Shown here: in pieces, positions 1 to 64,000 of the stretch | How the letters are laid out: every line of letters begins with the position of its first letter | Numbering within the stretch: the first letter of the stretch is position 1 | Assembly: GCA_029964075.1 (NCBI GenBank) | Contig: CM057146.1 | Location: forward strand, 6,157,501-6,221,500 | Direction of reading: 5' to 3' | Length of the DNA: 64,000 nt | Origin: Patiria pectinifera | Taxonomy: Eukaryota > Echinodermata > Asteroidea > Valvatida > Asterinidae | The notes under the pieces: generated by a model | What the model was told of the DNA's origin: nothing | What the model saw: the letters and a program-made list of their open reading frames with translations, nothing else | Databases searched by the model: none | Program-made: the position numbers and the translations under genes

Positions 1-204
1 CGTCAACAACCCATTACAGTTTGTTTTAACTCTTCTAGGGAAAAATAAAGTAGGGACGAATGTATATGCATGCACAAATCAATAGGCTCATGTATAAAAT
101 AATGTGAAGTACTCAAAAAGAAAGTACAAGAACGTACTCACTAATAACCATCGCTCCTTCAACTTACATTTACTATTTCAAAGTTAAGAAGGTGCAATAC
201 TTAC

Positions 205-314
205 ATCAGTAAGGCGGTTCTCTTGCCAGCAACTTTAGAGATATTCTTCGGATCGTCCTCGAACATCTCTTCTCCAAGTTGACTGATTTTAGCTTCAGAA
301 TAATCTCGCAACAT
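205..314 (-). CDS. Probable first coding exon of an unidentified gene, continuing off the left edge
   Basis: On the minus strand an ATG at 314 opens 36 codons (starting MLRDYSEAKISQLGEEMF) that run into a strong GTAAGT donor whose GT lies at 203-204, leaving phase 2. The peptide is acidic then basic, with no signal peptide or membrane segment, and I do not recognise the family. Two other things support it as a real start: no in-frame upstream ATG is seen before the exon, and CRE-type promoter motifs lie 125-230 bp upstream. A second minus-strand frame across 206-406 is also open, so the reading frame is an inference from the ATG plus donor. The gene would be tandem with NUP85, its start lying 2.5 kb downstream of the NUP85 stop. 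Confidence 0.4.
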
Positions 315-620
315 GAGCGCAAAATATCGCTGATGTGAACTCGATAAGCACAAAAAGGTTTCTGGCGATGTTTATGTTTGGTGGCGACGAATTCACCCGG
401 CGACACAAGTAAAAACGGTGCGCGTTGTAACGCTTTGTTACGTCACAGGAGATACGCGCACGGACAGCTGAAGGCGCATGAAGTGTGATGGGCGTATCAA
501 TATTGACGTCACTGGATTATTGCACTTGTAAGTGTGACGTCACATTGGACCCATTGAAAATGGAAGTAGTGCAAAGTTGCATGTTTAGCCAATGGGCGCT
601 GGTAATCAGTGGTGCACGCG
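315..620 (-). promoter_or_regulatory. CRE-rich promoter of the left-edge gene
   Basis: Two full palindromic CRE sites (TGACGTCA) occur at 504-511 and 535-542, 31 bp apart, and a TTACGTCA half-consensus lies at 438-445. A CCAAT box in reverse (ATTGG) follows the second CRE and another occurs near 590. These are ATF/CREB-family motifs by established knowledge. Their position just upstream of the minus-strand ATG at 314 suggests a promoter; no TATA box is evident. Confidence 0.45.
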
Positions 621-2841
621 CGTGACGAATATTAGTTGGCCGAAATGTTAATTCAATACGAGTAGCCATACGTCAATTTTGTTTTTCTCTAAATGATTCT
701 TGGTTGAAGGGGGACGTTGTGATGGGTTCGAGCACGAAGTTACTGTTCATGACCCTGTGTACCCGGCCCAGGTACACACCGAGGGGCACAATTAATGATA
801 CCCTAAAGTCGGTTTTCAGAAATCTAAGAACCAAGTGAAACACTATAGAAACAAAGGGGTACAGAAAGGTATACTGGCACCAAAGAGCTACCCGGTGTGC
901 GTGTGTAGGTGACCGGGTTTGGGTGTTTTGTAAACCTATTGGCCCCTGAAGAAGAGGGGGGATGCGACCTTTTGTGCTTAAAAGAGTTTCTCAACATAAG
1001 ATCAAGGCGTTGAAGAGTAAAGATCGTTGAAAAATAGAATATCAACGTTCACACAACTATATGTCGAAACTGTTTTTTTCCCCGTGTAATTATCGCGAAA
1101 TGACCGTAAAATTAGAATTTCGGGATACAAAATTTTGGTCCTCCAAAATCAAGCGGTTTGTAGGGTTTAGTTGTCGTTCCGATCATGCGTTTCTTTTCAA
1201 AACGTTCTTCAAACGCGAGTGCGTTGGTTGTCGTTCCTCTCACACGTTTATTTCCAAAACGTTCTTCAAACACGTCCCGGTGCGCTAGGATAGCCACGTG
1301 GTTAATTACGAAGCTAGCGTTGGACCTGATTATCTCATTTTATTTGACAATCTGGCTCAAAAAGGCGATGGTTGAAAGACGTACAGGTAATATAGCCAAT
1401 GCCTAAATTGCTGCCGCACATGTAAACAAACGCGGTATTCAACGTTTTATCAACAAATGTAACAAATAATGTGAATTTTCTACTATGCCAGGTAAACAAA
1501 TCAAAACATATTTTGGCGATCACCGGACGAAACTGCACGTTACAGGTGCATTTTGACGAAAATCCGTCCTTTTCTAACACAAACACACAAATAATTGATA
1601 CCATATCTAAAGAAAAAGATAGTTGTTATTTACACATTTTTTATTTCTGCAAGTAGGTGTAGCGATATTTGCAAATACCATTACGGCAACAAAAGCATTC
1701 TTTACAAAAGAATGGAAGGCTGGTGGTTTTGGTATAAAAAATACAATAATGAAAATGGGGTTTTAGAAAATCACCTGTAAGATAAAAATGAATGGAAGTA
1801 ACACCTGAGTGGAAATCTATTTTTTTTAATGGAAGATTTGGACCGAGATTTTCAGGATAGGATCCTAATAAAATACATGTTCATACACAACACACTTTCA
1901 CAGTTAAACCTGAATATCATCCAAAGTTAATTAACTTTGGGGTAGAAATGAAGTAAATGTAAAATCTTGGGACACTGTTGGGGAGGGGATTGCAGTCCTT
2001 ACCAGGAATTCAGAATTCCCAGATTTTCTTTATTTATTAGATTATTTTTGGTTGCATAATGGTAAAATCCAAAAAAAGGGACTAATCCTTAATTCCTTGA
2101 CCGAATTTCACAGCCAAAATGGTGTAGAAAAGAAGCAATGCAAATCTTGGGACATTGGGGAAAACATCGTAGCTTTTTTTCCCAGGAATTTAAAATTCCT
2201 TGATTTTTTTTATTTATTAGATTATTTTTGGTTTGCATAATGGTAAGATCCAATCAAAGACATAATCCTTGGTCCTAGCCTAAATTTCATTGCCTAAATC
2301 ACTGCTAAGCATATACACACGCTTAGCACCTTTCGCAAGTAATATACAGCCCAAATACCTTTCATACACAATATTCATGTCTAGACATTTGAAACCGGTT
2401 GCCTATACTTGTTTTTAAGCAATCCGTTCTGTGCTTAGCCAGTTTGTTGTGCTTATAGCAACTTCAGAAAATGCACCCCTTGCTTGTGGCAAGTAGCCTG
2501 CTTGGTTTGGAATATCTGGTTTATCCAGTACTAGAACACCGTATCGGATTGGATAATGGCATCAAAACCAGTCTGTGTAGACCAATCAAACTGCCTGTTG
2601 ATTGCCTTTCACTCTTCGATGGTTCAAATCACCTGATTGGTTAAAGGCCTCAGAGTATAACTCTCAGTGACCAATAATGAGATATGTTACTTGCTGTCGT
2701 ACACAGATGGTTTACACCAGCTATCCTGAAAGTCAATTGGCTGTTAGCATCACTGCCTGTCTCCCACTGACCAATCAGATTGCCTGTAAGCTGGAGCTCA
2801 TCCTTTTGACCATGGTAAACATTATATGATTGGTGCATTGT
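621..2841. other. Intergenic region with two local tandem duplications and NUP85 3' flank
   Basis: No gene is supported here. It holds a two-copy tandem duplication with 57-bp period at about 1171-1275 (each copy begins TTGTCGTTCC and ends near AAAACGTTCTTCAAAC), and a two-copy duplication of about 180 bp at roughly 1935-2290 (landmarks ATCTTGG at 1964 and 2144, GCATAATGG at 2054 and 2235). Around 2290-2480 there are TTAGC/GCTTAGC-rich remnants of a foldback repeat. The NUP85 3' UTR must begin at 2841 and run leftward, but I see no unambiguous polyadenylation signal close to the stop. Confidence 0.5.
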
Positions 2842-5800
2842 TCAGCTAATGATGACCTCCTCTTGAACAGCCCGTGCCAGGTTTCTTGCCAGGCCCAGTT
2901 TAAGAAGCTCAAGTTTTTCGGTCTCAAGCTCTTGTTGTCCCTACCAAAAGAGAACATTTAACTACTATTACAAACTTCATTAAAATGAAATTGCTTTGCA
3001 AAAGCAAAAACAAGAAGGAATAGAAATATAGGGTGAGTAAAAAAAAAACCATTCCAAATGGCAGGACCAATTTTTGAATAAAGTTTTGCCTGTAGCACTT
3101 TCAAAATCTAGGATATGAAAGCCCAGTCATGAAGCTTTTACATTCAAACCCTGATAAGAAGAGCACTGTTAATACAAGGTACTGCTTATAACAAGCAAAA
3201 TTTTAGGTCCCAAGTCTTTGTTTTTCTTTGTTTTCCTTTGTTTTCCGTTACTGTTAATACAAGGTACCTGTTATAACAAGGTAATTTGTAAAGTCCCAAG
3301 GACCTTGTTATAAAGGTGTTCGACTGTATTTAGCACAAGAATCATTCAGATCACTTACTTTTCAAGTTATACAATTTTGAACACAAAGACTGTTTTAAAG
3401 TTCGGTCCACAGATCACAATAAAGTAAGTGCTCTTTCAGCAAAACGAAAACAATTCTCATAGGGATGCATGTGAATTGTTTTCGTTTTTGCTGAAAGAAC
3501 ATTAATGCTTGTTTTGTGATCCGTGGACAGAACTTTAAAATGACGTTTGTGTTTAAAATTCCGCAACTTGAAAATTACATGAGTGATTTAAATGATTCGT
3601 GTACAAAAAGAAAGCTCATTGATTGGGCTTTCTTATCCTAGATTTTAAAAGTGCTACAGGCAAAACTTCATTCAAAAATTGGTCATGCCATTTGGGATGC
3701 GTTTCTTTTTATTTATTCGCCCTGTATATGACACCATGATGTACATGTACACACCTTGGTTTTGTGTTTGGCAGCGTCAGACCTCAGGTAATCCTTGGAG
3801 GCATACCACTGGGTCAGCTCGTTCAGACAGTGCAGCAACTCGTAGGTCTGCTGGCTGGTAAAGATCAGCTCTTCCAATTCCAGCAGGGGGAGGACGTCCG
3901 TCAGCAGAATGAGCCAGAAGCTGGATAGAGAAGAGCCACAGAAATGATAAACCTTGTTTATTTTACAGAAGAACGTATAATTACACTCAAACGCGCTTTC
4001 CATCTGTTTGAATTTTGTGGTTTAATATTTAAGGGCAAGGCGTTGGAGTTCCCCAATCTCACCTCTTTGGAGCCAACTTGGCAGTCAGCAATGACAGCAA
4101 GAGACCGGCAGCCTCCTGGAATTCACCTCTCTCATACAGCTTGTGGAACTCACGGTACTTCCCTGGTTAAATAAAAAAAAAAATTAAAATGCTTGACCAA
4201 TATCGTATTGCATAACGAATGTTTAAGTGTTTGTTGGTCAATCCCTGAACTGACATAATTATAAATATCCCTCGAGGAACAGGGATTGTTTCTAATACTT
4301 TGCATTTACCATTGTTGACATTGAACATGCTTCAGCAAAGTAGTTTTTGAGTCAAGCTTGTGTAATTTTAAGTGCAGAGTGTTGTTACTTTTGTGAAAAA
4401 AAAACAGTTAGATGTACAGTAACCTACGGCTAAACCAACATCGTACAACTCGTCAAATCGCTCAAGTCGGCCGTCTGACTAAAGTGTGCAAAAGTCAAAT
4501 TTTGAACCTGTTCCCTTGAAGTACAAAGAATTTGCCATTAGTTTCCCACACAATAAAGGAGTATGATGCTGAGGATTTAGGTTTTAATATTATTACCTAG
4601 GAAGGTGAGTCGATCACTGAGAAGCATGGCAGCGCCGAGGTTGTCAATCAGATCCAGGTTAGAGAAGCCACCTCCCAGGCTGTACTCAGACAGGAACCGA
4701 TCGGAGAGGACCGTAGCGAAGGCGGCATCCTTGGACCGGATGCACCAGGATAGAGCCGAGCCTAGCCTGCCTTGCTGGAGGGATCGCATCCCAAGGACCT
4801 TGCAGATGCTCCTGACTGAGGATGTGAGGGGGTAGGATGAGAGGAAGAGTAGGAGAACAATTGCTTTCGGGACTTTTTGGGTTGTGTTATTTTCATGAGT
4901 AATTTTCTAAAAACAAAAGTTCAGTGGTTCTTTTCATTCTCAGAGAAGATAGGTGCACATTCACCATGGACTCTGCGCACAAGTACCCCCTCAACGGCAA
5001 GGCAAGGACGGTTGGGGGAGACCACTTGAAGAGAAGTTGAACGCATTACCGAAGATGCCTGATGTTCACGCAAAGACGCTATGATTATGTATGCATTCAG
5101 GATAAAATAAGTTGTGCGTACTTCGCACCATACGTGCACGAACCATTAGCACACGCGGTGTGTCCCGTCCACGGAGCTCTCAGAAGTGGTAAAAAGGCGC
5201 CCTCTGTTGTTCGCGCTTGGCCAAATAATACTGTAAAATTCCTTACTATGCTATTTTTAGAAGGAATTTGATGCTTTGCTAGACTGTACAACCTATCAAA
5301 GAGTTCAATACTTACAATCCATTAAAGGTAACAACCCAAATAATAGACAGTCAACACAATCCACAGTTTTGTAATCTATAAACCTTGTTTATGAAAGTGT
5401 CCAGGTGTGTTATTTTGCTGTGCACAGGTGTCTTCATTTACCTTGTTCAGTCATTTCTCGTTCCTCACATACCCTCAGCACCTTCATGGCTTTCCTCTCA
5501 GACTGCAGCGGGATCCTCTCTATGAAGAGCTCCAGGTAGTGCCTGTCAGGAAAGGTAGGAGTAGCTATGAGACTCTTCGCAAGAACTTTGGGAATGTGAA
5601 TATTAAATTAAAATTGAATGATGTTTACACTCTGTGCACAGATTATCTCAACTGTGACAAAGACAGAGAGAGAGATATGGCCAGGTAAAAAAAAATACCA
5701 GTTGATCGTCCCTGCCCGTTTTGTTTTTTGAGGCTGCATCAATTTTTTTTAATTTTTTTTTTTTAAATTTCAGGCATTACATTTTATTACAGATGTTTTA

Positions 5801-8800
5801 GAAGGTCAGATGCTTCTAATAGCTTTACTAATGTCCAATAAGCACTTTAAGAAGCTTTTGTGGTCATCAACTAGTAGGTAACTACCCAGAACTATCAAAT
5901 AAATAGAGCCTCCTCTTTTTAAGGCACAAATCGTATAAGCTTTTCAATATGGCTATTTTAGCCAATTTTTCAATAAATCTCATCCTCCTCTCTTTGAAGA
6001 AAAAAACCCCTGACTATCAAGCAGTGTTTTTTTTTTTTACCTGGCCTAAGGAAAACTAAGTAAAGTTTTTCGTTTATAATCCTACTCACCTGCCAAACTG
6101 TGGACAGTGGTCCAAGTAACCAGCGACAACCTGCCATAAGCTGTGGAGACATGGTACAAGTATTCAGCTGTATTCCAAACTCAATTTTAACTAGAAAGCA
6201 CTCAGAGAGCGCAAACAATTTCCCAACATATTGTCAGTACATCCAAAAGAAATACTTGCATTAGACCCGAAACGCAATAACGACGCCACGTTCCAGCCTC
6301 ATATTAAAACACTCAAAAATGTATGATGTGTACGAGCACAACTTTTGATTTTCTGAGGTCACGCACGGTATGCTGGTGCTCTGAGTCATACGTGCGAAAT
6401 GGCAGGAGGCCTCCGGTACAGGATATATTTTGAGTGTTTTTACGCAACTGTGGAACATGACATTGTTACTGACGCCACGTTTACAGGTCCATACTCGCAG
6501 AAAAGGTGACGAATCCTTAAACAAAAATCCTGGATCCAGACCCAGATCTGGATCACTTCCAAAATCTAAACAATTTGTACTTACACCAAGGACCACCCCT
6601 TAAAAGTTGTTCATGCAAATATGTCCATAACTTTTTGAGTTATCTTGTTGACGGACAAATCGACAGACAAACAAACAAACAAACAAACAAACCAACGCAG
6701 ATGAAAACTTAAATGAAAATGTAAGAAAATCAAGAATATATGTTGGATGCAGATAATCAATTGTCAGGATGTGTCTTGCTAAGAAACATATGTCATATTT
6801 GTAAGTTGATTGATATGAGAAATAAATACATAAATAAGCCTTCTCAGCGGACTTCGAATAATTCACAGTAAAGGAAAATGCATAGCTGAGTAAAGTCTTC
6901 ATATAAACACAATACAGTAGTTACTACATGAAAATTACGTATGTGAGAGTTGATACCCCGGAAAATGATGCATTCACAGTTTGCACATGAACCTGAAACC
7001 TCATATTTGGATTCCATCAAAAAAGCTGTGACTTTTGTTGAAACTTTGACCCTGGAGAGGATTTGCACACATTTGTGATGCGATCAAGCTACATGAGTAA
7101 TTTGTCGGGAACTTTTATTTGGAGATACAGGCCAAAATAGGGCCACTTCATCACATCACTTCATCACATCTCTTGGTGTTCCAACGTCCATAATTTTTTA
7201 ACTCAAGATGGTACCAGCATGCGGTTTTCACAGCAGTAATGCTGAGATTGTGCTCTTTTCCAATCTGTAAAAAGAAAAATTGACCAGGGTCGACTCATTT
7301 AGCTTGATCACATCACATTTATGCACAAAGACTGACCTGTCATGAGACATGAGGGTGGAGGCATACTCAAGAAGAAGGAACTCTCTCAAGTTGGAGCCAA
7401 AACTAAAGAACAACAATAAAAAAACCAGGAGTTAAGATTAGCTTATACTCAGGTTTCAGGTTTCAGGTTTATTTCCATACTATAAGGTAATTAAGTTGAA
7501 TAATATACATCAGGTAAACATTTTAACGAAACTTTGAAATAATAGTATGGGGAGGTCAGACAAGAAGCCGAAGCTTGTACTAGGTCTGCCCCCTTCACAA
7601 AGAATACATGTAGTTACACAATGCATGAATAATCATAGGATATATCAATAATATGTTACTACATTAAATTCATTAAATTACTCGAGTTCAGCTTGGTACG
7701 GAAACACTTTCAGACGGAAACACTTTCAGACAGAAACTGTTGGGCACCAGGTTAGCTGGTTTGATACAGAATAAGCTGCCTTGATTGGACAAAATGAAAA
7801 CAATGCACACTCGACGTTGAGCCAATTATAAGCTCGTTGTCTCAAACAGGTGTAAATACCAGCCAAAATATTGGTTTGCCATAATCAATGAAACAATCAA
7901 ACGTGGAGTATTTTTCTAAGGCAGACACTTAATGTCCTCTTACTTGAGTTGATGGGAGTCCAGCTTGCCACAGTGATGCAACAAGTCAGCCAGATGGGCC
8001 ACGAACCACCAATTACTCATGGTGGCGCTGTGCATTAAGATAAAAGAAAACAAAAATAAATTTAAGATTTCAAATATACAGAAGAAAAATGAGTAAGCAT
8101 GCATGTATTCAAAGCTTTCATTACCTTACTCAAACATACTAAGCTTGCATTTGCCTGTACAAATGAAGAATTTATGTTTTTCGTGGGGACTTAGACTTTT
8201 AAATAGGGCTCTGTTTTGAAAGAGGTCTACATGACAAAAACAATACAGACAAAATCAGTGGAGAACCGATCCCTCACATCTGATCTGAAATTTTATGGAA
8301 ACATGAAGAGGAATATCTTTGGAAATCAGGATAACATTTGAAAAAATATATTGTCACAGTAAATTTGACAAAATTTCAAGAAAATTTTAAGGACTTTGTC
8401 ATTCATTTAGTAAAAAAATATATTTATCCCACATTTTGGGGTGGCACAAGTCACAAAGGCACCTTAATGTCTTATACTATCTTGCCCTTAAAGGAAATAA
8501 AAACAAGCTGGGCACAATTTCATGGCTTTGCTAAACACAGAATTCCGTGCTTACGATACCGCGCTAGCAGAAAAATTCTGTGCTAATCCTATAAGCAAAG
8601 AAGCCAAAATTCCTCGCTAACCCGTGAATTAGCTTACCGTAAGCACAGAATTTTCTGCTACAGCAAGCAGGGATTTTTCGCTAACGGTAAGCAGAGCCAT
8701 GAAAAATGGGCCCAGAAAAAAAACAGGTGACAAACGGATGTGTACTGGTAATGAAAGTGTGTTTTGTACCTGCTTGCTTTGATGACTTGATGGACGTCAA

Positions 8801-11121
8801 ACTCAAAGGCTGCCATCAAGATGTTGTCTAATGCACTCATCCTAGAGGAACCACCAAACTCATCAATACACGCCTAGTGACAAAATAAGAAAAACTCATC
8901 AGACTCACTATAACAGCCATTGTTATTTCAGTTGAGAAAAACACTCTCAATCTAAGGAAAAAATTTAGAATGCCAGGAAATCTAAAAATTAAAAATTATT
9001 ATCATTCCATATCAAAGAGACAAAAATCATGAATATATGACTTAAATCTTTGAATCTAGCCATGGGCTTTGGACAATTAATTGGACACTTTGCGTTTGAA
9101 ATCTGTAATATTGTGGCTCGGATATATAAGCTGTACGTGGAATAATAGACTCTTTTTTGCTACAACTTGCATTCAAACACAGGACCATGAAGTGTTTTTA
9201 CATGGTCTTTTTACCCTTTTTTCTCAAAAATACCAAAATTTTGTTTGCCAATAATTGTTTTATCATGTTCAAGGCCTACCAAAAAGAGGTCTGGTTTGGA
9301 GGCAGTATTGGCCAATGATCTTCTTTTGCGAATAATGGGCCATTTAAGTTATCAAACCCATAGATGCACAACCCTGTAAAATTAGGCCTTTGAACAGCAC
9401 AATGGCCAGATCTGAATTAATAACAAATGTGCCTATGGCAGCGTCTGAATCCTCACAGACATGTGTTTTGCTGCCAATCACAGCACAATACTCTGGAACT
9501 AGTCTACAAATAGCATGGTAGCAGACTGATAGTTTATAGACTACCTTGGCGTGGTACTGCAGGTCTAGTGCCCTGACTGTCGGGTTGGAGTACAGCAGCT
9601 TGGTGACCAGCATCTGATACCAGCTGCCCAGCATGTCACTGAGCTCTGAAAAGACTGACTGGTCCCCTGACAGGATCTAAACAAGGACCAACCAAAGAGA
9701 ACATCATGGAGATAAATATTACATCACAAAATAGTCACCATGTCTGCACGTCAAAAAAGGGATATTGATTTGCCTCGATGGTCAGTTCAAACCAACAGCT
9801 ATGGAAATTCCAGAACTTGCTGGCATACTTAAATTTTTGTCTTGTCAGGTAGACACAGACTTAGAACAATGGCAGCCTGCATATAAATTTTCCCTCCTAC
9901 TCCAGTATCCAGCACCAGCGAAAGAGGTTGTAGTCCTAGGCCTCACAAGTCAATTATAATTCTTATATTATCTTAAAAATCAATCAAATTTGAAACACCA
10001 ATGAAGTATATCTGAAAAGAGCATCTTCTTCCACCCATCTAAAAAAAAGAATTACTGAAATTGATCTATGCTATCAGGAGTTATGAACGTTTTACTAAAA
10101 GAACCAATTTTTATAGCTGTCCATGGAATGCCATTAGAACCTATTGAGCTGAATGAGTATTACAGATTACAACTAGAGCTAATGTGCTTCCCGAAGCACG
10201 GATATCAGCCTAAATTGCCATTTTATCGGTTTGTCTGAACACTGACCACACGGTGATCATTGCTAAATGTGGCTGAGATTGGCAAAAGAATGTAATAGAA
10301 ACATTTATGAACATTTGACATTAAGCCCACCGAAACATTACATACATTAGCCGTCAAGACAATACATGAAACAGTAGTTAATGCCAGTAGATTAATCCAC
10401 ATAAACTCTCAAAATTTAATCGCAGCAGTAGTGTTATTTATTGGCCTCCGTACTTTTTAATCCACGGCAGAGTATCTGGCTGAACACATGTCTTTACACA
10501 GGTGGCACTGCTGCATGCTATGACAGACCGAAGGAATGCAGTAACAAGACACCACTTCTGCGGTTTGGGCAAAGTCTGTGGAGAGTGTGGCACTGTATGT
10601 CACACAACATCCACAGTATCGTGGTGGTTTGAAACCTTCCCAGAATTCCTATGTTTTTATATTGCTTTTTACATGCGTTTGAAAAATAAAAAACTTGAAA
10701 TAACTTGACAACCAAATAAGTCAGGAATATGAAATTTGAGAATTACAGATAAAAAAATACACTGAACAGGGCTGCAAAGATTTAAAATGTAAAACAGCTT
10801 TTTAATTGTTTTCATAAAATGACCCCTACTGACCAATAGGTGACCACTGGCCAAATTCTGTGAACAAGTTTTGTGAGGCTTGGTATAAAGATACAACTGA
10901 CCAAGTTTGACATCAATTGGGTTAAGACTGTGGGAGAAGAAGCATTTTGTAAATATTCATTAAATGACCTCTAGTGCCCCTTTAATGACCAGTGGCCGGA
11001 TTTTACAAACATGGCTAGGTAGGGCATGTGACAAGGTTTAATTTGGCCAAGTTTGTTTGAAATCGGCCAAATAGTTTAGGAGTTATGGCCATTTTTATAT
11101 TGGTCACGTGACCGTTTGCCC

Positions 11122-11218
<97 letters not shown>

Positions 11219-14200
11219 AACTGGACGATCACAGTATATCAGCGTGCTGCGCACGGCTGATATAAGTCCACGTTTCATTGTACTCTATAGGCATTCATCC
11301 ATTCATGAAAGGGTAACTGATCAGTGGTGGACAGCTGAGTTTTGTGATCTTTTTCATTGAAATTGACATAACTTGGAAATAGAGTATGTAAATTACGTGA
11401 AATGTTCACAGTTAAAATTCACTAAGATGTACTTTATCCCTGTTTTTTGTGTGTGTGAAACTGAGCAAGCCAAATATTCAAAAACATTTTTCAAATTGGG
11501 TAACTTTCTTTTTGACTCACCCAGTACAATGAGACAAATTGAGTAAGTCAACTATTTCAAACACATTTTTCAAATTGGGTAACTTTCTTTTTGACTCGCC
11601 CTGCACAATGAGGGTGCTTTTCTGACCTATGAACCCATCAGATGTAAAACATTGAAGTTTTAAATTTGATGCAAGCAAGTGAATTTTAAGGATTCTGAGT
11701 ACAGAGCATACCCTGCATATCGTGTGCAGATGATGATATGAGATGAACGCATTGTCCTCCAGACACTGCGCGCACTGGTCCTGCCAATGGCGCCACCGTA
11801 GGTCAAACTCGGCCAGGGACTGCCGGCTCAGGGCGCTGAAAACGGGCATGTCTCGCATCAGCTTGTCCATGCGAGCAAAGGTCTGCAGAGACAACGAGCG
11901 ACATAAGAATAAAGAAATGGGTTACTCGGCCAACGACATTTGAGCCAGTGTGCACATCACGATTTGGTTATTTTTGACAGCAGATGAATGTACCCAGGTG
12001 TATTATGACAATGATAACTGAATCTCCAATAATTCATTCAAAAGTTTGATGATAACGAACACTGTAAAAATGAATTTAAATGGCGCTTAAGGACTTGATT
12101 TTGGTTGAGCACAAAGAATGTGGTGTTACGTTAGTCCAAATGCTGATTTTTTTAGGACTAAGAAAATATCCTGGCAAAAATGGACCAATCCAGTAAGCCC
12201 CGCCCACTGCGCACTGGGCAAATAAACACGTGCCCCTCTCGAATGCCAAACTGCATTTTCCTGCCGCGCGCAACAAACGCGCGTGCACGCATGTCAGACG
12301 ATGGTGCACGCACGTCGGACATAAATCACTGCTGTGATTGGTCAGAATACCATGGGGCGGTGCTTACTGGATCGGTCCATTACCAGAGGAGTCATGGGCA
12401 GCCCTATCTTTTTAACGTTTTTTTTTAATAGAATTGATAAGATTACACCTGCCACTATAGCAATGCTCATTAGGGTTCGATGCCCCTGAAAGGTATATTA
12501 ATCCTAACCCCTTGAGCACTTTTACTAGAAAGTATCCTGAATCCGCCAAAATCCACCTATTGTCTCATGCACAAAAACTTTGATGTTGACGACTGCTCAG
12601 TATCGAGGTATCCTAAATCCATCAAAATCCTGCAGTACCACTAGGCTTACAATCCTGAATCCATCAAAACCCCTGTTTTCAATACGGCGGTATCCTGAAT
12701 CCATCAAAATCCTGCAGTACCGTTAGGCTTACAATCCTGAATCCATCAAAACCCCCTGTTTTCAATATGGAGGTATCCTGAATCTGCCCAAATACTCCAA
12801 AACAGGGGTATGGATTTTGATGGATTCAGGTATGTTAGGGTTAAAGTACAAGGATTTGCGCCACCAGGCTTCCTGTGAAGTGGTGGATGTTGAAGAATTT
12901 GTTGAAGAATTTGAAACGCTCCTAGTATTTTTGGCTTGTGTAGTGGCCCCAGAGAAACAAAGATTAATTCGGTCTTCTTAGCCACGAATGATGGGAAATA
13001 TAAAACAACTTGTGGTTGGGTCAATTTGGCTGTAATACGATTACTACTTAGGTCTAGAGAAGTGATAGAGCATCAGACTTTACATTGAGAGTGTCTTGTT
13101 CTTGCTGTGCGTGCATGGAGAGAAGATGTCTAGCTTCGGCCAATCTGCCTTGCATCACATAGATGTAGATCTGTAGTCAAGATATTGAAAAAAAACCCAC
13201 GTTTGCCAAATCTGACAATTAGACAAAACATTTTACACAAAAAAAAAGCAAAATGCATTTATGACTCAGGCAGGCCTGGCACTCTAGATTTCAAGTGGTA
13301 AACACTGTTATTTGTCTGTAAAGACGAAAAGTATTCGTATACATTCATAATGATTAAAGTTTACTTGCATTTGAAAATGTACGAGTGGGTCTGTTTGAAA
13401 AAAATTGGCCACAGAAACTGGCCCAAAATGTTTAGGAAAAAGAAAATATTTCATTTTTAGTTGATTCACGAACTTCCATGTCATTTAAAAGCCGGTAAAT
13501 ACTGAGCGGAGAAAACGTGAAACCAAACTTGTGACGTCACGTCAAGTTTTTACTGCGAATTCACACAAGTTGAACACCTTTCACCTCTGGTGAGCTTCCC
13601 AGCGAATGTTTCATGATGTGAAATTCACTTTTAATTTGCATTCGCTGGAAGTATGAATCGTCCTACAGACAAGCAATGGGTTTGGCCGATTTTTAAACAC
13701 TTTTTTTGGTAGTTAAAGCCATCTTTGTCAATAAGTAAGTCCAAGAAAGGGTTCCCTTTTAGTCCCATACATAACGTCATGATTTCTTTAATTACATAAT
13801 CATCACAAAGGCTAACACCATAAACAATCTTGTGGGTATTCTCCTTGCAAATGCCCAATGGTAGAATAACAAACACTGAAATCCATGAATATCTTAGAGG
13901 GTTCAACTTTTGTTACCTATGGGACATAGAGTCCGCGAATTCTTGGGCTTGCCCCAATGAGGGATCTTTCAGGCAAATTTTGATCATATTTTGCAAGTTG
14001 CTCTCTGCATACTCACAGCTTTCCAGTACACCTCATTGAACTGGAAGTCCTCTGACTGCAACACCTCCCTGGCCAGGCGATCGCCTTCTGTGAAGTGAAG
14101 CTTCAGCCAGTCTTGAAGCTGCTGCAAGACCACGCCACCTGGTCATATTACCAAGGAAAACAACGACTATCAAATACCAAGTTGCCACTGGGGACAAAAA

Positions 14201-17200
14201 ACAAAATTCACTAGTTGGCCAGACAGGGATACAAACCCAAGTCAAAGAGATGAAAGTCAAGTATAGAACCAGTGCTCCAACCTGACTCCCTTGTTATAAT
14301 AAATCTTGGTATTTAAACTTGGCCTTACCAGGCAGCGTTTCCACAAAGAGGATCTCACAGAGGCTCCAGATGAGACCCATGGTCTGCAGCAACTCGCTCT
14401 GAGCTGTGTAGCTCTCGCATTCCTCACGAGACACATTGGGATCTGCGATGAGAACATCGTAAATAATCAGTCCGCAAGTCAGGATTCGAACCCCGGACAC
14501 TCATTACAAAGACAGTGTCCAATTACACAGCAATGTTGTATTTGAGCTCACCGCAAGTCCTCACAATCGCATTATAAGTCACTCTATAGTCATGAGCTAT
14601 TCAAATGAACCGAGACAAAAGGATGCCTTTTTTAATTGTTCATCCACTGTTACTTATGATGGACTTAACTATAACACTATTTACCCTAACCTCCTTCAAC
14701 TCTCCAAAGTCCTCCGGGCTGTTTTGAAGTATTTTGGAGGATTGAGGCTGAATGCAACATATGATGTGGAGGATTGGGGGCACATGGACATTCAGTATCG
14801 GTCGATTTTGGAGGATTGAGGCTGAATGGTGTTTGAAGAAGAGGAGGATTTTGGAGGTTTGAGGCTGAATGTATCTTGAGAGGCAGGGCTATTGGAGGAT
14901 AATGAAGGATTGAGGCAGTGGGTATCCTTCATTGGACATAACTGCACAATTTTTTAGGATTTTATAGGATTGAGGATGGTTCCTAGCAAAAAGGGCTTAG
15001 GGGTAAGGGTTAAACAGTGTCAGCTATGGCGAAATGTCCAGAATATTGTCATGCCAAGTTCACAATATCTCTTATTGAAAAGTAATGCATCAAGTAAATT
15101 TGATGTTGCTTTTCATCGACGTAATTTCATAAACACTGTAAAGTCTGCGTTGTCTGAGAGCCTGTGAGAAAAACTTTGCAAGTTTGCTTGCGTGGGACTC
15201 GAACCCATGACCAAAACTCCATCATACTAGTGCACTATGCTGTAAAATGTATTAACGCTAACCGAACTAAACCCATCTAAGTCCAATCAGCAGGTGTTGT
15301 TGAAGTCTGTTTGAATGGGTACAGTACCCCTAAACTGATGGTCTTCTACATTGGGTTTGGCATACCTCCAGAAACTAAGTCCAACAGTGTGTGTGTACGA
15401 TTTCCCATATGGTGTTGGAATTTGCCTGGATGGGTATGGTTCCTAGTAAGTTATGCTAGGGAGTTAGGGTTAAAAGTGATCGCCTTACCGGCTGCGGCTT
15501 TGCGCAAGTCCTGCACGCATTCACCCATGAAGGCTCGGTAATGTCGACTGTACTTGACGAGTCTGTAGAAAACGAAATGAGGTTTGAGAACTCTTATGTC
15601 TTTATATCCACACAAAGACAATCCCAAAACAGCAATTACACAAAAGTAACAAACAAATTCCTTGATAACTTTCCTTGATAACCGTCGTTAGCTGAAGGTC
15701 TAAGTAGCATATGTGACCCGCTCCACAAAAAAGGGTATTAAGTCGCGCTGTGCATTATCGTGTAATGGCCCGCTCAACGTTGAGAGGGTTAACAAAAATT
15801 TCAAGATATGATTTTCATTTTTTGGTCACGAATGACATCTTTAATACCTAAAGTTTCAGGGTTCATTCACAGAAATGTTGATTTCGATAAATTAAGTGGG
15901 GAAAAAATGACAGGAAGTCGTTAATATGCAAATATGTCATTTCTCCAGAACGGGACGGGCTATGGATGTTAATGAACCCAGTTTTGTCCTTAGGACGGGA
16001 CGTAAAGCCCTAGGTCCTGTGTGTTGTGTAACCCAGTAACCTTATAAAGGTGCTACGTAATGGGTCTCATATTTCTCATAAAACTTCATTTACCTGTCTT
16101 TAAAAATAGACATAATTACCAGCGCCTTGAGTACCTAATTGTTGGTAGATACGTGCGCTATATAAGACTCCGGTATTATTATTATTATTATTATTATTAT
16201 GTAGCTCTATTATATACTAAATGAAAGCTTATGTTATGGGCTTTCCAACCATGTATATTTAACTCTTTTTTGGGGGTGACATAATACCCTTTCTTTTGTG
16301 GAGCGGGTCACATGTATACTGTAACTCCAAAAAAAATTGTGACCTTGATAAGAACTAGCAAAACCTAAGCTATAATGATGAAAAAATAACAACAACAAAA
16401 AGCCAAAACAAACTCCCCAAAAAATAAAAACAAAACTTACTGCGGTTTTCTGACAGAATCTGATGACTCTGGACCATGCTTCTGTAGTGCCACAAACACA
16501 TCTATGATCAAACACAAAGTAATTAGTCTCAACCACAGAAGAACAATATATACTTTTCCCCTTATTTATCACAGTTGGAAGAAATTTAATTTCTGAGCCA
16601 ACCAACTTATTTCTTTAACCCTCCTATACATGTACTTGGAACTATCGCAAATTGTCAAAAAAAAAACCTCACCCCTACCTCTCTCGGGGAGTGTGGTCCG
16701 GTAAGTGGTTAGGGTTAATTAGTATGGTTAATTAGTAGATTAGTAGTATGAAAAGAGTAGACATAGATAAATCAGATGCATCAGATGATATTAGGAGATA
16801 CATGTACTTTCAGAGCATACCATAATTCAGCTACGTAAAGAATTTGGGTCAATTCAAATGGCTATGACCCTGTTAACATTTGAACATACCATGTGATTGG
16901 GTGACCAGTTTTCTTGCTATGGGTTTGTGCATGTCTGTCTGCCATTGGACCCAATGCAATCTGGGAGGGCTCTGCAATATGGGTGCTTCATACCCTAGAA
17001 AGAAAATAAAAGAAAATATTCAATTCTTCCTGAAGTATGAATTCCTTCGTCCAAGGTTGAATCCGAAATGGTTCTATTGATTTTAAAACCCAGAAATTAG
17101 CAAACTTGAAGATTTAAGAAACTGGAAGTTTATGTTGATTAAATGTGATGTTCCAATGTTCAAACGTCCAATGTTATCTGATTGTTTATTAATTGCAATG

Positions 17201-19457
17201 ATTTTTTTTGTTTTCTGGAAAGCACAATTTCCATATATTCAAAATTCTTCAACCAATATTTTACGAGAATCGGAACATAATGTGAACATACAGGAACCAC
17301 ACAGAAATTGGCGCAGTATGCAAAGTGCAACTCCGGTTTTGTTTAAGTGACCATGACCAACACAATACATTTCAAAGGATGTTCGGGACCACTGCAAAAA
17401 AACCTCGTTCTAAATGACTATGAGATGATTTCATATTAGAATACCAAAACATTTAACACAACTAAAACCATGCCTTGGAATTGTATGCAAGCAATGATAC
17501 TTGCAATTGCCACCGACCTTTGCCCTGTGTGTGTTCATATATCCTCTTGCCAATGCCAGCGTGCAGGAGAAGTTTGTGGCCCAGACCCCAGACCGAAGAG
17601 AGGCAGTTTGTGGCGGCGTCTGCGTCAGGAATGGCCTGCGATACACAATGGTAGATTAAATTAAAATTATGAACCCAAAGAAAAATCCAAAGCAAAGGGT
17701 TTATATTTACTTCAATAAACCCGAACCCCTTGGGAAAATTTACTAGAAAGGATCCTGAATCTGCCAAAATCCATCAATTTTGTCATGCAAAAACTTTTTG
17801 GTGTCCAGTGAGTCCATCAGAATCCACACGTTAGCTGGGAGTACATCTGTTGAGATCCTGAATCCATCAAAGTCCCCCAACTGCTCAATATGTAGGTATC
17901 AGAATCCATCAAAATCCTGCAGTTCCGCTAAGCTTACAATCCTGAATCCATCAAAATCCCCCAGTTTGTGCAATATGAAGGTATCCAGAATCCGCCGAAA
18001 TCCCCCGAAACAGGGGTGTGGATTTTGATGGATTCAAGTACGTTAGGGTTAATAAATTTATCGAATCAGAAGGTAACAGTACTAACACCTCAAATTCTAT
18101 TTAACAGAATAATTCAAGATTATGACAAGGGTTGTACTAGCCCGACTGCGTCTGGCCGTACAGTACTATCGCAAGCTCTGTAGTACGGCCAGACGCCCGA
18201 TGCTTCCACAGAGACTGAATTTTGTTGGCCGCCGATGTAGCGATTTTGCTAGATCTTTCGATCGCGATTATCTTTTCATCCAGGACACAAATTTCCAAAG
18301 TTAAGGTTCGTAGTCGTAGAGCAACTCATACCTTTTCGAAAAAACGTTCTTTGGTCTCAATATTTTCATCCATCTGGCCACAAGACGAATTTCAGTCATC
18401 AGATTCCACAAATATCATCCCCCATGCGATCCCCCATGCGATTTCAAAATGGCGGCCACAGTGAAATGTATGCAATATGCAGGCGCGCCCACGCAAACTC
18501 ATGAATATGCATAACAGTCCGTGACGGATGACCTCGTGTTTTTGGACGTGCGTCATACGTCACAGACTCTTTATGCATATTCATGAGTTTGCGTGGGCGC
18601 GCCGGCCTATTGCATACATTACAGCGCGGCCGCCATTTTGAAATCGCATGGGGGATCGCATGGGGGACGATATTTGTGGAATCTGATGACTGAAATTCGT
18701 CTTGTGGCCAGATGGATGAAAATATTGAGACCAAAGAACGTTTTTTCGAAAAGGTATGAGTTGCTCTACGACTACGAACCTTAACTTTGGAAATTTGTGT
18801 CCTGGATGAAAAGATAATCGCGATCGAAAGATCTAGCAAAATCGCTACATCGGCGGCCAACAAAATTCAGTCTCTGTGGAAGCATCGGGCGTCTGGCCGT
18901 ACTACAGAGCTTGCGATAGTACTGTACGGCCAGACGCAGTCGGGCTAGGGTTGTACATGAGTCAATCACACGTCACGCCCCCCCCTCGCCCCCCCCCCCT
19001 CACCCTGGCAATTTTGAAAATTATTTTCACTCGTCATGCTCGTGCAGTCATGGCAGTCGAGTCGCGGCCACCACTTTTTCGCGGAACGTACAAATTAATC
19101 CACTGCATCTATTAATATATTTTGATTTTGTATACAACCAAATTGAAGCATAACAACTATTTTTTTTGTAACAAATAAAGAAAATGGAAAACTGCATGTT
19201 GGGGAACATGTCGGAAATACACCACTTTCTGCAGCATCGAATGCAGACGATGATACGCACAGCCACAGCGATCGAGAAAAATTAAAATGTCTCAACAATT
19301 TCCCCCGTAAAAAAATCCCGTCATATACAAAAATGTACTTATATGTAATGTTACGCCATATCATATGAAACAATGCGTCAAAACGTTTTAAAAGAACTAT
19401 AAATTAACGTTTTATTCTACAAACCAAAAGTGGAATTTCGCGCTCGTAGGCCGCCAT
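2842..19457 (-). CDS. NUP85: Nuclear pore complex protein Nup85, complete, 19 coding exons
   Basis: Scaffold nucleoporin of the Y (Nup107-160) complex. Exons in coding order: 19425-19457, 17518-17635, 16890-16994, 16441-16501, 15489-15562, 14329-14442, 14017-14138, 13084-13170, 11712-11882, 9545-9676, 8770-8873, 7944-8027, 7337-7402, 6090-6140, 5442-5542, 4597-4815, 4063-4162, 3755-3920, 2842-2940. They total 2007 nt, 668 codons plus stop (human 656), with every phase matching. Diagnostic blocks are [79 protein letters not shown] and [20 protein letters not shown], which belong to the helical ACE1-type fold; the C-terminus reads [14 protein letters not shown]. Exon 1 ([11 protein letters not shown]) is the weakest call: its donor GTTTGT is non-ideal, but phase, length and the AAGATGGCGGC start context fit. 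Introns hold many MITEs listed separately. Confidence 0.95.
3029..3724. mobile_element. TA-flanked foldback element filling the last NUP85 intron
   Basis: Terminal inverted repeats begin TAGGGTGAGTAAA at the left and end TTTATTCGCCCTG at the right, flanked by TA at 3027-3028 and 3725-3726, as in mariner/Tc1-type insertions. Complementary arms continue inward (3040-3125 against 3600-3710, then 3340-3460 against 3475-3600) and meet near 3465, with a 3160-3320 insert carrying a repeated AATACAAGGTAC motif on one side only. It occupies 696 of the 814 bp of the intron. It has no coding capacity. Confidence 0.75.
5055..5200 (+). repeat. Diverged dispersed repeat, copy 1
   Basis: Shares order and blocks with 54373-54518: GATGCCTGATG, then AAAATAA/AAAATTAG, GTGCGTACTTCG/TGCGTACCGGTACTTCG, and GGAGCT...AGTGGTAAAAA. 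Gaps are few, so the same frame stays open in both copies. Lies in a NUP85 intron. Confidence 0.4.
5679..6046. mobile_element. GGCC-ended Harbinger-like MITE (GGCCAGGTAAAA subtype)
   Basis: Left end GGCCAGGTAAAAAAAAA is mirrored by TTTTTTTTTACCTGGCC at the right end. Flanking triplets are TAT and TAA, an imperfect TWA-type duplication. Interior is AT-rich and non-coding. A 58-bp relative lies at 41848-41905. Inserted in a NUP85 intron, 43 bp from the exon at 6090. Confidence 0.55.
7075..7316. mobile_element. MITE with perfect 4-bp target duplication, copy 1
   Basis: Inverted termini GTGATGCGATCAAGCTACAT and its near-complement at 7290-7316, flanked by ATTT on both sides (7071-7074, 7317-7320). 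The interior matches 62647-62872 in reverse complement (landmark GAGCACAATCTCAGCATTAC). It lies 14 bp beyond the 5' splice site of the NUP85 exon 7337-7402. Superfamily unassigned; 4-bp duplications occur in Chapaev- and Sola-type elements among others. Confidence 0.7.
7447..7640 (-). mobile_element. Retroposon 3' end (LINE or SINE tail)
   Basis: Read on the minus strand, a GTATGGAAATAAA stretch runs into a tail of CTGAAAC repeats (CAGGTTT units on plus, 7450-7470). This resembles the 3' end of a non-LTR retroelement with a short-repeat tail. No coding sequence is left; 5' boundary uncertain. Confidence 0.4.
8510..8712. mobile_element. Foldback MITE of the GGGCCCAATTTCATGGC family, copy 1
   Basis: Left end GGGCACAATTTCATGGCTTT pairs with AGAGCCATGAAAAATGGGCCC at the right. 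Interior repeats of GCTAGC/GCTTAC and CAGAATTTTCTGC give it a largely palindromic structure. A second copy is at 46162-46405 and a degenerate third ends near 52755. Located in a NUP85 intron. Confidence 0.65.
10817..11010. repeat. Degenerate two-unit repeat
   Basis: AAATGACCCCTACTGACC at 10817 recurs as AAATGACCTCTAGTGCCC near 10962, each followed by a GACCACTGGCC-like motif and GTTTG/ACAAG blocks, a period of roughly 145 bp. Non-coding, in a NUP85 intron. Confidence 0.4.
11123..11220 (+). repeat. (GAAA)n microsatellite
   Basis: About 98 bp of uninterrupted AAGA/GAAA tetranucleotide repeat in a NUP85 intron. It creates an artificial minus-strand ORF of FFLS repeats. Confidence 0.95.
12181..12379. 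mobile_element. GC-rich MITE
   Basis: Termini TGGACCAATCCAGTAAGC and GCTTACTGGATCGGTCCA are inverted repeats that continue through a CCCCGCCC/GGGGCGG block. The interior is unusually rich in GCGCGC and CACGCA. About 199 bp, non-coding, between NUP85 exons at 11712 and 13084. A CCAAT and a GC-box lie in each terminus. Confidence 0.6.
12499..12844. mobile_element. piggyBac-like MITE with iterated motif, copy R1
   Basis: Starts TTAATCCTAACCCC and ends GTTAGGGTTAA: TTAA at each edge with CCCTAAC-type inverted termini. The interior repeats an about 20-bp motif close to CCTGAATCCATCAAAATCC some five or six times; the right end carries the motif in reverse (GGATTTTGATGGATTCAGG). Non-coding, in a NUP85 intron. 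Confidence 0.65.
14476..14520 (-). repeat. tRNA-like B-box fragment
   Basis: The minus strand contains GGGGTTCGAATCCTG, a good RNA polymerase III B box, but no cloverleaf can be drawn around it. It is taken as a SINE remnant abutting a NUP85 exon (14329-14442). Confidence 0.35.
14681..15013. mobile_element. piggyBac-like MITE with iterated motif, copy R5
   Basis: Left end TTTACCCTAACCTCC, right end GGGTAAGGGTTAA. The interior iterates GGAGGATTGAGGCTGAATG four or more times, the reverse-oriented version of the motif in the copies at 32673 and 43384. Near the right end GGTTCCTAGCAAAAAGGGC matches the sub-terminal sequence of other copies. Confidence 0.6.
15170..15230 (-). repeat. tRNA-derived SINE fragment
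   Basis: Minus strand carries GGGTTCGAGTCCCACGCAAG, a B box with flanking sequence shared with 25680-25745 and 43225-43330. Head and body are too diverged to delimit. Confidence 0.4.
15249..15472. mobile_element. piggyBac-like MITE, copy R7 (diverged)
   Basis: Begins ATTAACGCTAACC and ends GGGAGTTAGGGTTAA, with the sub-terminal GGTTCCTAGTAAG shared with copy R5. The internal iterated motif is largely lost. Confidence 0.5.
15712..16312. mobile_element. MITE with a nested retroposon tail
   Basis: Outer inverted termini TGTGACCCGCTCCACAAAA and TTTTGTGGAGCGGGTCACA delimit about 600 bp. Inside, roughly 15980-16200 reads as a different element: GGACGGGACGTAAAGCC, then GCGCTATATAAGACTCCGG and a (TTA)n run at 16174-16200, typical of a SINE 3' end. 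The outer element resumes after the TTA run. Located between NUP85 exons at 15489 and 16441. Confidence 0.65.
16615..16717. mobile_element. Short piggyBac-like MITE derivative, copy R8
   Basis: TTAACCCTCCTATACATG at the left and GTGGTTAGGGTTAA at the right, about 103 bp, TTAA at both edges. No iterated motif inside. Read as an internally deleted family member. Confidence 0.45.
17716..18052. mobile_element. piggyBac-like MITE with iterated motif, copy R2
   Basis: Left end AATAAACCCGAACCCCTTGG, right end CGTTAGGGTTAA. Interior iterates CCTGAATCCATCAAAATCC, the same variant as R1 at 12499-12844, with the reversed motif at the right end. Located in NUP85 intron 1, 85 bp from the foldback at 18138. 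Confidence 0.65.
18138..18947. mobile_element. 810-bp Mutator-like foldback element with nested hairpin tips
   Basis: Two arms of about 395 bp (18138-18532 and 18552-18947) are near-perfect reverse complements around a loop of about 19 nt. Perfect 9-bp direct repeats GGGTTGTAC flank it (18129-18137 and 18948-18956), matching the 9-bp target duplication of Mutator-like elements. Each tip contains its own hairpin: in the left arm GCGTCTGGCCGTAC (18148-18161) pairs with GTACGGCCAGACGC (18183-18196). Both arms carry a near-identical open frame, which is a by-product of arm identity. Each arm includes a YY1-type AAAATGGCGGCC. It sits in NUP85 intron 1, about 0.5 kb from the NUP85/ERCC1 promoter. 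The high arm identity suggests recent insertion or arm conversion. Confidence 0.85.
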
Positions 19458-19652
19458 CTTCTTTTAATGGGGTTATATAGCGCCCTCTAGGGGTCTAGGA
19501 CTCGTTTTAATAACGCATCAACTACACGTGTAGTTGATATTTTTTAAATTTAGAACGTGTAGATGACTACATTTCCCCTTTTTTTTCCTTGTAGCGCCCT
19601 CAGTCGGCATTGCAAAAAAAAGTGTGAGGTCGTGAGTGAGAAAAGTGAGAAA
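19458..19652. promoter_or_regulatory. Bidirectional NUP85/ERCC1 promoter
   Basis: Only 195 bp separate the divergent start codons. The YY1 consensus AAGATGGCGGC overlaps the NUP85 ATG on the minus strand, and TATATAA lies about 20 bp upstream of that ATG. A perfect 22-bp palindrome at 19517-19538 (half-site ATCAACTACAC) centres on the E-box CACGTG. TAGCGCCCTC occurs twice, at about 19477 and 19593. Factor assignments are inferred from motifs only. Confidence 0.6.
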
Positions 19653-22600
19653 ATGGGTGACAAACTGAACGAGGAAGATGGAAAGCAACAGGAAAAGAGA
19701 CTTTTCACCATACCCAGTGCAAAAGATATCGCCAGGTTAGAGCATGGGAAATCAAAGGTAGGCCCTCAACCTATTTTGGGGGGTCAAAATGTAGCTGACA
19801 CGGTCACACGGTACCGCCAGCTAGCACCCGTTTTCAGGTTTTGATAACACGGCACAGTGCACACACAAAATGTGATGTAGAGGGTGTGACTTGGGGGAGG
19901 GGGGGGGGGTGGTTCCGGGCGCAAGCATATTAGAGATTTGGTAGCCTCTAAACCTATAAGAAGTATACCAATCTGAAGCTGAGATTCTAATTGTGTGATT
20001 CAATGCTTAAAATATCAATTTGAACAACATCTAATTGATATAAAATTTATCATTTCAATTTCTGTTTCACATCAAAATCATCTTTTCGGGCTTTGCGAGG
20101 TCACACCCATATGGCATGCACCGTGGCAATACTCGGCTAATATCTTCATCAATCACAGCTCTGAAGTTCCTTCTTTCTCATTATCATTTCTAATAAGCAT
20201 TCTTATTGGCCGATTTTCTAATATTTGTGAGCTCGAAAAGAGACCCTTTTTAAGCCTAGTTAATACCATTGTTTACATTGTATTTAAAATGCATTATTTC
20301 TTATGATTTTTCAACAAGACATGCAAAATAAAACAATTTGAAGATGATATATAGTAAAGAAACAAAAAGAACGATAAAAAATGGAAGTCAAGCCTCTGTC
20401 CTTTAATTAACACAAACAAATTTAATCATCACAATTTGATGTTTATTGATTGATTTTCCATCATACGGATATCGACCAGTATTGCGGTAACTTGAATTGC
20501 ATTAGTCACGGCTTTGTCTGGAGGCTTGTGTTTAAATATTGACAACCTCAGTCATTGTATTTCATCTTTCATTTTGTTTTTTTTCTGTTGTGACATTCAG
20601 GTGAAGTCGTACTTCAAAAGCCAGTTTGGAAAGAAACCCACCACTGCGCAGCCCAAGGACCAAGCAACCTCCAGCAATCGAACCAATGCAAGTTCCAGCT
20701 CCACATCAACACTAAGAAATCCGCCGAATTCCAAAGTAGCATCCACTTCATCGGACAGTAGAATCCCTAATGTTACCAGCACAGGAGCAGTTGAAAGAAC
20801 CGGTAAAACTGTTGGTGATGCTGGCACTAATGGAAGGACTAGTGGCCTGTCTACTGCAGGTGACCCAAAGGTCAGCACCTCATCTGCATATCCTGGTACA
20901 GAACCGAGTACCTGCGGTATGCCCGACGGGGCCGGGGTTGGAACGAAAAGGAAAATAGGGTCGACATTCGCTGACAAGTTTTCTGCATTGAGGGAAGGAG
21001 CGGACTACGAGGAGCCGCAGCTGAAGAGGTTAGTACCAGGGTTCAATTTCATGAACCTGCTAAATGCAGGAATTTGCTAAGAACAGGTAACAATTGCTTA
21101 GCAAAGACTGGGTACCAGCCAAAATGCCATGTGTTTGAAATTGCGTGTGGCTGGTTTTATGCGGACTCCTGCTTACCACATAATTTGGCTAAGCAGTATT
21201 ACCAGACTGGGACCTTGAATGCAGAAAAACATGCCAAACAAAATCAGACCAACTTTACTCACTCTTTATTTGGAAAGATTCCCATATCTGGCCATCACTA
21301 ATTTTTCCCTTGAGTGACCTATCAGCCATCAGAAAGTGATAATACGTTGTAAAAAGTCAAATTTAGCAGGGAAAATATTGAAGTATTTACTGAGAAAACA
21401 CTTAAAAACTTTCAGACCCGTCTCAAACGATTTGTACACATGGTGAAAGTGATGGCCAGATATGGGAATATTTCCCTTTATTTTTAGCCAACAAAGTTCT
21501 CCACAATTTTCACGGGGCAAAGACGAGGTCCTCATTATTTCAAGACTTTTGGCATGTTCTTGGGAACTATGCCAAATTTTGTGGGTCGAATCTAGTGACC
21601 TCACTTTTGCTTTTGACCTCAACGAATGAACTGTACTGATGAGGATTGATGCAATCATATGTTTACTGCCTTGAATCCAGTCTAACCATTCAACTAATAA
21701 AAAGTTGTCTTAATTGTTTGTTTTTTCTTCCAAAAAATAAATGCAGAGCAGCAGTCTCGACTGCAGTAGTTGCAGCACCCATCGTGACAAGCGCTAAGGC
21801 ACCGTCGGGAGCAAATACCATCGTCGTCAACACAAGACAGGTAGGTGTCATCAGGTGCACCAAGAAGTGACAAATACCATTCTTTTGACATGCCACAGAG
21901 TGAGAGATCATCAGTAGACATTTTACACACGGTACATCACTTTGTGGTGCAGCAGCTATCTCAGACTGGGACCTTTAAGTGCTCAAAACGATGCAAAAGA
22001 AGATCAGGCCAACTTTACTCACTCTTTAGCCAGCAAATTTCTCCAAAACTTTTATTGGGCAAAGAAAAGGTCCTCAGTATTTCAGGACTTTCGGCATGTT
22101 CTTGAAAACTATGCCAAATTTTTCAATCGTGGTCAATTCAATTTTTAAAGGAGACTTTTCTACAATATTTGGCAGTGGCTTGCACATGAGAAGGAAGTCA
22201 AGTGATTTCAAAATGAGGCTAAAGACTAGACTTGTACATGTCTATCCATGGTCCATGTTTGAAAAGACTGACTTTTTCATTCATTGTCATTAGTCTGGTG
22301 CCTGACTATGGAGAAATGTGTAGAAATAGTGACCTAGTACCCGACATCCTAGATATTTTTGTGGCACAGTCACTTGACAGTTGATTGATGCAGCACTGAA
22401 GAGTTGTTGGACTGGTTGTTTCAGATGCCAGTCTATTTTCTTGTATTGCATGTTTTCAACACCTTAAGTTTTGGGACTCTCATACACAGTATTGAGAGTC
22501 CCAAAATTTTGGACTACAGTTATCCATGATACCACGCGTCATGGTGCGAGTGACAATGTGGATAGACCTGCAAGAAACTTTGTGATTGACCTCTCTTTTT

Positions 22601-25600
22601 GTGTGTTTGCTAAGTATTTTGCTAAGTGCTAAACCTCACAAGTCCTCTCGATGGTGATGGCTCTACTGTACCTTCTTAATTATTCATATTCATATTCATA
22701 TTTTTGTATTCGTCATGCAAGTTAAAAACAGACATGAAATTCTTGTCCTGGTGTAAAATCATAGAGTAAAAGCAATAAAAACAGCAATCAACATTTAAGC
22801 TTTTTCCCTATAACTCTTGTTGGTTTTGGAGAATCCAAGAGGATTAAGGTTAAAGGATTAATCGTCAAGAACCTAGTACTAGTTTCAAACTTATTCATAT
22901 GAGGAGACACTTTTTGTGAGGAATTATTTAGCTTTTATGTTCGTTGACTTGATTGGGAAGTATTGCGTGTGATATTTTGCTGTTTTGTTCCTGTCCGTCG
23001 GTCTAAACCAAGAACAGTGGTGACAATGACTCCACTATCACTAATTCTGAATCAGAGTTGATTTCTTTGTCATTGTTTTCCAGAAAGGGAATCCCATTCT
23101 TAAGCACATCCGAAATATCCCTTGGGAGTTTGGGGACATCGTCCCCGACTATGTCATGGGAAGGACTGCCTGTGCACTGTATTTAAGGTAAGAATGGTTG
23201 ACTTAATGTAGCCTTTGGCATATACAGTCCTTCTGATTTGGAAATCACAGGCGTGTGGAAAAAGGCACACCTGGATTTTTCTAGGCGTTAGGCGTGTGAT
23301 TCTGTGGTCCAAGCGAGAACTGAACAATCTGGTGTACATGTATGTCTTTATAATATTCATCTTGGTTTATGGTAAAGACATTTTCTCTTCATCAACATAC
23401 ATTTTTTTCACAAATTATGCATAATTATGCTGTAAATGTATGACGAGGTGTGTGGTAAGAGGGATTCAGGCGTGTGATTATTCGCACTTTTCAGGAAGCT
23501 TTTAGGCGTGTGATGGCGTGGGGGTGCGATCACACGCCTCAAATCAGGAGGACTGCATATAGTACAATTTCAGTGATATGTGGGACTCGTGGAAAGTGTG
23601 TTTTTTAGAGTCCCAAAATTTATATTCTGTTGCCATCAAACTGCTGTTACAAAAAGTTGGACGTGCGTACTTTTCTGCACATTGGTTGGATTAGTTTTGT
23701 TTGTTCAAGTTTTCACTTAAAAAAATATGGGCTCAAATTACACTTAACTATGTGTGCATTTTGTGCATTGTGGATGCTTCTAGGGACTTGAAAATCATAC
23801 CTGTTTTTAACTTCGATTCAAAATTTTCTTTTCCTCTCGGTAGCTTGAGGTATCACCACCTGAACCCAAACTACATCCACGACAGACTGAAGGACCTCGG
23901 TCACCAGTACGAACTCAGGGTGCTGCTTGTACAGGTCGATGTGGTGAGTTGCGAGACGTGGTGTGTTGTAGTCCATCACAAGGCCTGTCGTAGCTGATGA
24001 ATCACCAGTCAATTTACTAGTCAAGTCACAAATTAAAGTAATTTTTTTCAAATTTCTCTGTGGTCTGTCAATTCTAGAAAGATCCTCACCACTCTGTGAA
24101 GGAATTGGCTCGCATGGCCTTACTGGCGGATTGCACTCTTATACTTGCATGGAGGTAACTTCACTCAGTTCTCACTTTATTTTTAATACACAATTAACAT
24201 TTTTACCTGGTTTTTAAAAATTATTTTATGCATGTATGGAAGTTGTGGCGCAATAACAGTGTCATGTTCTGTGTATTAAAATTCATGCCGGGGGCCCACA
24301 AAATCTAGAATAAAGAATGGCCAATTAAAGAAAATACAGTTTTGAAAATAGTCCGATAACTCTTGTTTACATGTGCATGTATGTTCTTGACTGTAGTGCT
24401 GAGGAGGCAGGCCGATACTTAGAAACCTACAAGTCATATGAGAACAAGTCTGCAGATGCTCTGAAGGAAAAGATAGAAACGGATTATCTGTCAAAGGTAA
24501 GGTCAGAAAAAAGTTATACTTGCACTTAACAAGACCCTTGCTCTCTGAGTTGTACCATGTTTTTGCTAAGCAAGTTTGACTACTAGGCAGAAATCAGCAG
24601 GGAACCAGTAACAGCAACATACAATCACCAGATATTTTGGCTGGTACCCGAATGTACTAAGCAAATCTTTTTGTGCTCAGCTAATATGCATGAGTGGCAG
24701 CTATGAGTCCCCCACTCATGAGCTTTCACAGTGTTTGTAATATCATGGCTCTGAAGGGGAAACCTATATGTATTCTATTAACCATAACTCTCACAGATCC
24801 TTTCAAAGTTCACCGCAAGATTTTTCTAAGATTTTGTAAGATTGAGGAAGGTACAGCCCAGTCACTGTTACTTCACTCATTACTCTCTGTACTGCCTCAC
24901 AGCCCCCTGCTTGTTACTCCTTATACCACCCCAGGACTCTATGGTATTATGAATGCATCAAGGATTGATCACAGTGTAGTACAATGTAATACATGTGCTA
25001 ATGGGAACGGGTCCATGATATCCCTTGAAAGTTGCAGTACTACGACTGTGCCTTTGGTTTCATGATAAGTGGAGGAGTTTCGAGGATTCAGAAAGATTTC
25101 TTGCAAATACGTGGGATGTTAAAGTGAGTACCTTGCTATCACTTGTTCGTCTTCCTCTACAATTATTACCTAGGTGACAGATGTTCTAAGCACAGTCAGA
25201 TCAGTTAACAAGACAGATGTTGTCACTCTGGTCTCAACATTTGGGGTGAGTCTTTATGTGCAGATACAGAATAGGCAAACTACACTATCAGCAGCCGTAT
25301 ATTGGTTGGCAGAGTGTGTACAATAGAGAAGGATTTGTGCGAGAAATATGTGTAAGAGATCAAGTTAGTTTTGAATGATGATTTTTTTTTTTCGCGGCCA
25401 CGGCAACCTATTACTATTTATAAGATGGAATTGTTACGCAATCAAGCGATGGAATTGTTACGCAATCAAGCATGCATTGCGCAGTGTTGAAAATGTTCCA
25501 AACACACGCTTTGTTGCTCGAAATGTGTTCAGTATACGACGCAGCCGATGCGCCTTATGCAAGTTGACGCTCAAAATGCCAATGCACGTGGATGGTCTGT

Positions 25601-26843
25601 AGGAAATGACGCCATTTGAAAGAGACCTGGGTTTTGCCTTCACCAACATAAACATGGCTCATTCACTCAGTGGTGTCTGAGATCTTTCCAAGAAAAATTT
25701 CACAAGCTTTCTTCGGTGGGACTCGAACCCACCACCTCCTGCTAAGTTAATTTTATTGACATTTTTTTCCAGACATTTGACAAGATCCTTGCAGCATCGA
25801 AGGAGGACCTGTACCTGTGCCCTGGATTTGGACCGCAGAAAGTAAGGAAGGTTTTGGAGGAAGTTTTATTTATTTTGGAATAAAGATTTGACGTGGTTGG
25901 TCTTTGATTAATTTGTTTCATTTAATAAGTCTTCAAGACAGTTCTGGCCCTGTGAAGATCCTGCAAAAGTGTTGTAGTCAAGTGCCTCATAAGTCAAGTC
26001 ACTACGTACATGTATTCAGATTAACTGTGATAAAGACAATCTTTAGTTATTGTTCATCCGGTGTTAATTGTGACTTGTAAAATGGTCACATTGCGGCAGC
26101 AACAAATTATTTACAAATGTAAAGGGTCCATGAAGAGACTTTTTCTTAGGAACACATTTTGTGCAACTTCTTACTCCTCTTAAATGTGTGGAACTATTTG
26201 ACATACCTTTTTGGTTAATTGTATTGAAAAGTGCACTTCTTTAGACAATTAATACTGTCCATGCTTTTCCAGACGAGGGTGCTGTTGCTGTGATGTCATT
26301 TCAGGAAGACACTGTTCAGTTTATAGGTTTTCTGTTCAAATTATGAATCCAAAAATTTGCTCAATGAAAACATTTGTGAGAAAAGTTTGCTCATTGGCTT
26401 ACTGCCATGTACTGACACAACAAAGAAAATAAAATCTACAACAGCAAAGTATCCAAACTTCTGGCACTTTTTGGTACGAAAATAGCTGGAACATTTGGGT
26501 TTCTCTGAAGTGACATCACAATTTTGCTCGTATATACGAAATTCGCATTGGCATCAAAATAAAAAAAGGAACCAAAATACCCTTGAAAATGGCAAAATGA
26601 AAATTGAAAATAGCGTTACATGGGACGCAAGGTGCGTTTTCAAGGATTGCATTAAAAAAAAATGCATTACACGGGCCCTGTGGCTAACAATTCATCGCTT
26701 TCTGTTTCTAGGCACAGCGGTTGTACGATGTGCTTCACGAGCCCTTTTTGAAGACGACCAGGATTGAACGGAAGACTGCCACCAAAGATACTGCAGCCGC
26801 TACAACACAAGCTGAAGTGCCGGCAACATCAGAACCAGATTGA
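19653..26843 (+). CDS. ERCC1: DNA excision repair protein ERCC1, complete, 10 coding exons
   Basis: Non-catalytic partner of the XPF nuclease in nucleotide excision and crosslink repair. Exons: 19653-19757, 20601-21028, 21747-21840, 23084-23187, 23844-23943, 24078-24154, 24397-24496, 25174-25245, 25773-25841, 26712-26843; 426 aa against 297 in human. Residues 1-200 are a low-complexity Ser/Thr linker, most of it in one exon. The central nuclease-like domain starts [18 protein letters not shown] at residue 210; by comparison with human, the XPA-contact residues Asn110, Ser142, Tyr145 and Tyr152 are kept (here N212, S244, Y247, Y254). The tandem helix-hairpin-helix domain ends [19 protein letters not shown], followed by PFLK with the Phe that anchors XPF. 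A 29-residue tail beyond that point is absent in human ERCC1. The start is supported by [10 protein letters not shown], which resembles the human N-terminus. Confidence 0.96.
21930..22524 (+). repeat. Dispersed long repeat, copy 1
   Basis: About 590 bp colinear with 33985-34539 (landmarks TTAGCCAGCAAATTTCTCC, CACATGAGA, TAGTCTGGTG). It ends in a palindrome, GGGACTCTCATACACAGTAT then TGAGAGTCCC. Parts of the same sequence, rearranged, occupy 21190-21640, including an inverted pair around CCCATATCTGGCCATCACT. Non-coding, in ERCC1 intron 3. Confidence 0.6.
23219..23563. mobile_element. MITE with iterated GGCGTGTGATT motif
   Basis: Inverted termini CATATACAGTCCTTCTGATT and AATCAGGAGGACTGCATATAG. 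Inside, AGGCGTGTG recurs about four times and appears in reverse (CACACGCC) next to the right end. Begins 31 bp after ERCC1 exon 4. Confidence 0.55.
25680..25745 (-). repeat. tRNA-derived SINE fragment
   Basis: Minus strand reads GGTGGGTTCGAGTCCCACC, a B-box stem-loop as in a tRNA T arm, followed by GAAGAAAGC. Related to 15170-15230 and 43225-43330. Lies just upstream of ERCC1 exon 9. Confidence 0.4.
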
Positions 26844-26864
26844 TAAGACAGTAAAATTGCTCGA

Positions 26865-26870
26865 AATAAA
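26865..26870 (+). terminator. ERCC1 polyadenylation signal
   Basis: AATAAA 22 bp after the ERCC1 stop, followed by a T-rich stretch at about 26884-26910. The implied 3' UTR is very short. Confidence 0.6.
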
Positions 26871-27687
26871 CAATTTCAATACATTTTTATACTTTTTATT
26901 GGGAATTTTTTTTCCTGTATTGGTAGACAATAGCTTGAACTCCACTAGAGGGAATACCAGGCATGCAACTTGAAAGAAGGAAAAAACGAGGAAAATCCAA
27001 TCTTAACCAGACTTTGTACACTGTTTTTCAATTTTGAATGGCATAAGTGTGAAGGCAAAAACGAGGAAATCAGCGGATCCGAGGAAAATTTGCATGCCTC
27101 GAATACGCAGCATGCAAGCTTTGTAAGAAGAGCACGCTTGATTGGAAATGTTCAATCTCAATGCAACCATTCCAGTGAGAATACTTCATGACATGTATGT
27201 CACTGATTTTGTCCATTTTTATCGTCCATTTGGATAATACTGCAGTAGACTGTGGCCGAGGATAATTTGTCTCACTTTTAGGGCTTAACTGTTTTCCTTG
27301 CGTCTGGATAATAATTGAATGTTTTTGTTAGAACAGCTGATCAACATGAGTTGTGAGTTTCTATTTGGAGGGGGGGTCATTCACAATGCAGTTTACTCAC
27401 CAATTGATTTCCTCCAATTTATTTGACTGTCTGGAAAATTGTGTTGATACTTTTTTTTCTGATCATTTGCATTTAATCATAAATTTAAACAATGAATTTT
27501 TCCGGCAACACTTGCAGAAACTATTTGATATACATCATGTAGATGCCATATTATATAAACAGACCGAGATTGTTTGGAGTATCATCCAGACTGAAGATGG
27601 AAAATAAAAATATTTTATGAAAAGCATTCACATTGAATGACACCTTGGCGACTCAGTTCTTTGTCTTAAGATTGCCTTAAGAATTCC
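26871..27687. other. Convergent ERCC1/TSR3 intergenic region
   Basis: Between the two facing 3' ends. Holds one 6-10-bp-duplication MITE (26958-27100). A minus-strand AATAAA (plus TTTATT at 27418-27423) could terminate TSR3. A plus-strand ORF of 84 codons at 27353-27607 has no recognisable family and is not called. Confidence 0.5.
26958..27100 (+). mobile_element. CAGGCATGCAA MITE, copy A
   Basis: 143 bp, termini CAGGCATGCAAC and TTTGCATGCCTC, flanked by GAATAC on both sides (26952-26957, 27101-27106). Core motifs shared with three other copies: AACGAGGAAA, TTTTTCAATTT and ATCAGCGGATCCGAGGAAA. Confidence 0.8.
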
Positions 27688-30600
27688 TTAAGAAATATGC
27701 ACATTCTCTAATGATTCCTTCAACCCTTCTGTCCTCGGTTGCAACATCCCAATCTTGACACCCAGGTTGCTTCCCAGATCAGTTCTATCAACGACATTCT
27801 CAATTGGGCTTTCAGTTCTTACTTCTCCATCTAAGCTTTCCGTTTCAACTTTATTCAACTCACAAGCACGAGAGCTTTTCTCATATCCACTGGTAACCAT
27901 ATCTTGAGTTCTGCAGGTGTTCTTTGCATCAGAACTTTCTCCAATTGGGAGCAAGCTTTCAGCGGAACAATCTCCCTGAGGCACTTTATGTGTCTTCTCA
28001 GTATTATCATCTGATGCTTCTGCTTGATTCTTTTCTTCCGAATCTCCACTGTCATCATCATCATCATCATCACCTTCATCCCCATCTTCTCCACCATCTT
28101 CATTGTCCGTTGCATCCTGGCTGTCAGTTGCTACACCTGAAGCCTCTCCTTTAAGCATCTCATCTTTCAAATGATCATCATCATCATTGCCTTTGACATC
28201 ATCCCCACCTTCCGCAACATCCCCCTCATCCCCGATTTCATTTTCATCATCCTCATCGTCACTGTCGTCATCGTCATCCGAGTCGGGCATGTCGTACTGC
28301 GGTTGGCGGTTCAGGTTGCATGTTTCCTGCTCCATGTCGATATTCATCAGATCTAGAAGAAAGAGTCGGGTAGGGAATAGAAAATTCTAAAAGTCAGTGG
28401 ATATAAATGATTTCTGTTGCCTGCATTATTGTGGTTCAATGGTCCTGGCACTGTCTTTGTAAGAGAACTTCTGTTATGAAGAAAGTTCCAACAGCCCTAA
28501 CATTTTGATGCCATGCCTACTTATGGGGATGAGGGTACGTTATCCCCAGCTAGCTCCAGAAGAAAGCACACATGTAAACAGCAGGCAAGCAACTGGGAAT
28601 TTAGAAAAACGAGGAAACTCCAAACCACCAAAAACTTTGTAAAGTATTTTTCAATTTGTACTGGCATTCATGAGAAATAACAAACGAGGAAATCAGCGGA
28701 TCCGAGGAAATGTTGCATGCCTGATGTAAACAGACAGTGACACCATTACCTTTCACGATATTACTGATTACATTGTAATTAAAGACAAACAAATGTCACC
28801 CAAACTATACTAGAGGGATCAGGTGGCGTAGTGGTACTTTCCTCGCCTTCCACCGCTGTGACCCGGGTTCGAATGCCGCCTGGGCCAACGTGTGGATTGG
28901 GTTTTCAGTCCCTGCCTGATTCCGTGGGTTTTCCCTTGGAATATCATTCTCGGGATTTCCTCCCACCACTAAAAATGTAATTTCCTTCCTCATATTCTAC
29001 CAAGGAACCCCACTGAAAATAAGTCAAAAGAGTTTGGTGGGCTGTCCTGGCCAATTGCCGAATAAATAAATCTTGAAGACCACAACAGGCTTTTGCAGCA
29101 TCTTGATAGATTCGGGTCTGCAGCCAAGCCATGCAAGGCACCATTACTTCAAACAAGACTTGGTGCTGCAAGTTATTTGATGAACAAAGAATGTTCCATT
29201 AGGTTACCGTATACATGTTTAGTTAGATTTGTTTCCCCTGGGACTTATGGTTAATGGTGCTAGTGCCCTATCAGTCTCCCCACAGTTTGACTGGGTTTAG
29301 ACATTGCATCAGTTGCATCACTTGAGAAGGGAGAAGACATTAAGAGCACCCTCTGTTGGCAAGCACTTCCCAGGCTGAAGCCGAATTAGTCATCCTAATG
29401 AGACGTGTCCTGATTTGAACTAGAAAAAAGTGCACGGCAGGGAGTTTGTCTGAAGCAATGATGAGTTGCATCTGCATACAGCTGTAAACGCATGCACTTG
29501 TTCCTGACGTTTGTTGGAGTTGTGCCAATGCGTTGCGTGTGGGCTGCGTGGTAACGTTTTAAAAATAGATATGCTGCGAGCTGTTGGAACCATTAAAATG
29601 AACAAGGATGATGCACTCTGCTTACTGACTAGATTGACCTGAATAAAAACCAAATTAGAGGGCCCATAACAATCTGATCACGGCAGGACCTTTGCCCAAG
29701 TGACTATTGGAACTATGGTGAATTCGCTTTAACTTTTTTAAGATATCGCATAATTTTGATGACAGGAATGTAATTTGTGACAAGTATACAGTCTTCACTG
29801 ATATCAAATTTTCCATTCACAATTTACACCATTTATGAAACAATCTAATGACAAAATATTTCAGAGTAAACCTCTTTTCTAAGCGTGTATAAAAAGCAAC
29901 AACTACATTAATTATAGTAGCAAAAGTGTTGTTCATGCCTTAAGGGAATGTAAAGTGAGTTCGATGAAAACACTTTTGGCAAATTTGGTGATTACTTGCT
30001 AAGATGTCACAAATTCACGTGTCGGGCATGCAACTGGGAATTTAGAAAAAACGAGGAAACTCCAAACCACACAGGACTTTGTACAGTATTTTTCAATTTG
30101 TAATGGCATTCATGAGAAGCAAAAAGCGAGGAAATCAGCGGATCCGAGGAAAAGTTGCATTCCTGATGTGTGCTTTTGCTTTCGCGCCCGCATTTGCTTT
30201 TGCATTCACACACAGCAGGGATGTGGTCCAGTCCAGTCACAAATCCATCACAAGTCCAGTCACAAGTCCAGTCACAAGTCCAGTCACAAGTCCAGTCACA
30301 AGTCCAGTCACAAGTCCAGTCACAAGTCCAGTCACAAGTCCAGTCACAAGTCCAGTCACAAGTCCAGTCACAAGTCCAGTCACAAGTCCAGTCACAAGTC
30401 CAGTCACAAGTCCAGTCACAAGTCCAGTCACAAATCCAGTCGCAAGTCCAGTCGCAAGTCCAGTCGCAAGTCCAGTCGCAAGTCCAGTCGCAAGTCCAGT
30501 CGCAAGTCCAGTCTCAAGTCCAGTCGCAAGTCCAGTCACAAGCTCAGTCACAAGCTCAGTCACAAGACACAGTGGATGAACAATAAAAGAAATGCCTTTG

Positions 30601-33600
30601 TAAAAGCTCATTTGAATAACTTGGGAGTTGAATTAAGACTGACTTGCGATGGACTTGCAGGGACTTGTGATGAACTTATGATGGCACAGAGTATGAGCTG
30701 GCCTTTATAATTCAAATATTTTTCTGTTAGATTTTGACATGGAGTCACCCAGGCCTGGTGCAACATGAAGGTCAGTTATTTTAAGAATTCGTCCATCGGC
30801 AGATAAATAAGAAGAAGCAACTGCCACATTGGCATCAATCTCGATATGATGCAAACGCTGTCCGACAGAATAGCATACGGACCATTTCCTGAGTGAATCA
30901 CAAATTTGCATCATGTGTAATGCCTGCAAGGCTATTTTTAAGCTGCGGCAACCATGCATGGTCGTAGGTAATTAAAGGAGACCAAGTTTGAGAATCTCTG
31001 CAACTTCCGTAAACCACAAACACAGAATGGCAATCAGCCGGTGAAATGGCAACTGTCCAAGCGAAGTTTGTTTCAAAGGGATCTCCAATTAAATTTGTTT
31101 TTCTACGCTGAGAGGGCTCATAAATTTTAAATCAGTTGATTCAGTTTTCTGTTGCCTATTTTTGCAGTTTCAACAAAAACACAGAGTGAACAAATTAAAA
31201 AAAAAAGCCCGTGAAATTCAACCAGTAGTATGTGTGCACAAATGCATAACATGTTGAATGATTAAGTAAAAGTCTTCACAGAGGATTGTGGTCCTATTTT
31301 AATTCAGCTGATGTTGACAATTTCATGCATTCATGTAACAACTTTATTTCCCGAAATAATACATTTATGTGTTTGGTTGTTCAGCTAAAATTAAAAGTCA
31401 TCCAAATAAATCTTCGTTCTTCTATTAAATTTAAAATGTCTACTCCCTACAGACGTAATTTCTGGGCACGTCCAAATTGTTTCCAATGACGTTGAAATTT
31501 TACAAATAAGGACAGTTTAGACTAGCTAACTTTTCACAAGATTGTGTGTGCCCCTTTAAGGCCCAATCTTTACTAATCAATATTTCCGGCAGTAGGGCCC
31601 CACTGTGGCCAGTGTGTTCCATATCGAGGGTGTTTTTACATGTATATGGGGCATTTGTTAAAGGTACCGCCTGACTTGAAGGTGAACAGCAGTAAGACAT
31701 GCGTGCCTGCTGGCCTGAGTGCACTGGTCATCTCCAAACCACAAGCCTGTTTTATGTCTCTGAACTCAAAAGAGTTTCACCCCACTTTTTGAACATCATG
31801 GAGTGATTTAACCGGATGGCGCTTCAAGCTTTTTACGATGTGCAGGTAAGAAAACCATATTTAAACACACAAAATTTACATTTGTTTGTCAAATAAAGGT
31901 CCAAATTTATAATAACGATAATTTTTTTTTGAATGATCATGGATTATTTTGTCTGAGCTTAATTCACTATTTCTCATTGCCTTTTTCTTTTTGGTGAGAA
32001 TGCTCCTGAGCAAATATTACCAAAAAATCCCATTTAAAATGTTCTGGTTTGTCTTTTGCTCTAGATTGTTCAAATCAAGAGAACGTGCTCCAGCCCTCAT
32101 TAACAAATAAACAAATAAATAATTTATGTACCTTGTTCATGTTTTTAAGAAGCACTACACCACTTTGCACTCTCTTTTCCCCAAAATTGTTCTCATATAC
32201 GTGTAGATGTATATTCTGATTGTCAAGAGTGCTGTACATTAATAATGAGGTTTAAAATTTGAATTCCGCTCTTAATGAAAAATTTGAAAATTATTTCATC
32301 TGTTACTTGTCATTGACCAACATTTGTGCAATGTTTTGAGCTTGCAATTTCCCATGTATCTAATGTTACAAATATGAGAAATTGAATTTGAATATTTTTT
32401 GGGCTGCCACACCCAAACAAATGACAAACCACTTGCATTAACCCTGACTCCCTACTGAGTTTTACTAAGAACAGTACCAAGTCCGCCAAAATCCATCACT
32501 GACTCTGCTTCACTTAATGCTTTAGGACTAAATCCACCGAAATCCACCACAAGACCACTACTGCTGTACAGTAGATGGATTTTGATGGACTTTGTACTCA
32601 TGGCTTGCCTGCCAAAATCCCCCAAAAAGTTGGATGGATTTTGATGGAGTTGGGAAGGTTAGGGTACAATGTATACCCTAACCACCTAGGTATTTTTCCT
32701 AAGAACCATCCTCAATCCTCCAATATCCTCCAAACTTTTGCATTTATGTTCAAATGAAGGATACCCAGTGCGTCAATCCTTCAAAATCGTCAGACAGTCC
32801 TGCCTCAAAAAATGCATTCATCCTCAATCCTTCAAAATACTCCTCTTTTTCAAACACCATTCATCCTCAATCCTCCAAAATCCTCATGTTTCTCAAACAC
32901 CACTCATCCTCAGCCATCCAAAATCCTCATGTTTCTAAAACACCATTCATCCTCAATTCTCCAAAAGCCTAATGTTTTTCAAACACCATTCATCCTCAAT
33001 CCTCCAAAATCCTCCAAAACTACCATGAGGATTTTGGAGGATTGAGGAAAGTTCACTTTATAAATCACAAAGTACTCAAAAACAATAAAGCTCACTCTAA
33101 TAAGGTACAGAACATGGAGAGGGCTAGGGTGTACCAGCACCCTCTACATGGTACGTAATCACCTGTGGTTGCTCTGAGTGCATCTTCCTGTTCTAGTTTC
33201 ACCATCCATGCCTTCTGTGCTTCCACCACCTCAGCGCCGTTCTTGCAGGCCGCGTAGCTCTCTAAGACATCTTTGTTCAGCTGGTAGAAACCTGGTCCCC
33301 ACTTGAACCTCTTCAACAGCTGCAGGCCATACTCAGGGAGACCTGAAAGTGAAAGCATAATTTAGTCATTCTGTTAAAAAAAAAATAACATAAGGCCAAA
33401 AAAAAAATATTCGGTCTCTGGTCAGACCAAAGTTCCGGAATTGATGCGGCCACGCGGCTTTTTTTTTTTTTTATTGCTTTTTTCTTTTTTTCTTCAAGCT
33501 TGGATTGTACAGACAAGGTGGGTACTATTTTGCTTTTTGGTGTCCTCATGTACATTGATGTCCTCCATAATTTGCCTTGGTGCTTTCGATCATTTGCCTT

Positions 33601-36600
33601 GGTGCAATTTCCCATTCCTTGGTGCTCTTTGGTAAAAAAAATTTAGGAGGTGCGGAAATAGAGGGCGCTGTTGGAGCTACCGCGGAACATTTTGGAAAAA
33701 AAGATCGACGCGCATGATTAAAATCGACGCGCGCGCTGACCAGAGACCGACTTAATTTTTTTTTTGGCCTAAAAGGCATCAAAGAGAATTAAATGAAGGC
33801 CACATAATATGTTACACAAAAGTGACAGCATTAGGACATCAGCTGTTTCCGTCTCTAAACAGCTGTTTTAGTTTTGTCCCAATCATTACCCTAATAAATT
33901 GGTGTCACTTTTCCAATTTGTTAGCAGCATAAATCAAACCTCCAGAGTAAGATTGATAGGCTGAGCTCATCACCTATTTTTAGTCACAAAGTGCAATTTA
34001 CTGACTGTGCACTGAGACCAGACAGGGCTCTGGAGTGCTCTGAAACGTGCAAAACTAAATCAGGTCCACTTTACTCACAGTTTAGCCAGCAAATTTCTCC
34101 AAAAATTCCACTGGGGCAAAGAAAATGTCCTCAGTATTTCACCAACCAAGTTTGCAGACTCAATTCAATTTTTAAAGGAGACTTTTCTTCAATATTTTGC
34201 ACATGAGAGGGAAGTCAAGTGATTTTAAAATGGGGCTAAATACTAGACTGGTACATGTCCAACCATGGTCCAACTATTTGAAAAGACTGACCTCCTCATT
34301 CAGTGTCAATAGTCTGGTGGCTTGACTATGGAGAAATGTGTAGTAAATTGAGACTAGTTCCCGGTTCATGCCACATGTTTCTTAAATTCTTTTGGCATGG
34401 TTGATTGATGCAGTACTGAAGCTGTGTTGGACTGGTTGTTTTAGGTGCTAGTCTAGTTTCTTGTTTTGCATGTTTTCAATACCTTAAGTTTTGGGACTCT
34501 CATACACAGTATTGAGAGTCCCAAATTTTCGGACTACACTGAGACCACATTTTTCTGAACAAAACAAAGCAAATGAAGCATCCTGCCTCACCGACTATGT
34601 AGAAAGTTGCAGCGAAAGCCTCCACACAGGAGAGTTTGCAGGGCCTGCCGTAGTTGATGGGATTTGCAGCCACCAGGTAGGGGAGGAGTCGGGGCTGACC
34701 ACCCCTCATCTTGTCAAACGGCGTCTGCTCCAGCATGGCCCAGGAGCAGTCAATCACTGCAATGCCTTTGGCCTCAACAATGTGCCTATATTCCAAAGAG
34801 GATAAAGTCATACCTTACACAAATATCAAGAAAGCTAACAAAAAAGGGAGCTGGGGTATTTTTAAAGAAGAATCTTAAAGGTATGACATGTACTCCAAAT
34901 TTGCTTTTGCTGTAATTTTCAGAAACGGATGGATTCGGGGGGGTCAGTATTCATAGCATATCATTATTTGTTACACTGACCTGTTTTAAGTTTCGTGTTC
35001 ATTCACGCTGGAAAACCAAGAAAACAAATACTGTTCTTGTAGTCTGGTTCTCTGACCCTACTTCAGATCATATGGAGCAATTTATAGACATCAGGGAACT
35101 GTCAGGTCAGGGAGTCATGTGGGTCATGAACTTGAGGGTTTGTAAAAAATATGGGTGGAAGCCGTGCACAGGACTGGGAGCTTGCAGTTCTGTGTAATTT
35201 TGATGTAATTTGGACCCTAAAAGCGCTCTATTTTGCAATGGAGTGTAGGCATCGTTTTTCAAAATGGCGATGGGCTTCAGGACTATTTTCAGGGGTGATC
35301 ATCTTCAGATGGAAATTTCTCCTAAAAGTCATCAGTTGACCCCCCGAAAATTGAAAAGAAAATGAAAGATGATGAAATAAGCTTTAATTTGATGTGTGTC
35401 TCAAATACCTTGGAGAGTTGTGAGTATTTTTCCCGAATTTTTGAAGTGGGAGCATTTACCATTGGGGTCTATGGAAGTTTATTTACTGGTCTGCTACCTT
35501 ACATCCATTCACGGATGTGTTACCAATTGCAAACAAAATTGGGGGCAGTATTTGAAAAAAATCAGTTTTGTTCTAATGATGGTCAGCCGACCATTGCTTG
35601 GACATTGATACAAAAATTTAATTTTTCTTGAAAATGACAGCACACCAGGTACCATGATTTCACAGGATGCTTGAGACTTTTATTCCCTTACAATTTTGAA
35701 ACTGTTTTTTTTATAAAGAATATTTGTTGAGTGTACTCTCATACACAGTATTGAGAGTTCAAAATGTTCCGACTCTAGTATCTATAGCTTCACAGCTTCA
35801 CAAGTACCGGTACCTCCTTCTGTGCTGTTTGGTTACGAAATTCAATTGATAAGAGAAAGATTTATGCCGGCACCTGTCCTGTGGTGAAATACAGTGGGTT
35901 CCCATGGGGGACAGGATGATCCCGTTAAAGCGCTGGGCCAGCCGCAGGGTCCTGATCAGCCCCTTCCTTGCCAGCTTGCGGCCGGTGCACTTCTTGGGAT
36001 CACAGTGCTGTAGATCCCACATGGCCAGCGGGCAGGGGATCCTCCATGGATCCTCCTCTTCCTCCTCCATCTCCTGTGGGCGGGAGGGGCCTTGTGATGA
36101 TTCTGAGGGATTAAGAGAAGTTTTATAGTCTTGTCAAGGATTCTAGAAGAGATTTCCCAGGCAAGCCTTACTAAAAAACCTATTTGCCTGTAAAACAAGT
36201 TTGGAATGCCTAAAAAAAAAAAGCGAACCCTCAGTTGTTGATCTGTACTTGGTACATGGTTAGATTCCTCCTGAAACATCCTCTATGGATCTTGACTAGG
36301 AGGTCATTATCTTAAGATCTGTTGTCATGGAAGAAAAATGACTTTTGAACAAAACTCAATTAACAATTCATTCCTTTGTGTTGGTATTTTAGCAAAGATT
36401 GTAGACGTATGAGAACTTTAACCATTGATCAGGGACTGATCGTTTTAAGTAACGATGTTTGACTGTGAACCAGTCCCGCATTTTTTCTGCTCTGGTGCCG
36501 ACACTTCCTCTGCACATGTGCACCATAACAAGTACGCATTATTTAGGCCCCCTATAAGATAATAACGTACTGTACCAGTCCAAACCCAGCAAACGTATGG

Positions 36601-37375
36601 CTTGATGGATAAGGCATTGGACTGACAGCCCTGTGACCTGAGTTTGAGGCACTGCCAATCACACCGTTTTCAATTAAATAAAAAAAAATTCCCCCCAGTG
36701 AGACTTATAGAACTTCCTTTATTATTTTAAATCAAATTCTACATTTAATTGCAGATTATTTCATCTCAATTGATTCGTGCCTCCAGAGGATTTTTTTTAA
36801 AAGGGAAATAAAGTCTGAAAGTGCAATACATGTAGTTCTGATTCTCGATACTTGGATACAAAGTTACAACGACCATGTAAGCACGGAACCAGAGGAAGAT
36901 TCGTCAGAGTAAAAATGTCTAAGTCTCAAGTCAAAACCATTTGCTGCGCATGTTCAGTGCAGTACCGGTATTACAGCAAAAGCAAATGGCAACCAGTTCA
37001 CAGTAAAATATACACTACCTTTAGGTAGGGCCTAATGCTTCTTTTGAAAGATGTCATTATTTTGACACGGATGTACCGGGTAATTTGTATGAAAATGTAG
37101 TTTTCAGAATCCCACACACAACTATGTTGTATGATTATAATGACCAAACATACCAATTGAGTAAAACAAGTTTAGCAATAGCAAATAACTACAGAAACTG
37201 TGTGATCATAAATCATGAATCTGTGAATAGATTGGGTTTATAATTTTGGCAATCTTGCAAGGCCAAAGATTTAGATACCCTGTTGTTGACTGTCCCTCGC
37301 AAATCTTTCAAATTTGTGGACATGACGTTGGCTTTTGCCCCCTGAAGCACGACTCTTTCCTCCTTTCCTTCCCAT
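27688..37375 (-). CDS. TSR3: 18S rRNA aminocarboxypropyltransferase TSR3, complete, 5 coding exons
   Basis: Transfers the 3-amino-3-carboxypropyl group of S-adenosylmethionine to the hypermodified pseudouridine of 18S rRNA (yeast position 1191, human 1248). Exons in coding order: 37279-37375, 35874-36102, 34592-34785, 33163-33342, 27688-28352; 454 aa against 312 in human. Residues 1-32 are basic ([14 protein letters not shown]). The RLI-like N-terminal segment carries [20 protein letters not shown] (residues 55-74); the DUF367 core carries [24 protein letters not shown] and [10 protein letters not shown], then [15 protein letters not shown]. The last exon encodes an about 220-residue acidic tail with long Asp/Glu/Ser runs, partly from a TCATCA microsatellite near 28050-28075; human TSR3 also ends acidic but shorter. 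A strong acceptor 4 bp before the ATG suggests a non-coding first exon upstream. The 4.8-kb last intron holds a SINE, a minisatellite and several MITEs. Confidence 0.95.
28582..28723 (+). mobile_element. CAGGCATGCAA MITE, copy B
   Basis: 142 bp between perfect 10-bp repeats ATGTAAACAG (28572-28581, 28724-28733). Same core as copies A, C and D. In the last TSR3 intron. Confidence 0.85.
28807..29080 (+). mobile_element. tRNA-derived SINE, near full length
   Basis: Head has an A box (TGGCGTAGTGGTA) and B box (GGGTTCGAATGCC) at tRNA spacing, then a body with GTGGATTGGGTTTTCAGT and TGATTCCGTGGGTTTTCCC, ending in an AATAAATAAATC tail. The same head, body and tail occur at 59515-59795 on the minus strand. 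Both copies are in introns. Confidence 0.75.
30023..30165 (+). mobile_element. CAGGCATGCAA MITE, copy C
   Basis: About 143 bp, ends CGGGCATGCAAC and GTTGCATTCCTG, flanked by ACGTGT and ATGTGT (one mismatch). Core identical in order to copy B. Confidence 0.75.
30229..30567 (+). repeat. 12-bp minisatellite AGTCCAGTCACA
   Basis: About 27 tandem units. A first block of about 17 units has CACA (AGTCCAGTCACA); from about 30434 the units read CGCA (AGTCCAGTCGCA), then CACA returns near 30530 with AGCTCAGTCACA variants at the end. Because 12 is a multiple of three, several frames stay open on both strands (VTSP, SHKS and QVQS repeats), but the tract lies inside the last TSR3 intron and has no splice context. 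In non-coding DNA this is a simple tandem expansion. Confidence 0.95.
32438..32665. mobile_element. piggyBac-like MITE, copy R3
   Basis: Starts TTAACCCTGACTCCC, ends GGAAGGTTAGGG. The interior motif here is GTCCGCCAAAATCCATCA, reversed at the right as TGGATTTTGATGGA. Directly abuts copy R4. Confidence 0.55.
32673..33053. mobile_element. piggyBac-like MITE with iterated motif, copy R4
   Basis: Starts ATACCCTAACCACC. Sub-terminal TTTTTCCTAAGAACC is shared with other copies. The interior iterates CATCCTCAATCCTCCAAAAT about five times, and the right end reverses it (GGATTTTGGAGGATTGAGG). It ends about 110 bp downstream of TSR3 exon 4 on the minus strand. Confidence 0.6.
33394..33769 (-). mobile_element. 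PIF/Harbinger-like MITE, copy A
   Basis: 376 bp, termini GGCCAAAAAAAAAA and TTTTTTTTTTGGCC, flanked by TAA (33391-33393, 33770-33772). Sub-terminal TCGGTCTCTGGTCAG is mirrored as CTGACCAGAGACCGA. Inverted relative to copies at 38927 and 40788. Its edge is 52 bp from the splice acceptor of TSR3 exon 33163-33342. Confidence 0.85.
33985..34539 (+). repeat. Dispersed long repeat, copy 2
   Basis: Colinear with 21930-22524, ending in the same GAGAGTCCC palindrome, 50 bp from TSR3 exon 34592-34785. The palindrome alone recurs at about 35736-35765. Confidence 0.6.
36597..36670 (+). repeat. tRNA-like SINE head
   Basis: TGGCTTGATGGATAAGGC resembles a tRNA D-arm with A box, followed about 35 bp later by GAGTTTGAGGCACTGCC, a degenerate B box. 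It does not fold into a full cloverleaf, so it is called a SINE remnant. In TSR3 intron 1. Confidence 0.4.
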
Positions 37376-37903
37376 TTCTCCTGAAAAAGTGAAAGCGAAA
37401 AAGAAATTAAAACAAGAATTAAAACAAACAAAACAAAAATAGAAAAAATAAAACAAATTCAATGAAATTAACTGTACACATCCCCTAACAGTAACACAAT
37501 ACTTTTGTTTAGATTTCATTTCAAGAAGTGACTCCCCCTTTTCCAACTTGACACGCCCCCTGCCTCGTGATTTCGCATGATCGCATATCGTTTATGATCG
37601 TCAATTAAAATCTGCTTTCAGGGTAAACAAGTCCTATTCTGAGGTATGCTTGAATACGATATTGAAGCAAAAACAATTGCCTTTAAGATAATTTAACTTG
37701 AGCAATACTGTAAGCGCTTACAATAGGATTTAAAGCGAAAAATGTGCACTGGCTGAACTCGAATTCAGTCGTGTTATGGGCGCCGCCATGTTGGTTTCCG
37801 CTGCATTGTGGGAAATATTGACCGGATATCGCGCGAGAAACTGCGGGTGTTGAGCCAGAATCTCGTGACTTATCAATCAACAAGGAGAAAGCAGACGACT
37901 GCG
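37376..37903. promoter_or_regulatory. Bidirectional TSR3/WASHC2 promoter region
   Basis: 528 bp between divergent start codons. Contains GCCGCCATGTTGG (YY1-type) near 37783, GCATTGTGGGAAATA (resembles half of the ZNF143 site) near 37804, and TATCGCGCGAGA near 37828. On the TSR3 side a splice acceptor with a long pyrimidine tract ends at 37379, implying that TSR3 transcription begins further right. No TATA box. Factor names are inferred from motif likeness. Confidence 0.5.
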
Positions 37904-40900
37904 ATGGCACCGCCTCCCCCTCCGGCCCCGCCACCTCCCCCACTGGGGGATTTGGATGAGTTTTTGTCAAATGGCTTCGATGGACAACCTCAAAATGAAG
38001 GGGTGAGAATTTAGGCTGTCGATCAGCGGCACCCGATCGGTCAAAATGAGTGAATTTGAGGAGTTGCATGCAGTGTTTTGCACCTGTCTGCCTGTGGCCT
38101 TTCACCATTGTTCACTCATCATGCTCATCGAGTCGTCACACTGCTCTTGACATTGTCGTCTGATTGAATACTGCATTGCATTTGCATGAATTACAATACA
38201 GTGATGTATTGTGTACATAAATTACACTTCTTAGTTCTAGAGGTTTCTAGAGCTAGAGTGCAGACTTTGAGGTGTTGCAATACATAAAAAGACAAATTGT
38301 GAAGTGACAAGACCGCCTCTACATGCTCTAAAATTCTACTTATGAATTCATGTCGGCCTAGCTTGGAAAACCTAGCTCTAAGGCTCACAACATGAGAAAT
38401 TTCCATTCGCCTTAGACCTGGGTTTTCCGAGCTAGAATTCATCAACCTCACGTTAAAGGCCGGTCCATACTTTATCATTGTGAATGGGAAGTGAATATGA
38501 TGTCACAACACACAGTGAAATGTGTGCTATACTTTTGTGAATTCTTAGTGTGAATACTTGATTACTTCCTTTTTTTGTGCGTCATGAATTTGTGTTTGCT
38601 TTGCTTTCCCAACCCAACATGCCCAATGCAAATCCACATAGTCTTCTGCATTCATTCTGTATCCATAATTTTCTTCTGTTTTGGTGTCATCGTTCCCCCA
38701 ATAGGCAGTAATTGTAGTCTACGTTGTCCTGGACAATCCTGTTGCTTTTTTAATACCCCAGCTATTTGATTGAGTCAGAAAATAGAAGTGGGCTGTAGAG
38801 TAGTGTTACAAGTTCAATAGAAGTTCTTAAAACATGTAACCTTTCTGTAATGTTCCCATCTAGTGTATATGTACAAAACAATGGCTGAAGTTTACAATTG
38901 TTTTTTCTTCACAGAAATTCCCTTTAGGCCAAAAAAACCCAAAAAACTTGGTCTCTGGTCAGCGCACGCGTCGATTTTAATCATGCGCGTCAACCTTTTT
39001 TTTCCTTCAAGTTAACACAGAAAGCTACAACAGCGCCCTCCATTGCCACGCCTCCTCAAATTTTTGTACCAAGGAGCACCAAGGAATGGGGAAATTGCAC
39101 CAAGGCAAATGATAAAGGGCACCAAGGCAAATTATGGAGGACACCAATGTATAATGAGGACACAAAAAAGCAAAATAGTACCCACCTTGTCTGTACAATA
39201 CAAGCTTGAAAAAAAAAAGCCACCAAAACCCCCCCCACCCCCCCAAAAAACAGCGTCGCCGCATCAATTCCGGAACTTCGGTCTGACCAGAGACCGACTA
39301 TTTTTTTGGGGGGGGGGCCTTAGCTGGGATTGTTGACATCAGGTTGTCTCTATACATGCCTAGGAATGTGACCTTAAGATCCCTGGTTATGTGGATATCC
39401 AGTTGGCAATCTTGACAGGATATGCTGTTACCAGGTTGAGGCTGTGGGCAATTAGTTTATGACTCAGCTACAGTATGTTTGAAGAAACAGAAAGAAAAAG
39501 AAAATTGTGAAGTCTTGGGAGATTAGTTTGTAAAACAAGTCTAGTAGTGTCGGAACGTAGCAAACTAGCAGTTCTAGGGTGGTTTACAATATGGAGACTC
39601 TTGTCTGGGTCTTTCAACTCGAGTACAAAGTTTGCTAGGATTTGTTTCTAGTTCTCAAGGATCAGGCTGTATGTTTCAGAGATCATACAGGGTGAGATTG
39701 TAGGATTGTGCACCCAGTCTCATTAAGGATGGCTCGTTACATGGACATTGACACAGACGATTTCTTGGTGAGTTGTTTGTAAAGTTTGGCACAAGGTGTT
39801 TTTTGTGTTACCTGTAGAGACCTTGATCTTTCACCCACTGCAGATACCTGAACTAGATGTCAGAGGTACGCGTATGTGAAGCTATTGGAAATGCATGTTT
39901 AGTGTGACCTTTACTCCAGAACAAGTGGAAAGTTACGGAAGTCGAAATTACTGTACCAGCTGTTTGGGGTATATTTTTAGTGGTGTATTCATTTTCACAT
40001 TGAGATATGTACATTTAGGATAGTAGTCAGTGATGCACATACCTCCAACTTGTAGGTGTCTTGTGCCTTTAGGTCTTGTTTGTGTTTTTTTTCTGGATTT
40101 AAGTAATATTAGGGCCTACTATTTTGATTTTAGAAGTTTCATCCGTGATGTACAAAAAGACAACAAACTTGGTTGGGGGTGTGTCTAGATGGTGAAAGAA
40201 ATACATGTACATGCACCTAGCCAGGTTGATAGTGCAGATGTCCGCCGGAAAAAAATATTTTAAAATTAAAAATGGAAAAATAAATGTTTCATTTCCCCCT
40301 CCCCCCAATGTAAATTATATTTTACCCAACTGACAAGGGGAGGTCCAACAAATACCAAATGAAATCTGATACCATGGGCTTCCCTTATGCCAATGAAAGT
40401 CAATCTTTTACCAGAGTTTGTCACTTAAGTACATTACAGTATCATGTTCCAATAAATAACTTGTATCACAATGTACATGTACAAAATGTAAGGCCCCCCC
40501 AAAACAATTCTGTTTCTGATTACATTGTATTCGAAAATAGGGTAGGTAGGCATGGTAGGTAGGGAATTTTTTTTTCTGCCAATTTTTTTGGGGTGTACGA
40601 TCATATGGAGGCGTCTGCGTGTAGTCAAGGGTAAAAGGTAGAAATTTATGGTTTTGGCTTGTTTTTTTCTCTCATTTTTTCCTTAAAAAAAAATAAGGGT
40701 AGGGGCTGTCAGAATAGGGTTCATGTAGGTAGGAAACTGGGAGCAGAACTATATTTTTTGGCCTAATCTTCATATATGTACACATTAGGCCAAAAAAAAA
40801 ATAAGTCGGTCTCTGGTCAGCGCGCGCGTCGATTTTAATCATGCGCATCGATCTTTTTTTTTCTCCAAAATGTTCCGCGGTAGCTCTAACAGCGCCCTCT

Positions 40901-43900
40901 ATTTCCGCACCTCCTCAATTTGTTTTACCAAAGAGCACCAAGGAATGGGAAATTGCACCAAGGAAAATGATCGAAAGCACCAAGGAAAATTATGGAGGAC
41001 ACCAATGTACATAAGGACACCAAAAAAGCAAAATAGTACCCCACCTTGTCTGTACAATCCAAGCTTGAAGAAAAAAAAAAAAAGAAGCCGCGTCCCCGCG
41101 TCAACTCCGGAACTTCGGTCTGACCAGAGACCGAAAAAAATTTTTTTTTACCTTACCGTGCCTACCAGTTTGTTTTGCTGCAAATTGCTGGGAAGTGTGG
41201 CATCCTCATAAATGAGTTCTTTCCCATCGGATATAAGTATGATGGAAATGTAATTTACTCAATTTGGTCAGTCAAGTTGATTAGGAAACTGTTCTTATTG
41301 GATTAAATCTTGCTCCCTACATGTGTGTATTCCGTATATGTATGTACATGTATACATGTACACATGTAATTAAGACAACATGATGGCATGACGGGTGAAT
41401 AAGATGTGTACATTATTAATTCACATGTAGTCTGCTGTTAACATAATTCACAGCATGCATTGCATAATAGCTGTACAGGTATACAGTTAAAATATACAAT
41501 ATCTGAATACATGTAGATAACAAACAATTGAATAGTTTTTGCAATCAGCAAGAATGTACGTGCACAGTACAATAACATGAACATACTGATGAGGCTGAGT
41601 AAAAAAAAAAGTAGTTTGTCGTTTGGCCTTTTTGTTAAAATGAAAGAGGTGGGCGTTATTTATTTTTTCCCCAAGGTGGCAGGTTTTCCAAGATGTTGGA
41701 CACATTCTTCAATTTTGTTGACTATTTTTGCTGAAAGGAGCCAAAAACCCTTTATATACAATGTTGTTAGAAATTAATGAAAAGACAAAATATTGACAAA
41801 AATGTGCAAAATCTATTGGAAATGTATGAATTTAAAAAAAAGGAGGCGGCCAGGAAAAATTAAAACAGGCAGGGACGAAAAACTGGTTAATTTTTTTACC
41901 TGGCCTGATATTGACTGCACATTAAGTTCACATTTAATTTCATGATGTATTTGGAACATTTCATTCACGTACAGTTTATAACACAGATTTTACTTGATAG
42001 TGTGTTTGGAAAAAATATGACTGTATATAAAAAATATGGACTGTACTAAAAGAATCTCAAACTTTATCTGAATTGTGGCGATGAAGTTTGTTTCAGTCTG
42101 TGTATGTTTCCATTGTAGTTCATTGATTTACAAGGACATTCACAATTTGTGTGAAGTATATTCATATCAACATTGCTTTTGCAGGCTGTCGCCCTCCCGT
42201 CCTTCGGTGCAGGCGACACCAATGGCCCCATGGACACAGCGCACCCGGCACCCCCAGAGAAGGAGCCTCAGGTATGGGAGAAACCCTTGAGCATCCATGA
42301 CATCCGAAAGAGCAGCAACAACTGGTCACTGGCCTCAGATGCTGGGGTGAGTTCAGCTTCATCTTAAATCTGGGGTGTTTTTAGGCGGCCATAAACAAAA
42401 AGTGGTTCTGTTGTTTCCCTTTGGTTAATTGTCTTGGGGATTTGAGTATTGCATTATCGTGGGAAATTCTTGCCCATTCAGTATTCCCAAAGAAATTCAC
42501 CAACAAGAAACAACCGAACCAATTCCTGGTTGTTTATGACTGCCTGGATGGAGTCTGGCGATCGTATTCGCCAGTTACATGATGAAAATTTGCGTCATTT
42601 CCCGATGCAAAAACTTCATCAAACGTAGTGATTGGTTACAGTACCCGCTGCTACATCACATTCAAACCAGACATTCTACCCAGCAAGCTCGGTTGTCAAG
42701 TGATAAGACATCTGCACTTCAAGCAGGAAGGCATCAACTTCGTCCCAAGGGTGGCGAGCAGTACGCGCCCACCACTACCTGCTCTCTCACCCTGGTATTG
42801 GATCATTTGCATGTGCAAGATTTTTGAACACGTATGCAAATGAGGAATAGTCTGGTGCCTGCCTGTGCGTTACATTAGCGTTTGTTTTTGTATGCGGTGT
42901 CTGGGGTAAAAACAGAACCAATTCGCGCTGTGAGTTACGAAAACACGATTGTTTTCAAAGTTAAAATGTTACAATCTTATCCCGCCAATTATGCAGTATC
43001 ACATTTCATATTAATATGATCAAATTGGAAAGGAAAGGAGTATTTTTGAGAAGGCGTTAACGTTTTAATTACAATGATTGTGAAAACACGTACTGCACGT
43101 TGAAAATAACAACACCAAATACACGGTATAAATCCATTACTAGCCGATTGCAGCATCAAATCAGGATACAGGAAGAAAGTTTGCTATCCAGGGCTTACTA
43201 TTGGAAACGTGGTTGGAAATAAAGTAAGCACTGGGGACAAGGTTGGGAAGTCGTGGGTTCGAGTCCCACCCAAGTAATCTTGTACATTTTTCTAACAAGC
43301 CCTTGGACAATACTGAGCAAACAGTGTTTATGATTTGACATCAGTGAAGGGCAAAACCAGATAATGGACTTATATTGAAAGTTATTAACCCTAACTCCCC
43401 AGGCCTTTTTGCTAGGATGTAGCCTCAATCCTGCAAAACCCTCCAATTGGTCTCATGGAAAAATAGCATATAGCCTCAATCCTGCAAATTTCTCCAGTAT
43501 TTCTTGAATGTGGTCCGTGGAGAGGTGACCACTGCCTGAATCCTGCAAAATCCTCCGGTTATGTCTGTCAATAAGCTGAGGCAGAGCCAGTGACATCCTG
43601 GAGCAGTGCGGAGGATTTCAAGTATAATCAAGGACTAAATGTATGCACGGCTGAGCACAAACAACACGAGGTCCGGCCCAGGACCTTGACACAGTGCGTC
43701 CACCGAAATCAGCAGCGCACTTTTGCCATGTCACCTCAATCCTGCAAATTCCTCCAATTTGCAAAAAGGATTTTGGAGGATTCGGGATGGTTAATGTTAA
43801 ACTAGAGAACGATATGCTACCCAGTGGTGTCCCCAAACTCTTCCTTTGTAACCAGTAAGGGGGCTACTTGTAGCCAGAGGGGGTTACTTGTAGCCAGAGG

Positions 43901-46900
43901 GGGTTACTTGTAGCCAGAGGGGGTTACTTGTAGCCAGAGGGGGTTACTTGTGTACGGATGCCATACATCCGCATAAGACTGAGTCCAGAGTCCAGAGTGT
44001 GAAACCAGTTGGTCTTGATCAAGATACCATACTTCCTCCAGTCCCTGGCACCACCATGGTACATTTGCCCTCCCGTTCCTCCCCCACCGCCTTCCGCAAC
44101 TCCTCACCACGTCCAAGGTGATCAGTTCTCCAAATGTCGTGTAAATACAGACTGCCCTTTTTTTTAAAGGTTTTTTCTTCTTCTGGAACGGGAAGGTAAT
44201 AGTTTCAATCATCGTGACGGATGGTACGCGCCCACTCGTTCCTTCTCGGTTCCTTCCCTGTCTTGTATCTTTTCCTTTTTGGCCAGAAGAAGTTGCCCAA
44301 CCACCCACCAGTTGAAAGGTTATCAGATATAACGCGATTGATATTTGCACGAATACTCCGCAGGCAAACAGTCTCAATATTGTAATACAAAGTATGGGAA
44401 ACGCATTAATTACCGGGACCTGTAGTCTGCGTATAATGTGCATGATTGTCAGTATTGTTACCATTTTCACTTGTTTGAATTAATTCAGACTTATAGTTCC
44501 TTTAGGGTAAATGGCAAATCCGCACTATTCCCACTCATAGAGTGCCGGAGGTGATTAAATAAGCCTTTGACGCCAGTTCGTAATTTCAGTTTGGCAAATA
44601 TTAAGTGAACTTGACGTCACGAATCAATCGCGGCAAAACTACATTAGTTGGAGTTGAAATGTGTTGAGCGTTATCCTGAACCCCATTGAATGCAACAGAA
44701 CATTTATGTGTTGGGTTTTCTTGATCTTGGCAATGAACAAAAGATATTTGGGCTCCAGCTATTGGTTTCTGCAGGCTTAATTCACACAACAAAAACATTG
44801 GATGTTTCAAGGTTTGGGTTAATAATCTTCAACAAGAGTAGGCAAGAAGGAAAGGCTACACTGTATGTACATGCATGGTAGCTTAGCTAATTTTCAGTGA
44901 AACTTATCTGTTGGAAATGTGCCAGTTCAATTAGTCCAGACTGTTTGAGTATCCGTTGGTTACAGCAAACAATCAAATGTGCGACGCTCATTTTCCAATT
45001 CAAAAATCTCTTGCACATGTATGTGAGGCATGTGAATACGTTTCCGTGTTATATTTAAATCAAATTTACTGACTTCCATACCGTGGGATTATCTCAATTA
45101 ACTGGTTCCCTTTGAAACTGGAACCAAAATGTCTGGGCATGTCAGAATAGCTAAAAATGTTCATTGTTGGCACCAATTCAAGACCCTGTGAGGATTTGCA
45201 GCCTATTCATGTTTTAAAGTGTACTGTGCGCAAAATGAAAATGTCATACAGACATCGGGTGCCTGTCTAAAAGTTCATCAGTTAAAATTATCAGTATTGC
45301 TGAGAGGGACATGAACTTATTTAATATGTACCACAATTGGCTCTACCTTCAAACATGCATGCGAGTTTCCCTCTCCCGCCCAATAAATACTTGTCTGATG
45401 CAGTACTTTTTTGAAGATTAAATTTTTGTTTATACACAAAACATTTGGTTGCATATTATGTTGTTAGAGGCATGCTAAAGCCCTAGCTAGCTTATATGGG
45501 CGAAAATCAACTAAACTTACAAATGTAAGTGACCAGGCTAATAGAAATTTCATAAATTTTATACGTGTTAATTAACCCCTTGTATAAATATATTAAATGA
45601 ACATTCACATATGCAGCTACTGAATTGTATTAACGTTGATCCGTGTAAGAGTTTCATAACAAGGTTTTGTTCTTTCTGGAGTATTTTTTCAAGACCCAAC
45701 TCTACACCTTTACAAGTTGTATGGACCGTACATGAAGTTGCATTTTTCTGAGCACACTGAGACAATGTCAAAGTGCCAATACAAATGTGTGTCCGACATG
45801 AGGTTTTAACTACACGAATATCTTAGATGCATTTACAATTTTCTTTCTACAGCTGTTGCTATATTTGCAAGAGTTCTCCCACAAGATGCTGACCAAGACC
45901 AGCGAGTTGGAGAAGAAGGTGGATGGTCTGGTGCACGAAACCAAGTGCACGGACTCCCGCGTGCACAATGTCTTCAATGACTTCCTCATGCTGGCCAATA
46001 CGCAGTTCATTGAAAACGTAAGTTTTATAGAGACTGTGGGCATATAATGTAAGTGCGCCCTCAGTGGTAGAAATACAAATCTTGACTGTTTATTGAAGGA
46101 CAGAAGAGTGTCATTTTCATGATACACAAGCTCTTGTTTTTGGCACAGGCATTAATTGCAAGGCCCAATTTCATGGCTCTGCTAAGCACAGAATCCGCGC
46201 TTACTATCACCATTTTGTGCTAACCGCGCTAGCAGAAAAATTCTGTCCTATCCCTGTAAGCACTTAGTCCTTAGATACAGGATGTACGCATATAGCAAAA
46301 ATTCTTCGCTAGCCTGTGAAATTCGCTTACCATAAGCATGGATTTTTCTGCTGTAGTAATCAGGGATTTTTTTCACTATTTAAGCAGAGCTATGAAATTT
46401 GGTCCTGGTCTATGCATCATGCAGTTTAATGCTGTATGTTCTCTATTGTGCACGTATGCATTTGTCCAATGCATTCTTACGTGGCTCTGAAGAGTAGGCC
46501 ACACAATGCCACATGTGTCTGAACACTGCATCCAAAATAGCACACTCGAATATAGAGTCAGAGAACAGCTAGCGCATCATTGTCTTTGTGACCCCTGACA
46601 CAGGTCAACTTAATTTGCACTAATATGCACGGAATTCAACATACAATTTCAGAGGATTTGAGGGCGTTGTCTGCCTATGAGGTCAGGCCCCCTATCTATA
46701 TGTGTACTTCCTGTGTGGATTATAACACACTGCAGAGCTGTTTGATTGGTCAGTGTATAAGGGCACCCTTTTATTATGTTTGGTTGTCATTGCCAACCAA
46801 CCCTCTTTTGGGCTCCGTACCCAAGAAAACAAAAACCTTTTTTTACTGCTGTCAACCCTGTCTTGAACCCCATTAACAAAAAACTTAACAAATGAAAAAA

Positions 46901-49900
46901 AAATAACAATAAAATTCAGGCAATCAGGCTTTGTGTTGTTTGCAAAGCTATTGAAAATGTAGGGTATAGCAACCAATGGAATCCCAGAAGATGAGAGCAT
47001 AGTGCCTATTATCGTATTAGGTGTCTATACCTTTATTGTTATTTCAGTGATATCAACTTAAGATTATAAACTCATTGCAATAAACTAAAATAGAGACAAT
47101 ATACACTTGGCATAATTTAATTTAGCTCTCTATATGGGTAACATTGCAGGGTTTTTTTTCTTCAGATTTTAATTTTTTTTTGACCGACTGACCTTAGTTC
47201 AGAGGCAAACAAATATGAGAACCATAGAAATAAAAAGGGATGCACTAACGGACGGTTACAAATTTGGCCATAAGCTCCACCCTCCATTGGTTTGTGTACA
47301 TGTCTCACAGTGCTTGTGACCGAGTTTGACTGAGCTGTCTTTGTCACCTGATCAAAAGTGGTGATCTGATTGGTCAATGTGCACTGTTTGATTGACGGGC
47401 ATGAATGGTCCCTTTGTTCACGCGTGTTTACACTTCATAATAGGAATTGTGGATGAGCAGTAATGTTACAGTGTTAGTCGGTTCTCAGATTCCATTTGTC
47501 ATTCATTTTACATTAAAACGTTAAAGGCCACCAGGGAAGCAGCATTCATGCTCGATTGCCATAATCTGTTCCGTTCCGCACCGGTTTTAGCAAGACTAAA
47601 TTTACCGTGACAAGTTTAGACATTGATGCGTACTTCCCATAGGAAGGAACCTGACAAAAGTTTGCCGTCTCAGTTGATTATTCGGAGAAGTTGGAAACAT
47701 TCCAACCTGATTGCAGATTTCATGTTGTAGTAACACCAACACATTGAAAATGGCAGCCTAACAACAAGCTTTCTCGATGAGCTCTGTGCGTGACCAAAAG
47801 AGGGTGCATTTTGCCTAGCAATGGTGCATTCCTTGGTGGGACATGCACTTCGCTGGTTCACGCGCATGCTCCTTCTTATTTATTAATCGTACGTAATACC
47901 AGGCAATGCGTGTAGACTGTTCCCGATCTCTTTCATGTGGCTCTGACTGTGAATAGTTATGAAGGCGGAAACCAGTCTTTAGGGGTGGGATACACGCTCA
48001 CACAGTGTGTGGATCGCGGTACCGTCACAGTTTCACAAGCAAGATGGCGCCCGATTGAAACCGATTTAACGGCTCCCCACCAGCCTCTCTCTTTCCAACT
48101 GGTGAGGGGGTACATGTACTTCTGCACAATGCGGATAATGGAGACACAATTAAAAAAAGTTTTGAGCTTTTTGCCAACATTTTGTTTTTGACAAGTTGCA
48201 GATTTACAGGTTTCCCGCAGATTCAAATAGAGCAGTTTGAATTAATTGATCACTCAAAGACGACAACCACTCATGCCCCCCTTTCAATATTGGTAGGGAG
48301 TACAGTGTACTATTCACTAGTCCCAGAGAGTCAGCCTGGTGTCCTCTTTGCATCTGTCATGCTGACTGACTCGCTCACTGACTGACTCACTGACTGGCAC
48401 TTTATGAGCTGGGCAGTGCTGTTGTATAGGATACCCTGTCTAGTTTGGCAGATGACATTTGGCACACAGTCAGAGTATGTCATAAGAAGATTATTTGGCT
48501 ATAGGGCCATCACAGATTCGTCCTTCGAAAAAAATACAGGTCTAACAAGCAATGGCAGCCGTTTTTCAAAATTTTGAAATTGCTTGTTAATGTTATTCTA
48601 CCTATATTTGTTTTTCAAAGGACAAGTCTGCGATGGACCTATAGCCAAATATCTTTCTTCAGACATACTCTGGACTGTGTGCCAAATGCCATGCTTGTAT
48701 CATCGAATTCCCCCAAATATTTCCCCATCTGCCCTACTAGTCAGGCATGCAATTTTTCCTCGGATCAGCTGATTTACTCTTTTTTTGCTTCCCATGTGTG
48801 CCATTGAAAATAGAAAAACACTGTACAAAGTCTGGGAAAAATTTGAATTTCCTCTTTTTTTGTGATTTCCCAGTTGCATGCCTGACTAGTAACGCCACTG
48901 AATGGGCTAAATTGAGCTCATTGTATCTAGACGAGATGCATGAAAAGACTTCCAGTAAATAGCCATTTGAAATCAGTTGAACAGAATTTTGTGCACTCTG
49001 GGATCCATCTTTACTAGGCTTGGCTGGTCTTGTTTTTAAATTGAAATCTTGACAAATTGATGTACGTAGTTTACAAATTACCTTATCGGTGGCCTTCACA
49101 CTGTTCTCCCTCAACGGGTTCTCAATACATACCCTACATGTACTTCCCAGTTACGTCATCACTCTTCTCTCCTTGACACTTTTAGAGTAACTTTGAACTA
49201 CTGTCGATAAGACTTGAAGGTTGCATGGGGATGCATGATACTTGCGTTGACAGCCATATGACAATAAATCTCTTTTGGTTATAAGAACAACCAGTTTGAG
49301 ACATTTGGGCTGTCAGTCAAATCACATTTGGCTGCGGATGGTATGTTAGTAGCCCATCTTGATCCCTCAGGAACAGTGAAGGAGCCTCTGAGTCCTGAAC
49401 GGACACAGGGCAAACTTGACCTCTCCCAAGATAAGAAGGCTACCCGTTCCTGTTGAACTATGGTCAGGGTTGCTTCCTGGTCATTCACAGTTCACTGCTG
49501 GTGCCTTATTTTAGGATTCCTCGTGTGTGCTTGAGAGAGTTACGTACATCTAAGTCTCTTGTCATGCACATACAGTTTAGCTTGTTGTCTTGCTCTTCAG
49601 CAATTCCCAAGCAATCAGACGCCAGTTCTACTTGGTATTTTCATGAGACTTCTTACAAATTTCTATGGACGAAGGGTCGAAAGGAATTCAGATCTCTCTC
49701 AATCTACTTTTTGGAATATTTTCAGTCTCACTCATCAAAAAGTTAGTGGGGTTTGTCATTGTTTCAGTATTCACACATGCTAATAGTGGATGCACAAGGA
49801 AAAAGAATGTTTAAAAATGAAAGAGACGATTTTTTTACCATCAAATTTCCATTCTACACAAAGTGCAAGATTACATGTGTGAATTTTTTAAATGACCACT

Positions 49901-52900
49901 CAAGTCCATTGCCATTAGAACACCAAAACGCCAAAAAAATGAAATAATAATGAACAAAAACATTAAGGGCCATCGCAATTCATATCTGGGATGAGTTTTG
50001 GACAAGTTAAGGATAGAAAATCGTTCACTTTGTCGGACACTTTGTCGAAAGAAGCTCTGCATTAAAATAATGTTCATTAGCAACTGCTTGACTCACCAAT
50101 ACTGATAACTTCACTGCGGGAAGATTATGGGAAAGTTTTTCAGAAACCTGCAACTTATACTTAAAACAATGTCTGCAACTTGGCTGGAACTAGAAATGTA
50201 TTTTAATAAATATTTCCTGAAAAGGGAATGGATTTTAGAGCACCATCTATTTCTGGCCCCACAAAATGGTAAAGTACAAATTAAAACTGATGAGCGGGTG
50301 TTCTATGTCACACTTGTAACACTTTGCTCAGTGCCCCAAGGGTCGTTGATGGTCTGGGCATAGCGCATCCAGATTAACTCTGAACCGGGTGAAATTTGAC
50401 AGTCTTTCCATCTCTCCTCATTTCCGCCGTCTGTTTATTACTCCTACTACTCCACTGATGCAGCATCCTTCCTTGCTAAAACTCCTCTCACCCCCCCCCC
50501 CTCCCCTCCTTTCTCCAAATCTCTCATCCATTGATGAAATTTCCTTCGAGACAACTGTCCAACCCGGGGCTTGGATTTTAAAAGTGCTGATCTTTTCTGT
50601 CCTTCCCTTTCTTGTTGTTGTCTTTGTTACTTAAGCTGGAAGTTTTCATTGTCACGCAAGACCGCAGTAAATGAATTCCTTCCTGGTTGTCGGTTAGCAT
50701 TTGTTGCTGGGGGTGTGGTACATAATGTGCATGTGGGGAGTTTCTCAGCAGAACATTATCAATGGGTGTCTGTGGATATTCCATGACTAATTTCATGACA
50801 ATCAAGCAAATCGAGCTACGAGGATTGATTAGTGTGGTTGACTTGATTTGAGTCGACAGTTTTTGTAAAATGCTGTAAGGGGATAAAGATGATATTGTGT
50901 TTAAGAATTTTATGTCGGCAAGAAAAGAATAAAAGTTTTGGTAGAGCTCAAGGACATTTTAGGCATGACTTGGCATGCTTGGTAACTGTTGTGCACTGTA
51001 TTGGACAGCAAAGATGTATCCTGCTCTCAGTGTTTACCACTGACAAAATGAGACAGCTTTCTTAAATAAAACATAGAGAGCTACATTTAATGGCCTTTAG
51101 AGAGCCTTTTTGTGTCGCCTAAACGAAGTTTTGGGAGACACTTACCAGTCCTAAATTCTCTATTACCGTACTGACCAGAACCACTTGTGGGGTACTTGTA
51201 CAAAGGGAACGGTATCCCACAAGTGAAATCTTTAGAAAAAGGGAAAAATGGACAAAAATGCTCCTACCCCATCCACAAGTCCTTGCCGTGAAGTTGTCCG
51301 TAGACCTGTATGTAAAAGTTTTGAAAAAAATGTATAACTTCTACATGCCTTCATGGATTTTGATGAAACTTGGATGCAGTGACCCTTGGGTGGGAAGACA
51401 CAATTTTTCATTAGATTACTGAGGTCAAAGGTCATGTAGGGGTCATTGTTCAAATATGCTTCAAATGTTTCTTTGTCTACAGAATTTCACGGATTTTAAT
51501 GTAACTTGGATGGAGTGGGGGTTCACAGCTCTTCCGAAATTGGAGGTCGTGGGTCATGTAGCAGTCATTTGAGGGGTCATGCACAAAATTTGACTTTTTT
51601 TAAGAACACAAAACATAATAGGGATCGACCGCGGAAAAAGACGACACATGCAGTCTACGGACCAGTTGTTTAATACTTGGTTATGCACTGCTCCGTAAAG
51701 TAATAAGGCGATTGAAAGAAACATTTTTTTTTTTTTCTGTCTTTGTTATAGCGGGTGTATGATGATTCAGAGGAAACAGACCAGAAACCAGATGCGGCAA
51801 GCAAGAAAGAAGACCAGGTACCAGATTTTCATTGGCTCAATACTCAATCGTGCTAATTACAATGGTTTTGGAAAATGTATTGTTTTGCTCTTGACAGTTT
51901 TTCTCTTACATATATTTGCATACAAATACTCTTTAACATCATGCCCATGATTACTATAATTAACTTAAAACCATTTCAGACTGACATTCTACATGTTCTG
52001 GAGTAGAGCCAGGCTAAATATTCTGAAAATTTGAATTGAGTTGGACGTTTCAAACAGTAAGGAGCAACCACATGCAAAAGATTAACTGATGTTGAAAATA
52101 AGCATAGAGTTTTAATGCCTGAAACCAAATTCTGGGTTGACTGTACATATCCAAGTTTATTCTGGTTAGGTGCAACGTCTGAATGCCAGTCCAAATAGGT
52201 ATCTACATTTATGAAGTTTGCCTGTGTAGTACCCATTGTAGGACCCCATTTGCTCAAAATCTCTTGACCATCACTTTTTTTCACCAATTAGACCAAGACC
52301 AGAGAGCAGCGTGAGGCAGAGGTCATACCTAGGGTCATCAAGGCCCTTAATCTAGGCATCGATGTCCTGGACTCGGCCTTTGAGCAGCTGGATGCTAACG
52401 TAGCAAACTCCGACTCGGAAGAGGAAGATGCTACCTACAGAGCCGTCGTTGAGCCTATTCTGGAACCAAAGGTTAGTAGAGCAGTACTTTTTAAAATCCC
52501 GCTACAGCAATTCTGAAAACCTGCTCTTTTGAGGTTCATTTTTTTGGCGCAGCTTACTTTACAAAGTTAATATAGCCAAGTATCTGAATATAGGAGAAAA
52601 TTCTGTAATAATATCTTCTAGTGTGCTTTAGCATTTTTAGCAAACAATTTTGGCTTGTGCACATGTGTGGATCCCGTAAATCCAGTAAGCACATACAGAA
52701 TGGTTATTGTAAGCGCGGAGTTCCTTGTTTAGCAGAGTAATACAAACTGGGCCCAGACCCCTAAAACACTTCAACATTTGCCTAAAGCAAATGCTCCCCA
52801 GTGACTTGCATGGACCTTCAATATATTTTGAACAGAGTAAACTGCTATGCACTCTAAGAAGTAACAAGTTAACAATATCAATCCTCTGAAACGCAATTGA

Positions 52901-55900
52901 GGTGCCTTGTGCTATTACTCAGGATAGAGTTCTTTTGGCTTGCAACCTCTATTGCACTACGTGTGGAGTGTATTGTCTTGTCAGGCTTACTTGCAAAAAA
53001 GTTATACACAATGAGTGAGGGCTGAAAGAAGTGGAAGTTTTCTCATATTGATGATGCATTACATCGATGAATTACTTGTGTACACTTTCGTCACTAATTT
53101 TTCAAATAACCTCAATGTGTCAAAATGGAAAACTTAAGAAAGGCTAGCTCTGGCTAGATCATGTAGATTTTACATGCAACTTGTGATTTCCTGATGACCA
53201 GTAAAGAGGGCAGTGTAATGAGGCTTAAGTGTCTTCAAAGCTGGCAGTCTTTGTAAGTTCACTTTTGGGCGGCTTGGCGTCCGTATATACCACAGATACA
53301 TCATGCTTTTTACTTTTTCTGACATGAGTACAGAGGTACATGTGCAAGCATTAACAGCAGATACTCTGGGCTTCAAAAAAGGAAATGTTCAAGCAAGCCC
53401 GCCTCATTCCCAGATTAGTGAAAGTCCGCTCCAGTAATCCATCAAAGAAACTCTGGTAGCCAGTAAGCCCTTCCCGTGGATCTGCAGAGGCAAAATCCTT
53501 AATCCTGAAAAGGGGATGGGAGAAGACCCATCTGTCTGGTTAGATTTGGGGTTGACCCCTACGAACTCGAAGGTCGCTTGAGGCTATTTCCGCCATGTTT
53601 TTCCTGTTATGGTGGGCGTTGGACCTTCGGGAAGTTTACATTTACGCTGTCTAGGGTGCCTCAGGGTAACACTGACTAGGTTGACCTGAAATCTGGACAG
53701 GGCGAGGCAGGATGGATGATAGACCAGAACGCATGCATTTAGGTCAACAAAAAAATAATTGAATTTCAAATGCACCACACAGGGAAACTGACTAGGTGTA
53801 TTATAATAACTTAAAAGACATTTACAAAATGGGGAACTGCTGATAGGACTGGATAGTTGAGTTGGTAGAGCACCGGAACGGCAATCCGGAGGTTGCATGT
53901 TCAAACCCTGCTCCAGTCATTTTTTTTGTTAAACTTTAAAATTAACAGATAAATGAGAGTAAAAGGTAATACATTAAGAAGGTATTAAGTGTAACTCTTA
54001 AGGCCGTTTTGCCAGGAAATTTTCCTGAATACTCCAAAACCAACCATTGTGCAGGAGCAACATTATGCATTCTGTGTACCTGCACTTCAGATTTCAAAGG
54101 GTAACAAGTCCCATGTAAAGTAATAATGGTTTGGCTCTTCCTTTCCGGTTCCTACAAATTCAAGCAAAACACCTCTTGGTGGAATTTGAAAGGATCTGGA
54201 AAGGAAATCATTAATGATTAACAAACTTCCAAATCTGTCATTCAAAACAAAAGTCATGCCAAGAGCGTGTGTAATATAGCCTATGGGCTCCTTTCACAAG
54301 TGCCCCCTCTTCAGGGGTTGTATTTAAAATGGAGACCAATAGCTGCTTAGAGTGCCATTCGAATGCGCACTGTCAATGCCTGATGCCCCTGCAAAGGTAC
54401 TACGGACTTGTGCACACTCAGAATAAAATTAGTGATGCGTACCGGTACTTCGTGCAAGCTATCCAGTACGCGCATGTGGTGTTTACCTCCAATGGAGCTT
54501 TCGAAAGTGGTAAAAAAGGTCATAACGAAACAATAAACACACAGTCATACATGTATCTGTAGGCATTACGTTCAAGGACAAGGCGTTGTGTTTCCCTTTG
54601 TCCCATCATGTAACACTCTCCCCTAGACTAAGAACACATATGTATGTGCGAGGACCGTTCTCAACAAAAGATCTCTCTCCAAGGACAAGAATGAATCTGT
54701 TCTCTGTCTGGCTGTCCTCAGACTGTACAGAATATGCGTGTACACTTGTTTGCCGAAGGAACAAGCACGCACATGCATCAAAATCAAGACAGAACGCCTT
54801 GTGTGAAAAAGTTGTGGTGAATCATTGTTTTGTTTATAAGATGATCCACATCCCCTTCCCTGTTGCTAAGGGAAGACAAATAAAACAGGGTTTATTTATA
54901 GTTTGGGATTAAGACAGAAGTCCAAGATTGTTACAGAAGAACCGCACGGGGTATTCCCGAATGTCATTTGTGTCTCCAGGAAGTAGGGCTTGCTTCGTCC
55001 GTCAACATGCAGTGCCAGTTGGCCGTCTTGTCGCATCCTCTGTAATCCGATCGGAAGCCCGGCCAAGTTAATGCCACCTGTTACAGCATACACATATTTA
55101 TTCTTGTTTTCTCCTTCCTCGTCGGCAGGACTTGTACGCTCATCGCGCCTTGCCGTACCTCATTGGCAGTCCAGCCTTCATGCAAGATGATAACGTCGGA
55201 GTGGCCGATATCACGGAGGAAGGTAATTTGATGGTTTTGGTTTTCATTTGAACAACACTTGAAGATTATTGTGCATGAATTTTAAAAGTCCTTCGGCAAA
55301 CAAAGACTGTGGGGGATCGTGCATTTGCACAAGCCCCTCCGTGCTTATGGAACCAGCTACCACCTGAAATTCAGTCTGTTCAGTCTCTAACATTTATTAA
55401 GACTAAGCTTAAGACTTTTCTTTTTACAAAGGCATTCGTACAAGGTTTCACTATTATCTATTTTAAATGTAGGTCTGGTTTTTGTAATTTTAAGTTTCAG
55501 TGTTTTGACAGTGTTTTCTAAAATGTCTAGTGTTTTTTACATTTAAGACTAATGTTTAATTTGAATTCGTACTTTTAATATTTTAGCTACTGTTCAGATT
55601 TTGTAATGCGCATTAGAACATTTTATTGTATGTGCGCATAATAAATGCAATTTTATTATTATTAAATTACAGTAGGACAATGCTAATGTGAGCACCAGGG
55701 CTCTACAAAAGCTTCAGGATAGTGGTCATTCGTGTTAGGGACTTTCGGCCGCTGGCTTGACACTTTGAATTTCTAAGATTGTGGCAGACTTGTATGCGTG
55801 CACTTTCGCATTTTTTTCCCAAAGTAATGAGAGTGTGTCTCTCATCAAACCAATAGTGGGCTTTCGTTAACTGAGGAAGCAACATTCAGGCCATGGAAAT

Positions 55901-58900
55901 GTTTTGCCATGTAAAAAGTGGCCGACACACACAGTCCAAACAGCACTGTATTAATGTACATGGACCTGCTGAACCATTCAAACCCTCTCTGGCAGCCATT
56001 TGAAAAATCATGCTGTTCTATTGTTAAAAATACCAGCGTTCAAACCGAAGATACAGGGAATTCTGTTGTCCGTCTACATTTGATGGTGTGTCATTTTTCT
56101 CTGCAGAAATGAGCGAGGAAGGATCCGTGAGTGGTTCAGAGAAGACAACATCAGAGTCTGAATCAGAGGTGAGCAGCTGGCTAACTTGGACATTCAGAAA
56201 GCTTGAACTTGAAACCAAAGTGTCTTATCAAGGTTTATTTGTCCTTACCTTCACTTTGAGTTTCTTATGTCCATGGATGTTGATTTATCTCAGCTCAGGC
56301 TGTAACTGCAAGGCTGTTTGGGCAGGAGTTGTCGACATGTGATGTGAACCACTAAAGAATTGCACCTCAGTTTGACTATTTTTTAACTCAAGCTCCAAGT
56401 ATAGACTTTAGTTCAGGATTTGCCATCAAACTCACCGGAAATGACTTCATTGTGAAAACCTTTTTCAAAGTTGATTAAAAACCTGCTTTTTTGGCACCCG
56501 TCTCAGACAAGTAATCCAAATATCTAAAGTGAAGTGTGACATTGGAAACTAGATGGGAGTAACCATGTGCACAGGACCTCAAATGATCACTCATTTGGAG
56601 CAACTCAAACAGCTCAAAAATCTTGAAATCAGACTTTGGTTTAGACAGTAGAAAATTAAACTCAATTTTGGGTTGACTTGAGTCACTCCAAATCTGGAAC
56701 GCCGGTCTGAATTGGGTGATAACAGGGTACATGTATTGTAGGACAGTTAGACCAGTTTTCAAAGTGGTGAGGGGACACAAGTTTCTTTGGAGGAGGTATG
56801 CAAGTTTCGGAAACCTCCGGCAAAAGAGGAAAAGACCTCTCATACTGGAATTTGTATCCTTGTGGAGACATTTCTTTGTTCTTGTGTAGTAAAGTTTTCG
56901 AGTTTGAAAGTGTAGTTTCAAAATGCTCTTATTTTAACATGTTAACCAGAATTAATTTCCTGGGCTGAAATTCAGACATAATATCCCTTTTCTAAAACTC
57001 TTCCTTTTGCGACGGATCAACATACCTTGGAAATTCCTAGTTTTTGAGTAAAATCCATATATGTATTTCGTGATAGCCTTGTGGAGACGTATTCATCTAC
57101 AGAAATTGCCCTGTGGAGACATATACAATCTTTTGTTCCCTATTGTGTGCATGTCGCCAGAGGGCACGGTGTATCAGATCAGTTCTTCAGCAACCCCTTA
57201 AACATCACCCCAAGATACATGTAATGATAGACACAACAACTTGACCGTCAAGGTGTGGTTGCCTCAGGGTCCCTGTCTGCCCCTTCCCCTTCCCCTTGTC
57301 TCTACCTGAGCTCAATCGGCACAAAGTGTGTTTGTATGTACGTTACATGTAGACTAGATTGTCTGCAAGAACAGACACTGTTGCTTCCTGTATAGACAAG
57401 GCCTTGTACGTACACAAATTATATGTACAAGTACTTCAGCAAGATGTTTGTTGGGTAATGTAGTTTGTATATGTGATTCTCTTATTTGAAGTCATTTGTA
57501 AAGACCAAGTGTGGTATTTACCACAAAAATGGTAAAATCACTTCTCTTGCCATACTCTATAGTAGCAACTTTCAGAGTTAGTCAGATTCCAAACATTACA
57601 CAGTCAGCTGTGCTGGCTATTAAATGAAGTGCTTAAGGAGAGGGGAGGGGCGTGGAGTTAAAATCACTAACTTAAATATATTAAGAACTTTGGGTTTCAC
57701 ATTTGGAGACAGCGTGTCTCACTTGACTATTCATGAATTATGTAACTAAAATATAAAAAACGGAAAAATGTGCAAAATATCATTATTTTTTGTCCTCAGC
57801 TTGATCTGTCACTATTCGTATTTTGATTAAGACTTGAAATAAAGAGCCCATGCTGCACATGAAGATTCGTTCGTTCATTAAAAAGACTCTACAAATTCTG
57901 TCTTTACAAAACATATTTAACCGTACTTGTGTTTCTGGTTTTCAGTATACCGACGAGACTGAAACTGAATCTGAAATCGAGTCGGATGTTGTTACAAAGA
58001 AGAAACCATCTCAAGTAGAAAGGGTACGTGAGTCAAGATCAAACTTAATATCAGACATGGGTTACATTATCTTGGCTGAAAGAGCAATACTCATTGCCTT
58101 TACCAGCAGTATGGAAGTAAGACAGATGTCAGTTTTATGAATTGCACATTTTATAACTGGGAGAAAAATGCAAAGAACTGATCCCTAAAAATTGTACAGA
58201 TAAATTTGTATTTTAAACTGAACAGGTATTGTTACGATTATTATAAAATGTGTTCTTGGAATCTAAGAAAAAATTATCCAAAAGATGATGTTTTTGTGAA
58301 ATAATTGGACACAAATTTGACTCTTAAATTCAGATGTGTAGCATCAGGAACAGCTTCATTTTGTTTAGTTCTGCACTCATTTTGTCTCTTTTACTTGTTC
58401 AATTTGTAGAGCCATTCTGAGTCAGAAAACGATCTCTTCGAGGGAGAGAAGTCGTCAGATGAAGAAGAGGAGGAAAAACCAAAGGTACATTCAAATCTAC
58501 GTGTGTAATGATGAAAAAATGAGAAGTTCCTGGTCGCCAGGGACAGTCTGGATTAGGAAGTCAATGCCACCAAATTGGAGTCATTGTCACAAACAAATAC
58601 ACAAAGGCCGTAACCTTTAAAAACATCATTGGATTATTGAGTAAAAGGTCATGGCCAAATCACTTGGCTGTGGCCGGCAATAACAGTCTATGGTAAGCGG
58701 CTGCCGCTGTTAACCAATGGCTTCCATAGGTGTGCTGTTGTCCAATGGTTATGGTGTTCGACTCATGTGTTGTGGTACGAGGGTTCAAACCCTGACAGGA
58801 AACATGGTGCTTGTGTTCTTGGGCAAGACACTTTATTACAATTGCCTCTCTCCACCCAGGAATATAAATGGGTACCTGTGCGCTGATCTCGAGCTGCCGC

Positions 58901-60903
58901 AGAAACTGGTCCCATGGCATGATGAACAGGGGTAATAATTGTGAAGCGCTTTAAGACCTTTGATATAAAGCGTTATAAATAAGCACCATGTTATTATTCC
59001 AGGTTTTGTCTGAATACTTCCACAGTCCCTCAGATATAAAGTCAGAGAACGGCCAGGGTGCCATTGCTCTGATGACCTTTCATGTGGGGTCAACTACATT
59101 TCAGTATTCACACTGGTTTGTACATGTTTGGGATGTGCAGCCTACACGTTCATGTACTTTTGGACCAGACGGAAGGAGGAATAGGCACAGGGAAAAGCAA
59201 GAAGTGAAATTTGAGAAGCAGAGGGCGTTGCCCGCCCTCGTATGACGAGGTCGCGTTGCAAGTCTAGACTTTCTGGTACCTGTTGCTGTGTTACTATCAG
59301 CAGTATTGGTGCCTGAGCAGAAAGATTGGAACATCAGTAAACAGGAAGATGGAGATTTAAATATAACCTGAGAGAGGGTGTGAAATTTTTGGAGGAAGGA
59401 ATAGTTTTTGGAGGAAGGAATTTAATGGTTCACTGGATGCAGCTAAACCTTCGGAAAATGAATGTGGAATATATTTCCTTTGGCATCCGATGTCCTGTCA
59501 CAGCAGTGTACTTAGGATGTGATTGATTGATTTTATTTCTGTTATTATGAAACCAAGGATTCCTCAAAAGTGCCCTGGGCACTGTAGCTCGCAAGCTTGA
59601 AGAAACCTGCACAGAGAAGACAATGAACAAAATACAGTTTTTAGATGTGGGAGGAAAACCCCAGAAGAATATTCTGGGGGAAAACCCACGGAATCAGGTA
59701 GGTACTGAAAACCCAATCCACATGTGGACTTGGGCAGGAATCAAACCAGGGCCACAAGGCGAGGAAAGAACCACTGCGCCAAACTGACTCTGTTTTGTGT
59801 CCAAGCATATTTAGGATTATACCAAGTATACACGTAGGGCTAACTACAATATGAACAAAACAGATGAAATTGCAACATATGGAAAGGTAGCTTACCTGAC
59901 ATGTGCATATGAAGGGTATGTGTTGCAATATGTACAGTACTTTAAAAAAAAAACCCAGACATTTTCAAAGTGAGGAGTTGCTACCAGTAAGACATCTACC
60001 CGGTAAATCTAAGGCGTGGTTTACGCCTTCATCTTGAATTGATATTCATTTTGTTAAAATAATTGATGTAGGCTTGTTGTAGGTAAATTTAAATGTGTAT
60101 ATTTTAATATTCATCTGTTTAAATTTTGTTAGACTGTTGTCAGCTTTGACAGGATTAATCATCAAACTGCATTTGTTATGGCCATCCCTCTTCCTCTTCC
60201 CGGGTATCTTGATAGTGGGAACATACTTCACAGTGTTTTTGAGAAGTCACAGGGTTTTACGTGTAACATGTAACATGATTGGATGGTCCAAATGTTCGTG
60301 TTCATGTTGCAGCCGTGTGGGAATGGGTGTGTTTTGACTCACATCCTTCTAACGTGAGCCTGTTGTTTTCATTTTCTTAGCTTCCATCGTGTCCATTGAC
60401 TACATATGGATATTATTCAAGTGTGTAAAAGTCAGGAAAGTGTTTCTTGTCGAAGCAAATACGAGTACAGTGCAGGTCGAAAACTCGGAACCAATCTCGG
60501 CCAGGCACAGTTTCACGCGTGCTGAGTGTTCAGATAAAAATGTATTTTGAACAAGTTTGGTACACAGTTCTGTCTTAAATTCAATAAACATTCTTCAAAA
60601 TTTAGAAAATGTTCTAAATTCTATGTTGAGTATTGACCATAGAAAGGTGCTACTATTTTTTCATTTATGAAAATAGCAATAAAAAAAAATGAAAAAAAAA
60701 ATTCACCCCCTAACTAAAACAATGATTTTGTCCTGGAGTAATTGACTCGGAATCATGCATTCTGTCTGCTTGTATTCAATTTTCTATTTCAATTTCACCT
60801 GTTATCTATCTGACCTTTAACCTCTTGTGTTTTCAGGGTGGAGCATTCGCGAATGAGCTGGCAGCACGGATTGGCGCAGCGCCCTCGTCAAGGGTTGATG
60901 ATG
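37904..60903 (+). CDS. WASHC2: WASH complex subunit 2 (FAM21), N-terminal part, 10 coding exons, continues off the right edge
   Basis: Subunit of the endosomal WASH complex. Exons: 37904-38002, 42185-42346, 45853-46017, 51752-51817, 52292-52471, 55129-55222, 56107-56168, 57946-58023, 58410-58484, 60837-60903; all phases match, 349 codons so far. Human-like blocks: [77 protein letters not shown], then acidic Ser/Glu exons with [14 protein letters not shown] (an LFa-type acidic motif) and [10 protein letters not shown]. The globular head, which binds the other WASH subunits, is complete; the retromer-binding tail of LFa repeats should lie beyond the window. Exon 1 encodes a 33-residue N-terminal extension starting [13 protein letters not shown], not present in human. 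Introns reach 5.7 kb and hold most of the window's transposons. Confidence 0.94.
38341..38443. mobile_element. Small foldback MITE
   Basis: About 100 bp; TGAATTCATGTCGGCCTAGC ... ACCTAGCTCTAAGGC pairs with GCCTTAGACCTGGG ... GAGCTAGAATTCAT around a loop near 38390. In WASHC2 intron 1. Confidence 0.5.
38927..39319 (+). mobile_element. PIF/Harbinger-like MITE, copy B
   Basis: 393 bp flanked by TTA (38924-38926, 39320-39322). Ends GGCCAAAAAAACCC and GGGGGGGCC; sub-terminal GGTCTCTGGTCAG and CTGACCAGAGACCGAC. Interior repeats CACCAAGG several times and ends in ACCTTGTCTGTACAAT, as in copies A and C. Confidence 0.85.
40492..40763. mobile_element. GGCC-ended Harbinger-like MITE, different subfamily
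   Basis: 272 bp flanked by TAA (40489-40491, 40764-40766). Left GGCCCCCCCAAAACAATTCTG pairs with CAGAACTATATTTTTTGGCC. Interior has GGTAGGTAGG runs. It ends 24 bp before the next MITE. Confidence 0.65.
40788..41152 (+). mobile_element. PIF/Harbinger-like MITE, copy C
   Basis: 365 bp flanked by TTA (40785-40787, 41153-41155). Same orientation and interior as copy B, including the TGTTCCGCGGTAGCTC block shared with copy A. In WASHC2 intron 1. Confidence 0.85.
41848..41905. mobile_element. 58-bp internally deleted GGCC MITE
   Basis: Begins GGCCAGGAAAAATTAAAA and ends TTTTTTTACCTGGCC. Shares CAGGGACGA...AACTGG with the 5679-6046 element in reverse. Minimal two-terminus remnant. Confidence 0.5.
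43225..43330 (+). repeat. tRNA-derived SINE fragment
   Basis: GTGGGTTCGAGTCCCACCC (B-box stem-loop) followed by CAAGTAATCTTG. Plus-strand counterpart of 15170-15230 and 25680-25745. In WASHC2 intron 2. Confidence 0.4.
43384..43801. mobile_element. piggyBac-like MITE with iterated motif, copy R6
   Basis: Starts TTAACCCTAACTCCCCAGGC, with sub-terminal TTTTTGCTAGGA, and ends GGATGGTTAATGTTAA. Interior iterates CCTCAATCCTGCAAAATCCT about four times, with the reversed form GGATTTTGGAGGATTCGG at the right. Confidence 0.65.
43857..43952 (+). repeat. 20-bp tandem repeat
   Basis: About five near-identical units of AGAGGGGGTTACTTGTAGCC. In WASHC2 intron 2, 55 bp after copy R6. Confidence 0.9.
46162..46405. 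mobile_element. Foldback MITE of the GGGCCCAATTTCATGGC family, copy 2
   Basis: GGCCCAATTTCATGGCTCTG at the left, CAGAGCTATGAAATTTGGTCC at the right; interior GCGCTAGCAGAAAAATTCTG as in the copy at 8510. In WASHC2 intron 3. Confidence 0.65.
48452..48692. mobile_element. Foldback MITE
   Basis: Arms of about 115 bp: GACATTTGGCACACAGTC, AGATTATTTGGCTATAGG and CGTCCTT pair with AAGGACA, CCTATAGCCAAATATC and GACTGTGTGCCAAATGCC around a centre near 48576. Non-coding, in WASHC2 intron 3. Confidence 0.65.
48742..48884 (-). mobile_element. CAGGCATGCAA MITE, copy D
   Basis: 143 bp flanked by ACTAGT on both sides (48736-48741, 48885-48890), in the opposite orientation to copies A-C. Core retained (CCTCGGATCAGCTGATT on plus). 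Confidence 0.8.
51105..51600. repeat. Degenerate interspersed repeat with internal periodicity
   Basis: TTCATGGATTTTGATGAAAC near 51350 recurs as TTCACGGATTTTAATGTAAC near 51487, each followed by TTGGATG and later GTCATGTAG near 51430 and 51555, a period of about 125-137 bp. Begins GTGTCGCCTAAACGAAG. Non-coding, just before WASHC2 exon 4. Confidence 0.45.
53850..53925 (+). repeat. tRNA-derived SINE head
   Basis: AGTTGAGTTGGTAGAGCACC (A box) and GGTTGCATGTTCAAACCC (B box) at tRNA spacing, then poly-T. The anticodon region can be aligned to a tRNA, but the acceptor stem does not pair, so it is a SINE rather than a tRNA gene. Confidence 0.5.
54373..54518 (+). repeat. Diverged dispersed repeat, copy 2
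   Basis: Counterpart of 5055-5200 (see there). Shared blocks include GATGC, AAAATTAGTGATGCGTAC and GGAGCT...AGTGGTAAAAA. In WASHC2 intron 5. Confidence 0.4.
55290..55670 (+). mobile_element. 5'-truncated LINE: last part of ORF2 and 3' UTR
   Basis: The frame from 55309 reads [20 protein letters not shown] and continues to [15 protein letters not shown], the characteristic C-terminus of CR1/L2/Jockey-type LINE reverse transcriptase proteins (compare LWNxLPxxI ... FKxxLKTxLF). It is followed by about 200 bp of AT-rich 3' UTR and a terminal TTATTATTATTA run. No reverse transcriptase domain remains, so it is a dead-on-arrival insertion, in WASHC2 intron 6. Confidence 0.75.
58741..58985 (+). mobile_element. 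tRNA-derived SINE
   Basis: Head: CCAATGGTTATGGTGTTCGAC and a B box GGGTTCAAACCCTG. Body: TTGGGCAAGACACTTTATT, CCTCTCTCCACCCAGGAATA and ATGGGTACC, then AAGCGCTTTAAGACC and AAGCGTTATAAATAAGC at the 3' end. The central body resembles a block conserved among many invertebrate deuterostome SINEs (from memory, not searched). In WASHC2 intron 9. Confidence 0.7.
59515..59795 (-). mobile_element. tRNA-derived SINE, second copy of the 28807 family
   Basis: On the minus strand: TTGGCGCAGTGGTTC (A box), GGTTTGATTCCTGCC (degenerate B box), GTGGATTGGGTTTTCAGTAC, TGATTCCGTGGGTTTTCCC and a tail AAATAAAATCAATCAATC. In WASHC2 intron 9. Confidence 0.7.
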
Positions 60904-63900
60904 GTGAGAAGTCCTGTAGTAAAAAAAAATGACTACAAAAATAATGTTCATAAATTACCAATTTCTCTTGTTAACCAGAGTGAAGCAACTTACTGCACAT
61001 TGTTTTTAAATGTGCACAAAATTTGCCCGCAAACAGACAAGATTGGGATATTAGAGTAATTGACCTATCGCCGTTTGCGAGTTAGCCACGCCCCTTATTA
61101 GACAACCCTATGGAGTTTTTGTACACTAACTTTTGTTTGTCTCAGATTTTGCTCGTTGCGCGTCCATTTGAATGTAATTGGATAATATTTCACAAGCTGC
61201 ATTGACGCGATTCTAACGCCATTTTCCCGCGATAGGTCAGTAGTGTCAGGGTTTTACAATGCGGAATCCATTGAAATAAATCCAAACCATGTGTTAGATT
61301 GTGACACTGAGATGTTCATGTATGATATATGTGTACACGTGAATGTACATGTATGTAGATGCATGTATTGTGGCTCATCACAAACTACATGTGCATATCG
61401 TGTACATGTGTAGGTGAGTGTAAATAATTGTACATGTACATATGCACATGTACATGTATATCACATGTACATGTAGGTTATCACAAACTAATCTCATTGT
61501 TGGCATTTTAACAAGCACGTAGTCCTAGTGTTCCAATAAATTTCCTCCGGAAAATATAATTTATATTTGAGTAGCCGAGAGAAACACATTGCCTTCATGT
61601 GTATTTTGCCTCAAAACATTCCACCCTTTTCAAGTTTCCGGGCCACCTGGGTGTAATTGAAATCTGGGCTGCAGTGACGGGAAAGGGGGAAGTCAATGTG
61701 TGCCAACCCAGCTTCAGTGGAAATTTGTGCTCCACCTTTGACTTGGTGCTTAGTTGTACTGCCCCAGTTTATTAAGACCCTTGTACACGTAGATACTTAT
61801 ACACATGTACCCACAGGCCCTGCTTGCAGAGAAAGGTTGAAAGTTTCTAGTAAAATGTTTGTAAATTTTAGTAAACATGCCCATTTTCAATGGATCGTTG
61901 AACTTAATTCCCCAGGCAGTGTGAATGACAAAATGAAATGTAATTGCTTGACAGGTGGAATTTGTGTCATTTCTAATTTTTTTTCCTTCCTATGACACAT
62001 CAAGCAATGTTTGTTAAGATGGTAAAAGGCAAAACCTAATATTGAGGTTTACACGTTTTGGGACATTACTTGTTTCTAAAATCCCAGTGGGAGCAACTCC
62101 CTTTAAAGGCATATAGGATCATTTGCTATTCATGTACCGGGTATTTTGTTGGTTTTCAATCATAACACTGTTCAAAATCCAAAAACGAATTTGTTGGGAA
62201 AAAAACAAAAAAAAAACTTGTTGAAGTTTCAGCTGAGTGGATATTTCACTTTTCGAGAAAACCATGCACAACTTTTTGATCACGAACACGACTTCGTCGA
62301 TAGTACTCTTAAATTTCCAAAAATCGGTCAATTGACTGATCGTTGGAAATCTTCCCTATACGTTTTTATATTTCTTCTTATTTACAGCAAGCCAGACAAA
62401 ATAATTTCATGGGGTGTTTATAACAGGCCGATCTGAATGCAAATAAGCTTTTTTTGATAATAATTTGGTAGGTTACTTTTGAGATAAATGCAAACGATCC
62501 TTATGCCTTTAAAGAAATAGCTACAGGGCAAACTTTCCTCAAGCTTGCAGAGGATTGACTTACATAGCTAGAACTACATGAAGTCGTCAACCTTATGCAT
62601 CTGCCCCGTGAACTCTCATGTACACAGTGTGTACACTCTCACATATGTGATGCAATCAGCTAAGTGAGTTGTTTGTCGACCCTGGTCAAGAAATGTTTAT
62701 TACAGATTTGAAAAGAGCACAATCTCAGCATTACTGCTGTGAAAACCGCATGCTTGTACCATCTTTAGTTCAAAAATTATGTGATGAAGCGATGTGATGC
62801 AGTGGCCCTATTTTGGCCTGTTTCTCCTAATGAAAATTCCGACAAACGACTCATGTAGCTTGATCGCATCACATATACTTCACCCTTGTCAAGAAGACCT
62901 CTCAAAGGAATGGAATTTACAGAATCAAGTGACCAATATATTTTAAGCCGCAGAGAAAAATCTTGTTGGATAGAGCCTTGGTGACTATACTAACACAAAC
63001 CCGACTTATCTCCCGAAACATGTGGATATGACTTTAGACCGCGATATTAGCACACTTCCTTTCTGAGAACGTTGAAGGTGGACTGTTCCATTGCATCCCC
63101 AGGTGTGGCACTGTTTGCCAAACGACAGGAAACTGGCTCTGTGTGGTATAAAAATAAAGATGGCAATAGCTGTTGTCCCTTAACTTGATGAAGGGTTAAA
63201 GATAAAAATTTGCTTGCCACCTTTCAATCTGGTTAACTACAAAACTGATGGAAATCAGTCAGTTTTAGAAAAACTATAAGCTGTTTTGAAGAAGTCGCCC
63301 ACCCTCTTTCAAAAGTCTTCAACATCTTACTCCCAGAATAGCCTTTTGCACCAACTTCCTCAAGATTCAGTTTCAGGTTGTTTTTTTACATTAGCTGCTG
63401 CACAAAGGGTTGTAGCCGTTGAAATCAGTACTATGAGCACTGGTGCTTTCTTGTTCTGAGGAAAATGGAAATTTACTGGAGAACCTGTTTTGGAATCTAA
63501 TGTTCGTCACATTTGTAAGAGGAATTACAAATGTTCAACAGGAAACGATAATTGCTGGGGATTTATCCTGATGTTCAGAGATACATTTGAAAGATAATCT
63601 GCCAGAACAAACTTGGAGATATAGAGTTTGTGCAGTTGTTTGATGTGACTTTCTGAAAGTACATTCGTGGATGGATCAGCTTTAGAAGATCCGCCGTGGA
63701 TTTCTATAAATCAGTGTAATGTGCAATTGAGAAGAGTTGTCGAAAGAGTTGTTGAAACGAAGGAAAAGGAAGGAGGCTTTATTGTCTTTAAAATAAGCTG
63801 ATGATGACTTGGTGATGTTCAAGTATTTCCTGGAGTACTATTGTTATTTTTAGAAATTGCTACTCGCCCCAAATACCACGGACCAGTTCAAGTCAGGAAC

Positions 63901-64000
63901 AGTTATCGTCACTGCAACTTTGTCAAGTCGGCAAGAAGGAAACTTATAGGCCATTTTGCCCAAGGGCCCGCCCTTGGCTTGAAATTAATCTGCCATCAGT
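60904..64000 (+). other. WASHC2 intron 10 and right edge of window
   Basis: No further WASHC2 exon is recognisable in these 3.1 kb; the donor at 60904 leaves phase 1. It contains TGTACATG-rich simple sequence at about 61310-61480 and the 4-bp-duplication MITE at 62647-62872. Nothing else is supported. Confidence 0.5.
62647..62872. mobile_element. MITE with perfect 4-bp target duplication, copy 2
   Basis: Reverse-complement relative of 7075-7316. Termini GTGATGCAATCAGCTAAGTG and AGCTTGATCGCATCAC, flanked by ATAT on both sides (62643-62646, 62873-62876). Confidence 0.7.

What the first reader, a model, noticed from the sequence alone, without database searches (positions are those of the whole stretch)
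18129..18956. Young Mutator-like foldback with nested hairpin tips beside a bidirectional promoter
Two arms of about 395 bp are almost perfectly complementary, the 9-bp duplications are perfect, and each arm tip folds into its own 14-bp-stem hairpin, so the whole element is a palindrome within a palindrome. As part of NUP85 intron 1 it would put a long double-stranded hairpin in every pre-mRNA, a possible substrate for ADAR or small-RNA pathways. Each arm also brings a YY1-type site to within 1.2 kb of the NUP85/ERCC1 promoter. Structure is seen directly; superfamily and effects are inferred.
Basis: partly seen in the sequence, partly recalled or inferred. Interest (0 to 1): 0.75.

Follow-up and report, generated by a model that had tools for sequence, protein, structure and literature searches.

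The report
Young foldback transposon family, 9-bp duplications
A nearly perfect 810-base DNA palindrome beside two housekeeping genes is one copy of a young family of jumping DNA elements spread over this animal's genome; the element type is known, but the smallest copies, about 90 bases and almost pure hairpin, are unusual.

Summary
Element 18138-18947 (810 bp) has arms identical over their outer 279 bp and perfect 9-bp duplications (GGGTTGTAC). It is a real insertion: the tip occurs at 739 places in the window's genome (reversed control 0); of 115 facing tip pairs, 94 carry 9-bp duplications with at most one mismatch (83 exact); four copies inside dispersed repeats have an empty site with one copy of the 9-mer.

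The family has size classes: 26 pairs of 76-98 bp (10 of 12 small copies read are 89-100% palindromic, with about 10 different centres), roughly 800-bp foldbacks like this one, and longer copies. In 8 of 11 long copies read, the extra DNA looks inserted by other elements. A 13.2-kb copy with a transposase-like gene first looked like the autonomous partner, but the gene is Chapaev-type (DUF1280) and seems to have its own CAC...GTG-like ends.

In the copies read I found no transposase of the family's own. "Mutator-like" therefore rests on the 9-bp duplication, long arms and MULE transposases elsewhere in the genome: plausible, unproven. The neighbours are NUP85 (minus strand) and ERCC1 (plus), but NUP85's first exons were not found, so "intron 1" is unproven. 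Small-RNA, editing and YY1 effects were not testable.

The parts
18129..18137 (.). left 9-bp target site duplication GGGTTGTAC
   Evidence: 9 bp is the usual length in the family and empty sites carry one copy
18138..18532 (+). left arm of the foldback (395 bp by BLAST)
18138..18196 (+). left tip: 10 bp, then 14-bp stem (18148-18161 / 18183-18196) with 21-nt loop; its first ~44 bp are the arm of the ~90-bp palindromic members
18446..18457 (+). AAAATGGCGGCC, YY1-like motif in the left arm (motif name recalled)
   Evidence: exact AAAATGGCGGC in both arms of 22 of 27 copies
18533..18551 (.). centre between the arms as aligned by BLAST (partly paired in the fold)
18552..18947 (-). right arm, inverted copy of the left arm
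18948..18956 (.). right 9-bp target site duplication GGGTTGTAC
3812..14485 (-). NUP85 coding exons (residues about 109-608); 5' exons not located
19653..26753 (+). ERCC1 (putative ATG 19653 by reading; residues 107-295 by alignment)

Best explanation
This is one copy of a young, high-copy family of non-autonomous cut-and-paste DNA transposons with foldback structure. A transposase encoded elsewhere in the genome is proposed to bind the 24-44 bp tip, excise the element and insert it by a staggered 9-nt cut at a palindromic target (roughly RYWN-G-N7-C-NWRY); repair makes the 9-bp duplication. The nested tip hairpin is probably a shortened remnant of the family's basic palindrome: the smallest members are two ~44-bp tips back to back. 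The transposase is most likely of the Mutator (MULE) superfamily. Shown: mobility in the past, mostly 9-bp duplications, empty sites, size classes, no MULE gene in the copies read. Inferred: cut-and-paste, action in trans, MULE identity, origin of the tip hairpin. For the host the default reading is a passive passenger next to the NUP85/ERCC1 divergent pair.
For: 739 tip sites, control 0. 94 of 115 facing tip pairs with at most 1 mismatch in the 9-mers, 83 exact; shifting by one base gives 6.0 mismatches of 8 on average; none of the 83 extends to 10 bp. Palindromic target consensus over 48 distinct sites, from 49 read pairs that had been selected for at most 1 mismatch, 47 of them exact. Empty sites with a single 9-mer for L013, L035, L036 and L042. 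Young: median arm distance 2% between and within 27 copies; the window copy has 1 mismatch in 300. MULE transposases are present: 30 PF10551 matches, three with open stretches of 605-644 aa, two of which were scanned and show MULE plus a sub-cut-off PHD finger; one such element (C19) has a 9-bp duplication read by eye, while its C4 relative's is imperfect. The literature ties 8-11 bp duplications and long TIRs to MULEs (PMC6446971, passages) and most foldbacks to Mutator (PMC4079207, passages).
Against: No member with its own MULE gene was found. The one MULE-type family whose ends were read (C4/C19) has unrelated ends, and the arm has no match longer than 15 bp to any of 10 MULE loci. A 9-bp duplication alone does not fix a superfamily, and 21 of 115 facing pairs do not show it (some are surely mispaired neighbours). 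Only 40 of 611 arm candidates were scored and only 390 of 470 exact tips were listed; 7 of 18 pairs above 1.1 kb were not read; so an autonomous copy could have been missed.
Confidence: 0.72

Rival explanations
1. The family is moved by a Chapaev/RAG1-related (DUF1280) transposase carried in its own 13.2-kb autonomous member on C10.
For: The 13,230-bp copy has both tips and a matched duplication CATCAGCAG and contains open pieces of a gene, one matching DUF1280 at E 1.2e-13. Homology with a second copy on C7 runs to 5 bp into the tip.
Against: DUF1280 corresponds to the Chapaev transposase (PMC3985635, passages) and Chapaev elements make 3-4 bp duplications with CAC/GTG ends (PMC4079192, passages). 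The gene unit has such ends by eye: CACGTAC on the left in C10 and GTACGTG on the right in C7, where a dispersed repeat starts at the next base. It sits inside one tip of a foldback with both arms. None of the other 77 DUF1280 matches lies inside the family's duplication-matched pairs above 1.1 kb (compared by eye). In C10 the right GTG is not intact and no clean duplication is seen, so the nesting is inferred.
Confidence: 0.07
2. Another superfamily with 8-9 bp duplications (Merlin, P or an unclassified '9-bp' family) moves it.
For: The duplication length overlaps (recalled), and no MULE was tied to these tips.
Against: Not tested directly; no searches for Merlin or P transposases were made. 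Long foldback arms with such duplications are most often MULE in print (PMC4079207 passages).
Confidence: 0.18
3. A long inverted repeat made by local duplication or assembly error, not a transposon.
For: None beyond the long near-identical arms.
Against: Hundreds of dispersed tips, pairs with many different duplications, and empty sites.
Confidence: 0.01
4. The copy is co-opted: a dsRNA-forming or YY1-binding regulator of NUP85/ERCC1.
For: It lies about 0.7 kb from the putative ERCC1 ATG; the motif AAAATGGCGGC is in both arms of 22 of 27 copies; very stable hairpin.
Against: Motif conservation follows from family youth. No expression, small-RNA or editing data. The window copy is a typical family member. 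NUP85's first exons were not located.
Confidence: 0.04

Closest known systems
Tm1 of root-knot nematodes (PMC3169594, passages)
   Same: foldback-like composite TIRs, 9-bp duplications, MITE-like short members, mostly non-autonomous
   Different: Tm1 has one transposase-encoding (Phantom-like MULE) member; none was found here. Here the smallest members are almost pure palindromes of about 90 bp
Foldback FB4 of Drosophila (PMC8277862, passages)
   Same: long arms (~700 bp), 9-10 bp duplications, non-autonomous, transposase unknown
   Different: no sequence relation tested; here the arms carry a nested tip hairpin rather than tandem repeats (FB tandem repeats recalled)
Tetris of Drosophila virilis (PMC4079207, passages)
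   Same: foldback, 8-10 bp duplications, no transposase found, placed in Mutator on duplication size
   Different: Tetris has ~220-bp tandem repeats in the TIRs and few complete copies; this family has hundreds of tips and tiny palindromic members
TU foldback elements of sea urchin (recalled; only a citation of Lieberman et al. 1983 seen in PMC4079207)
   Same: echinoderm foldback with long inverted repeats
   Different: sequence not compared; details recalled only
Rehavkus-type MULE found in this genome (C4, C19)
   Same: 9-bp duplication at C19, PHD-finger-like plus MULE domain, so a possible source of transposase
   Different: its ends start GCTTTCGAGTCAACTCG / GTAACAGGTCATCTCG with short tandem repeats, unlike TAGCCCGACTGCG

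Membership tests
foldback transposon | long inverted arms making up most of the element, with a target site duplication | tested here: met
foldback transposon | dispersed mobile copies with empty sites | tested here: met
Mutator/MULE superfamily | 8-11 bp target site duplication | tested here: met
   9 bp in 94 of 115 facing pairs, at most 1 mismatch; one further pair has 10 bp, one 6 bp
Mutator/MULE superfamily | transposase with MULE DDE domain encoded by an autonomous relative with the same ends | tested here: inconclusive
   30 MULE matches in the genome; none tied to these tips. Long copies read: open stretches examined in all 11; Pfam run on 7 pieces of the C10 copy and 10 pieces of L058, L059, L060, L065, L066: DUF1280, one weak zf-AD and weaker sub-cut-off matches, one reverse transcriptase, no MULE; L023 and L082-L085 judged by length of open stretches only
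Mutator/MULE superfamily | terminal sequence shared with a MULE family | tested here: inconclusive
   arm against 10 MULE loci: no match longer than 15 bp; full ends known for one family only, unrelated
Chapaev (CMC) | 3-4 bp duplication, CAC...GTG ends | tested here: not met
   this family has mostly 9-bp duplications and TAG...CTA ends; criterion from PMC4079192
hAT | 8-bp duplication (recalled criterion) | tested here: not met
   9 bp in 94 of 115 pairs, at most 1 mismatch

The most novel reading that the evidence does not exclude
The tip palindrome is itself the functional unit. Elements of about 90 bp that are almost pure hairpin are mobile, and their centres are re-made again and again, by hairpin opening and rejoining during transposition or by later centre revision: the 12 small copies read show about 10 centre forms (L071, L072 and L074 share one, apart from point changes and orientation), although 9 of 12 match the window's arm over 41-51 bp on both sides. 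In the larger copies the same tip hairpin would extrude as a cruciform and attract other transposons: 7 of 11 hand-mapped nested inserts fall in the 59-bp tip.
Probability: 0.17. Interest if true: 0.6.

Novelty: new member of a known kind. Interest (0 to 1): 0.38.

Why it matters
It adds a well-documented young foldback family to an animal genome (probably a starfish), with empty sites, a palindromic target and a size series down to about 90 bp. That series could show how foldback arms and nested tip hairpins arise. If the tiny palindromes are still mobile, they would be handy minimal substrates for finding the responsible transposase. The window copy, about 0.7 kb from the putative ERCC1 start, is a natural test of whether a long hairpin near a divergent promoter has any effect.

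Tried and rejected
1. Autonomous partner in long copies. Read: L058 (4155 bp), L059 (4057), L060 (2663), L065 (6695), L066 (4032), L023 (1970), L082 (2372), L083 (2201), L084 (1787), L085 (1234) and the C10 copy (13,230 bp): 11 of the 18 pairs longer than 1.1 kb. Two of those 18 pairs are double counts: the 10,164-bp pair joins two duplicated small copies, and two C12 pairs share a right tip. No MULE gene was seen in the 11: Pfam on 7 pieces of the C10 copy and 10 pieces of five others (reverse transcriptase in L066, 2.6e-24; nothing in the other 9), open-stretch lengths only for L023 and L082-L085. The 7 not read stay open.

2. DUF1280 gene as partner: first favoured, then given up after the end analysis. 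A direct-capture (Pack-element) reading was also considered. In 8 of the 11 long copies (L023, L058, L060, L065, L082, L084, L085, C10) the arm pieces on the two sides of an insert overlap by about 7-15 bp (BLAST coordinates), as a target duplication would leave; one of three L065 inserts and the L059 insert show at most 2 bp. L060 has an 8-bp duplication and CAGTGTTG...CAACACTG ends (hAT-like by recall). Capture stays possible for L066 and L059; L083 could not be placed.

3. Rehavkus-type MULE as partner by shared ends: not met.

4. Insertion hotspot count (7 of 11 in arm 1-60 of 405, one-sided binomial 3e-4): positions read by hand, chosen after seeing the data. L066 and L083 were left out because their break points could not be placed. 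L065 and L084 share position 180-190 and may be one event. Treat as a lead only.

5. Empty allele of the window copy: joined flanks match only the filled site in two halves, apart from short matches of a 5' repeat piece (40 of 120 candidates scored).

6. Searches in print: sea urchin/TU foldbacks (1 paper), palindromic MITE with 9-bp duplication (2 papers), sea star/MULE/foldback (10 of 18 listed); none describes this family in what I saw (listings, plus passages as cited). Repbase was not available.

7. On checking, 'all 12 centres differ' was corrected to about 10 forms of 12, and the probability of the novel case lowered from 0.20 to 0.17.
Full report
WHAT IS THERE. The window contains, at 18138-18947, an 810-bp element between two copies of GGGTTGTAC (18129-18137, 18948-18956). 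Its halves are inverted copies: no mismatch in the first 279 bp, 389 of 407 aligned columns identical overall. The predicted fold is a single hairpin of -761.8 kcal/mol against -235.9 for 20 shuffles. Each arm tip holds its own hairpin: positions 11-24 are the exact reverse complement of 46-59. Other matches to the arm within the window are 21 bp or shorter, or lie in the element itself.

THE FAMILY. The window lies in a 613.5-Mb genome (C18:6157501-6221500). One arm finds 611 candidates, of which 40 were scored, giving 73 matches at 72-100% identity. The 26-bp tip with up to 3 mismatches occurs 377+362 times; the reversed control 0. Four searches for the exact 20-bp tip with ten outer bases gave 90+119+128+133 = 470 sites, of which 390 were listed. 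Pairing those 390: 115 facing pairs within 30 kb, 94 with at most one mismatch in the 9-mers (83 exact), 21 with more. None of the 83 extends to 10 bp. Of the 21, one has an exact 10-bp duplication, one 6 bp, one (C14:42756084, L009) nine matching bases plus an extra base, and several are plainly pairs of different copies; others are true pairs without a duplication, so the rule has exceptions. Two of the 94 are double counts. Lengths of the 94: 26 of 76-98 bp, 4 of 134-173, 17 of 345-779, 29 of 796-852, 18 above 1.1 kb. Of 39 loci fetched around the best matches, 27 showed both tips; 25 of these have an exact 9-bp duplication, L034 has 1 mismatch, and L009 is the extra-base case. The other 12 showed no second tip in that script; a less strict script later found one more pair (L040).

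PROOF OF INSERTION. I joined the flanks of 34 fetched copies (26 distinct flank sequences) without the element and compared them with all sequence held. For L013, L035, L036 and L042 an uninterrupted relative carries exactly one copy of the 9-mer; one of these, for L042, lies in the window itself (42740-43099, 77% identity). L026 and L044 also have uninterrupted relatives but with changed 9-mers; L039 has one that was not inspected. L013 and L035 hit the same repeat five bases apart (flanks printed). Over 48 distinct sites the target is palindromic: C or T at -7 (88%), A or T at -6 (88%), G at the first TSD base (54%), with mirror images by construction (pairs selected for at most 1 mismatch). 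The window copy has no empty allele among the candidates scored.

AGE. In 27 copies of 600-900 bp the outer 300 bp of the two arms differ by a median of 2.0% within a copy, and copies differ by a median of 2.0% (range 0-12%); mismatches between arms rise from 0.7% in the outer 50 bp to 3.5% at 250-300. The window copy differs at 1 of 300, L010 and L034 at none. So the family is young and the window copy is among the least diverged, but arm identity could also reflect gene conversion.

SIZE SERIES AND THE NESTED HAIRPIN. Twelve small copies were read, all with exact 9-bp duplications (they were picked from matched pairs). Eleven are 83-98 bp; ten of these are 89-100% palindromic in place, while L078 is out of register (65%); the twelfth (L080, 153 bp) has a different palindromic centre. 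Nine of 12 match the window's arm over 41-51 bp on both sides. The 12 centre strings all differ, but L071, L072 and L074 are one form apart from point changes and orientation, so there are about 10 forms. The arm tip of the 800-bp form equals such a small palindrome cut short between GTAC motifs (inference). So the 'palindrome within a palindrome' is probably the remnant of the family's basic unit.

WHO MOVES IT. In the copies read I found no transposase gene that belongs to the family. The 13.2-kb copy on C10 (L067+L068) raised a different idea: it holds pieces of a gene, one of which matches DUF1280 at 1.2e-13. DUF1280 corresponds to the Chapaev transposase and groups with RAG1 (PMC3985635, passages); Chapaev has 3-4 bp duplications and CAC/GTG ends (PMC4079192, passages). 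A second copy of the gene unit on C7 (91-98% identical in pieces) ends in GTACGTG, and the next base starts a dispersed repeat (238 candidates, 40 scored). In C10 the unit starts CACGTAC inside the tip of a foldback. No foldback tip was found in 5.5 kb beyond the C7 end, and the region next to the left foldback in C10 is found only once. I conclude that the gene belongs to a nested Chapaev-type element; the right end in C10 lacks the last bases, so this is inference. A Gypsy-type LTR element is nested in the same copy (LTR pair 99.7% identical).

The genome does have MULE transposases: 30 PF10551 matches from 63 scored candidates. L048, L051 and L057 have 605-644-aa open stretches; L048 and L057 were scanned and match MULE, and PHD just below its cut-off, as in Rehavkus (PMC6446971 table). 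At C19 that element has a 9-bp duplication by eye, at C4 an imperfect one; their ends are unrelated to ours. MULE mobilisation is thus the most likely reading because of duplication size and architecture, not because of a matched partner.

HOST GENES. A window fragment at 11520-11921 (minus) matches NUP85 (3.9e-10; Pfam 1e-9) and 24329-24526 (plus) matches ERCC1 chains in the PDB (4.2e-11), though only 0.064 with Pfam's Rad10, below its cut-off. The ERCC1 start is read by eye at 19653, 706 bp from the element. NUP85's first 108 residues were not placed (one weak match at 16971-16882, E 0.016), so 'intron 1' is unproven. No RNA evidence was available.

VERDICT. Observation confirmed; family real, young and mobile in the recent past; superfamily plausible but unproven; host effects untested. 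New member of a known kind, with unusual ~90-bp palindromic members.

Noticed in passing
G000 C7 (44.85 Mb): 58 of 78 DUF1280 (Chapaev-type) matches lie on this one contig, 53 in its first 24 Mb and five near 42 Mb; C7 is about 7% of the genome. Why is unknown.
   Followed up: no
L023, L058, L059, L060, L065, L082, L084, L085, L067: Nested inserts of other elements in family copies; 7 of 11 hand-mapped inserts fall in the 59-bp tip hairpin (post hoc).
   Followed up: partly
L023:1973-3081: A 1.1-kb insert that is a 98.7% self-palindrome: a second, apparently young foldback family with roughly 9-10 bp duplication by eye.
   Followed up: no
L060 about 114-2287: hAT-like insert (CAGTGTTGTAG...CTACAACACTG, 8-bp duplication GTACTATC; label recalled) with GGTCTC repeats near its ends.
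   Followed up: no
C4:15.73 Mb and C19:21.58 Mb (L048, L051 and flanks): Two Rehavkus-like MULE elements with PHD-finger-like and MULE domains, long open frames and tandem repeats in the TIRs; 97.9-100% identical in the long aligned pieces (L051 itself was not scanned).
   Followed up: partly
tip lists: Groups of copies share the same outer 10-mer at distant places (ACATGTAGCT on C7 and C12; GGCCTATAGT on C8, C14, C17, C19; CACTGTGCAC three times on C102): likely carried along in larger duplications or other repeats.
   Followed up: no
window 3329-3608 and 48452-48692: Two older self-palindromes (76.6% and 78.0% self-match) unrelated to the element by BLAST.
   Followed up: no
window 53847-53919: tRNA-Ala (GGC) gene, found by both Rfam (as tRNA) and ARAGORN.
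   Followed up: no
window 30003-30710: Open frames made of short repeated peptide units in several frames, i.e. a tandem repeat read as ORFs.
   Followed up: no
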